NCBI GenBank assembly: GCA_023129415.1
Contig: JAGMCF010000198.1
Span: 1-35,127, forward strand
Direction: 5' to 3'
From: Candidatus Cloacimonadota bacterium
GTDB lineage: Bacteria > Cloacimonadota > Cloacimonadia > JGIOTU-2
DNA length: 35,127 nucleotides
Below are positions 1 to 35,127 of the stretch, one piece after another. The notes beneath the pieces are model-generated. The model saw only the letters and a program-made list of their open reading frames with translations. It was not told where the DNA came from and made no database searches. The first letter of the stretch is position 1. The number at the start of each line of letters is the position of its first letter. The translations under genes and the position numbers were made by a program.

Positions 1-1758
1 GTAAAAGCACAAGCAACTCCAGAAGGATTAATTTCTTATCTTTCTACTGATCTTCAAAAGTTGGTTATAGAAGATTTAAAATTAAAAGGTGAAGAAGTAG
101 TGGCTCCAAAGAGGTATATAGGTATTGATGAAAAAATACAACTTGCTGGTAATCCAAACACCCCTCCTGAAACATTAGCTGAATTAGCAAAAGATGAAAA
201 ATTTCGTTGGGAAGTAGCAGAAAATCCAAATACTTCTCCAGAGATTTTAGCTGAATTAGCAAAAACTAAAGAGGATCATATTCGTTATAGAATTGCAGAA
301 AATCCAAATACTTCTCCAGAAACATTAGCTGAATTAGCAAAAGATGAAAACAGAGATGTTCGTTATAGAGCAAAAGAAAATCCAAATACTCCTCCAGAGA
401 TAAAAAAACAGTTAAAACAAACTGTTAGTTTAAATATGAGGAAGAAAGCTACGTTAGTTGTGACATATCCTGATTATGATTCTAATATGTTAAATCCAGA
501 AGAATTAGTTCGATTTTATGAGCAGGAAAAAGAAAAGTTATTAGAAGAATCCTTTGCTGATGAGGTATTAAGTAAATTGCTTTACGGTTTGGAACAGTAT
601 ATGCAAGTCATTGAGGATCAATTGGAACAAAGAGATGGTATAGTGGAAAAAGAAGATTTAGAAGAAATAAAAAACTATATTAATCTTATTTCTAATGGTT
701 TAGCATCATCTGATTTAAATCAAAAAATTATTGCAGTTGATCAAGTTATTAATAGATTTCATGGTGATTTGATGGTTTCTATTATGAATGGTGATAAAGA
801 AGAATTAAGTCAATTGTTAGATGAGCTTGCAGGAATAAGAAAATCTATAATTCCTTATACTCCTGAAGAGGAACAATCTGCGCATAATTTAAACATGAAA
901 AAGAAAGCTATTTCTGATATGGAAGTTCCTGAAAATTGGATAGTAAAAGATAAAACTGATAAAAAATTAAGACGTACAAATCCCCCGAAACATGACAAAA
1001 ACGATTCTTTAGTAGAACATAATATTGATCCACGAATTGATATGGCTTCGTTGAATATGAGAAAGAAAGCAAGAACTAAACCAGATTTAAGAGAATTGTT
1101 AGAAGGAGTAAAAAATGAAATTGCACCTGAATTGGATTTTGATTATGTTATAAGAATTTCTAAGTCTGAACCTTTGGCTATGAATTATATGTTTGGTACA
1201 CTCGGTATGAAAAATAATTCAGTTTATGTGTTTAACCCCGGATTTTTGGATGATCGTTTACCTGAGTTTTTTATTAGAGGAGTAATAGCCCATGAGTTAA
1301 TGCATGATATAGAAAGGAGAACAGGAGAAAGAACAACTGAGGTAGAAGAAGATCCATGGGCTGAACCAAAAAAAGATCCATGGGAATTTCATATGAAAGT
1401 ACAAAAAGCATGTGATTTATATAATCCAGCTTTAATATTTGGAATAGAAGATCCTTTAATGAAAGAGGTATTTGGTTATAATATGTCTTGGCTTGAAAAA
1501 GAGACTTCATTGAGTATGAGAAAGAAATCTTTTGAAGGTCAACCTGAAAATTACAGAGGTCCTTCATTACTTCTAAGAGAAGATATGGGACCTGATTATC
1601 CGGGGGGACCAGCTCAAGCAGAAATAGAAGGAACTGCTGAAGACGTACGATGGAATAAAGAAAATTTGTTAAAAAAGAAAAAGCCTATACAAGAGCAAGT
1701 ATTTCATGATTTTAATATTCCTTTTGGCCACGAAGGAGAAGAAGTAAGACAACTATAA
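1..1758 (+). CDS. LRV-repeat / HExxH multidomain protein with repeated SLNMRKKA motif (5' partial)
   Basis: The frame is open from base 1 with no stop, so the gene begins outside the window; the TTG at 61 is not a convincing start. Bases about 145-420 encode four repeats of 24-26 residues built on N-P-N-T-P/S-P-E-x-L-A-E-L-A-K, resembling leucine-rich-repeat-variant (LRV) helical repeats. A motif S-L-N-M-R-K-K-A or close variant occurs four times (427-450, 886-909, 1048-1071, 1507-1530), each between segments of different character. The third segment contains A-H-E-L-M-H (HExxH at 1291-1305), the zinc-binding and catalytic signature of metallopeptidases. The protein has no signal peptide in view. 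Function is not known. A structural or virion-associated polyprotein cut at the repeated motif is one possibility (inference). Reading frame certain; domain calls moderate. Confidence 0.8.
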   Translation, partial: VKAQATPEGLISYLSTDLQKLVIEDLKLKGEEVVAPKRYIGIDEKIQLAGNPNTPPETLAELAKDEKFRWEVAENPNTSPEILAELAKTKEDHIRYRIAENPNTSPETLAELAKDENRDVRYRAKENPNTPPEIKKQLKQTVSLNMRKKATLVVTYPDYDSNMLNPEELVRFYEQEKEKLLEESFADEVLSKLLYGLEQYMQVIEDQLEQRDGIVEKEDLEEIKNYINLISNGLASSDLNQKIIAVDQVINRFHGDLMVSIMNGDKEELSQLLDELAGIRKSIIPYTPEEEQSAHNLNMKKKAISDMEVPENWIVKDKTDKKLRRTNPPKHDKNDSLVEHNIDPRIDMASLNMRKKARTKPDLRELLEGVKNEIAPELDFDYVIRISKSEPLAMNYMFGTLGMKNNSVYVFNPGFLDDRLPEFFIRGVIAHELMHDIERRTGERTTEVEEDPWAEPKKDPWEFHMKVQKACDLYNPALIFGIEDPLMKEVFGYNMSWLEKETSLSMRKKSFEGQPENYRGPSLLLREDMGPDYPGGPAQAEIEGTAEDVRWNKENLLKKKKPIQEQVFHDFNIPFGHEGEEVRQL

Positions 1759-1777
1759 TTGTTAGGAAAAAACTTTT

Positions 1778-2371
1778 ATGAGAAAATACTTATTTACAAA
1801 AGAGGAAGAAAAACAAATTTGTGATGAATACTTTTCAAAAGAAAAACCGTATATTTCTACTTTAGCTAAAAAATGGTGTTGTGATAGTACAACTATTAGA
1901 AATGTTATTATAAGAAATGGATATAGTTTAAGAACTCGCAGCGAAGTGATTAAGGGGCAAAAACGTTCTGAAGAAACAAAACAAAAAATACGGAGAAAAA
2001 TAATTCAACATTATCAAACTCATCCTGGTCCATTTAAAGACACTAAACCAGAACTTAAAATGAAAGAAATTTTAGATTCTCTTGGTATTCTTTTTGAACA
2101 TCAGTTTAGAGTTAGAAATTGTTTATTTGATTTTTATATTTTAAATACCAACATTTTAATAGAAGTAGATGGTGATTATTGGCATGGAAATCCTGCAAAA
2201 TTTAGTAGTTTAAATAAAATGCAAAAAGAAATGAAACAAAGAGATATTAAACATAACAAAATTGCTTTTGATAATGGCTTTATTCTTTTAAGGTTTTGGG
2301 AGAATGATATTTTAAAAAAAGATGATATTGTTAGAAATAAAATTTATAAAAGATTAAAAAATTTAAGTTAA
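1778..2371 (+). CDS. Freestanding Vsr-like (EDxHD) homing endonuclease with HTH and NUMOD3-like segment
   Basis: A 197-residue protein. Residues about 25-50 look like a helix-turn-helix (STLAKKWCCDSTTIRNVI). Residues 60-74 (GQKRSEETKQKIRRK) resemble the NUMOD3 DNA-binding motif of homing endonucleases. The C-terminal half has the Vsr/PD-(D/E)XK pattern: PELKMKE (E92), FDFYI (D118), IEVDGDYWHGNP (E129, D131, H136), then Q-x-x-D and a GFILLRFWENDI tail. This matches the I-Bth0305I-type family, which cuts DNA and spreads its own gene. It sits 19 bp after the upstream gene with only a weak AGGA ribosome site, as expected for a mobile insertion between phage genes. Its target is probably in a neighbouring gene (inference). 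Confidence 0.82.
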   Translation: MRKYLFTKEEEKQICDEYFSKEKPYISTLAKKWCCDSTTIRNVIIRNGYSLRTRSEVIKGQKRSEETKQKIRRKIIQHYQTHPGPFKDTKPELKMKEILDSLGILFEHQFRVRNCLFDFYILNTNILIEVDGDYWHGNPAKFSSLNKMQKEMKQRDIKHNKIAFDNGFILLRFWENDILKKDDIVRNKIYKRLKNLS

Positions 2372-2394
2372 AAAGTTAAAATACTACATTTTAG

Positions 2395-2411
2395 GTGTAT
2401 TTTATTATAGA
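2395..2411 (+). promoter_or_regulatory. Putative promoter, variant core
   Basis: GGTGTATTTTATTATAGAAG lies in the gap before the metallophosphoesterase gene. It resembles boxes at 5977-5995 and 30662-30679 (consensus TGTGTATTwTATwATAGA), with TATTAT as the likely -10. Confidence 0.45.
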
Positions 2412-2450
2412 AGTAAGAAAGAAGTAAAAAATTTATTTCAGGAGGTTTAA

Positions 2451-3812
2451 ATGGTGTTAGAATATTCTTCTGAAGAAATTGCATTTATGAAGCAAAAGAT
2501 TAAAGAAAAAGTTCATCCTGTTGATTTTGTAGATGATTTAAATAAAAAGTTTTTAAATGAAAGAACTTTAATATCTATTACTACTAAGTTAGGACGTCTT
2601 GGTGTTTCCTATGCCCATTGCGAAACGAAAAAATCACAAGAAGCGCGAGAAGAATTACAAAAACTTTCGACATCTGAAGAAGCAATTATTGAAATGCCTA
2701 AAAAAGAAATCAATCTTGTTGTTGAAAAAGATAAAGAAATTCAGAGATTGAAAACGCAGGTAAGTATTTTCCAACGTAAATATACTGCAGCAAATAAAGC
2801 AGCGAATCTTCAAGAAAGTATTCTTAAAGTGCTTGAAGAAACAATTGTAGCATTACCTTCTGTGAAAGTTCCTGCTATAAAATCTTTTAAAGTTGGTAGA
2901 ACTAAAGAATCAGCTTTGTTACTTTTGTCAGATTTACACGCTGGAGAAATTGTGAAACCTGAAGAAATTGGTGATATAAATTCCTATAATTTTGAAATAA
3001 TGAAAAATAGGTTAAAATGTTTATCTGATTCTATTATTGATATTTCACAAAATAAACTTAGAGGATATACATTTCCAAAGCTTGTTATTGGGGCTTTAGG
3101 AGATTTTGTGACAGGAATTATTCATGAAGAATTAGTTGAATCTGCTGAAGATACTCCTATTGAATGGGCGGAAGGAACTGCTTTAGTTGTTGCTCAATTT
3201 ATATTAGAGCTTGCACAAGTATTTCCAGAGATTGAATTTACTGGTATTGTTGGTAATCATGGAAGAATGACCAAACAAGTTCGTTTTAAGAAGAGATATG
3301 TAAATTGGGATTACATTACTTATACTTATTTGAGTTTGTTATTGAAAGACCAAAAGAATATTAAATTTAACTTACCAAAAAGCTTTTGGACACTTCAGGA
3401 AATCGAAGGAAAAACCTTTTTGTTTTTGCATGGGGATAATATTCAATCTTGGAATGGTATTCCTTGGTATGGAATTCAAAGAATGGTATCAAGACTTGAA
3501 GCGCTTCTTTATTCAAAAAAAATAAAAGTTGATTATGTATGTTTGGGACATTTTCACAATGCGGGCTCTTTAGATAAAGTTAATGGTGAACTTATTTTGA
3601 ATGGAAGTGTTATAGGTGGAAATGAGTACTCAATTGGAAAATTATTTATGAGTACTGATGCTAATCAATTTTTTGCGGGCGTTCACAATGAGCATGGTTT
3701 GAGTTGGCGTTATCATCTTAATTTACAAAATGCTCCTGAACCTAAAAATCCATATATATATGATACAAATAAGCCAATAATTGATCAAGCTAATGAAGTT
3801 TTAGAAAAATGA
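2451..3812 (+). CDS. Calcineurin-like metallophosphoesterase
   Basis: A 453-residue protein behind a perfect GGAGG site. The N-terminal 60 residues look helical with a possible HTH (RTLISITTKLGRLGVSY), followed by a coiled-coil-like stretch (about 85-135). The phosphoesterase core starts near 155: LLLLSDLHAGE (D161, H163), GALGDF (D218), VGNHGR (N269, H270), FLHGDN and LGHFHN, covering the metal-binding motifs of the calcineurin/SbcD-Mre11 superfamily. Such enzymes hydrolyse phosphomonoesters or phosphodiesters; nuclease activity is possible, and the putative N-terminal DNA-binding part would fit, but the substrate is not visible. It leads a run of closely spaced genes. Confidence 0.82.
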   Translation: MVLEYSSEEIAFMKQKIKEKVHPVDFVDDLNKKFLNERTLISITTKLGRLGVSYAHCETKKSQEAREELQKLSTSEEAIIEMPKKEINLVVEKDKEIQRLKTQVSIFQRKYTAANKAANLQESILKVLEETIVALPSVKVPAIKSFKVGRTKESALLLLSDLHAGEIVKPEEIGDINSYNFEIMKNRLKCLSDSIIDISQNKLRGYTFPKLVIGALGDFVTGIIHEELVESAEDTPIEWAEGTALVVAQFILELAQVFPEIEFTGIVGNHGRMTKQVRFKKRYVNWDYITYTYLSLLLKDQKNIKFNLPKSFWTLQEIEGKTFLFLHGDNIQSWNGIPWYGIQRMVSRLEALLYSKKIKVDYVCLGHFHNAGSLDKVNGELILNGSVIGGNEYSIGKLFMSTDANQFFAGVHNEHGLSWRYHLNLQNAPEPKNPYIYDTNKPIIDQANEVLEK

Positions 3813-3824
3813 GGAGAATATAAA

Positions 3825-4088
3825 ATGGTTCAAGTACCTTTATTAACGTGGGAAATAATGGTAGCATTAGTATTCCTTTTGTTAGGTTTAGTTTTAGGTA
3901 CATGGAGAACAAATAAATTATGGTTTAAATATTTTTTTATAAATCGAAGAAAAAAGGAGTTGAAAAAATTTCCTCTTTCTATTAAATTACCTAAATTTAA
4001 ATCAATAATAAAAACAGTTTTTCGGTGTGTAATAATTATTTTAGCGGGTTTTGGCGCTTTGACATTAATATTATTGGTTATTTTTTAA
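3825..4088 (+). CDS. Small two-TM membrane protein
   Basis: 87 residues, with GAGGAG 13 bp upstream of ATG. Two hydrophobic segments (about 8-25 and 65-86) flank a basic loop rich in K and R (RRKKELKKF). No family recognised. It lies between the phosphoesterase and the lipoprotein peptidase in the same operon. A holin-like role is conceivable but there is no direct support. Confidence 0.65.
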   Translation: MVQVPLLTWEIMVALVFLLLGLVLGTWRTNKLWFKYFFINRRKKELKKFPLSIKLPKFKSIIKTVFRCVIIILAGFGALTLILLVIF

Positions 4089-4100
4089 AGGGTTATTAGG

Positions 4101-4967
4101 ATGAAAAAAATACTAATAATATTGTTTCTTTTTTCTTTTTTGTTGATGGGATGCGGTTCTAAATTAATAGATTCTTCTACAACAAACAGTAATAATGGAT
4201 TTTCTATATTTGTTTCTGAATCTGAAAAAAGTGAAATTATTGTAGTAAAGTTGCGAGGAAGTGTTAATTTAGAGTGGGCAGATCAAATTGAAGAAGCATA
4301 TAAAAAAGAAAATTGTATTTGGGTTATTGCTTGGATTGAATCCAGAGGAGGAACATTTATAGAAACTAAACTTACAGCACATAAAATTAGGGCTTTAACA
4401 AGAAAATATAAAAAAGAGCTTATAGTTTATTCTGAAAGAGGATTATATTCAGGTGCATATTGGATTGCGTGCGAAGCTAATGCTATTGTAATTGCTCCTT
4501 CTGGGAATACGGGCTCGATAGGAGTTTATTCTGTAAGAGTTGATGTGACAGCTGCTGATTCTGTTAATGGAGTTAAATATCATTTAATAAAGTCAGGGAA
4601 ATGTAAAGCAATGTGGTTTCCTCATAGTAAACTTACGGATGAAGAGAAAAAAGTTCTTCAAAAACAGATAAATAAATTATATTATGAATTTCTTTGGCAT
4701 ATTTATAATTGTAGAGGAAATCAAATATATCAAGCTTGTTATGCATTAGTAGGAGCAAATGTAAATGATACTACAGTGGCTAACTATTTAGAAAAGGTTT
4801 GTGATGGTAGATCTTATGATGCAAAAGATGCTTTTACTTTTGGGTTAATAGATAAAGTAATGTATTTTGACGAAATGATTAAAGATTTGTATAAAAATGT
4901 ACCTAATACAGATATTGTAACAGAAGATGGTGAAAAGATTGAAGATTTTTATCCAGAGGATAATTAA
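4101..4967 (+). CDS. SppA-like (S49) serine peptidase, predicted lipoprotein
   Basis: 288 residues. The N-terminus is a lipoprotein signal: a lysine pair, a hydrophobic core and lipobox LMGC with Cys18. The body follows signal-peptide peptidase A / ClpP-fold S49 peptidases: IIVVKLRG at about 46, AWIESRGGTF (79-86), YSGAYWIACEANAIVIAPSGNTGSIGV with likely nucleophile Ser117, and a downstream Lys (K167 or K169 in SGKCKAM) as candidate general base. C-terminal ARxAxxxGLID-like segment (AKDAFTFGLIDKV). S49 enzymes are known in phages as capsid proteases, but a lipid-anchored version would act at the membrane, more like bacterial SppA. It overlaps the MgtC-like gene by one base (TAATG), so the two are probably translationally coupled. 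Confidence 0.83.
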   Translation: MKKILIILFLFSFLLMGCGSKLIDSSTTNSNNGFSIFVSESEKSEIIVVKLRGSVNLEWADQIEEAYKKENCIWVIAWIESRGGTFIETKLTAHKIRALTRKYKKELIVYSERGLYSGAYWIACEANAIVIAPSGNTGSIGVYSVRVDVTAADSVNGVKYHLIKSGKCKAMWFPHSKLTDEEKKVLQKQINKLYYEFLWHIYNCRGNQIYQACYALVGANVNDTTVANYLEKVCDGRSYDAKDAFTFGLIDKVMYFDEMIKDLYKNVPNTDIVTEDGEKIEDFYPEDN

Positions 4968-5386
4968 TGTTATTTGTACCTTCTGATTTTATTATAAAAG
5001 TTTTGTTAGCAATTGGTTTAGGTGCTTTAATTGGTTTTGAAAGAGAATTTTTTAATAAACCAGCGGGATTAAGAACTAATATATTAGTTATGTTAGGTTC
5101 AATGTTAGCTGCTTATATTTCTTCTTGTTTTGTTGATAGTGGAACTGATGTTACACGAATTGCAGCAAATATATTGACAGGGTTAGGTTTTATTGGGGGA
5201 GGAGTAATACTTCAAAGTAAAGGATCAGTACATGGACTTACTACGGCTTCTTGTATTTGGATATGTGGTATTATTGGTATGACAGTTGGTTTTGGTTATT
5301 ATATTGAGGCAATAATTGTTAGTGTAGTAACTTTTATAGTATTGTATGGTTTAGGTTATTTAGAACATTTTATGAAACGAAAATGA
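4967..5386 (+). CDS. MgtC/SapB-family membrane protein
   Basis: 139 residues, which matches the conserved N-terminal membrane domain of MgtC/SapB without the C-terminal ACT-like domain. Hallmarks: GALIGFERE (19-27), AGLRTNILVMLGS (33-45), RIAANILTGLGFIGGGVIL and GLTTASCIW-CGIIGM, with four or five hydrophobic segments. Bacterial MgtC proteins help survival at low magnesium and can inhibit F1Fo ATP synthase. What a phage copy does is unknown; altering host membrane energetics is an inference. GAGGA at 4956-4960 and a TAATG overlap couple it to the SppA-like gene. It is the last gene before the terminator at 5451-5503. Confidence 0.85.
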   Translation: MLFVPSDFIIKVLLAIGLGALIGFEREFFNKPAGLRTNILVMLGSMLAAYISSCFVDSGTDVTRIAANILTGLGFIGGGVILQSKGSVHGLTTASCIWICGIIGMTVGFGYYIEAIIVSVVTFIVLYGLGYLEHFMKRK

Positions 5387-5450
5387 AAATTTTGAATTTA
5401 TAGTAAAGTAAAGTTAAGGTTTAAGCAATGAAAAATTTATTAAAAATAAT

Positions 5451-5503
5451 AGCCATGTAGAATATTTCCTTTGAAAGAAGGATACTCTTCATGGCTTTTT
5501 TTG
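5451..5503 (+). terminator. Strong intrinsic terminator
   Basis: AGCCATG (5451-5457) pairs with CATGGCT (5490-5496), followed by a run of T. The interior continues the stem with few mismatches (AGAATAT against ATACTCT, TTCCTT against AAGGA), giving one long hairpin. It closes the 2451-5386 operon. Confidence 0.85.
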
Positions 5504-5533
5504 TATGTGAAATAACCGGAAAGGATGGAGTAA

Positions 5534-5722
5534 ATGAATAAGAAAGATAAAAAGGAAACTTTAACTCTGATAGTGAAAGCGGAGTTCATCGAAGTTCCTG
5601 GAACTAAAGAGGATAGGAAAAGGTTGGTACGGAGCTTGAAAGACGAGATTGAATTATGTTACGGAACACCTTCAGGAGGGTATGGGAAATTAGTAGTTGT
5701 CTCATCTAGGGAGAAAAGATGA
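5534..5722 (+). CDS. Hypothetical 62-aa protein
   Basis: First gene after the terminator, with GGATGGAG upstream of ATG. Charged, soluble, with two predicted strands (TLTLIVKAEFIEV and KLVVVSS) around a helix (RKRLVRSLKDEIELC). Overlaps the next gene by four bases (ATGA). Not recognised. Confidence 0.65.
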   Translation: MNKKDKKETLTLIVKAEFIEVPGTKEDRKRLVRSLKDEIELCYGTPSGGYGKLVVVSSREKR

Positions 5723-5961
5723 ATTTTGAAATTTTTAATTGGATCGCTTTTTTATCTTTATTTGCTGCGTATGTTCTTTTATTAAAAGGAATATTTACTG
5801 CGCAAAACTGGATTTATTTGATATTGCAATTGGTTGGTGGTACTTCTTTTGTAATAGTAGGAATATGTGTACATGCTTGGTCCGTTTGGATGTTTAATGG
5901 TGTTTGGATTATTGCTACGTTATACGCAATAATTTCGAAAATAAGAAAGAAAAAATTGTAA
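5719..5961 (+). CDS. Small membrane protein, CBU_0592-like
   Basis: 80 residues with three hydrophobic helices (about 7-26, 31-52, 54-73). The layout, with AAYVLLLKG, a short charged/aromatic turn (QNWIYLILQLVGGTSF) and WMFNGVWIIATLYAI, resembles the CBU_0592-like small integral-membrane domain found in bacteria and phages. Function unknown. Translationally coupled to the preceding gene through ATGA. Confidence 0.6.
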   Translation: MNFEIFNWIAFLSLFAAYVLLLKGIFTAQNWIYLILQLVGGTSFVIVGICVHAWSVWMFNGVWIIATLYAIISKIRKKKL

Positions 5962-5976
5962 AAATCCTTAGGAAAA

Positions 5977-5995
5977 TGTGTATTATATTATAGAG
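5977..5995 (+). promoter_or_regulatory. Putative promoter, variant core, ahead of spoVG
   Basis: TGTGTATTATATTATAGAG, sharing the pattern of the boxes at 2395 and 30662. TATTAT at 5986-5991 is the probable -10; the gene starts 34 bp further on. Confidence 0.5.
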
Positions 5996-6024
5996 TGTAA
6001 ACATTTAAAAAAAGGAGCAATGAA

Positions 6025-6285
6025 ATGAAGATCACCGAAGTTAGAATAACATTGAGAGATGAGCCAAAGCTCAAAGCTTTTGTTGATGTTGTGTTTGATA
6101 ATGCATTTGTAATTCATGGGATGAAAGTTATTAAGGGACGAAATGATCTCTTTGTTGCAATGCCAAACAAAAAAGGAAGGGATGGTTCTTTTAGGGATAT
6201 TGCGCATCCAATTAACAATGAAATGCGAGTTGAGTTGGAATCAGCAATATTAAATGCTTATGAAATGAAGTTGCGAAAAGAATAG
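6025..6285 (+). CDS. spoVG: SpoVG-family nucleic-acid-binding regulator
   Basis: 86 residues, the usual SpoVG size without its acidic tail. Signature positions are clear: MKITEVRI at the N-terminus, AFVDVVFDNAFVIHGMKVIKG, LFVAMPNKKGRDGSFRDIAHPINNEMR. SpoVG proteins are small regulators shown in several bacteria to bind DNA and RNA and to affect septation, capsule or virulence genes. A phage copy could redirect host or phage expression (inference). It has its own putative promoter and an AAAGGAG ribosome site. Confidence 0.92.
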   Translation: MKITEVRITLRDEPKLKAFVDVVFDNAFVIHGMKVIKGRNDLFVAMPNKKGRDGSFRDIAHPINNEMRVELESAILNAYEMKLRKE

Positions 6286-6298
6286 AGTAGGAGGAAAA

Positions 6299-6469
6299 AT
6301 GTTAAAATGTAACCATTGTGGTAAAAATGTTTTAAAACTGTTTCGTGTTTGTGGAACATGTTGTCTGGGTGCTCTTACATTAGTTAGTTTTAAATGCATT
6401 AAAGAAAATCATCCCCTCTCTAGTATATGTAAAGAGTGTGTGGAAAAACAAGGTGGACTGAAAGGATGA
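6299..6469 (+). CDS. 56-aa Cys-rich zinc-finger-like protein
   Basis: Starts at ATG after GGAGG, 13 bp behind spoVG. Four Cys pairs or clusters: CNHC, CGTCC, a lone C and CKEC, which could bind one or two zinc ions. Not recognised beyond that. Confidence 0.65.
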   Translation: MLKCNHCGKNVLKLFRVCGTCCLGALTLVSFKCIKENHPLSSICKECVEKQGGLKG

Positions 6470-6488
6470 AATATTTAGGAGGAAAAAA

Positions 6489-6848
6489 ATGCTATATAAA
6501 GAAACAACAATAACAAATGCTAAAGTTTTAAATTTTATCGTTAAAAGTAAAAATGTGAAAATGGAACTTTTAGTTGATCGTTGTAAAATTCCCTATGTAA
6601 TTATATTTGAGAAATTTAAAAGAATGCCTTTGTTTAAACAAGGACAACAAATTCAAGTTAGAGTTTCTCGTTCCCCTGGGCTAGTTGTCCTTCCCACTTT
6701 TTTCGATTCAAAACAACGCTGTAAAAAGTGTGGTAGGTTTTATAAAGTTTATTGTAAACATTGTTATAAACGATCTAAAACTCTTCGTGCAATATTAGAT
6801 GTATTTGGGGAGGTATTAAATGTCACGGACTTCAAAAAAATTAGATAA
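6489..6848 (+). CDS. Hypothetical protein with C-terminal zinc ribbon
   Basis: 119 residues behind TAGGAGG. The N-terminal half is strand-rich (possible OB-like fold: QGQQIQVRVSRSPGLVVLPTFF). Residues 78-93 are CKKCGRFYKVYCKHCYK, a CxxC-x7-CxxC zinc ribbon. The last 29 bases overlap the start of the next gene in another frame. Nucleic-acid binding is plausible; function unknown. Confidence 0.7.
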   Translation: MLYKETTITNAKVLNFIVKSKNVKMELLVDRCKIPYVIIFEKFKRMPLFKQGQQIQVRVSRSPGLVVLPTFFDSKQRCKKCGRFYKVYCKHCYKRSKTLRAILDVFGEVLNVTDFKKIR

Positions 6849-7686
6849 ACTTTACAAAAAAGCTCCTATACTTGTTTTCAAACCTGGTACTAAACTTGTG
6901 TTTTTTAGTGATCATCATAGAGGAGATGGTGAAAAAGGGAGTGACGATTTTAAGCGAAATGAATTAATTTATAGGAAAGCTTTGGAGTGGTATTTTGAAA
7001 GAGGATATACACTAGTTTTAGTAGGGGATGTTGAAGAATTATGGGAGTGTAAGCCTTTAGATATTTTTACTCAATATCCTTTTATTTATCAATTAGAAAA
7101 AAAGTTTCATGATCAAGGTAGATTAATAAAGATTGTAGGTAACCATGATTTTATATGGTATAATAAGAAAAATGTTAAAAAATATCTTAATCCAATTTTT
7201 CCTGGAATAGAAGTTTATAGAGGAATAAGCTTTTATCTTGATACTGGAAGAGGTACAGGCCCAAGATATTTTGTTTGTCATGGGCATCAGGGGGAATTTA
7301 AAAGTGATACTATTTTAAATATTAGTAAGTTTTTTGTTAGATGGTTTTGGAAACCTTTTCAATATGCTTTTAGAACTTCTGCAACTTCTGCAGCTACAAA
7401 CTATAAAAAAAGAAGTAAAAGAGAAAAAGAATATTGTAATTGGGTGAAGGGAAAGAACGTTAGATTTATTGTGGGGCATACGCATAGGCCAAGAATTTTT
7501 TCTATTGCTAAAAATATAGTTATTGATGACTATGTTTTAAATAGTAGTGCTTATGTGATGAATACGGGATGTTGTGTTTTTCCAAATGAATGTATTTCTG
7601 CAATAGAATTATCTGGGAAACATCCAAATGTAGTTGAGTTTTGGTTAGAGAATGGAAAGTTAGTAAAGAAATCTATACTAAAATAG
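6820..7686 (+). CDS. Metallophosphoesterase, LpxH-like
   Basis: 288 residues. All metallophosphatase motifs are present: FFSDHHRGD (D31, H33), VGDVEEL (D70), VGNHD (N108, H109), CHGHQG (H154, H156) and VGHTHRP (H220, H222). Spacing and the FSDHHRGD start resemble UDP-2,3-diacylglucosamine pyrophosphohydrolases of lipid A synthesis and related phosphatases. The substrate cannot be fixed from sequence. GGGGAGG in front of ATG supports this start despite the overlap with the previous gene. It is the second phosphoesterase in the window and is clearly a different subfamily from the one at 2451. Confidence 0.8.
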   Translation: MSRTSKKLDKLYKKAPILVFKPGTKLVFFSDHHRGDGEKGSDDFKRNELIYRKALEWYFERGYTLVLVGDVEELWECKPLDIFTQYPFIYQLEKKFHDQGRLIKIVGNHDFIWYNKKNVKKYLNPIFPGIEVYRGISFYLDTGRGTGPRYFVCHGHQGEFKSDTILNISKFFVRWFWKPFQYAFRTSATSAATNYKKRSKREKEYCNWVKGKNVRFIVGHTHRPRIFSIAKNIVIDDYVLNSSAYVMNTGCCVFPNECISAIELSGKHPNVVEFWLENGKLVKKSILK

Positions 7687-7694
7687 GAGGAATA

Positions 7695-7961
7695 ATGATA
7701 AAGCAATTCATAAGAAAAATATTGTGTCGAATTGATTTCTGGTTTTATATACATAAAGGCAAACCATTAACCAAAATAAAATATTTTAAAAAGGATGTAC
7801 CAAATAAATATTGGGGTAAATGTTTGCTTAAGGATACAGAGGTTGCTCCTTATTATCTTGTTTTTTGTAAGGATCCTAAAACGATTAAGGTGACAGAAAA
7901 AGACAGAGAATGGGCAAGGAATGCATACCAGGAACATTTCAAAAGGGAAAGGAAAAATTAA
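7695..7961 (+). CDS. Hypothetical 88-aa basic protein
   Basis: The start at 7695 is chosen because TAGGAGG sits just upstream; a longer TTG form would run into the preceding gene. Basic, Lys-rich, with an amphipathic N-terminus (IKQFIRKILCRIDFWFYI). It directly abuts the amidase gene. Not recognised. Confidence 0.65.
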   Translation: MIKQFIRKILCRIDFWFYIHKGKPLTKIKYFKKDVPNKYWGKCLLKDTEVAPYYLVFCKDPKTIKVTEKDREWARNAYQEHFKRERKN

Positions 7962-8516
7962 ATGTTTCTTTTTAAACCAAAGTTTAAATTTAAAGATATT
8001 AAAGATATTCTTCCTGTTCATAAAACAAGGAAGTGGAAACGTAGAAAACGGAATAATATATTAGAGATAATTATACATCATTCCGCAGCTATAAGTAAAA
8101 AAGGAAAAGGGTTAGAAGAAATAGAAAATATAGCAATATATCACAAATCTCTAGGAAATCATATTTCTAAAAGAGGTTGTCCTGGAATTTGTTATCCTTG
8201 GGTAATAGATAGAGATGGAGTTATATATAAAACATCTGATCATGAAAATATAACTTGGCATTGTAAAAGACATAATCTTAGAGGTTTAGGTATTTGTCTT
8301 TTAGGAAAATTTACAAAAGGCGGACAAAAACCAACACTAGATCAATTACGATCTTTAGAAAAATTGTTATTTTATTTGTCATCTACATTAAAAGTGAGTA
8401 TTCATCATGTTTATTGTCATAGGGATTTTAAAAATACTATATGCCCAGGAGATCTTCTTTATTATTATGTTTGTTTGAGAAAAGCATATCCAAAGATTTT
8501 TATAAAAGATTTTTAA
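7962..8516 (+). CDS. N-acetylmuramoyl-L-alanine amidase (endolysin, Amidase_2/PGRP fold)
   Basis: 184 residues. Motifs of the T7-lysozyme type: IIIHHSA (zinc ligand H39 or H40), GICYPWVIDRDGVIYK, HENITWHCKRHN, GLGICLLGKF and YCHRDFKNTICPGD with ligands H153 and C161. It cleaves the amide bond between MurNAc and L-Ala in peptidoglycan, giving host lysis. No signal peptide and a highly basic N-terminus (about 5-31). A holin is not obvious next door; the small membrane proteins at 3825, 24459 or 27598 are candidates only. Confidence 0.88.
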   Translation: MFLFKPKFKFKDIKDILPVHKTRKWKRRKRNNILEIIIHHSAAISKKGKGLEEIENIAIYHKSLGNHISKRGCPGICYPWVIDRDGVIYKTSDHENITWHCKRHNLRGLGICLLGKFTKGGQKPTLDQLRSLEKLLFYLSSTLKVSIHHVYCHRDFKNTICPGDLLYYYVCLRKAYPKIFIKDF

Positions 8517-8531
8517 TGGAAGGTTTATAAA

Positions 8532-8912
8532 ATGGATATATGGGGATCAAATAAGAAAAATAATAATGACGAAAATGATTATTTGAAGAATTTAGAAAAG
8601 AAACGTCAAGAAAAGGAAATATTAAAAGAATATACTAAAGAAAGAAAGTTGCGAGCAATAGACAAAATACAAAAAGTATTAGACTTACCTTTTTTTACTG
8701 ATTATAATACAGAAGGTTTAAGTACATTTCAAAGACTAACTATTTTACAATTACTAAGAAAGATTGGTGAATGTGAAGGAGAAATTCCTAGAGAATTTTG
8801 GTGTAAGAGTTGTAAAAGGAAAGAAAAAAGAGTGAAAGAACTTATAAAAAGATTTCGAGATAATCAAAAAAATTGTACAAATTTGAACAAACGTAAAGAT
8901 CTTTTTACTTAA
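8532..8912 (+). CDS. Charged protein with CEGEIP-EFWC-x2-CKR motif
   Basis: 126 residues, Lys/Glu-rich, mostly helical. Contains LLRKIGECEGEIPREFWCKSCKR at about 75-97. Essentially the same motif (CEGEIPVEFWCDDCKR) occurs in the protein at 27108-27518, so the two share a small Cys-containing, probably zinc-binding, module. Function unknown. GGAAGG precedes the ATG. Confidence 0.7.
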   Translation: MDIWGSNKKNNNDENDYLKNLEKKRQEKEILKEYTKERKLRAIDKIQKVLDLPFFTDYNTEGLSTFQRLTILQLLRKIGECEGEIPREFWCKSCKRKEKRVKELIKRFRDNQKNCTNLNKRKDLFT

Positions 8913-8939
8913 AATTCTTTATAAAAGGAGGTTTTTAGA

Positions 8940-11768
8940 ATGAAAAAATTTCTTTTGTTAGCAGTAATGCTTTTATTTATACTTATATCAACAAATGTAG
9001 TTTTTGCTCAGCCTTTAGATCAAATGATAGATACGAGCACTACTAATAAATATGTTCGTGTTTATTTTTCGCCTGGATCTGAAGAAATTGCTCAAATTTG
9101 TGTTGATATTGCAAATGAACATATAAATTGGATTGAAGATGTAAAAGGAATACCACTTGAGCAAATTCCTGTTCCAATATTTCTTTATTCGAACAGACAA
9201 GATTTTAGATTATCTCAAGTTATGGATGTACAAGGAGCGGAAGGAGTAACATTATTATGGTATCCGAAAATTTTAGTTTATTTTAATGGTTCATTTTTAG
9301 ATTTGAGACATGTGGTTACACATGAATTAAACCATTTTGTAACATTTGATTATCTTACTAGAAATTACAAAGATTGTGTTAAAAGAGGAAAAAAAGCAGA
9401 TACTTTGAAATATGATTATAAATATGATATGAATCCTTATTTCTCGGAAGTAGATGAACCTGCGCGAAAGTATTTTGAGATTTTTTTGTCAGGAAATTTA
9501 CCTTTGTGGTTGTGCGAAGGAATAGCAGAAGCATGGTCAAATCCATATCAAGCGCAAAAAGAATGTATGATAAGGGATTGTATTTTATGGCGTGGACCAT
9601 ATAATATTTGGGAGTTAATGCAATATCCTTCATTTCTTACAATTTATAAAATGGGAGAATCTGCTGTAGAATTTATGGAACAACAAGCAGGAGATTATGC
9701 AATAAAGACTTTTTTAGATTATGCGTGTAGTGAAAGTATAAATAAAGCATTTTCAGTTTTGTTTGGATTTGAAGAAGAAACTGCTTTGTTTGATTTCAAT
9801 AAATATTGGAGAATGTATTTAGTTAATAAATATTTTGTTGTAGATGGGGTTGAACAATTATATCTTAACTCTCCCGATACTTTAAATGTAGGGTTAGCAA
9901 GTTGGGCAGTTTTAGGTGGAAAGGCAACTTATTCTTATAGAGAATCACAAGTTCAAATAACAAATGGTGATGATGTTTTTGCAAAGGATCATAATATGCA
10001 AGATAATGATTTGGGAACTTTAACAAAGAATGCATCAATTTGTGAAAAGTATCTTATATATAGCAGTTTACATAATAGAAAGGATATTATAACCATTTAT
10101 GATTTAGAAAAGAAAAAACGAATAGAAACATTCGCATTTGAAAATATTGTTTGTATTTCATCTCCAGCATATAATGATAAAGATCTTGTTTTTATTGGTC
10201 AAAGAGAAAATGGATTTGAAAATATAATGGTGATGAGAAATAGAAAATACTACCAAGCATTAAAATCTAATTGTGATATTCGTTCTTTGGTATTATATAA
10301 TGATGAAGTTTTTTTCATATCAGATTTGGATACAGCGGAAGTTTATGATCTTTATAAATATTCAATGAAAACAAGACAAGTAAAAAGATTGACAAAAAAT
10401 ATTAATGCCAGAGATCTTACGTTATCGGAAAATAAAAGATTTCTACTTTTTGTAGTAGATGGAAAGGAATATAATTATTTATGTTTTTATGATTTAGTGA
10501 GTGAATATGTTTATATAAGTTCTCCACTTGCTGAATATATTCAATTTCCTTATATAGGAAAGAAAGTTATTGTGACGATGCTTGCGAATGGGAAATATTA
10601 TAATTATGTTATTAATCCGATAATAACAACAACTGCAAAATATAATATAAAAGAAAAAAGAGATTCTTGGTATAAGATTTATAAGAAACATAAAGTGACG
10701 CCTGCTAAATTTAAATGGCATTTTACTATATCAGATATAATTATGGCTTATGATGATTATTTTGGAACACAAGTAGAAGGGTTAATGTCTGTAGTTCGAG
10801 AAGATGGAACAAAAAGGTGGCAGTTTATAGCTTCAGAAAATGGTATTGGAGTATTGAAAAGTTGGCATCAATTATGGTCTACAAAATTTCTTGCTTTCCA
10901 ATGGTATAATTTATATCGTTTTTATACTACTAGAAATGTAATAAAAGAAAGATCAGTTGCATTTGTGGGAGGATATATTTTTAAATTGGATGAATATTCT
11001 GAAGTTTATTCGAGTTTAATGATAGGAAATAGGAGGAGGAGTTTTTACTTATCGTGGAATGATTCACATTATGGAGGAATTTATTTTAAATATCCTGGGA
11101 AACATCAATTTACTGAAAATTATAGATTAAAACCTACTATGTTAAATTTTGATTCTCATGAAGATTTTGTATATAAAAGATATTCAAAAGGATATGTGTC
11201 TAATTTAGTATTGTCTTTTTATCGAGACATAACACGGTATTCTCAGTACTGGGCACCTTTGGCTGGAACTAAATTTTGGTTGTATCAGGATATTGATGTT
11301 GATTTTACAAATAAAAAAATAGTTAGTGCAAGAACTCAGGGAGTATTGGTAAAATATTTTAGTTTGGGAGATCCTGTATGTTGGGCACATAGAATAGCTG
11401 CAGGAAAGGTGATAGGTGCTTATCCCTTAAAATATGAACTTGGAGGGCCTACATCTTTTAGAGGACGAGAATGGTTATCTATGTATGTGAAAAATTATTG
11501 GTTGTATAGTATGGAAGTAAGATTACCTTTTGCGTACTACGCTGGAATATTTGGCAAAACAGGGCCTGGGTTTCTTTTGCATCATATAAAAATAAAGTTG
11601 TTCGGAGATATTGGTCAAGCTTGGAATAAAAAACCTAAGGATGTATTGTGGGATGTTGGTTTTGGATTAAGTGGGTGGTTTGGATACACGCCTTTAAATT
11701 TGTATTGGGTTTATAATTCAGATCATAAGAAATTTAGACCATTTTTAAGTCTATCATATGATTTTTAG
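8940..11768 (+). CDS. Secreted peptidase-MA / beta-propeller / Omp85-like barrel protein
   Basis: 942 residues, the largest complete gene here. Residues 1-23 are a signal peptide (cleavage likely after VFA). Residues about 35-290 form a gluzincin-like peptidase domain: VVTHELNHFV (H128, E129, H132) and LWLCEGIAEAW with E193 as likely third zinc ligand, as in peptidase MA. Residues about 340-600 show repeated strand patterns consistent with a TolB/WD40-like propeller (e.g. LIYSSLHNRKDIITIYDL, VFIGQRENGFENIMVM). The last about 300 residues are strand-rich and include GGPTSFRGRE (FRG at 840-842), resembling the Omp85 loop-6 (V/L)RG(F/Y) signature; the protein ends SLSYDF with a terminal Phe, as in outer-membrane barrels. 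This order is known in bacterial proteins, but is surprising in a phage. Confidence 0.8.
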   Translation: MKKFLLLAVMLLFILISTNVVFAQPLDQMIDTSTTNKYVRVYFSPGSEEIAQICVDIANEHINWIEDVKGIPLEQIPVPIFLYSNRQDFRLSQVMDVQGAEGVTLLWYPKILVYFNGSFLDLRHVVTHELNHFVTFDYLTRNYKDCVKRGKKADTLKYDYKYDMNPYFSEVDEPARKYFEIFLSGNLPLWLCEGIAEAWSNPYQAQKECMIRDCILWRGPYNIWELMQYPSFLTIYKMGESAVEFMEQQAGDYAIKTFLDYACSESINKAFSVLFGFEEETALFDFNKYWRMYLVNKYFVVDGVEQLYLNSPDTLNVGLASWAVLGGKATYSYRESQVQITNGDDVFAKDHNMQDNDLGTLTKNASICEKYLIYSSLHNRKDIITIYDLEKKKRIETFAFENIVCISSPAYNDKDLVFIGQRENGFENIMVMRNRKYYQALKSNCDIRSLVLYNDEVFFISDLDTAEVYDLYKYSMKTRQVKRLTKNINARDLTLSENKRFLLFVVDGKEYNYLCFYDLVSEYVYISSPLAEYIQFPYIGKKVIVTMLANGKYYNYVINPIITTTAKYNIKEKRDSWYKIYKKHKVTPAKFKWHFTISDIIMAYDDYFGTQVEGLMSVVREDGTKRWQFIASENGIGVLKSWHQLWSTKFLAFQWYNLYRFYTTRNVIKERSVAFVGGYIFKLDEYSEVYSSLMIGNRRRSFYLSWNDSHYGGIYFKYPGKHQFTENYRLKPTMLNFDSHEDFVYKRYSKGYVSNLVLSFYRDITRYSQYWAPLAGTKFWLYQDIDVDFTNKKIVSARTQGVLVKYFSLGDPVCWAHRIAAGKVIGAYPLKYELGGPTSFRGREWLSMYVKNYWLYSMEVRLPFAYYAGIFGKTGPGFLLHHIKIKLFGDIGQAWNKKPKDVLWDVGFGLSGWFGYTPLNLYWVYNSDHKKFRPFLSLSYDF

Positions 11769-11787
11769 AAAGAAGGGGGTGAGAAAT

Positions 11788-11865
11788 ATGTATATATCAA
11801 GTGATGTAATATTAGAAAAAGTCTCATGTCCTTATTATTGTGATTTTTATATTATAATGTGTTAA
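11788..11865 (+). CDS. Possible 25-aa microprotein
   Basis: ATG behind AAGGGGGTGAG, encoding MYISSDVILEKVSCPYYCDF plus a short hydrophobic end. The strong ribosome site is the main argument. Its 3' end overlaps the promoter-like TATAAT at 11853. Could be a leader peptide or chance. Confidence 0.35.
   Translation: MYISSDVILEKVSCPYYCDFYIIMC
11845..11863 (+). promoter_or_regulatory. Putative promoter (TATAAT)
   Basis: TTTTTATATTATAATGTGTTAAT with TATAAT at 11853-11858, 31 bp ahead of the ATG at 11889. It is looser than the repeated core found from 12117 onward. Confidence 0.35.
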
Positions 11866-11888
11866 TATTAAAAAGAAGGAGTTTAAAG

Positions 11889-12098
11889 ATGAAAGATCAT
11901 ATGAAGCCTAATTTGATTGATAGTTATTTGGATACATATTCAGAGATATCACCAGGAAAATGGTGTACTGCAAAACCACTTACTCTTTTTGGTATTGAGC
12001 GTATACGCCAAAATATATATCATGCGTGGCTTGTTTTATGGGGTAAAGCAACTGCTGTTTACTTTGGTACCGATGTGCATAAGAAAGGAAAAAAATAA
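11889..12098 (+). CDS. Hypothetical 69-aa protein
   Basis: Start chosen at the ATG preceded by GAAGGAG; an upstream TTG lacks a ribosome site. Contains a Trp/Tyr-rich helix (IYHAWLVLWGKATAVYFG). The ending runs into the promoter box at 12097. Not recognised. Confidence 0.6.
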   Translation: MKDHMKPNLIDSYLDTYSEISPGKWCTAKPLTLFGIERIRQNIYHAWLVLWGKATAVYFGTDVHKKGKK

Positions 12099-12133
12099 AG
12101 TACCTCCTTACTATATTTTGTGTATAATATATT
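12097..12133 (+). promoter_or_regulatory. Class-1 promoter P1 (AAAGTACC type)
   Basis: Core TTTTGTGTATAATATATT with TATAAT at 12123-12128 and an extended TG. The upstream box AAAGTACCTCCTTA is shared with 25615 and 26161. The core plus leader (12116-12152, 37 nt) is identical to 22857-22893. Drives the gene at 12157. Confidence 0.8.
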
Positions 12134-12153
12134 GAACATAAAATAAAGGAGGT
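12102..12153 (+). promoter_or_regulatory. Inverted repeat that could hide the ribosome site in read-through RNA
   Basis: ACCTCCTT (12102-12109) is an exact complement of AAGGAGGT (12146-12153), the ribosome site of the next gene. The left arm lies upstream of the P1 start point, so only transcripts reading through from upstream could form it. Confidence 0.4.
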
Positions 12154-12156
12154 GAA

Positions 12157-12558
12157 ATGAAAAAAGAAATTTTGTATGTATGTGAGATTTGTGGGAAAAA
12201 ATTCAAAAGCGCAAGTAAAGCTAAGGAGTGTGAAAAACAAGGAATACCTGATAAAGATAAATTTCCAGTAGGGTTGATTTTTAATGACCCAACTGCCCCA
12301 AGTGATAGTTTTTACAAAGATATAACATTTGCAGTAGCAAAAGTAAATGTTCAAGGGCATTACATGGGTGTTAGTGCGTGGGCTTGTAGGGATAATGGTG
12401 CTGGTGATAATTTAGATGAATATTGTAGTTATTATCCTTTGGATGGGAAGGATGAACCAAATCGTAATCATCCAACTTTTAAAAGGATGGTAAAAGCATT
12501 AAAAAAGAAAAGAATACCTATAACTGTTTGGAACGGGAAAAAAGCAGTTAAATTATAA
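12157..12558 (+). CDS. Hypothetical protein with N-terminal zinc-finger-like motif
   Basis: 133 residues. YVCEICGKKFKSASKAKECE (8-27) looks like a C2H2-type finger with Cys replacing a His. The remainder is a compact domain with AVAKVNVQGHYMGVSAWACRD and YYPLDGKDEPN. Strong AAAGGAGGTG site and its own class-1 promoter. No known family recognised. Confidence 0.75.
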   Translation: MKKEILYVCEICGKKFKSASKAKECEKQGIPDKDKFPVGLIFNDPTAPSDSFYKDITFAVAKVNVQGHYMGVSAWACRDNGAGDNLDEYCSYYPLDGKDEPNRNHPTFKRMVKALKKKRIPITVWNGKKAVKL

Positions 12559-12569
12559 GGAAAAGTAAA

Positions 12570-12977
12570 ATGAAGAACTATATAATGATCTTATGTTTTA
12601 TAACTATGATTATGTTTATTGGATGTTCCTTTCCTACAAATACTTCATATAATGATCATTTTTATGAACAAAAAGCTTATGTTAATGATTTAGACGCTTG
12701 GGGAAATGATGCTGAAGTTATGGTGTATGGAGATGTAAAATCTGAATTGCCGGGAATATTTCTTCATGCTGTTGTAATTGGTAAAACAGGCTTGAAAGTT
12801 ATTTCTGATCCCTTTTTTGTAAGATCTCCAGATAATTGGACTCCATTCTCTATTATAGTATACGTTGGACCAAATCAAATTAAGTGGGCCGAAAATGTTT
12901 ATATCGAAATAGAAGATATGGATGGAGAAGTGATTTATGAAGGATATAGTCAGATGGTAGATATAGATTTTTATTAA
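12570..12977 (+). CDS. Predicted lipoprotein
   Basis: 135 residues with a lipoprotein signal (hydrophobic 4-17, lipobox FIGC with Cys19). The mature part is strand-rich (LPGIFLHAVVIGKTGLKVI; NWTPFSIIVYVGPNQI; NVYIEIEDMDGEVIYEG), suggesting a beta-sandwich. A phage lipoprotein is often a superinfection-exclusion factor, but nothing here proves that. SD AAGGAAAAG. Confidence 0.7.
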   Translation: MKNYIMILCFITMIMFIGCSFPTNTSYNDHFYEQKAYVNDLDAWGNDAEVMVYGDVKSELPGIFLHAVVIGKTGLKVISDPFFVRSPDNWTPFSIIVYVGPNQIKWAENVYIEIEDMDGEVIYEGYSQMVDIDFY

Positions 12978-13028
12978 GAATAAGAATTTGGTAAAAAATA
13001 AATTTTATAATTATTGGAGGAAGAGAAG

Positions 13029-13241
13029 ATGAGTAAAGTAAAAATAGAAGCAAAGCAAAAACCTGTTTGTATTTATTGTGGTGAAAGAACAAATTTATTA
13101 ATGATTGCACATCGGAATGAAACTGGTAATATGGTTGGATGGATATTTGTGTGTGAAAAACATTTAGAAAAAGTAGGTGGTCAAGATATGAGTATTGAAT
13201 TTAATAGGGTAATACAATCAAAAAGGGAGGAGCTTTTTTAA
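13029..13241 (+). CDS. Zinc-finger-like 70-aa protein
   Basis: Start chosen at the ATG behind GGAGGAAGAG. CIYCG (about 14-18) and FVCEKH (41-46) form a CxxC...CxxH zinc site. Function unknown; followed two bases later by the next gene. Confidence 0.65.
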   Translation: MSKVKIEAKQKPVCIYCGERTNLLMIAHRNETGNMVGWIFVCEKHLEKVGGQDMSIEFNRVIQSKREELF

Positions 13242-13242
13242 A

Positions 13243-13446
13243 ATGAGCGTATTTAGAAATCGAGTAAAATCAAAGAAACAAAGACATAAAAAAGGACATC
13301 GAAGGCGAACAACGAATAAAGAGAAGCGTGGACTATTAATGAGTTGGTCTTGGGATGATATAAAGAGAAAGAAAAACATTGGTGAATCAATATTAAAAAC
13401 AGTGTTTCCATTTCTTTATGAAATGTCTCAACTTAAGAAAAAATGA
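13243..13446 (+). CDS. Highly basic 67-aa protein
   Basis: N-terminal 30 residues are almost all Lys, Arg, Gln and His (VKSKKQRHKKGHRRRTTNK), suggesting nucleic-acid binding. The C-terminal half is amphipathic (SILKTVFPFLYEMSQL). GGGAGG upstream. Not recognised. Confidence 0.6.
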   Translation: MSVFRNRVKSKKQRHKKGHRRRTTNKEKRGLLMSWSWDDIKRKKNIGESILKTVFPFLYEMSQLKKK

Positions 13447-13486
13447 TAAAAATGGAAAGATAAAGGAAAATGGAGAATAAATTTAA

Positions 13487-14479
13487 ATGAGTCAATTCAA
13501 AGTTGAAGTTGTTCCTGTAAAATTAGAAAAACATCCTGATGCTGACCTTTTATCTATTGCAACAGTAAAGGGTTGGCAATGTGTAGTGAAAACATCTGAT
13601 TTTGATGGTGTTGAGTTAGGTGCTTATATTCCTCTTGATTCTATTCTTCCACCTATGCCTGAATGGGAGTATATGCAGAGTAAGAAATATAGAGTTAGAA
13701 CTATAAGACTTCGTGGTATTCTTAGTCAAGGAATTTTAATTCCTGCAAAAGAAGGATGGGTTGAAGGTCAAGATGTAACTGAAGAATTAGGAATAAAAAA
13801 GTGGATCCCTCCAGAAGAAAGACAAGAGAAAGTAATACATGGAGGAGTTAAAGTTCCAGAACCTGCAAAGTTTTGTTATCATACAGATATTGAAAGAATT
13901 CAAAATTTTCCTAATGCGTTTAAAGAAGGAGATGAAGTAATAATTACTGAAAAAATTCACGGTACTAATTGTCGATTTGGTTGGACTGATGGTCAATATA
14001 TGGTAGGAAGTCATACTTGTAGGAAAGAATGTCATGGTGTATCAATTTATGCTCGAATAGGTGAAGAATTAGATATGGAACATAAATTTAGTTTTAATCT
14101 TTTTACTAAAGAAAATAATGATTTAGTCTTGTATGGAGAAATTTATGGTTTTAAAGTACAAAAGAAATTTAATTATGGATTAGAAACTCAAAAGTTTATA
14201 CTTTTTGATGTTCAATTAAATGGTGTGTTTTTGGAGTGGGAAGAAGTAGAAGGATATGCAAAAATTTTTAATCTTGATTTACCTCCTGTATTATACAAAG
14301 GACCATTTTCAAATAAGGTTGTAGAGGAATTAGTAAATGGATTAACAGTTTTAGGACAAGGAGCACATTTAAAAGAAGGAATTGTTATACGTTCTATACA
14401 TGAGGAATGGGATGAAAGGTTAGGAAGAAAGTGGATTAAAAAAGTTTCGGATGAATATCTTTTGAAGAAAGGAGGATGA
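13487..14479 (+). CDS. RNA ligase, DRB0094/Rnl5-type
   Basis: 330 residues. Residues 1-110 form an N-terminal OB-like domain (VVPVKLEKHPDADLLSIATV), a feature of the Deinococcus DRB0094 (Rnl5) family. The nucleotidyltransferase core has motif I EKIHGTN with adenylated Lys156, motif III LVLYGEIYG, motif IV KEGIVIR (296-302) and motif V RKWIKKVS (314-321). These ATP-dependent ligases seal RNA or RNA/DNA nicks. In this phage it could mend tRNAs cut by host anticodon nucleases, which fits with the phage tRNA-Lys (inference). Ribosome site GGAG. Confidence 0.9.
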   Translation: MSQFKVEVVPVKLEKHPDADLLSIATVKGWQCVVKTSDFDGVELGAYIPLDSILPPMPEWEYMQSKKYRVRTIRLRGILSQGILIPAKEGWVEGQDVTEELGIKKWIPPEERQEKVIHGGVKVPEPAKFCYHTDIERIQNFPNAFKEGDEVIITEKIHGTNCRFGWTDGQYMVGSHTCRKECHGVSIYARIGEELDMEHKFSFNLFTKENNDLVLYGEIYGFKVQKKFNYGLETQKFILFDVQLNGVFLEWEEVEGYAKIFNLDLPPVLYKGPFSNKVVEELVNGLTVLGQGAHLKEGIVIRSIHEEWDERLGRKWIKKVSDEYLLKKGG

Positions 14480-14480
14480 A

Positions 14481-14708
14481 ATGAAATATTTTGTATTTGT
14501 AAGTGTTGATCATAAAAATTATCGCCTTGCATTATCAGTTGATTCACTTAAAGAAGTGAATATTCATATGAATAACAAAAAATTATACCCAACTCTTTAT
14601 CCTTATGATTTTATAGTTATTCGTGGTAATCAATTGTCTATTGTTGGAAATGATAAATACATAGGTGCAAAAATTGATAAAAAAGGGAAAAATAATGAAC
14701 CAGATTAG
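14481..14708 (+). CDS. Hypothetical 75-aa protein
   Basis: Preceded by a perfect AAAGGAGG and one base after the ligase stop. Alternating strands (KYFVFVSVDHKNYRLALSV; DFIVIRGNQLSIVG) suggest a small beta domain. Overlaps the next gene by 14 bases. Not recognised. Confidence 0.65.
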   Translation: MKYFVFVSVDHKNYRLALSVDSLKEVNIHMNNKKLYPTLYPYDFIVIRGNQLSIVGNDKYIGAKIDKKGKNNEPD

Positions 14709-15399
14709 CGAAAAAATTAAAAAATTACATTTGGATATATTATATCCAACAGTGATGGTGGGAACCGGTAAAGATAATGGTTCGGGGGTTGTTATATATT
14801 CAAAAAAGAAAAAAGGTAATAGTAGGTGGGAAACATATATAATTACCAATTATCATGTAATTGCATGGACACTTAAAGCTAAACCAAGAAGAAAGATAAA
14901 TATAACTTTTTTTAAATATAAAAGGTGGAGTGAAAATATAGGAAATAAAGTTATTAGTGCTACGGTTGTGACATATGATAGAAAACGAGATTTAGCTCTT
15001 TTAAAGCTTTATTCTAAAGAAAAATACATAGCAAAATTGCATTCTAAAAATATAAATAATGTTTATATTTTTGATGAAGTGTATACGTGCGGTTGTAGTC
15101 TTACTTATCCTCCTGTAATAACTTCAGGACATATTTCTGGATTAGATAATTATCAATGGTTAGTAACATCTCCAATTACAGATGGTAATAGTGGTGGTGG
15201 TGTTTATTTAAAAAATGGGCAATTAATAGGAATTTCTTGTGAAGTTGGGGTTAATAATGAGATTGAAGTAAATTATTTATGTTTTTTAGTTCCAATTAAT
15301 AGTATTTATGATTTTTTGGAAAAGAAAAAGTTTCAATTTATTTATGATTCAAAATTTACTTCAGCCCAGTGTGAAAAAATGAGAAAACGAAAAAAATGA
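14695..15399 (+). CDS. Trypsin-like (S1C/HtrA-like) serine protease, cytoplasmic
   Basis: 234 residues. Start at ATG 14695 (AAAGGG ahead). The chymotrypsin-fold triad is complete: ITNYHVI (H54), RKRDLALLKL (D99) and GNSGGG (S166), with the spacing of HtrA/DegP proteases. There is no signal peptide, TM segment or PDZ domain, so it should act inside the cell, on phage or host proteins. VMVGTGKDNGSGVVI at 20-34 is the typical first strand region. Trypsin-like proteases are uncommon in phages. ATGA overlap with the next gene. Confidence 0.87.
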   Translation: MNQISEKIKKLHLDILYPTVMVGTGKDNGSGVVIYSKKKKGNSRWETYIITNYHVIAWTLKAKPRRKINITFFKYKRWSENIGNKVISATVVTYDRKRDLALLKLYSKEKYIAKLHSKNINNVYIFDEVYTCGCSLTYPPVITSGHISGLDNYQWLVTSPITDGNSGGGVYLKNGQLIGISCEVGVNNEIEVNYLCFLVPINSIYDFLEKKKFQFIYDSKFTSAQCEKMRKRKK

Positions 15400-15692
15400 T
15401 AAAGGTATGGGCAGTACATGTCAGTAGAATAATTCCAGGTAAAGAGATATTTAGACTTCATGATGAAAAAGGCTTTCCTTTGGAAATGTCTTGTATATTA
15501 GCAAATGAGAAAGGAATGATAATAGATTGGGAAGGATTTATTAAAAAAGTGATGAAGTCAAAAAATTTTAACAATATTGATAAATTAATAAAAAGGATTA
15601 AAGTAGCTTGTCAAGATGCGGGATATAATAAAAAGTGGTGGAAAGAAAGATGTAGAAAAGAACCTGATAAGTTTAGGAAAGAAAAGGAGTGA
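15396..15692 (+). CDS. Hypothetical 98-aa protein
   Basis: Coupled to the protease gene by an ATGA overlap, with no strong ribosome site of its own. N-terminal strands (IKVWAVHVSRI), then a basic helical C-terminus (KSKNFNNIDKLIKRIKVAC; KKWWKERCRKEP). No family recognised. Confidence 0.65.
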   Translation: MIKVWAVHVSRIIPGKEIFRLHDEKGFPLEMSCILANEKGMIIDWEGFIKKVMKSKNFNNIDKLIKRIKVACQDAGYNKKWWKERCRKEPDKFRKEKE

Positions 15693-15693
15693 A

Positions 15694-15960
15694 ATGATTA
15701 CCTTACGAAAATATACAGAAGAGGAGCGACCACAAGGTTGTGGAGGGTGCTATGATTGTAAATTACCGTATAATCAATTTCCATGTGACTTAAATATTCA
15801 AGACGAATTGTGGGAGAAGATCAATCCTTCATTCCGTCGTGGTGGTGGTTTACTTTGTCCGAATTGTATTTGTAAACGCTTAATCGCCCTTGGTCTCACG
15901 GCGGTTAGGGTAACTGTTGATTTGTCTGAACTATTTTTGAAACAAAAAGAGGGAAAATGA
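15694..15960 (+). CDS. Cys-rich zinc-binding 88-aa protein
   Basis: ATG at 15694 is chosen because of the AAAGGAGTG ahead; a longer form would overlap the previous gene by 77 bases. CGGCYDC (16-22) and LLCPNCICKR form paired Cys clusters. Its codons contain more C and G than neighbouring genes (around 15830-15910), hinting at a separate origin. Function unknown. Confidence 0.65.
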   Translation: MITLRKYTEEERPQGCGGCYDCKLPYNQFPCDLNIQDELWEKINPSFRRGGGLLCPNCICKRLIALGLTAVRVTVDLSELFLKQKEGK

Positions 15961-15993
15961 AAAAAGTATTGGTAAATAAGGAGGAAAAAACCA

Positions 15994-16671
15994 ATGAATA
16001 AAGTATTTAAAGGAAAATGTAAAGATTGTGAGTTTGGATCAACAACAGTAGATGGAAACATTTTATGTGAGTTTGGTGGAATAAGAGAACCAGAAAGTGA
16101 ATGTAATATTATCAGAACTGATCTTCCTAACCATGATCAGAAAATAGTAAAAGCAAAAACATTGGGGGAATTGTCAGATAAAGAATTTGAAAAGTTTACT
16201 AATTTTATAAAACAAGAATTTGGTCAAGAGGTTGTGGATAGAATAGGAGGAGAAGGTTGGATTAATGTTGTAATAGATCTTTTGAGGCAGTCTAAACAAC
16301 TCAATAACCCAATAATTTTAGAAAGGAAAGAACGTTTAGTAAGTAAGGAGGAAACAGGAAATTGGTATGAAGATGTAATTGAGGAACCGGTTAGAGATTT
16401 AGTTAGATTGTTAAGGGATAATGGATTTAATACAGTATGTATTTATGGACATGGAATGTATGTTCAATGTCAGTATATTGTAGATGGTGAGATACAAAGA
16501 TTACATAATCTATTATTTAATAATGGATACAGGGATTATACTATTAATCTATGTGTTCAAGTTATGAATGGATATCAATATACGAACTTGGATATAAAAA
16601 TACCTAAGTCAGAAAAAGTAGAAAAGGATAGTTCGAAAAGAAAGAAAAACAGAATGGATTCATGTATTTAA
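15994..16671 (+). CDS. Hypothetical 225-aa protein with N-terminal Cys cluster
   Basis: Starts after AAGGAGG. GKCKDCEFGS plus later Cys residues at about 25 and 37 form a possible zinc site. The C-terminal domain (about 125-205) has EEPVRDLVRLLRDNGFNT, CIYGHGMYVQCQYI and LHNLLFNNGYRDY, a pattern seen in small phage proteins of unknown role. Ends with a Lys/Ser/Asp-rich tail. Confidence 0.7.
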   Translation: MNKVFKGKCKDCEFGSTTVDGNILCEFGGIREPESECNIIRTDLPNHDQKIVKAKTLGELSDKEFEKFTNFIKQEFGQEVVDRIGGEGWINVVIDLLRQSKQLNNPIILERKERLVSKEETGNWYEDVIEEPVRDLVRLLRDNGFNTVCIYGHGMYVQCQYIVDGEIQRLHNLLFNNGYRDYTINLCVQVMNGYQYTNLDIKIPKSEKVEKDSSKRKKNRMDSCI

Positions 16672-16700
16672 AAATAAAGGAGAAAAAAGGAGGTTTAATA

Positions 16701-16949
16701 ATGAATGAAAAAAATGAAACTCACATTTCTATAAGTATGACTAGTAAAGAGATTATTCTCATCGAAGCGGGGTATTTACGTACTGCTTTAAATTATGTAG
16801 ATAACAGTTTAAAAGAATTAAAAAGGTTAAGGAAAACGAGAAAAGATGTCTGGATGTTAATTGAGGGATTGGAACTCTCTCGGAGTAATCTCCAATTATT
16901 ATATGATGACATGGTAGTAAGAGTATGGGAATTTGGAAATAAGAGTTAA
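16701..16949 (+). CDS. Hypothetical 82-aa helical protein
   Basis: ATG at 16701 has a perfect AAGGAGG 9 bp ahead. Largely alpha-helical (LRTALNYVDNSLKELKRLRK; LELSRSNLQLLYDDMVVRV). Not recognised. Confidence 0.65.
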   Translation: MNEKNETHISISMTSKEIILIEAGYLRTALNYVDNSLKELKRLRKTRKDVWMLIEGLELSRSNLQLLYDDMVVRVWEFGNKS

Positions 16950-16995
16950 GTAATATTAATTTTGTAAATATGGAAAGGAAAAGGAGGAAAGAAGA

Positions 16996-17457
16996 ATGAA
17001 TACCCTTTGTATTATCCCTTGTGGAAGTAAAAAGATTTGGGATAAGAATTCAGACATAGGACCAACTAAAGCAAAAGACGTTTATATAGGAGTATTTGCT
17101 CAAAAATGTAGAGATTGGGCTAAACTATTTTATCCAAACACATGGTGTATTTTATCTGCAAAATATGGTTTTCTATTTCCCAATGATATAGTACCCGGTC
17201 CTTATAATGTAAGTTTTAAGAATGTAGACCTAAATCAAATTACGATACATGAATTAAGAAAGCAAGTAGAAGAAAAGAATTTAAATGAATATGATCAGAT
17301 CGTAGTTTTAGGTGGAAAATTTTATGTAGATAAGATTAAAAGACTTTTTAAGAATGCAGAAATTATAACACCATTAGCTGGATGTAAAGGTATTGGATAT
17401 ATAATAAGTAAACTTAAAACTGAAATAGATAAAGAAACTTTAAGAAAGGAAGCGTAA
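16996..17457 (+). CDS. DUF6884-like protein
   Basis: 153 residues: CIIPCGSKKIW at the N-terminus, GPTKAKDVYIGVFAQKCRDWAK, WCILSAKYGFL, PGPYNVSF, and VVLGGKFYVDKI / PLAGCKGIGYI. This pattern is that of a widespread phage and bacterial family I associate with DUF6884. The conserved PCGSKK and SAKYG motifs suggest a nucleotide- or base-binding enzyme, but the reaction is not established. Overlaps the next ATG by one base (TAATG). Confidence 0.7.
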   Translation: MNTLCIIPCGSKKIWDKNSDIGPTKAKDVYIGVFAQKCRDWAKLFYPNTWCILSAKYGFLFPNDIVPGPYNVSFKNVDLNQITIHELRKQVEEKNLNEYDQIVVLGGKFYVDKIKRLFKNAEIITPLAGCKGIGYIISKLKTEIDKETLRKEA

Positions 17458-17600
17458 TGATGAAAGTAAAAGATCTGATAGAAAAACTTAAGAGATATAA
17501 CCCTGAAGCAGAAACATCTGTAGTTGTTCATAATCGTCTTGAACACTTTTCTTTAACATATGGAGGAGAAAGGAAAAGTTATAACATTATTGGAGATTGA
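17457..17600 (+). CDS. Small conserved phage protein, 47 aa
   Basis: Two consecutive ATGs (17457, 17460) behind AAGGAAG. Begins MKVKDLIEKLKRYNPEAETS, the start typical of a family of short phage proteins that continue VVVHN...FSLTYGG. This copy ends soon after the FSLTYGG stretch. Role unknown. Confidence 0.65.
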   Translation: MMKVKDLIEKLKRYNPEAETSVVVHNRLEHFSLTYGGERKSYNIIGD

Positions 17601-17843
17601 TAAAGATGGTAATATAGTACAAAAAGGAGAAGATAAATAATATAAAGATGTTGGAATAAATTTTATAAAAAACAAGAAAGAAAACTTATAATAATATAAT
17701 ACAATAAAGTAAAGAAAACCTTGAATAGAGGAAAGAAGTAAGAAAGAAAAACATTGATAATCTTTTTGATTATATTGAACACGGTTTATTATTTAATAAT
17801 TATTATCCAATTTCAAACATTATCAAAAGTATTGAATAATATA

Positions 17844-17908
17844 TAGCTAATAACCTTATTCGTAATCAATAATTAAGAACTCTTAATTATTAGTAAGGTT
17901 ATTAGCTA
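17844..17908. repeat. Large inverted repeat, 15 bp + 11 bp arms
   Basis: TAGCTAATAACCTTA (17844-17858) matches the exact complement at 17894-17908. Nested inside, AATAATTAAGA (17868-17878) pairs with TCTTAATTATT (17881-17891). No T-run follows, so it is not a plain terminator. Confidence 0.8.
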
Positions 17909-18060
17909 ATTTTGTGTTTATCCCTTGAATTTAACCTTGATAAACCATGTTTATTAGAAAGTAGTATAGAACTTGGGAGTTAGAAGTAAATGGTTAGAGA
18001 GGGTTTAAATAGGGTAGTAGTGGAGTTTAAAACAGTTAGTGGGGGTAAATTAAAGGGAAA

Positions 18061-18119
18061 GCTCACACACGTTCGAAATTTTTTTTGAGAAGTTCAAGAA
18101 AAAATAAAACGTTTTGAGC
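18061..18119. repeat. Imperfect inverted repeat
   Basis: GCTCA at 18061 and TGAGC at 18115 close a stem that continues through ACGTT/AACGT and T-rich/A-rich arms around a GAGAAGTTC loop, with bulges. It lies directly upstream of promoter P2. Confidence 0.45.
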
Positions 18120-18140
18120 TAAATGATTCTTTTTGTTTAA

Positions 18141-18182
18141 AATAATTTATTCCAACCACTACTGTTTTGTGTATAATATATT
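18141..18182 (+). promoter_or_regulatory. Class-1 promoter P2 (TTTATTCCAACC type)
   Basis: AATAATTTATTCCAACC box, then TTTTGTGTATAATATATT with TATAAT at 18172-18177. Same upstream box as at 18434 and 18730. Confidence 0.82.
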
Positions 18183-18208
18183 AGAATATAAAATAGGAGG
18201 AGGTAGAG

Positions 18209-18421
18209 ATGATTGATGCAATTAAAGAAATTGCTAAATTAAAAGATGGTGAGTCATGGATTTGGCCAGAGAGTGATTATGGAAAAGCAGAAATATGGTT
18301 AAAGAACAATCTTTATTTTTTGTTTGGGATCCCAAGTTATGGTGGTGCTCCTATATTTTATAAAGCTTTTGAAAAGGATGAAATTAATACGTTAGTGAAG
18401 ACAGTAAAATCATGGACATAA
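18209..18421 (+). CDS. Hypothetical 70-aa protein
   Basis: First gene of the small-gene cassette, with AGGAGGAGG ahead. IDAIKEIAKLKDGESWIWPE, then YFLFGIPSYGGAPIFYKAF and a helix (INTLVKTVKSW) suggest a small alpha/beta domain. Not recognised; likely an early host-takeover gene from its promoter context (inference). Confidence 0.65.
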   Translation: MIDAIKEIAKLKDGESWIWPESDYGKAEIWLKNNLYFLFGIPSYGGAPIFYKAFEKDEINTLVKTVKSWT

Positions 18422-18433
18422 TTGAGAAGATAA

Positions 18434-18475
18434 AATAATTTATTCCAACGGCTCTTGTTTTGTGTATAATATATT
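18434..18475 (+). promoter_or_regulatory. Class-1 promoter P3
   Basis: AATAATTTATTCCAAC box, TATAAT at 18465-18470. CGGCTCTTGTTTTGTGTATA is also found at promoter P8 (21224). Predicted leader only about 13 nt. Confidence 0.82.
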
Positions 18476-18489
18476 AACAAGGAGGAGAG

Positions 18490-18720
18490 ATGAGAAAAGT
18501 TAATTCAGCTACTGATAAAGAAGGAAGTAAGATAGAAGTGGGATCGATGGTGGAAATTTTTGATATATATAATAAAAAGTTTACTGGTAGAAAGATTATT
18601 GTTACTGATATTCATCACCAGGGAAGAGATGGAACGATTTTACATTTTGATGAACCACCTAATTTAGATTTTCCACATAATTTTACACATGTGGCATCAG
18701 ATGTAAAAGTATGTAAATAA
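18490..18720 (+). CDS. Small SH3/KOW-like beta-barrel protein
   Basis: 76 residues: IEVGSMVEIFDIYNKKFTGRK, IIVTDIHHQGRDGTILHFDE and HVASDVKVCK. The G-x-x-V...G...V-x-F-x...D-V layout resembles short SH3/KOW-like barrels found in many phage small genes. Role unknown. Own promoter P3 and GGAGGAGAG site. Confidence 0.65.
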   Translation: MRKVNSATDKEGSKIEVGSMVEIFDIYNKKFTGRKIIVTDIHHQGRDGTILHFDEPPNLDFPHNFTHVASDVKVCK

Positions 18721-18729
18721 TAAAGAAAA

Positions 18730-18770
18730 ATAATTTATTCCAACCCACTGTTAATTGTGTATAATATATT
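18730..18770 (+). promoter_or_regulatory. Class-1 promoter P4
   Basis: TAATTTATTCCAACCC box and ATTGTGTATAATATATT, TATAAT at 18760-18765; AAGGAGG begins 8 bases after the -10. Confidence 0.82.
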
Positions 18771-18784
18771 GAAAGGAGGTAGAA

Positions 18785-19150
18785 ATGAAATTAGAAAAAA
18801 TTCAAACAATAATAAGTAGAGAAGTAATTACTGTTATTAACACCTCAGGACAATTTTTTTCTCAATACGGAAATAGTATGGGAGTAATTATTCCTAAAGG
18901 AACTAAAGGGATTATAGTGAAAATAGGAGGAAGTCAATATTTGCAAGTGAGGTTTAAATCAAAATCTATTATAAAAGCTAACTCGGATTTTTTACAAAAG
19001 GTAAAAACAAAACATTTTGGTTTTTTAGAAGAGTATGCAGGACCGTTGCAAAAGAGCATGAAAGAATCATGGGAAAAGATAGTAAAAGCAAAGGATACCA
19101 TACTTTTAACTCACGTTCCTGCGAAGAGTTTGCAAATGTTTTGTGTATAA
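18785..19150 (+). CDS. Hypothetical 121-aa protein
   Basis: N-terminal half strand-rich with MGVIIPKGTKGIIVKIGGSQYLQVRF, like an SH3-type barrel; C-terminal half helical (LQKSMKESWEKIVKAKD). Its last codons and TAA stop lie inside promoter P5 (the final residues FCV are encoded by the -10 region). Role unknown. Confidence 0.65.
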   Translation: MKLEKIQTIISREVITVINTSGQFFSQYGNSMGVIIPKGTKGIIVKIGGSQYLQVRFKSKSIIKANSDFLQKVKTKHFGFLEEYAGPLQKSMKESWEKIVKAKDTILLTHVPAKSLQMFCV

Positions 19151-19156
19151 TATATT
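19138..19156 (+). promoter_or_regulatory. Class-1 promoter P5, overlapping the upstream stop codon
   Basis: TTTTGTGTATAATATATT with TATAAT at 19146-19151. The stop TAA (19148-19150) of the preceding gene is part of the -10. AGGAGG begins five bases after the -10, so the ribosome site would be at the mRNA 5' end. Confidence 0.78.
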
Positions 19157-19171
19157 AGGAGGTGATTAAAG

Positions 19172-19333
19172 ATGAAGAATAATGATATATATGAAGGATT
19201 AAAAATGAGGAAAGGTAGAATAATAGATGGAGATAAGCTTTTACAAATATTGAGGGAAGAAAAACCAGAAATGCCTTTGGTATATATAGATTGGGTTGAA
19301 ACTGTAATGGATCGATGTAAAGTAGAGGATTAA
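19172..19333 (+). CDS. Hypothetical 53-aa protein
   Basis: ATG after AGGAGGTGATTAAAG, driven by P5. Mixed charge; GRIIDGDKLLQILREEKPEM then a WVETVMDRC helix. The P6 box begins just after its stop. Not recognised. Confidence 0.6.
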   Translation: MKNNDIYEGLKMRKGRIIDGDKLLQILREEKPEMPLVYIDWVETVMDRCKVED

Positions 19334-19334
19334 A

Positions 19335-19372
19335 AATTTACACCAACCACTATTGTTTGTGTATAATATATT
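19335..19372 (+). promoter_or_regulatory. Class-1 promoter P6
   Basis: ATTTACACCAACC box (a variant of TTTATTCCAACC) and TTTGTGTATAATATATT, TATAAT at 19362-19367. Confidence 0.8.
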
Positions 19373-19388
19373 AACAAGGAGGAATAAA

Positions 19389-19592
19389 ATGTCAGACCTA
19401 TCTAAACTAAAAGAAGTTCTTGAGAATCAACAAAAGAAAAGTATAAGGTCAGGAGGTTGGAAGCGGCTTGATTACAGTGTTGATAGAGATGAAGTAAGTA
19501 AAGAGATAACATTGATAATTGACGCCATTGATGTTGGAGTTGTTTTTACTTTGAAAGGAAGATTAATAGGAATATATAGATTTGGAGTATAA
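19389..19592 (+). CDS. Hypothetical 67-aa protein
   Basis: ATG after AAGGAGG; a TTG start inside the promoter is not credible. MSDLSKLKEVLENQQKK helix, then strands (EITLIIDAIDVGVVFTLKGRLIGIYRFG). Not recognised. Confidence 0.62.
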   Translation: MSDLSKLKEVLENQQKKSIRSGGWKRLDYSVDRDEVSKEITLIIDAIDVGVVFTLKGRLIGIYRFGV

Positions 19593-19627
19593 GATGCTAA
19601 CTCTCTAAGACTATCAAACAATTATAG

Positions 19628-19648
19628 ATCGTTTGTGTATAATATAAT
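19628..19648 (+). promoter_or_regulatory. Class-1 promoter P7 (variant)
   Basis: CGTTTGTGTATAATATAATA, TATAAT at 19638-19643. The last bases differ (ATAATA instead of ATATTA) and no TCCAACC box is present. Confidence 0.72.
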
Positions 19649-19667
19649 AGAGACAAAGGAGGTAGAA

Positions 19668-19907
19668 ATGATATGTCCAGTATGCAAACAAAGATGGGCT
19701 CCAAATGAATGGTTTGGAGAAACTGTACCAGACCGGGTGCGGGAAAGGCTTTTCCGTAACAACAAAGTGAGATGTTGCTGCACCTCAGAGTGTTTGGAAG
19801 TGGTAGATGCAATGGAAGCACAATACATTGAGTTCGGAACTGGAATGATTTATGACAACTTAGTTGAAGAAACTAAAAGAGAATTAGAGGAAGGTAAGAT
19901 AAAGTAG
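19668..19907 (+). CDS. Zinc-finger-like 79-aa protein
   Basis: ATG after AAAGGAGGTAG. MICPVCKQRW and CCCTSEC (about 34-40) form a four-Cys zinc site, followed by an acidic helical tail. Its codons carry more G and C than the neighbours. Role unknown. Confidence 0.65.
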   Translation: MICPVCKQRWAPNEWFGETVPDRVRERLFRNNKVRCCCTSECLEVVDAMEAQYIEFGTGMIYDNLVEETKRELEEGKIK

Positions 19908-19915
19908 GAGAAATA

Positions 19916-19975
19916 ATGGAAGAAATTATTTTAGATGACGAGCCAGAACTGTTAGAGATAGCTTGGAATTGTTAA
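19916..19975 (+). CDS. Possible 19-aa acidic microprotein
   Basis: ATG behind TAGGAG, encoding MEEIILDDEPELLEIAWNC. It fits exactly between two genes with normal spacing to both, which favours a real product; length makes this uncertain. Confidence 0.42.
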   Translation: MEEIILDDEPELLEIAWNC

Positions 19976-19988
19976 AGGAGGAGAAATA

Positions 19989-20171
19989 ATGACACTAAAA
20001 AAAGGTAGTAAAATAGAAAACATACATACACAGCAGCACCGGAGAATAGTAGCAGTTGAACATATAACTATAAAACAGCATCCACTTACACGAGAAGTAA
20101 TTTATGTTTTAGATGATGGAGATAGACGGAATATAGAACTGTTGAATAAACATTGGCGGGAGGTTAAGTAA
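19989..20171 (+). CDS. Small KOW/SH3-like 60-aa protein
   Basis: GGAGGAG ahead. LKKGSKIENIHTQQHRRIVAVE and EVIYVLDDGDRRNIELLN suggest a five-strand barrel. Ends three bases before the next gene's third codon (TAAATG junction). Confidence 0.6.
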   Translation: MTLKKGSKIENIHTQQHRRIVAVEHITIKQHPLTREVIYVLDDGDRRNIELLNKHWREVK

Positions 20172-20354
20172 ATGAAGATTACCGATATCAGAATAGGTAT
20201 GCAAGTTAGAGTTTCAACATTTGATGATGATGATCTCTGTGAAAGAGAAGTAGGCGTTGTACTTTCAATCAATCCAGATTTACTTTACCCAATAGAAGTA
20301 GATTTTGCTGGGGCAGTAGTAGATTTTAAACCAGAAGATTTAGAGGAGTATTAA
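20172..20354 (+). CDS. Small KOW/SH3-like 60-aa protein
   Basis: Starts directly after the preceding stop; GGGAGG overlaps the end of the previous gene. MKITDIRIGMQVRVSTFDDD, GVVLSINPDLLYPIEVDFAG and FKPEDLEEY match the pattern of small phage barrels ending in an E-D-L-E motif. Role unknown. Confidence 0.63.
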   Translation: MKITDIRIGMQVRVSTFDDDDLCEREVGVVLSINPDLLYPIEVDFAGAVVDFKPEDLEEY

Positions 20355-20370
20355 ATAGAGGAGGTATAAG

Positions 20371-20565
20371 ATGAAGTGGAAGTGTTTAGATTATTCGGAG
20401 AAAGAAATAAAGGAAGCATCAGATGATACATTGAAGGCTTGGATGTTGACAGAGTGGGGGAGTTGTCAATTAGAAAAGCCTCCCAAAGAATTTGGTAAGT
20501 TTTCAGTTTTGATTATTAAAGAAATGAAAAAGCGTGGGATAGATTATATGAAGTATATAGGATAA
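20371..20565 (+). CDS. Hypothetical 64-aa protein
   Basis: AGAGGAGG ahead. Helical, with KWKCLDYSEKEIKEASDDTL and a C-terminal FSVLIIKEMKKRGIDYMKYI. Not recognised. Confidence 0.62.
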   Translation: MKWKCLDYSEKEIKEASDDTLKAWMLTEWGSCQLEKPPKEFGKFSVLIIKEMKKRGIDYMKYIG

Positions 20566-20580
20566 AAAAGGAGACATAGA

Positions 20581-20790
20581 ATGAAAGTAATATATATTGG
20601 AGAGTTTTATTATTGGAAAAGTAAAACAGCAATGAGTTCTGTTTATCAAATAGATGAATCAAATACTTTTAAAAGAACTAATTGGGGTTTAATTCAAGTA
20701 GCTTTACAAAGAGGAGAAGAAGTACATATTCGGCCAGCCAATGAAAAAGAACTCAAGCAAATGGATAAGCATTTGAAAGCATTACAATAA
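20581..20790 (+). CDS. Hypothetical 69-aa protein
   Basis: AAGGAG ahead. Strands (KVIYIGEFYYWKSKTAMSSV), then a helix (WGLIQVALQRGEEV) and a charged helical end. Not recognised. Confidence 0.62.
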   Translation: MKVIYIGEFYYWKSKTAMSSVYQIDESNTFKRTNWGLIQVALQRGEEVHIRPANEKELKQMDKHLKALQ

Positions 20791-20806
20791 ATGAGGAGGA
20801 ATTAAA

Positions 20807-20959
20807 ATGAAAGACAAACAGTTTAAAGGTTATCAAGTTTTAAGGGATGAACTTAGAAAAATAATCACTTGTTACCAGTGGAATAAAGAAGATTTGACTG
20901 ATGCTTTAAGTTGGTTTAAAGCAGATGGAATAGAAATTCTAGAAGCTTTAGAAGAGTGA
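20807..20959 (+). CDS. Hypothetical 50-aa helical protein
   Basis: ATG after GAGGAGG. Helical throughout: GYQVLRDELRKIITCY, then KEDLTDALSWFKADGIEILE. Not recognised. Confidence 0.58.
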   Translation: MKDKQFKGYQVLRDELRKIITCYQWNKEDLTDALSWFKADGIEILEALEE

Positions 20960-21005
20960 TACAAAGCCAAAAAGTATAAACAATAAGTTCTATTAGAGGT
21001 AAGAA

Positions 21006-21212
21006 ATGGAGATTGGTGATAGAATCGAATTTATTAAAAATGATTGGGAATGTCTTGATAGTCTAATTAACAAAACTGGTACTATTGTAGCCGAGAGTAG
21101 ATCATGGAGTTATGATTTTGAAATTAAATTAGACAAACCCCTTTCTAGTGGAAGTACTATCTGGACCGCAAGAAAAGATCATTTGAAAGTGATAAACAAA
21201 GATAGTGAATAA
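21006..21212 (+). CDS. Small SH3-like 68-aa protein
   Basis: AGAGGTAAG ahead. MEIGDRIEFIKNDWECLDSL, KTGTIVAESRSWSYDFEIKL and WTARKDHLKVI follow the G-x-x-V / G-x-I-V / D-x-L pattern of small barrels, like those at 18490, 19989, 20172 and 21276. Confidence 0.62.
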   Translation: MEIGDRIEFIKNDWECLDSLINKTGTIVAESRSWSYDFEIKLDKPLSSGSTIWTARKDHLKVINKDSE

Positions 21213-21216
21213 TTAA

Positions 21217-21250
21217 GCACTCACGGCTCTTGTTTTGTGTATAATATATT
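21217..21250 (+). promoter_or_regulatory. Class-1 promoter P8
   Basis: AGCACTCACGGCTCTTG then TTTTGTGTATAATATATT; TATAAT at 21240-21245. The CGGCTCTTG part matches P3; the leader GAACATAAAACAAAGGAGG matches those of P1 and P10 except for one base. Confidence 0.8.
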
Positions 21251-21275
21251 GAACATAAAACAAAGGAGGTATAAG

Positions 21276-21446
21276 ATGAAAAGAGAGGATATTGTGAAGG
21301 ATATGGAAGTAGAGGTTATAACAAAGGAAAAGGTTAGTTTATGGAGAGCAAGAGGAAAAGTAGTTGAGGTGATGCCAGGAAACAAAATGGTTGGAGTTAT
21401 ATTTGAGATTTGGTTTGATGCTAAAGAACTTAAAAAGAAGGAATAA
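21276..21446 (+). CDS. Small SH3/KOW-like 56-aa protein
   Basis: ATG after AAAGGAGGTATAAG; the TTG in the promoter is not used. VKDMEVEVITKEKVSLWRAR, GKVVEVMPGNKMVGVIFEIW and FDAKELKK suggest a small barrel. Role unknown. Confidence 0.62.
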   Translation: MKREDIVKDMEVEVITKEKVSLWRARGKVVEVMPGNKMVGVIFEIWFDAKELKKKE

Positions 21447-21484
21447 GAACCACCAGAACCTATTATAATGAAGGAATAAATATA

Positions 21485-21536
21485 ATGATTAAAGATAATG
21501 ATTAAAGATAATGATTAAAGATAATGATTAAAGATA
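21485..21536 (+). repeat. Four tandem copies of a 13-bp unit, each carrying an ATG
   Basis: ATGATTAAAGATA is repeated at 21485, 21498, 21511 and 21524. The unit is not a multiple of three. Only the last ATG opens the long frame; each of the first three reads MIKDND and then TAA. Confidence 0.92.
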
Positions 21537-21700
21537 ATAAAGTATTAAAAGCTTTAGAAAGAATAAGGGAGAGGATTGAAAAGGAAGTAGTTACTTTGAA
21601 GAGATCAGATGAGAAGTATGAGATTGAATTCTACGATGCTAAGGGAGTTAATAAAGTATTACAGGAAGAGATAAACAAAGCTATTAGAGAAGGAGAGTAA
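21524..21700 (+). CDS. Hypothetical 58-aa protein behind repeated start codons
   Basis: The last of four repeated ATGs begins a helical protein (VLKALERIRERIEKEVVTLK; VNKVLQEEINKAIREGE). The only good ribosome site (AAGGAA at 21470-21475) is placed for the first ATG, which gives a six-residue peptide. Translation of this gene may therefore rely on reinitiation or a weaker site. Function unknown. Confidence 0.6.
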   Translation: MIKDNKVLKALERIRERIEKEVVTLKRSDEKYEIEFYDAKGVNKVLQEEINKAIREGE

Positions 21701-21726
21701 TATAAAACAAAGGAAGTGAAAACAAA

Positions 21727-21939
21727 ATGAGAATTAGTAGAAAAACAAAACTAACATACGAAGTAGAAGTTGACCTACATGCTCATTGTAATGAAGAAGA
21801 GATGGATAAGATGTTAGAAAAGATAAGAGAAGAGATAAAGGTAATTTGTTTAAGGACTACAGCAAGAGCGGTTAAGAAAGAAAGTAGAGGTTCTTATATC
21901 TTTAGAGTAGAGAATGTAAGATTGAAGAGTAGTAAATGA
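21727..21939 (+). CDS. Hypothetical 70-aa protein
   Basis: AAAGGAAGTG ahead. N-terminal RISRKTKLTYEVEVDLHAHC strand, a helix (EEEMDKMLEKIREEIKVI) and a final strand (SYIFRVENVRL). Not recognised. Confidence 0.62.
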   Translation: MRISRKTKLTYEVEVDLHAHCNEEEMDKMLEKIREEIKVICLRTTARAVKKESRGSYIFRVENVRLKSSK

Positions 21940-21966
21940 TATAGTATATAGGAGGTGAATAAAACC

Positions 21967-22125
21967 ATGACAACAAAGGAAGCAGAGGATGCTCGAAAAG
22001 TTTTACATAAAGCCCAAGACTTATATTTCTTGGGGTTGGTCGAATGTATTGCCGAAGGGGTAGAAGAACTGACAAAGGTAGAACAAAGAAGAAGAGAATT
22101 AGGTATGTATGGTAAACCTAAATAG
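21967..22125 (+). CDS. Hypothetical 52-aa helical protein
   Basis: ATG after AGGAGGTGAATAAAACC. Mostly helical (EAEDARKVLHKAQDLYFLGL; VEECIAEG-type helix to VEQRRRELG). Not recognised. Confidence 0.58.
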   Translation: MTTKEAEDARKVLHKAQDLYFLGLVECIAEGVEELTKVEQRRRELGMYGKPK

Positions 22126-22197
22126 TAGTTTTAAGTAAGTATATAGGGTAGATAAACATTTATATAAACGGTGGTTTAAATAGTAGTATAAAGCGGT

Positions 22198-22230
22198 GGG
22201 TATTTTAACCCTTTTTTAGGGTGCTTTTTT
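22198..22230 (+). terminator. Possible intrinsic terminator
   Basis: ACCCT (22208-22212) pairs with AGGGT (22218-22222), followed by GCTTTTTT; GGGT at 22198 can instead pair with ACCC. Short stems, so moderate to low support. The rest of 22126-22320 holds no gene that I can see. Confidence 0.45.
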
Positions 22231-22320
22231 AAGTGGTTAGTTTTGGTATGGGATATAGGAAAGTGGGTGCCTACACCGCCTTTTTATATGGGGATAAAAT
22301 TTTTAAGATTTTTGGTGGTC

Positions 22321-22348
22321 TTGGAAAAAATTTTGTGTATAATATATC
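22321..22348 (+). promoter_or_regulatory. Class-1 promoter P9 (TTGGAAAAAA type)
   Basis: TTGGAAAAAATTTTGTGTAT continuing AATATATC; TATAAT at 22338-22343. The same A-tract box precedes P10. Confidence 0.8.
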
Positions 22349-22372
22349 AAAATGAAAAGGAGGTGAAAAAGA

Positions 22373-22627
22373 ATGGCAACCAAGAACAACAATAATAAAA
22401 AGCCCGCTACTACGGCTAAGAAGGTTAAAGTGGATCACAGTGATTGGATCACGATGTATAATGATGGCTTCAGCACTGGAGACATTGCAAAAAAGGTTGG
22501 TAAAAGTCAACCGAACGTTAGAATGTATTTGGTTCGACATGGTGTCAAAATGCGAACTGGAAAAGAGACTGTTGCTTTAAAAAAGCAGAAAACCTCCGCA
22601 ACTGAGAGTAAAGGAGAAAAAAGTTAA
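22373..22627 (+). CDS. Small helix-turn-helix DNA-binding protein
   Basis: 84 residues with a Lys/Asn-rich N-terminus (about 1-20) and an HTH at about 27-57: WITMYNDGFSTGDIAKKVGK followed by SQPNVRMYLVRHG. This is the layout of a resolvase/transposase-type or regulator HTH. It probably binds phage or host DNA; being alone between its own promoter P9 and a 14-bp terminator hairpin, it looks like an independently expressed regulator (inference). Site AAAGGAGGTG. Confidence 0.75.
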   Translation: MATKNNNNKKPATTAKKVKVDHSDWITMYNDGFSTGDIAKKVGKSQPNVRMYLVRHGVKMRTGKETVALKKQKTSATESKGEKS

Positions 22628-22645
22628 AGCAATTTTTGGATTGCA

Positions 22646-22686
22646 ACAAAGGAGATCATTTTTTACGATGATCTCCTTTGTGTTTA
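22646..22686 (+). terminator. Perfect 14-bp hairpin, likely terminator
   Basis: ACAAAGGAGATCAT (22646-22659) is the exact complement of 22668-22681, with an eight-base loop; a smaller hairpin GCAAT/ATTGC (22629-22644) precedes it. The T-run after it is short and broken (GTTT). Confidence 0.7.
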
Positions 22687-22722
22687 AAAGATTGAAAAGG
22701 TATTTTTTGTGTTGGAAAGGGT

Positions 22723-22833
22723 GTGGAAAACCTTAAAATTACCGTGATCCTTTGGGAAATAAATGATGATAATAAAGAATCTGTATATTTTCATTCTATG
22801 ATTAAGTTATGTGTAGAAAAGGAGGATTTTTAA
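22723..22833 (+). CDS. Possible 36-aa microprotein
   Basis: A GTG start with GAAAGG ahead encodes MENLKITVILWEINDDNKES and a hydrophobic/charged end. It occupies the gap between the terminator and P10. Amino-acid make-up looks protein-like, but the evidence is thin. Confidence 0.32.
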   Translation: MENLKITVILWEINDDNKESVYFHSMIKLCVEKEDF

Positions 22834-22845
22834 AAAATAAAGCAT

Positions 22846-22874
22846 TTTGGAAAAAATTTTGTGTATAATATATT
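22846..22874 (+). promoter_or_regulatory. Class-1 promoter P10
   Basis: TTTTGGAAAAAATTTTGTGT then ATAATATATT; TATAAT at 22864-22869. Same A-tract box as P9 and same 37-nt core plus leader as P1. Confidence 0.82.
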
Positions 22875-22899
22875 GAACATAAAATAAAGGAGGAGTCAA

Positions 22900-23394
22900 A
22901 TGTTAGGTAAAATGAAATTAATTTCCGAAGAGGTAAGAAAAAATCCTTGGAATATAGTTAAGAAGATAGAAAAGATCATTCGTGAGAAAGAAAAGGAAGG
23001 AGTAATGTTTGAATTTGTTAATGCATCAGGTCTTTCGTGGAAGTTTAAATTTGGAGGTATTTCACTAAGAATTCATGATATAAATTACAAAAGTGTATAT
23101 AGAAGGGTAAAAGTGGTTTTTACTAAAGACAGAGAATATGAAATTGATTTAGACAAGATAAAAGCGAAGTATGAAGAGATGAAAGTGTTAGCTTTGAAGT
23201 TTAAAGATGATGAAGAAAGAAGAGATAAAGATGAAGAACGAAATGAAAAGTTAAGTTTAAAACTTAAAGGTGGAGTAGAAGATATAGGAATAACAGGATT
23301 AAATAATCATTTTACAGTAGAGATTTATAGTTTAAAAGAAGAAGAGGTAAAGAAAGTAATTGAGTTTATAAAAACTTTGAAAAAGGTAAAGTAA
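22900..23394 (+). CDS. Hypothetical 164-aa protein
   Basis: AAAGGAGGAG ahead. N-terminal helices (ISEEVRKNPWNIVKKIEKII), a strand region (VMFEFVNASGLSWKFKFGGI), and a Lys/Glu/Asp-rich coiled-coil-like middle (about 105-125). The C-terminal end repeats a strand-helix pattern. Overlaps the next start by one base (TAATG). Not recognised. Confidence 0.67.
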   Translation: MLGKMKLISEEVRKNPWNIVKKIEKIIREKEKEGVMFEFVNASGLSWKFKFGGISLRIHDINYKSVYRRVKVVFTKDREYEIDLDKIKAKYEEMKVLALKFKDDEERRDKDEERNEKLSLKLKGGVEDIGITGLNNHFTVEIYSLKEEEVKKVIEFIKTLKKVK

Positions 23395-23597
23395 TGACTC
23401 TAAGAGAAAAATTACTTATTCAAGTTGGTGAGCAGAATGATAATTGTAAGTTTTGCGAAGTTAAAGATAACAAAAGAATCCGTTATGGGTTTTGTCATTG
23501 TCCTGCAGTTCTTGAAGAAGATAAAGGCTTTGGTGCAATGATTCTTAGTTGTGATAATTGTGAAAAGTTTGAAGCGGGAGTCTTTAAAAAGAGATGA
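23394..23597 (+). CDS. Cys-rich zinc-binding-like 67-aa protein
   Basis: Coupled to the previous gene by TAATG. CKFCEVKD, CHCP and SCDNCEKF supply six Cys and a His for metal binding. Function unknown. Confidence 0.62.
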   Translation: MTLREKLLIQVGEQNDNCKFCEVKDNKRIRYGFCHCPAVLEEDKGFGAMILSCDNCEKFEAGVFKKR

Positions 23598-23607
23598 GGA
23601 GTATGAA

Positions 23608-23769
23608 ATGAAAAAGAAAATAGAAAGAACAAGGACGTTAGCAAAAAAAATAGATAAGTTGCAAACTAAAGAACATAGTTTAAGAGCTGAAAGACTTAAA
23701 TTAGAGAAACAACTATGTGATTTAGAAGAACAATCATATAATGAAAACTTTGATGTAGATTTAGAATAA
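23608..23769 (+). CDS. Short coiled-coil protein, 53 aa
   Basis: ATG after GAGGAG. Basic coiled coil (RTLAKKIDKLQTKEHSLRAE; RLKLEKQLCDLEEQ), acidic end. An upstream in-frame start would overlap the preceding gene. Not recognised. Confidence 0.6.
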   Translation: MKKKIERTRTLAKKIDKLQTKEHSLRAERLKLEKQLCDLEEQSYNENFDVDLE

Positions 23770-23780
23770 GGAGAAAAAAA

Positions 23781-23954
23781 GTGGATTATTATTATATATT
23801 TGAAATTCAAAATGATAATCTTTGGAAATTTCATTGTAAAAGAGCATCATGGGAAGATGTAATGAAGTATATTACAAATGTTGATAAGAATAGTGAATCT
23901 AAGTGGAAGGCTATTCGAGGAATTGGATATGATATTAATAAACCACCTTTTTGA
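23781..23954 (+). CDS. Hypothetical 57-aa protein (GTG start)
   Basis: GTG with AAGGAG ahead; no ATG fits. MDYYYIFEIQNDNLWKFHCK, WEDVMKYITNVDKN, WKAIRGIGYDINKPPF: a compact alpha/beta domain. Not recognised. Confidence 0.58.
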   Translation: MDYYYIFEIQNDNLWKFHCKRASWEDVMKYITNVDKNSESKWKAIRGIGYDINKPPF

Positions 23955-23965
23955 GGAGGAATAAA

Positions 23966-24184
23966 ATGAAACGGATAAAGCGAAGCAGAAAGTTAACTGA
24001 GAAGGAGAAGTTGGCCAAAAAGTTAAATTATTACAACAAGAAGATACGAAATCTTATTGTTCAGAGGAATAACTATATGAAGGTCGTGAAGAAAGCAGGG
24101 CTCTCGGCTGCGAAATGTAGTGAAAAAATAGATTTCTATAGGAATGCGATAAATCTTCTTAGGAAGGCTGTAGAAGTAAGTTAA
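23966..24184 (+). CDS. Basic helical protein, 72 aa
   Basis: ATG after GAGGAGG. Very basic (about a third Lys/Arg), two long helices (KLAKKLNYYNKKIRNLIVQR; CSEKIDFYRNAINLLRKAV). Possible nucleic-acid binding. It is followed by tRNA-Lys after 13 bases. Confidence 0.6.
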   Translation: MKRIKRSRKLTEKEKLAKKLNYYNKKIRNLIVQRNNYMKVVKKAGLSAAKCSEKIDFYRNAINLLRKAVEVS

Positions 24185-24197
24185 TGTAAAAGAAGAT

Positions 24198-24270
24198 GCC
24201 CTCGTAGCTCAATAGGTAGAGCAACTGACTTTTAATCAGTAGGTCGGTGGTTCGATTCCACTCGGGGGTA
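24198..24270 (+). tRNA. tRNA-Lys (anticodon TTT)
   Basis: Full cloverleaf: acceptor GCCCTCG/CGGGGGT (with G-T pairs), D arm GCTC/GAGC, anticodon arm ACTGA-CTTTTAA-TCAGT, T arm GGTGG-TTCGATT-CCACT, discriminator A. CCA is not encoded. tRNA-Lys(UUU) is the classic target of the anticodon nuclease PrrC, so a spare copy would suit a phage that also has RNA ligase. Confidence 0.95.
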
Positions 24271-24289
24271 TTTAGAAATAGGAGAAAAA

Positions 24290-24442
24290 TTGATAAAGAA
24301 AACACAAATTGTAAAATGTAAATGTTGGTGGCAAAATCATCTGTGCGAAGTGTTAATTACTTATAAACGGAACAAAATAGAAGATAGATCTGTATGTTTT
24401 ATGGTTCATAATTCTGTAAAAATAATTAAAGTAATTAGATAA
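24290..24442 (+). CDS. Hypothetical 50-aa protein (TTG start)
   Basis: TTG with AGGAG ahead. IKKTQIVKCKCWWQNHLCEV, then strands (SVCFMVHNSVKIIKVI); four Cys. Directly behind tRNA-Lys. Not recognised. Confidence 0.55.
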   Translation: MIKKTQIVKCKCWWQNHLCEVLITYKRNKIEDRSVCFMVHNSVKIIKVIR

Positions 24443-24458
24443 TCGGTAGGAGAATAAA

Positions 24459-24608
24459 ATGATTATGAAACGGTTTAAAAAACTTTGGACAGCTCCATTA
24501 ACTGCTGGGGGATTGATTACATTTATGTTCGTTAGCGATTATCTTATTAGACCTTTTGTGCAAGCATTTGTTAATTGGGTTATTCTTAATTGGCTGGGGA
24601 TAGGATAA
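24459..24608 (+). CDS. Small membrane protein, 49 aa
   Basis: ATG after GTAGGAG. Basic start (MKRFKKLW), then a hydrophobic region (about 15-46, ending VNWVILNWLGIG). One or two TM helices; a holin-like product is possible but unproven. One base before the next gene. Confidence 0.55.
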   Translation: MIMKRFKKLWTAPLTAGGLITFMFVSDYLIRPFVQAFVNWVILNWLGIG

Positions 24609-24609
24609 T

Positions 24610-25134
24610 ATGAAACAAAAGAGAAAAATAAAAAAGAGAAGACAGATTGATTGGGATAAAGTAAAAGATAGAATGGTAAAATATGTCACTGATGTTCTCC
24701 AGGAAAAATGGAAAACACCTATTATTCTTGATGTATATGAACTCAACATTGAAGATGTTAGTATGAAGAAAAAGAGTTATGATGGTTTTGTTGGATTTTT
24801 AGCTGAAAACAATGAAGTATATATAAATTTTATTGGAGTGCGAAAGCAAAGAAATAAAGAATATAAAACGTATGTAATAGCGCATGAATTAGGTCATGTA
24901 TTAGATTTTATTGAATTAACTCCTTTGAAAACTGAATTTCATGTTATTAATGATAGTTCTGTTTTAAATAAAAGAAATAAAAGAGTGTTATATGAAAGAG
25001 AGAAAAGAGCTCATAGTAAAGGTTTTGATTTATTAAAAAGAGCAGGGGTATATAGTTATTATTTAGAACGGTTTGTTGAATATAGAAGCATGCATTTAGC
25101 TGCTATGGTTGAAAAATTTAGAAATAAAAAGTAA
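24610..25134 (+). CDS. Zinc metallopeptidase-like protein (HELGH)
   Basis: 174 residues. YVIAHELGHVLDF (H92, E93, H96) is a HExxH site; a nearby YEREKRAHSKG could give the third ligand, as in ImmA/IrrE (M78)-type peptidases, where the partner is often a repressor or antitoxin. No HTH is present. Basic N-terminus. Cytoplasmic. Substrate unknown. Confidence 0.75.
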   Translation: MKQKRKIKKRRQIDWDKVKDRMVKYVTDVLQEKWKTPIILDVYELNIEDVSMKKKSYDGFVGFLAENNEVYINFIGVRKQRNKEYKTYVIAHELGHVLDFIELTPLKTEFHVINDSSVLNKRNKRVLYEREKRAHSKGFDLLKRAGVYSYYLERFVEYRSMHLAAMVEKFRNKK

Positions 25135-25154
25135 AATTTGGAGGGTATTATAAA

Positions 25155-25616
25155 ATGTTTGGAGAAGATAGAAGAAGATTTTGGATGGTAGTAGGTCTTT
25201 GGTTTGTGGCGGTGATGTTATTGTTATGTTCATTTTTATCAGATATCGGGAAACCTTGGAATTATCCTAAAGATGGTAAATTTAAACAATTATCACCTCA
25301 AAATGATTCATGGTATTTAGTAGATCAACGATGGGATATAAAAGCTCCAGACAAATGGGCGCATTTTCAAGGATTCGCTTGGGGACAGCAAATTGGACAA
25401 CAATATATTAATAAATACGTTGTTGCAAGTGTTTTGTTAACATTAGGAGTTTATAAGGAATATGAAGATGCTTATAGAGAAGGGTGGAGTATTAGAGATT
25501 TAAGTTGTGATATAGCGGGTATTATTGTGGGTATGTATGCGTATGATAGAATATTTGCGAGTTTTAATAGTCAAAAACAAGAATGGATTATTCATATAAT
25601 AATTTGTAAAAAATAA
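25155..25616 (+). CDS. Membrane protein, YfiM/VanZ-like
   Basis: 153 residues. A hydrophobic helix at about 10-30, then DKWAHFQGFAWGQQIGQQY and a second membrane segment (VASVLLTLGVYKEYEDAYREG) with IRDLSCDIAGIIVGMY. The D-K-x-x-H-F, K-E-x-x-D and D-x-x-x-D-x-x-G pattern resembles YfiM/DUF2279 and VanZ-like membrane proteins. Function not established. GGAGGG ahead. Confidence 0.6.
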   Translation: MFGEDRRRFWMVVGLWFVAVMLLLCSFLSDIGKPWNYPKDGKFKQLSPQNDSWYLVDQRWDIKAPDKWAHFQGFAWGQQIGQQYINKYVVASVLLTLGVYKEYEDAYREGWSIRDLSCDIAGIIVGMYAYDRIFASFNSQKQEWIIHIIICKK

Positions 25617-25651
25617 AGTACCTTCTAATAATAATTTGTGTATAATATATT
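25615..25651 (+). promoter_or_regulatory. Class-1 promoter P11 (AAAGTACC type)
   Basis: AAAGTACCTTCTAATAATAA then TTTGTGTATAATATATT; TATAAT at 25641-25646. The box overlaps the stop of the previous gene. The gene starts about 50 bp on, farther than for the other promoters. Confidence 0.8.
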
Positions 25652-25700
25652 GAGGAGAAAAAAGTAAAGGTTTTCGAATTATTTTAGAAGTGGAGAGAAG

Positions 25701-26141
25701 ATGGTAAAAGAAATAAAAGGTGTTTATAGAAAAAAGATAAAAAAGTGGTATAAAGAGTTTAAAATAAAAATTGAGAACAATGCACATTTGACCCAAGCAT
25801 TGCCTAAATTTAGAAATATAGATTTTTATATAAATTCAGATGCAGATCCATTTGCTCGTTGCTATATAAACTCAATGGAAATTGAAATTGCTAAAGATTT
25901 TTTAGAAGCTTTTGGTGATAAAGAAGATTGTGTAAAGTTTATGTTAACTCACGAATTTTGTCATTTCTTGGTTTTAGGACATGGAAAGGATTTTAGTAAT
26001 TTAATGAGACAAGCTGGGTATACAGAAGATTGGCTTTGGAATTATACTGATAGAAAGTATGATTGGGAATTCTTTCAGTCTCGATATAGTAATGATAAGG
26101 TAGTAAATCCACTAAACGAAAATGTATGGTGTATAAAATAA
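25701..26141 (+). CDS. SprT-like zinc metallopeptidase
   Basis: 146 residues. FMLTHEFCHFLVLGHGKDFSNL: HExxH (H84, E85, H88) followed by GHGxxF, the SprT/YgjP-type signature in which the later His is the third ligand. N-terminal basic helix. SprT-family enzymes act on DNA-bound or nucleic-acid-associated proteins in eukaryotes (Spartan); the role in phages is unknown. Driven by P11; GGAGAG site. Confidence 0.82.
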   Translation: MVKEIKGVYRKKIKKWYKEFKIKIENNAHLTQALPKFRNIDFYINSDADPFARCYINSMEIEIAKDFLEAFGDKEDCVKFMLTHEFCHFLVLGHGKDFSNLMRQAGYTEDWLWNYTDRKYDWEFFQSRYSNDKVVNPLNENVWCIK

Positions 26142-26160
26142 ACAGTATGGAAAATTATTT

Positions 26161-26197
26161 AAAGTACCTTCTAATAACAATTTGTGTATAATGTATT
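26161..26197 (+). promoter_or_regulatory. Class-1 promoter P12 (AAAGTACC type)
   Basis: AAAGTACCTTCTAATAACAA then TTTGTGTATAATGTATT; TATAAT at 26187-26192. Differs from P11 at two positions. Confidence 0.8.
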
Positions 26198-26214
26198 GAA
26201 AGGAAAATGAGATA

Positions 26215-26598
26215 ATGACTAAAGTAAAACCATATATTCTTAATAAAGACAAAGAAAAATTCAAAAGGTTCTTATTCTTAAGTTGGGCTGCTCCTTATAC
26301 ACCACGCGCAGGAATAGTTAAACTTAGAAAAGCTTTTGCTTCTTTTGGATTAACTAATAGATGGATTGAATTTCAATGTTTTAAAAAAGTAAAAGAAGAT
26401 ACTTCTGAAAAAGTAAAAGTGCAAGGTATTCTTACTGGATGCTTATGGAGAACGGAATTTTGTGTAGGAAAAAACTTTTGTATAGAACTTAGAGATGTTT
26501 TTTGGGATGGAAAACCTATTATTAGTGATAGAAGAGTTAATAAACATTTTAATTTAGTATTTTCGGCGGAGGAGATTTATAAAATTAATGTTAAGTGA
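26215..26598 (+). CDS. Hypothetical 127-aa protein
   Basis: GAAAGGAAA ahead, driven by P12. RFLFLSWAAPYTPRAGIVKL, WIEFQCFKKVKED, TGCLWRTEFCVGKNFCIEL: a mixed alpha/beta domain with three Cys. Its stop lies in the left arm of an inverted repeat (26593-26601). Not recognised. Confidence 0.65.
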   Translation: MTKVKPYILNKDKEKFKRFLFLSWAAPYTPRAGIVKLRKAFASFGLTNRWIEFQCFKKVKEDTSEKVKVQGILTGCLWRTEFCVGKNFCIELRDVFWDGKPIISDRRVNKHFNLVFSAEEIYKINVK

Positions 26599-26665
26599 CG
26601 CACGAATTATATTAGAGTCTTTTAAGCTTTGGGTTTGATTTTAAAAAACTAAAGCAGCGTCACTT
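26593..26665 (+). repeat. Inverted repeat after the gene at 26215
   Basis: AAGTGACGC (26593-26601) and GCGTCACTT (26657-26665) are exact complements; inside, GCTTT and AAAGC form a second stem. There is no T-run, so it is more likely an RNA-stability or processing element than a terminator. Confidence 0.6.
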
Positions 26666-26714
26666 GAAAAGTGTAGAAAAGTAAAGTATAAAAAAGTAAA
26701 GGAGGTGAAAAAGA

Positions 26715-26909
26715 ATGGCAAAATATGAAATAGATATAGAAAAGCTAAGGGGACTTTTGCAAAAAGAAACTCCAATTGCACAAATAACAACAGATATGGG
26801 ATTTTCTAAAGAGGTTCGTCCTTATATATATAACGCAATAAAAAAGTTGCAAAAGGGCGGCTGTAATATTGTAAAGGTAAAACCAGGAGTTTTTAAGTTA
26901 GTAGATTAA
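26715..26909 (+). CDS. Small HTH-like protein, 64 aa
   Basis: AAAGGAGGTG ahead. IDIEKLRGLLQKETPIAQIT, then MGFSKEVRPYIYNAIKKL fits a winged-helix or HTH; a final strand VKVKPGVFKLV could be the wing. Likely DNA binding. No family assigned. Confidence 0.62.
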   Translation: MAKYEIDIEKLRGLLQKETPIAQITTDMGFSKEVRPYIYNAIKKLQKGGCNIVKVKPGVFKLVD

Positions 26910-26932
26910 TTCTTTTTGAAAAAGGAGTAGTG

Positions 26933-27130
26933 ATGAAAGTTTATGAAGGAAAAGACCAAAATTTTGCGACTTTGATTGAATTATCAGCATTGTTAAAAGC
27001 TTTAGTAAAGAAGGGTGTAATTACTAAGAAGGAAGTAGAAGCAGAAGTTCCTGGTGTTGTGGAAGAGATAAAACGAACATTATTGTTAGCACAAATGAAG
27101 GTGCCTGATGAAAGTAAAAATATTAAGTAA
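26933..27130 (+). CDS. Hypothetical 65-aa protein
   Basis: ATG after AAAGGAG (GTG three bases earlier is less likely). Helical, with ATLIELSALLKALVKKGVIT and VVEEIKRTLLLAQMKV. It resembles small phage helper proteins but no name can be given. Overlaps the next gene by 23 bases. Confidence 0.62.
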   Translation: MKVYEGKDQNFATLIELSALLKALVKKGVITKKEVEAEVPGVVEEIKRTLLLAQMKVPDESKNIK

Positions 27131-27518
27131 ATTACCAAGTACAGAAGCTCTTCGAATGCGTATAGACTTTCTTAAGGATAAAATAAGAAAGTGTGAAGGT
27201 GAAATTCCTGTAGAGTTTTGGTGTGATGATTGTAAAAGATTGTTGCAAAAGATAGAGAATCTTGAAGAAAAGAAGAAAATAATTGAGGAAGAAAGCTTAG
27301 CATATAAGGAAGCTTTTAAAACAGGTACTCATTTAGGTGATGGAAGTTTTACATCACCTACTCCAACTTTTAAATATAGATGTTCACATTGTGGACGTGT
27401 TTTTGTTAATGATGAACATCTTTGGCCGCCTTTAGGAGTAAGTATTGATTCAGATAAAAAACTACGATGTTATTACTGTAGTAGTATTGTTGAGGAAATA
27501 AAACCCAGTAGAAAGTGA
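27108..27518 (+). CDS. Zinc-finger protein sharing CEGEIP-EFWC motif
   Basis: 136 residues; the start inside the previous gene is supported by GAAGGTG. RKCEGEIPVEFWCDDCKR (about 25-42) is nearly the same as in the gene at 8532. Coiled coil (about 45-65). C-terminal zinc ribbon: YRCSHCGRVF and LRCYYCSS. Nucleic-acid or protein binding likely; function unknown. Confidence 0.7.
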   Translation: MKVKILSKLPSTEALRMRIDFLKDKIRKCEGEIPVEFWCDDCKRLLQKIENLEEKKKIIEEESLAYKEAFKTGTHLGDGSFTSPTPTFKYRCSHCGRVFVNDEHLWPPLGVSIDSDKKLRCYYCSSIVEEIKPSRK

Positions 27519-27519
27519 T

Positions 27520-27567
27520 GAGAGCCCTTGTATCTAATAACTTTAAAGTTAGGATTATAGGGCTCTC
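27520..27567 (+). repeat. Imperfect long hairpin in an intergenic gap
   Basis: GAGAGCCCT (27520-27528) pairs with AGGGCTCTC (27559-27567), and TAACTTT/AAAGTTA (27538-27551) forms the tip. It starts two bases after the stop. No T-run follows. The D-arm-like TCTAAT...GTTAGGAT recalls tRNA-Glu, but no T arm exists. Confidence 0.7.
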
Positions 27568-27568
27568 A

Positions 27569-27589
27569 CACCTGGGATAAAGGAAGGTG
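27569..27589 (+). promoter_or_regulatory. Short hairpin covering a ribosome binding site
   Basis: CACCT (27569-27573) can pair with AGGTG (27585-27589), which is part of the AAGGAAGGTGA ribosome site of the next gene. Five base pairs only. Confidence 0.3.
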
Positions 27590-27597
27590 AATGATAA

Positions 27598-27765
27598 ATG
27601 ACAGAGTCAATTAAAATAATTATGATTCTTGTGGTAATGGGTATTGGATTATGTACATTTATATGTCCTTTCATTAGGACGAAAAAATACAAACGAGAGT
27701 TGTTGAGGGAATATACTTTAGGTTTTAGAGGAACATGGGAAAAGGATAAAAAAAGGATAAAATGA
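27598..27765 (+). CDS. Small membrane protein, 55 aa
   Basis: ATG after AAGGAAGGTGA (an ATG at 27591 gives only seven residues). One TM helix (IIMILVVMGIGLCTFICPF), then a strongly basic tail. Four-base overlap with the next gene. Not recognised. Confidence 0.58.
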   Translation: MTESIKIIMILVVMGIGLCTFICPFIRTKKYKRELLREYTLGFRGTWEKDKKRIK

Positions 27766-27965
27766 AAAAGAAAATTAAAAGAAAGAAATGTTTGAGTTGT
27801 GGTCAAGTGCGAAGAAATATGACTCGGTATAAGCTTTTGAAAACAGGAAAAAGAGTTTTGAATGGTAAAGAAGTTGTAGATGAAGTTTGTCTTTGTGAAG
27901 AATGTGAGGAAGAAGGTGCTTATATAAGGATGGTGTATGCTCATATTTTAAATGGAATGTCATAA
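27762..27965 (+). CDS. Zinc-finger-like 67-aa protein
   Basis: ATGA overlap with the previous gene. KKCLSCGQVRRN and VCLCEECEEEG form a CxxC/CxxC pair around a basic loop. Function unknown. Confidence 0.62.
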   Translation: MKKKIKRKKCLSCGQVRRNMTRYKLLKTGKRVLNGKEVVDEVCLCEECEEEGAYIRMVYAHILNGMS

Positions 27966-27978
27966 AAGGAGGAATAAG

Positions 27979-28212
27979 ATGGAACACATAATCGGATCAA
28001 TCTTAGTTTGGTTTATTGTTGGTTTTCTATTTCAACTACTTAGATATCCAAAAAAGGAAATTAAACTATCTACTGTGAAAATAAGTGATCCACCCTCACC
28101 TTGTAGAGAAGATAAAATTATCACGTTTTGGGTTACGTGGGCTCTCCTCGGAACGTATGGAATTTGCATCTACTTACATATAGTAGGTATCAATTTGCAT
28201 ATACTTGGATAG
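27979..28212 (+). CDS. Two-TM membrane protein, 77 aa
   Basis: ATG after AAAGGAGG. Two hydrophobic segments (about 4-20 and 48-76) around a polar loop. More C and G at codon third positions in the loop than neighbours. Not recognised. Confidence 0.6.
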   Translation: MEHIIGSILVWFIVGFLFQLLRYPKKEIKLSTVKISDPPSPCREDKIITFWVTWALLGTYGICIYLHIVGINLHILG

Positions 28213-28258
28213 AATTGGTATTATTTGTTAACCAAGAGTTTGAAGAAAAGGAGAAATA

Positions 28259-28525
28259 ATGCCATACATAAATAAAGATAGAAGAACCGCTTTGATGGAC
28301 GTAGGATTAGAAGAACTTTTGAGTTATATAGTAAGATCTACTCCACCGGGAGATTTAAATTACATTATAACAATGATTCTTTCTAAAGCTTTGGGAGAGA
28401 ATCCAAATTATGCAAGATTTAATGAAATTATGGGAATAATTGAGTGTTGCAAACAAGAGATATATAGAAGGAAGATAGCAAAATATGAGGATCAAAAGAT
28501 TAAAGAAAATGGGGATGTGTATTAA
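28259..28525 (+). CDS. Conserved phage protein (DUF6899-like)
   Basis: 88 residues. MPYINKDRRTALMD, the G-D-L-N-Y-I-I-T core, NYARFNEIMGIIECCKQEIYRR and final KYEDQKIKENGDVY match a very widespread small phage family that I associate with DUF6899. Function unknown despite strong conservation. AAGGAG ahead. Confidence 0.78.
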   Translation: MPYINKDRRTALMDVGLEELLSYIVRSTPPGDLNYIITMILSKALGENPNYARFNEIMGIIECCKQEIYRRKIAKYEDQKIKENGDVY

Positions 28526-28548
28526 GATAATAAAAAGGCGGTGAAAAA

Positions 28549-28941
28549 ATGAAATCTTATCCTTATGTTGTGAAAACTTATATTGGTAAAGTAAGTGATG
28601 GTGGCGTTGGAGGACAAGAGGTTGTTGTTGTGAAAGTTGAACATCTTTCATCTTCCTCTTCAATGAATTATGATGATTGTGCATTACCTCATATCAAAAG
28701 ACATAGTCCTGATGGATTTAACTGGGGTTATGGTGGATCTGGTCCTGCTGATTTAGCTTTGTCTATTTTGACTGATTATTTTGGGAAAGATTCAGAAGCA
28801 GTAGCTTATTATCAAGATTTTAAATCTGATATTATTGCCGCATTACCGATTGATGAAAATTGGATTTTAGAGGAAAAGGAAATTATTGCATGGTGGAAAG
28901 GGTATAAAAGCGGTGATGTAAGAGAAAAAAGAAGAGGATAA
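28549..28941 (+). CDS. DUF6166-like conserved phage protein
   Basis: 130 residues. HSPDGFNWGYGGSGPADLAL (about 52-72) is the hallmark of a family in phages and plasmids that I associate with DUF6166; it is preceded by a strand-rich region (YVVKTYIGKVSDGG) and followed by a helical tail. Function unknown. GGCGGTG ribosome site. Confidence 0.75.
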   Translation: MKSYPYVVKTYIGKVSDGGVGGQEVVVVKVEHLSSSSSMNYDDCALPHIKRHSPDGFNWGYGGSGPADLALSILTDYFGKDSEAVAYYQDFKSDIIAALPIDENWILEEKEIIAWWKGYKSGDVREKRRG

Positions 28942-28944
28942 AAG

Positions 28945-29163
28945 ATGTACTACATGATTTACTGCGGAGTGCTTGATCAGTTAATAAAAATGCGCGATGA
29001 ATTATTAGTTGCTAAAGAACAAGATTATTTGGAGAAAAGAAAAGAAATTTTACAGAGTGCGATTGATAAGTTAAACGGAAGTATTTTTGATTTGAATAAT
29101 GCAATAGAGTTTAGAAAAGAAGGAACAGTGATAGAAGATAAAAAAAGAGAAGAGGAAAAATAA
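28945..29163 (+). CDS. Coiled-coil 72-aa protein
   Basis: AGAGGAT ahead. Long amphipathic helices (LDQLIKMRDELLVAKEQDYL; EILQSAIDKLNGSIFDL) with a Lys/Glu tail. Ends seven bases before tRNA-Glu. Not recognised. Confidence 0.6.
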   Translation: MYYMIYCGVLDQLIKMRDELLVAKEQDYLEKRKEILQSAIDKLNGSIFDLNNAIEFRKEGTVIEDKKREEEK

Positions 29164-29169
29164 TTAAAT

Positions 29170-29243
29170 GGCCCCATCATCTAGTCTGGTTAGGATATTG
29201 GCCCTTCAAGCCAAAAACATCGGTTCAAATCCGATTGGGGCTA
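29170..29243 (+). tRNA. tRNA-Glu (anticodon TTC), unusual C at position 33
   Basis: Acceptor GGCCCCA/TGGGGCT (one G-T), D arm with GGTTAGGAT, anticodon arm TTGGC-CCTTCAA-GCCAA, T arm ATCGG-TTCAAAT-CCGAT, discriminator A, no CCA. Position 33 reads C instead of the nearly universal T, so the anticodon loop is odd; the assignment to Glu rests on TTC at 34-36 and the Glu-like D arm. Confidence 0.9.
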
Positions 29244-29258
29244 TAAAATTTAAATGAT

Positions 29259-30011
29259 ATGATTACAATTAAAACAAAAAAAGAAATTGAGATTATTCGT
29301 CAGAATGGAAAGATTGTAGCAAAGACTTTAGATTTGTTATGTAGGTCAGCCCTTCCTGGTGTTAGTACTAATTCTTTAGATATTATAGCTGCTAAATTTA
29401 TTTGTGATAATGGTGCTATTCCTTCAAGTTTAGGATATAATGGTTTTCCAAAGTCGATTTGTGTTTCGATAAATGAAGAGATTGTTCATGGAATAGCTTC
29501 AGGTAGAAGACTTGAAGAAGGACAAATAGTAACTTTTGATGTTTGTCTTAAAAAAGATGGATTACACGCGGATGCTGCTGTTACTGTTCCAGTTGGGAAT
29601 GTTTCGGAGAAAGCAAAAAAGTTGATAGATGTTTGTAATGAAAGTTTAAATATGGGTATGAAAGAGGCAATTGTTGGAAATAGATTTAGTCATATATCAT
29701 TCGCTGTTTATAGATATGTAAAAAGTCAAGGGCATAGAGTTATTCGTGATTATGGAGGGCATGGAATAGGTAAGGAGTTGCATGAAGATCCTTTCATTCC
29801 GAATTATCATTGTAAATGTAAAAAACTTGGTCCTGTAATACAAAACGGAATGGTATTTGCTATTGAACCTATGATTTGTATTGGAAAAAGGTTTGTGAAA
29901 GTTTTAGATGATAAGTGGACAGTAGTTACTAAAGATAATTCTTTATCAGCTCATTGTGAACATACTATTGCAATTATTGATGGTAAACCAGAAATTTTAA
30001 CTAAATTATAA
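29259..30011 (+). CDS. map: Methionine aminopeptidase, type I
   Basis: 250 residues, full length for bacterial type I MetAP. All five metal ligands are present: D94 (VTFDV), D105 (LHADAA), H168 (GGHGIG), E203 (AIEPM), E234 (HCEHT), plus H77 (EIVHGIA) for the substrate. It removes the initiator Met from nascent proteins. The enzyme is cytoplasmic. The gene begins 15 bases after tRNA-Glu with no Shine-Dalgarno match, unlike almost every other gene here, so its translation may be unusual. MetAP is rare in phages. Confidence 0.93.
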   Translation: MITIKTKKEIEIIRQNGKIVAKTLDLLCRSALPGVSTNSLDIIAAKFICDNGAIPSSLGYNGFPKSICVSINEEIVHGIASGRRLEEGQIVTFDVCLKKDGLHADAAVTVPVGNVSEKAKKLIDVCNESLNMGMKEAIVGNRFSHISFAVYRYVKSQGHRVIRDYGGHGIGKELHEDPFIPNYHCKCKKLGPVIQNGMVFAIEPMICIGKRFVKVLDDKWTVVTKDNSLSAHCEHTIAIIDGKPEILTKL

Positions 30012-30021
30012 AGGAGATTAT

Positions 30022-30492
30022 ATGCCTAGAGGAGGAAGAGTTGTATCAATTAGGAATAGTATATTTGTGGGTTTATTGATCGGGGTTTTTATATTAGGTG
30101 TGAGTTTAATTTCTTTAGTATTGATTGTTAAAAATAAACCTTTTGAACAGGAACTAATAAAGGTTTCTGTTGAGAATGGGATGGTTATGGAAATGGTTGC
30201 AACTGGCTATGCAATTGGTCCTCCATACAATTCTATTACAAGAAGTGGTCATCCTGTGATAAATTTAGGGTATTTTAAAATGGGGGATGAAAATATATTT
30301 ACTGTAGCTGCTGATAAAAATGTTCTTCCAATGGGTAGTTTGATTTATATTGATAGTTTAGGAATTGGAATGGTTCAAGATACTGGGACTGCTATAAAAG
30401 GAATGAGACTTGATATTTGTTTTACAACAATGGATGAGGCTATGCAATTTGGTAAGAAAAAAGTAAAAGTTATAGTTCTTAGGAGGAAATAA
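30022..30492 (+). CDS. 3D-domain (MltA-like) cell-wall protein, membrane-anchored
   Basis: 156 residues. TM anchor at about 12-36. The 3D domain follows: MVATGYAIGPPYNSITRSG, VAADKNVLPMGSLIYI (D98), VQDTGTAIKGMRLDIC (D120, D131), FGKKKVKVIVL. The three Asp form the active-site cluster of this double-psi barrel, as in YocH/MltA-type muralytic proteins. Topology suggests the catalytic part lies outside the cytoplasmic membrane, attacking peptidoglycan. It may act with the amidase at 7962. AAAGGAG ahead. Confidence 0.85.
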   Translation: MPRGGRVVSIRNSIFVGLLIGVFILGVSLISLVLIVKNKPFEQELIKVSVENGMVMEMVATGYAIGPPYNSITRSGHPVINLGYFKMGDENIFTVAADKNVLPMGSLIYIDSLGIGMVQDTGTAIKGMRLDICFTTMDEAMQFGKKKVKVIVLRRK

Positions 30493-30493
30493 A

Positions 30494-30622
30494 ATGAAAA
30501 AAAATGAGAAACGAATGATTTTTAATTCTATGCTTTTAAAATGGGATACTTTGTTTAAACATTGGAAAACTGATATGGATGATAAATATGGAAAAGGAAA
30601 ATGGGATAAACATTTTGAGTAA
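30494..30622 (+). CDS. Hypothetical 42-aa protein
   Basis: ATG after AGGAGG, one base behind the preceding stop. Basic and Trp-rich (LLKWDTLFKHWKTDMDDKYG). Not recognised. Confidence 0.55.
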   Translation: MKKNEKRMIFNSMLLKWDTLFKHWKTDMDDKYGKGKWDKHFE

Positions 30623-30661
30623 AAAATTGACTGATAGAAAAGGTTAATTTTGTGTTATTTT

Positions 30662-30679
30662 TGTGTATTTTATAATAGA
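30662..30679 (+). promoter_or_regulatory. Putative promoter, variant core
   Basis: TGTGTATTTTATAATAGAGG with TATAAT at 30671-30676, 13 bp ahead of ATG. Same pattern as 2395 and 5977. Confidence 0.5.
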
Positions 30680-30688
30680 GGTGATGTA

Positions 30689-31144
30689 ATGGATAGAGTA
30701 CAGCTTAAAAAGTATGTATATTTAGCTGGGAAAATATCTATTGGTGATAAGAATACTTTTTATCGTAATGAAGCTGCAGAGAAGTTGAGAAAAGCAGGTT
30801 TTGCATGTCTTGACCCATTAAGATCTAAAAGAGACACTTCTAAATGGAAAACACTTGAACCTTCAGAGATAGTATATAGGGATCTTCAAGATGTGAAACG
30901 GGCGAGCGTTGTTCTTGCAGTAATAAATGAAGAGGGTAAGAAAATATCTTTTGGTACTCCTTGTGAATGTATGTTTGCTTGGGTAAATCATATTCCAGTA
31001 GTTCTTGTTTCTAACAATGAAGCTTTAAGAAATCATTTTTGGGTTAAGATAATTTGTTCCCGCGTTTTTGCTAAACTTGATGAAGCAATTGATTACATTA
31101 TTGATTGGCATGGCAATGATGAAGAGATTAGTGATAATGAATAG
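30689..31144 (+). CDS. Nucleoside 2-deoxyribosyltransferase-like protein
   Basis: 151 residues; ATG at 30689 with GAGGTGATG ahead, the upstream TTG being inside the promoter. YLAGKI at the N-terminus, FYRNEAAEKLRKAGFACLDP, then IVYRDLQDVKRASVVLAVIN and SFGTPCECMFAW (E93, the position of the family's nucleophile). This is the layout of the deoxyribosyltransferase/YtoQ-like superfamily, which cleaves or swaps bases on deoxynucleosides. Probably nucleotide scavenging or base-analogue metabolism. Confidence 0.82.
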   Translation: MDRVQLKKYVYLAGKISIGDKNTFYRNEAAEKLRKAGFACLDPLRSKRDTSKWKTLEPSEIVYRDLQDVKRASVVLAVINEEGKKISFGTPCECMFAWVNHIPVVLVSNNEALRNHFWVKIICSRVFAKLDEAIDYIIDWHGNDEEISDNE

Positions 31145-31153
31145 TTTCATTTT

Positions 31154-31180
31154 TTGACAAAAGGTCCTATAATAGATAAT
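31154..31180 (+). promoter_or_regulatory. Putative promoter of a micro-transcript
   Basis: TTGACA at 31154-31159, with TATAAT at 31168-31173 and GATAAT at 31175-31180; the second gives a 15-base spacer. GGAGGG follows immediately. Confidence 0.45.
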
Positions 31181-31192
31181 GGAGGGTTTTCT

Positions 31193-31246
31193 TTGTTCCA
31201 CGATCTAAACAACATTGAGTATACGAAGTTTAAAATGTCTCAATAA
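31193..31246 (+). CDS. Possible 17-aa microprotein (TTG start)
   Basis: GGAGGG six bases before TTG, then codons for MFHDLNNIEYTKFKMSQ; the stop touches the terminator stem. It could equally be a small non-coding RNA. Confidence 0.33.
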   Translation: MFHDLNNIEYTKFKMSQ

Positions 31247-31275
31247 AGGCAGAGGCTCTTAACCTCTGCCTTTAT
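31245..31275 (+). terminator. Strong 11-bp hairpin terminator
   Basis: AAAGGCAGAGG (31245-31255) and CCTCTGCCTTT (31263-31273) are exact complements with a seven-base loop, followed by TATAAT rather than a T-run; the stem ends in AAA/TTT so it can also work in reverse. Confidence 0.82.
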
Positions 31276-31302
31276 AATCAATAAATGTTTTTGGGAAAAA
31301 TT

Positions 31303-31410
31303 ATGTTAAATTTTTGGAGTTGTTCAGATACAATTACTATTACTTTTATATATGTTCCTGATTATATTAGTCCTTATCCTTATAGTTATGATGATCTTTC
31401 ATTATACTAG
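31303..31410 (+). CDS. Possible 35-aa Tyr/Ser/Pro-rich protein
   Basis: MLNFWSCSDTITITFIYVPD with a Tyr/Pro/Asp-rich end. Codons here (TTA, AAT, GAT, TAT, AGT, CCT) match the rest of the window. The competing frame from ATG 31352 would give the next gene a TM N-terminus but needs CTG, GTC and ATC codons that are rare here. Weak ribosome site (GGGA). Confidence 0.4.
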   Translation: MLNFWSCSDTITITFIYVPDYISPYPYSYDDLSLY

Positions 31411-31423
31411 GAAGGAGAAAGTA

Positions 31424-31663
31424 ATGTACGATATAAAAATGATAAGTGAAGGGAAGAAGCGGTTTAAAGATTTGTATGTAAAGTCTATGGAGGAAAGGCA
31501 GAAGCTTCGAGAAACAAATGGATATAGGTTAGCATTATTGGATTTGTGGGAAATGGCTGCAACTTCTGTAATTGTTCCGCAAGGAATATGTCTTTTAGGT
31601 AAAGCAGTAATTAAACTTGTTGCTGGTGAAATAAAAATTCAGAAAAATATAGATGATAAGTGA
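31424..31663 (+). CDS. Hypothetical 79-aa protein
   Basis: ATG 31424 has GAAGGAG at ideal distance. YDIKMISEGKKRFKDLYVKS helix, then LALLDLWEMAATSVIVPQGI and LLGKAVIKLVAGEI. A longer version from ATG 31352 would add a TM helix and cannot be ruled out. Not recognised. Confidence 0.6.
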   Translation: MYDIKMISEGKKRFKDLYVKSMEERQKLRETNGYRLALLDLWEMAATSVIVPQGICLLGKAVIKLVAGEIKIQKNIDDK

Positions 31664-31669
31664 GGAGAA

Positions 31670-31936
31670 GTGAAAATAGATCTAACTACAGAAGGAATTA
31701 AGAATCATTTAAAAGATCTTAATGAAGAGTTTAAGAAAGAACTCTGCTTCGCGTATAAAGGCCGAAAGATCGATGATGTCTTTCTTGAAAAAATAAAAAA
31801 GAAAGTAAGTGAAAAGTTATCTGATATACTTGTTGATAAAATATTTAATGATAATGTTCATATAAAAGTTTCTCATGAAGGTTCTGATAAAAGAATGATT
31901 GTAGTAGATATTTTTATAAAAGAGGTAAAGAAATGA
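31670..31936 (+). CDS. Hypothetical 88-aa protein (GTG start)
   Basis: No ATG is available; GTG 31670 lies only two bases after AGGAG, closer than usual. TTEGIKNHLKDLNEEFKKEL helix, then Lys-rich helices and a strand pair (VHIKVSHEGSDKRMIVVDIF). Overlaps the kinase start by four bases. Not recognised. Confidence 0.6.
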   Translation: MKIDLTTEGIKNHLKDLNEEFKKELCFAYKGRKIDDVFLEKIKKKVSEKLSDILVDKIFNDNVHIKVSHEGSDKRMIVVDIFIKEVKK

Positions 31937-32655
31937 AGTCATTAATTTTATTGCATGGTAAAGCAAGGTCTGGAAAAGGTGAAGTTGCAAAGAGGTTATG
32001 TGAGAAATATGGTTATGTAGAAGTTGGGTTTGCTGATTATTTAAAAGAATTAGCAGTTGAAGTATTTGGTTGGGATCCTAGTGAGATTTGGATAAATAGA
32101 ACACCGGCAAGTAGAAAGTTCATGCAACTTTTAGGAAATGAAATAGGTAGAGCAAAAAATTTTGATTTTTGGATTAAAAAACTTGAAGAAAGATTAAAAG
32201 GTAAATATAAAGGTAAGAATATTGTGGTTTCTGATTTAAGATATTGGAATGAAGCTGAGTGGGGTAAAAATAGTGGTGGGCAGTTGTGGTATCTTTGGAG
32301 ATCAGGGGCTAAAAAAATGATAGAAGGAAATCCAGAACATGCATCAGAACAAGATTTAGAAAATTGGAAAGATTGGGATTATACTATTATAAATGATGGT
32401 ACAATTGAAGATTTGTATAGAGAAGTAGATGGAATAATAGAAAAAGATAGTATTGAGAAGAAAAAAGAAGAAGTTAAAAGCAATAAGAAGAAAAATGTTG
32501 AGACTAGAGCCTTATTATTACAAGATCTTATAGAAATTTTTGTAGATTCTCCAATGGATGGTCAAACTTTAAATAGAATAGTCACGGGTTTAGATGCGTT
32601 TGGATGGAAAAAAGTTGGAACTTTTCCTCTGAGGAAATGGAAAGGGCTACATTAA
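31933..32655 (+). CDS. Deoxynucleoside monophosphate kinase (T4 gp1-like)
   Basis: 240 residues. P-loop GKARSGKGE (9-17), GFADYLKELAVEVFGWDPSE, FMQLLGNEIGR, and VVSDLRYWNEAE, all as in phage dNMP kinases, which phosphorylate dNMPs to dNDPs for replication. Residues about 175-240 form a Lys/Glu-rich linker and an extra C-terminal domain (RALLLQDLIEIFVDSPMDGQ) not needed for the kinase fold. ATGA overlap with the previous gene; a terminator follows. Confidence 0.87.
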   Translation: MKSLILLHGKARSGKGEVAKRLCEKYGYVEVGFADYLKELAVEVFGWDPSEIWINRTPASRKFMQLLGNEIGRAKNFDFWIKKLEERLKGKYKGKNIVVSDLRYWNEAEWGKNSGGQLWYLWRSGAKKMIEGNPEHASEQDLENWKDWDYTIINDGTIEDLYREVDGIIEKDSIEKKKEEVKSNKKKNVETRALLLQDLIEIFVDSPMDGQTLNRIVTGLDAFGWKKVGTFPLRKWKGLH

Positions 32656-32657
32656 GC

Positions 32658-32690
32658 GTCAAGCAAAGTGTAAAACTTTGACTCTTTTTC
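32658..32690 (+). terminator. Probable intrinsic terminator
   Basis: CAAAG (32664-32668) pairs with CTTTG (32676-32680), alternatively GTCAA (32658) with TTGAC (32678); TCTTTTTC follows. Placed directly after the kinase stop. Confidence 0.6.
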
Positions 32691-32699
32691 ACTAAATAA

Positions 32700-32802
32700 T
32701 GACTAAAGCCTCGAAAAATTGAGGTGGTCGGGACCTGTTACGGCAGGATCTAAAGTATGGGTACTGTCTTTAATCATAACAATGCCCATACTTATACTTT
32801 AA
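32700..32802 (+). ncRNA. Structured leader with three hairpins before the portal gene
   Basis: CCTC/GAGG (32709-32724), GACCTG/CAGG-A-TC (32732-32750) and AAGTATGGG/CCCATACTT (32753-32793). TAAAGTAT (32751-32758) can alternatively pair with ATACTTTA (32794-32801). The segment is clearly richer in G and C than its surroundings and contains no ORF. It could be a cis-acting RNA (antitermination or switch) or a packaging site. Confidence 0.55.
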
Positions 32803-32900
32803 ATTTAGAAAATAATGTTTACAAAAATATTGAAAGTAATTTTTTCAGCTATAATTAGTTTTATAAAATGGTGGTTTGAATAAAATAAAGGAGGAAATAA

Positions 32901-35127
32901 TTGGGTTATCTTATTGGTGGACGTATGGTGAATACCGACACATATGGAAAAGGTAAGAAAACAAATCAAGGAATAATTAAAGTACCTGAATTTAAAGCAG
33001 TTCGGGGAGCTCCTCTTAATAAAACTCAAGATTTTCAAGCAAGAATAAGATCACAAGCCGCTGATATAAGTCGAACCGCTCCTACTTTTAATGATCCACG
33101 TTATACATTTACTACTCTTTCTATTCCTACTGATTTAAGAACTTTAAATGGATTATATAGATTTTTCGATGATACTGATCCAATAGTAGGAAATGCAATT
33201 CGTCTTCATACAGAATTTCCTCTTGCAGGTTACGCATTTTCAGATTGTGGTGATCCTGGTATTAAAGCTCATTATGAAGAAATGTGGGATCGTATTCATG
33301 GGGATCAATTACTATTTGATTTAGGATTAGAATACTGGCGTATTGGTAATGTATTTTTATTTGGAGCTTGGAATGAAGTAGATTTTATGTGGGATCAGTT
33401 TGCAATTTTGAATCCAGATTATGTAACGGTTGATACTACATGGTTAAGTGACAAACCCTTGATTAAATTACAACCTGATGAAGCATTGAAAAGAATTGTA
33501 ACTACAGGACAACCTAAGTTTTTATATGAACAGTTATCTCCAGAAATTATTAAATATGTTCGCTTAGGTCAAGAAATTCCACTTGATCCTAATAATACAT
33601 TTTTTATTGCTCATAATAAAGCTCCTTATGAAGCTCTTGGAAAGTCAATTATTAAACGTCTTTTGAAAATGTTGATTTATGAAGATAGACTTAACATGGC
33701 TAATTTTGCTATTGCTACAAGACAAGTGATTCCAATTACTGTAGTAAAGTTGGGTGACCCGGCTTCGGTTGAGGAAGATCATCTTGTTACATATTACGAA
33801 AATGAGCAACTTAAAATGAAAACATTTAAACAATTATGGGATGATTATGATGGAATTATTACCTCGCATGGTGATGGAAAAGAAGTTAAGGATGTAAGTC
33901 ATTATAATCTTAAAGTAAAATCTTTAAAAGAAGATGGAACACAAGTTTGGAATCCTATTGAAAGTATTTTACGTCATCCAACTCCTGATGAAGTTGTTGA
34001 AGTTACTACTCCTCTTTCGACACTTCGAATGACAGAAGGTCATGGGTTAGTGAGAGTTAATCCAGATACTTTAGCTTTTGAACACACCACTCCTAAACAA
34101 TTAGAAGAACGCGAAGCTCCTTCAGTTGTATCTATGGATCATTATGAATATTTAGTAAAGGCTGATAAAGTTTTTGATTTACCTTTAACAACTGACTTAG
34201 TATATTTAATAGGTTTGTGGACTGCTGATGGTAGTTTTTTAGGTCATAGAAATGTTAAGGGGAAACGTATTGTATCAAGGAAAAATGTACAAATTAGTAA
34301 TAAAAATAAAGGTATTGGTTCTTATTTAGTTAAATTACCTTATAAAATTTCAGAATATATTAGTGATTCGGACATTTCATATCATATTATATTTCCAGAG
34401 TTGGTTGAGGCTTTAGTAAATTACTATGAAGTTCCTTATAAAAACGGCAGCCATGCTAAAACTGGTAAAGAAAAAGTTCCCCAGGAAATATTATTTAATG
34501 AAAATAAAAAAGTTGTAGGTGCATTTTTTGCAGGAGTTTTTGATGGAGATGGTTGGGTTAATGATGATGAGTTGGGAGTTTCGTGTGGAGCATCAAAAGA
34601 ATATCATCATTGGTTGTCATTAGCTTTACTGGCTCAAGGTATTCAAAGTAGAGTCAATGACAGAAAAGGTACTGTTTGTCCAGAATGTAGAATATCGGGA
34701 AAGAAAAACAGATTAAAGTTTTTTGATTTAGTTTCTTCTTACGTTCAACATAGTAAGAAAAAATTATATATAGAAAATTATTTAAAATCGCTTTTTGTAG
34801 CTTACCGTATTAATCAAGACAAAACGTATGTATATGATTTGGATAAAAAACAAAAAGAAATTTTATTTAAAGATAGTAGTTATAGAAGTGATGATGGCAG
34901 TCATCCACTAACTTTAGTATTGAAACATAAACGTGTTAACCAAAATTTAATTTCTAAAGCTGGAGTAGATTGTGAAGCTAAAACAGTTTGTCAAAATTTG
35001 TTTGGTATGGCTGTAACTAAAATTGAAAGAAAAAAGAAATCAAGCAAATATGTTTATGATTTAATGCTCCGAGATAATCCACACATATATTTAACTGCTG
35101 GGGACGGTTGGCTTCTCACGTTCAACA
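32901..35127 (+). CDS. Portal protein with in-frame intein (3' partial)
   Basis: TTG start at 32901 with perfect AAAGGAGG. Residues 1-288 are the N-terminal portal extein: a disordered, basic start, DDTDPIVGNAIRLHTEFPLA, DLGLEYWRIGNVFLFGAWNE and GKSIIKRLLKMLIYEDRLNM with ATRQVIPITVVKLGDP. Portals form the ring through which DNA is packaged and tail joined. From residue 289 the reading frame enters an intein; the window ends at its last Asn, so the rest of the portal lies outside. Confidence 0.88.
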   Translation, partial: MGYLIGGRMVNTDTYGKGKKTNQGIIKVPEFKAVRGAPLNKTQDFQARIRSQAADISRTAPTFNDPRYTFTTLSIPTDLRTLNGLYRFFDDTDPIVGNAIRLHTEFPLAGYAFSDCGDPGIKAHYEEMWDRIHGDQLLFDLGLEYWRIGNVFLFGAWNEVDFMWDQFAILNPDYVTVDTTWLSDKPLIKLQPDEALKRIVTTGQPKFLYEQLSPEIIKYVRLGQEIPLDPNNTFFIAHNKAPYEALGKSIIKRLLKMLIYEDRLNMANFAIATRQVIPITVVKLGDPASVEEDHLVTYYENEQLKMKTFKQLWDDYDGIITSHGDGKEVKDVSHYNLKVKSLKEDGTQVWNPIESILRHPTPDEVVEVTTPLSTLRMTEGHGLVRVNPDTLAFEHTTPKQLEEREAPSVVSMDHYEYLVKADKVFDLPLTTDLVYLIGLWTADGSFLGHRNVKGKRIVSRKNVQISNKNKGIGSYLVKLPYKISEYISDSDISYHIIFPELVEALVNYYEVPYKNGSHAKTGKEKVPQEILFNENKKVVGAFFAGVFDGDGWVNDDELGVSCGASKEYHHWLSLALLAQGIQSRVNDRKGTVCPECRISGKKNRLKFFDLVSSYVQHSKKKLYIENYLKSLFVAYRINQDKTYVYDLDKKQKEILFKDSSYRSDDGSHPLTLVLKHKRVNQNLISKAGVDCEAKTVCQNLFGMAVTKIERKKKSSKYVYDLMLRDNPHIYLTAGDGWLLTFN
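33765..35126 (+). mobile_element. Intein with LAGLIDADG (DOD) homing endonuclease, in portal
   Basis: About 454 residues, beginning at Ser (codon 33765; SVEEDHLVTYYENEQLK as block A). Block B: LRMTEGHGLV (T-x-x-H). LAGLIDADG motif 1: LIGLWTADGSF (34206-34238); motif 2: FFAGVFDGDGWV (34524-34559). Between or after them a CPEC pair. Block F: YVYDLMLRDNPHIYL, block G: GWLLTFN. The penultimate residue is Phe, not the usual His. The host Ser and Asn are both at the ends, so splicing seems possible. Confidence 0.88.

What the first reader, a model, noticed from the sequence alone, without database searches (positions are those of the whole stretch)
8940..11768. Phage gene for a secreted peptidase-propeller-outer-membrane barrel protein
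Signal peptide, HExxH peptidase (H128, E129, H132, E193), propeller-like repeats, then a barrel with FRG loop-6-like signature and terminal Phe. This architecture is known from Gram-negative bacterial genomes. In a phage it could remodel the host surface, block superinfection or act as a decoy receptor. It also argues for a host with an outer membrane.
Basis: partly seen in the sequence, partly recalled or inferred. Interest (0 to 1): 0.8.

Follow-up and report, generated by a model that had tools for sequence, protein, structure and literature searches.

The report
Phage copy of a bacterial outer-membrane protease-barrel
A large phage, probably of an uncultured Cloacimonadota bacterium, carries its own heavily diverged version of a protein that nearly every bacterium of that class has: a metalloprotease fused to an Omp85-type outer-membrane barrel, whose bacterial gene sits next to a lipid-transport gene, which suggests that the phage reworks its host's outer membrane from within.

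Summary
The gene is real. ORF 8940-11768 encodes 942 aa: signal peptide, gluzincin peptidase (H128-E129-H132...E193, all invariant), a beta-rich middle, and a C-terminal barrel. AlphaFold2 gives the barrel exactly 16 strands; the full-length model matches BamA/TamA/Sam50 and clostridial collagenase peptidase domains in the PDB. The contig is phage: it is syntenic, flank to flank, with a 168-kb IMG/VR phage that lacks this gene. The protein itself hits nothing in Pfam (above cut-off), PHROGs, NCBIfam or PDB sequence. It is nonetheless a full-length, ~20%-identical homologue of a gene found in 120 of 125 Cloacimonadia genomes (Peptidase_MA_2 + PD40 + Omp85, close to the uncharacterised 'WD40-Omp85' subfamily). 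The host bin has its own orthologue. In 75 of 85 testable cellular loci that gene lies directly behind an MCE (MlaD) lipid-transport gene. The phage copy keeps about half of the most conserved peptidase and barrel positions, including the active site, but 2 of 18 in the propeller. By analogy with PlpD, the protease should face the periplasm, so surface remodelling by an exposed peptidase is unlikely. Most likely it is an acquired envelope-takeover factor that interferes with or replaces the host protein. Superinfection exclusion and help in lysis (it sits beside the endolysin) remain open.

The parts
8924..8931 (+). Shine-Dalgarno AAAGGAGG, 8 nt before the ATG
   Evidence: sequence
8940..11768 (+). 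gene for the 942-aa peptidase / propeller-like / Omp85-type barrel protein (P0001)
   Evidence: homology
8940..9008 (+). signal peptide, residues 1-23 (by inspection; helix 2-18 in the model)
9030..9839 (+). gluzincin (Peptidase MA-like) domain, residues 31-300
   Evidence: 62.5 bits for residues 1-330 vs cellular-only profile; collagenase T/H/G peptidase domains
9321..9335 (+). HELNH, residues 128-132 (zinc-binding HExxH)
   Evidence: invariant in A3
9336..9434 (+). 33-residue insertion 133-165 after HExxH, absent from cellular relatives
9516..9518 (+). E193, third zinc ligand (W-L-C-E-G-I-A-E)
   Evidence: invariant in A3
9930..10709 (+). propeller-like middle part, residues 331-590, strongly diverged and shortened
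   Evidence: position in A1/A3; 2 of 18 conserved columns kept; beta-rich 365-506, moderate confidence
10710..11765 (+). 16-stranded Omp85-type beta-barrel, residues 591-942
11457..11465 (+). FRG, loop-6-like motif (R841 invariant)
11607..11615 (+). D890-x-G892, FxDxG-like strand motif (FGDIG)
11763..11765 (+). C-terminal Phe942 (beta-signal position)
   Evidence: invariant in A3
7962..8516 (+). neighbour: amidase endolysin (Amidase_2)
8532..8912 (+). neighbour: syntenic anchor, 43% identical to the gene in front of the same slot in the relative phage
12570..12977 (+). neighbour: small lipoprotein (MIMFIGC lipobox)
32901..35127 (+). portal protein with intein (phage hallmark)

Best explanation
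The gene is a phage-borne, strongly diverged homologue of the peptidase-propeller-Omp85 outer-membrane protein that nearly all Cloacimonadia carry and that is there usually linked to an MCE (MlaD) lipid transporter. Inferred mode of action: it is made in the infected cell, exported by Sec, and its barrel is inserted into the outer membrane by the host BAM machine through the C-terminal beta-signal. Its zinc peptidase then faces the periplasm and acts there as an envelope-takeover factor. It competes with, cleaves partners of, or replaces the host's own orthologue, altering outer-membrane assembly or lipid traffic in the phage's favour. Shown: identity (about 0.93 likely on its own), conserved active site, predicted barrel, phage location, host orthologue, gene absent from the sister phage. 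Inferred: expression, topology, host, substrate and benefit; the takeover mechanism alone is perhaps 0.4 likely.
For: Full-length homology to a near-universal class gene. Peptidase and barrel keep 23/44 and 20/41 of the >=95%-conserved columns, with catalytic and loop-6 residues intact, while the propeller, the likely partner-binding part, keeps 2/18, as expected if enzyme and membrane anchor are selected but partners changed. 16-stranded barrel; PDB matches BamA, TamA, Sam50 and collagenase peptidase domains. The host bin has its own orthologue at C237:11509-14502. MCE gene immediately upstream of the cellular gene in 75 of 85 testable loci, MlaD domain in Pfam. Phage context and synteny with a 168-kb phage that lacks the gene. 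The enzyme domain of the Omp85 protein PlpD is periplasmic and its loss alters membrane lipids (PMC11116518).
Against: No experiment on this family. The phage copy is so diverged (~20% identity, tree branch 4-10 changes per site) that a quite different role is possible. No other phage with the gene was found, so selection cannot be measured. The MCE link holds for most of the class but not for the host bin's own orthologue, whose MlaD-domain gene lies elsewhere.
Confidence: 0.45

Rival explanations
1. Superinfection exclusion or decoy: the phage protein occupies the outer membrane or disables a receptor (perhaps the host orthologue itself), so that further phages cannot adsorb or inject.
For: Lytic phages do encode outer-membrane exclusion proteins, e.g. 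T5 Llp, a periplasmic lipoprotein that jams FhuA (PMC9586334). A gene nearly universal in the class would be a good receptor. A small lipoprotein gene lies downstream (12570-12977).
Against: A decoy should keep or copy the surface loops of the host protein; the phage barrel is only ~20% identical and has an extra 46-residue stretch. A conserved zinc active site is not needed for blocking.
Confidence: 0.22
2. Lysis aid: the protein weakens the outer membrane or its peptidoglycan links at the end of infection, taking the place of a spanin pair.
For: It lies two genes behind the amidase endolysin (7962-8516). In the sister phage the same slot holds a lipoprotein and an N-acetylmuramidase, with an i-spanin-like gene close by. 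No i-spanin-like gene was seen between 6.5 and 13 kb of the window.
Against: Spanins and holins were judged only from hydrophobicity and position. A 942-aa BAM-dependent enzyme is an expensive lysis protein without precedent known to me. It may simply lie in a region of variable genes.
Confidence: 0.2
3. Passenger: an acquired host gene with little present function, kept by chance.
For: Absent from the sister phage; propeller eroded.
Against: 942 intact codons, strong ribosome-binding site, all catalytic and barrel-signature residues kept through very deep divergence.
Confidence: 0.08
4. Not a phage gene: host chromosome, chimeric contig or mis-assembly.
For: The contig comes from a bacterial bin with 7% contamination.
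Against: Portal, endolysin, dNMP kinase, RNA ligase and exonuclease in the same contig; synteny on both sides of the gene with a viral contig; composition like the phage; the host orthologue is elsewhere and ~20% identical.
Confidence: 0.03

Closest known systems
Cloacimonadia peptidase-propeller-Omp85 protein (class gene; Pfam Peptidase_MA_2 + PD40 + Omp85)
   Same: Same order of parts, same length class (942 vs ~1000 aa), same active site and barrel motifs; significant profile match.
   Different: About 20% identity; propeller eroded and shortened; 33- and 46-residue insertions; N-terminal FGxNK motif lost; not next to MCE genes; in a phage.
WD40-Omp85 subfamily of the Omp85/TpsB superfamily (Heinz and Lithgow 2014, PMC4104836)
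   Same: TolB-like propeller fused to an Omp85 barrel, no POTRA recognised; the cellular relatives match TolB and BamA/Omp85 models.
   Different: The paper describes the subfamily by its propeller; a peptidase is not mentioned in the passages read. The word 'phage' does not occur in the main text.
PlpD, patatin-Omp85 protein of Pseudomonas aeruginosa (PMC11116518)
   Same: Enzyme domain in front of a 16-stranded Omp85 barrel; enzyme domain shown to be periplasmic; loss alters membrane lipids.
   Different: Lipase instead of zinc peptidase; has a POTRA domain; bacterial, not phage.
Phage outer-membrane proteins: T5 Llp (PMC9586334) and phage porin-like or SusC-like barrels in BFVD
   Same: Phage-encoded proteins that act in, or resemble proteins of, the host outer membrane.
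   Different: Llp is a small lipoprotein; the BFVD barrels match only weakly and carry no gluzincin domain that the searches revealed. The best barrel match, A0A0R6PI85 (532 aa, E 6.6e-4), could not be identified.

Membership tests
Omp85 superfamily | 16-stranded C-terminal beta-barrel | tested here: met
   16 strands predicted for residues 585-942, pTM 0.73
Omp85 superfamily | fold like BamA/TamA | tested here: met
   Foldseek PDB top hits BamA, Sam50, TamA, E 1e-4 to 6e-4, prob 1.00; overall TM modest because the model is partly poor
Omp85 superfamily | (V/I/F)RG(F) in loop 6 and FxDxG strand motif | tested here: met
   FRG (R841) and FGDIG (D890, G892), invariant or nearly so in A3
Omp85 superfamily | sequence match to the Pfam Omp85 model | tested here: not met
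   no Pfam hit for the phage protein itself; 14 of 19 cellular homologues hit PF01103. Not a defining feature, but the reason why membership is claimed through the cellular family and the fold only
Omp85 superfamily | at least one POTRA domain | tested here: not met
   no POTRA found by profile; the cellular relatives likewise have peptidase and propeller instead, as in the WD40-Omp85 and noNterm subfamilies, which the superfamily survey counts as members (PMC4104836)
Peptidase MA clan (gluzincins) | HExxH plus downstream Glu | tested here: met
   H128, E129, H132, E193 invariant
Peptidase MA clan (gluzincins) | gluzincin fold | tested here: met
   collagenase T/H/G peptidase domains among the Foldseek hits; domain pLDDT mostly above 80
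Peptidase MA clan (gluzincins) | peptidase activity | not testable with these tools
   needs an assay
Cloacimonadia class gene (orthologue) | full-length homology in the same domain order | tested here: met
Cloacimonadia class gene (orthologue) | PD40/TolB-like propeller | tested here: inconclusive
   profile score not significant, 2 of 18 columns kept, beta-rich 365-506
Cloacimonadia class gene (orthologue) | branches inside the class orthologues | tested here: inconclusive
   very long branch; AU test does not reject host order (p 0.105) and rejects grouping with the class as a whole (p 3e-5), but long-branch effects are strong

The most novel reading that the evidence does not exclude
The phage has turned the bacterium's MCE-linked protease-barrel into a weapon: an outer-membrane enzyme, replacing spanins, that takes apart the lipid or protein organisation of the host outer membrane at lysis or early takeover. 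This would be the first phage function known to me to target MCE-linked outer-membrane maintenance.
Probability: 0.15. Interest if true: 0.85.

Novelty: new variant of a known kind. Interest (0 to 1): 0.56.

Why it matters
Phages are known to bring small lipoproteins and porins into the host outer membrane; a protease-Omp85 protein is a much larger intervention, and none was found among about 50,700 deposited phage genomes, in IMG/VR pattern scans or clearly in BFVD. The cellular counterpart belongs to an Omp85 subfamily described as not well characterised. Its near-universal presence in Cloacimonadia and its position behind an MCE gene suggest that it is the outer-membrane partner of a lipid transporter. 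If the phage targets it, both the phage function and the role of this orphan Omp85 subfamily become testable.

Tried and rejected
Host chromosome or prophage flank: rejected by phage genes across the contig and synteny with a 168-kb viral contig. Relatives of the phage protein in IMG/VR (three scans: P0001, A1, A2), INPHARED (tblastn with the phage and with the host protein) and genome contigs (P0001 patterns): none; the host protein finds only WD40-type propeller matches in phages (e.g. Thermus phage Tsatsa). The gene in the related phage records G125/G126 or C133: not found. CRISPR spacers for host proof: window halves against 123 class genomes gave only chance-level short matches, so no spacer evidence. 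Origin from host family by tree: unresolved because of the very long branch. Identity of the best viral barrel match A0A0R6PI85: guessed from memory to be a Moraxella phage protein; two Mcat records were opened and no fitting ORF was seen, so left unidentified.

Full report
What is in the sequence. The ORF at 8940-11768 (+) runs for 942 codons from an ATG 8 nt behind AAAGGAGG. It starts with a signal peptide (...NVVFA|Q), has THELNHF at 127-133 and W-L-C-E-G at 190-194, SFRG at 839-842, FGDIG at 888-892 and ends in Phe.

More than chance. Searched alone, the protein matches nothing in PHROGs, NCBIfam or PDB sequences, and nothing above cut-off in Pfam. A single-sequence search of 41 related genomes found matches in 20 of them, 19 of these being weak matches to cellular proteins of about 1000 aa and one the window itself. 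Aligned, these are full-length homologues in the same order of parts. A profile built only from cellular sequences scores 69.9 bits on the phage protein; the best of 300 shuffles scores 3.4. Cut into pieces, the peptidase part gives 62.5 bits and the barrel part 27.3, the middle part 5.3 (not significant).

Structure. AlphaFold2 on the full protein with 60 homologues gives a confident peptidase domain (about 31-300) and C-terminal barrel (about 750-942), a moderate beta-rich middle (365-506) and poor linkers. The barrel alone (585-942) is predicted with 16 strands, pLDDT 76.7, pTM 0.73, the strand number of Omp85 barrels. Foldseek against the PDB gives BamA, Sam50 and TamA first, and clostridial collagenase peptidase domains (gluzincins) among the next.

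The contig. The window is the whole of contig C110 in a 3.46-Mb bin. Loci found with the cellular homologues carry the titles of Candidatus Cloacimonadota, and the window's bin shares its family and class with genomes among them, so the bin is Cloacimonadota. The contig carries a portal protein with intein, dNMP kinase, SbcD-like exonuclease, RNA ligase, amidase, 3D-domain wall hydrolase, tRNAs, an M24 (methionine-aminopeptidase-like) peptidase, SpoVG, MgtC and an SppA-like lipoprotein. Two IMG/VR contigs are close relatives: a 168-kb one (portal 89%, exonuclease 75% identical) and a 73-kb one. The 168-kb phage is syntenic with the window on both sides of the gene. At the gene's slot, directly after the homologue of 8532-8912, it has a 116-aa lipoprotein and an N-acetylmuramidase instead, and no homologue elsewhere in the record. 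So the gene is an accessory gene of this phage lineage. A second contig of the bin (C133, 43.5 kb, with a baseplate-like protein, many glycosyltransferase-like genes and replication genes, by inspection) is probably from the same or a sister phage.

Host. Not proven. Composition matches the bin (30.4 against 30.7% G+C, tetranucleotide correlation 0.97), the phage spoVG is 74% identical in DNA to a Cloacimonadota gene, and the protein's known homologues are in Cloacimonadota with a few in Zixibacteria and Eisenbacteria. No CRISPR spacer was found.

The cellular counterpart. The homologue occurs in 120 of 125 class genomes, usually once (the count includes the host bin); the host bin has its own copy at C237:11509-14502. 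All 19 scanned have Peptidase_MA_2 and PD40, and 14 reach Omp85. The gene directly upstream is an MCE protein (Pfam MlaD) in 75 of 85 loci with enough sequence. This suggests, without proof, that the cellular protein is the outer-membrane partner of an MCE lipid transporter. By architecture it is closest to the uncharacterised WD40-Omp85 subfamily of Heinz and Lithgow (PMC4104836).

What changed in the phage copy. Of columns conserved in at least 95% of cellular sequences, the phage copy keeps 23 of 44 in the peptidase, 20 of 41 in the barrel, and 2 of 18 in the propeller. It has a 33-residue insertion behind HExxH and a 46-residue one in the barrel, and lost several propeller stretches. In trees it sits on an extreme branch; its placement cannot be trusted. 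The pattern reads as constraint on enzyme core and membrane anchor, with the likely partner-binding part free or under a different constraint.

How it most likely works. From established biology: Sec export, insertion by BAM through the C-terminal signal. The enzyme domain of a comparable protein, PlpD, is in the periplasm, against earlier belief (PMC11116518). So the phage peptidase most likely acts in the periplasm on outer-membrane or periplasmic proteins. The simplest account is an envelope-takeover protein that competes with or replaces the host protein. Exclusion of other phages (as T5 Llp does by another route, PMC9586334) and help in lysis (neighbouring endolysin; spanin-like genes in the sister phage) are the main rivals. 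Surface display of the peptidase is the least likely.

Novelty. Phage-encoded outer-membrane barrels exist, but none with this architecture was found in PHROGs, INPHARED or IMG/VR pattern scans, and the BFVD structure matches are weak or unidentified. It is a new variant of a known kind: a phage copy of a host envelope gene, of an unusual and uncharacterised type. Limits: one phage, no second copy, no expression data, function inferred.

Noticed in passing
L010, L019, L045, L049 and others, upstream of the class gene: In Cloacimonadia an MCE (MlaD) gene lies directly upstream of the peptidase-propeller-Omp85 gene in 75 of 85 testable loci (in some with an ABC ATPase before it), which suggests an outer-membrane partner for an MCE system in this phylum.
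   Followed up: partly
window 34100-35127: Intein with LAGLIDADG endonuclease inside the portal gene, cut by the contig end; the 168-kb relative has an 89%-identical portal.
   Followed up: no
window 4101-5386: SppA/S49-like lipoprotein next to an MgtC-family membrane protein, both kept in the sister phage: more envelope-directed genes.
   Followed up: partly
window 6025-6285: Phage-encoded SpoVG, up to 74% identical in DNA to Cloacimonadota genes, conserved in both relative phages.
   Followed up: partly
window 14665-15399: HtrA/trypsin-like protease without signal peptide, with homologues in the relative phages (twice in the 168-kb one).
   Followed up: no
G000:C133 (L168-L170): 43.5-kb second phage contig in the bin with a long run of glycosyltransferase-like genes and a QueD-like gene; its end is 87% identical to window 1-450 (repeat-rich LRV gene).
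   Followed up: partly
window 1-1758: Leucine-rich-repeat-variant protein; homologues of 1185-3263 aa in the relative phages; both phage contigs of the bin end inside such a gene.
   Followed up: no
window 16996-29000: Roughly 12 kb of very small genes, most without any family match.
   Followed up: no
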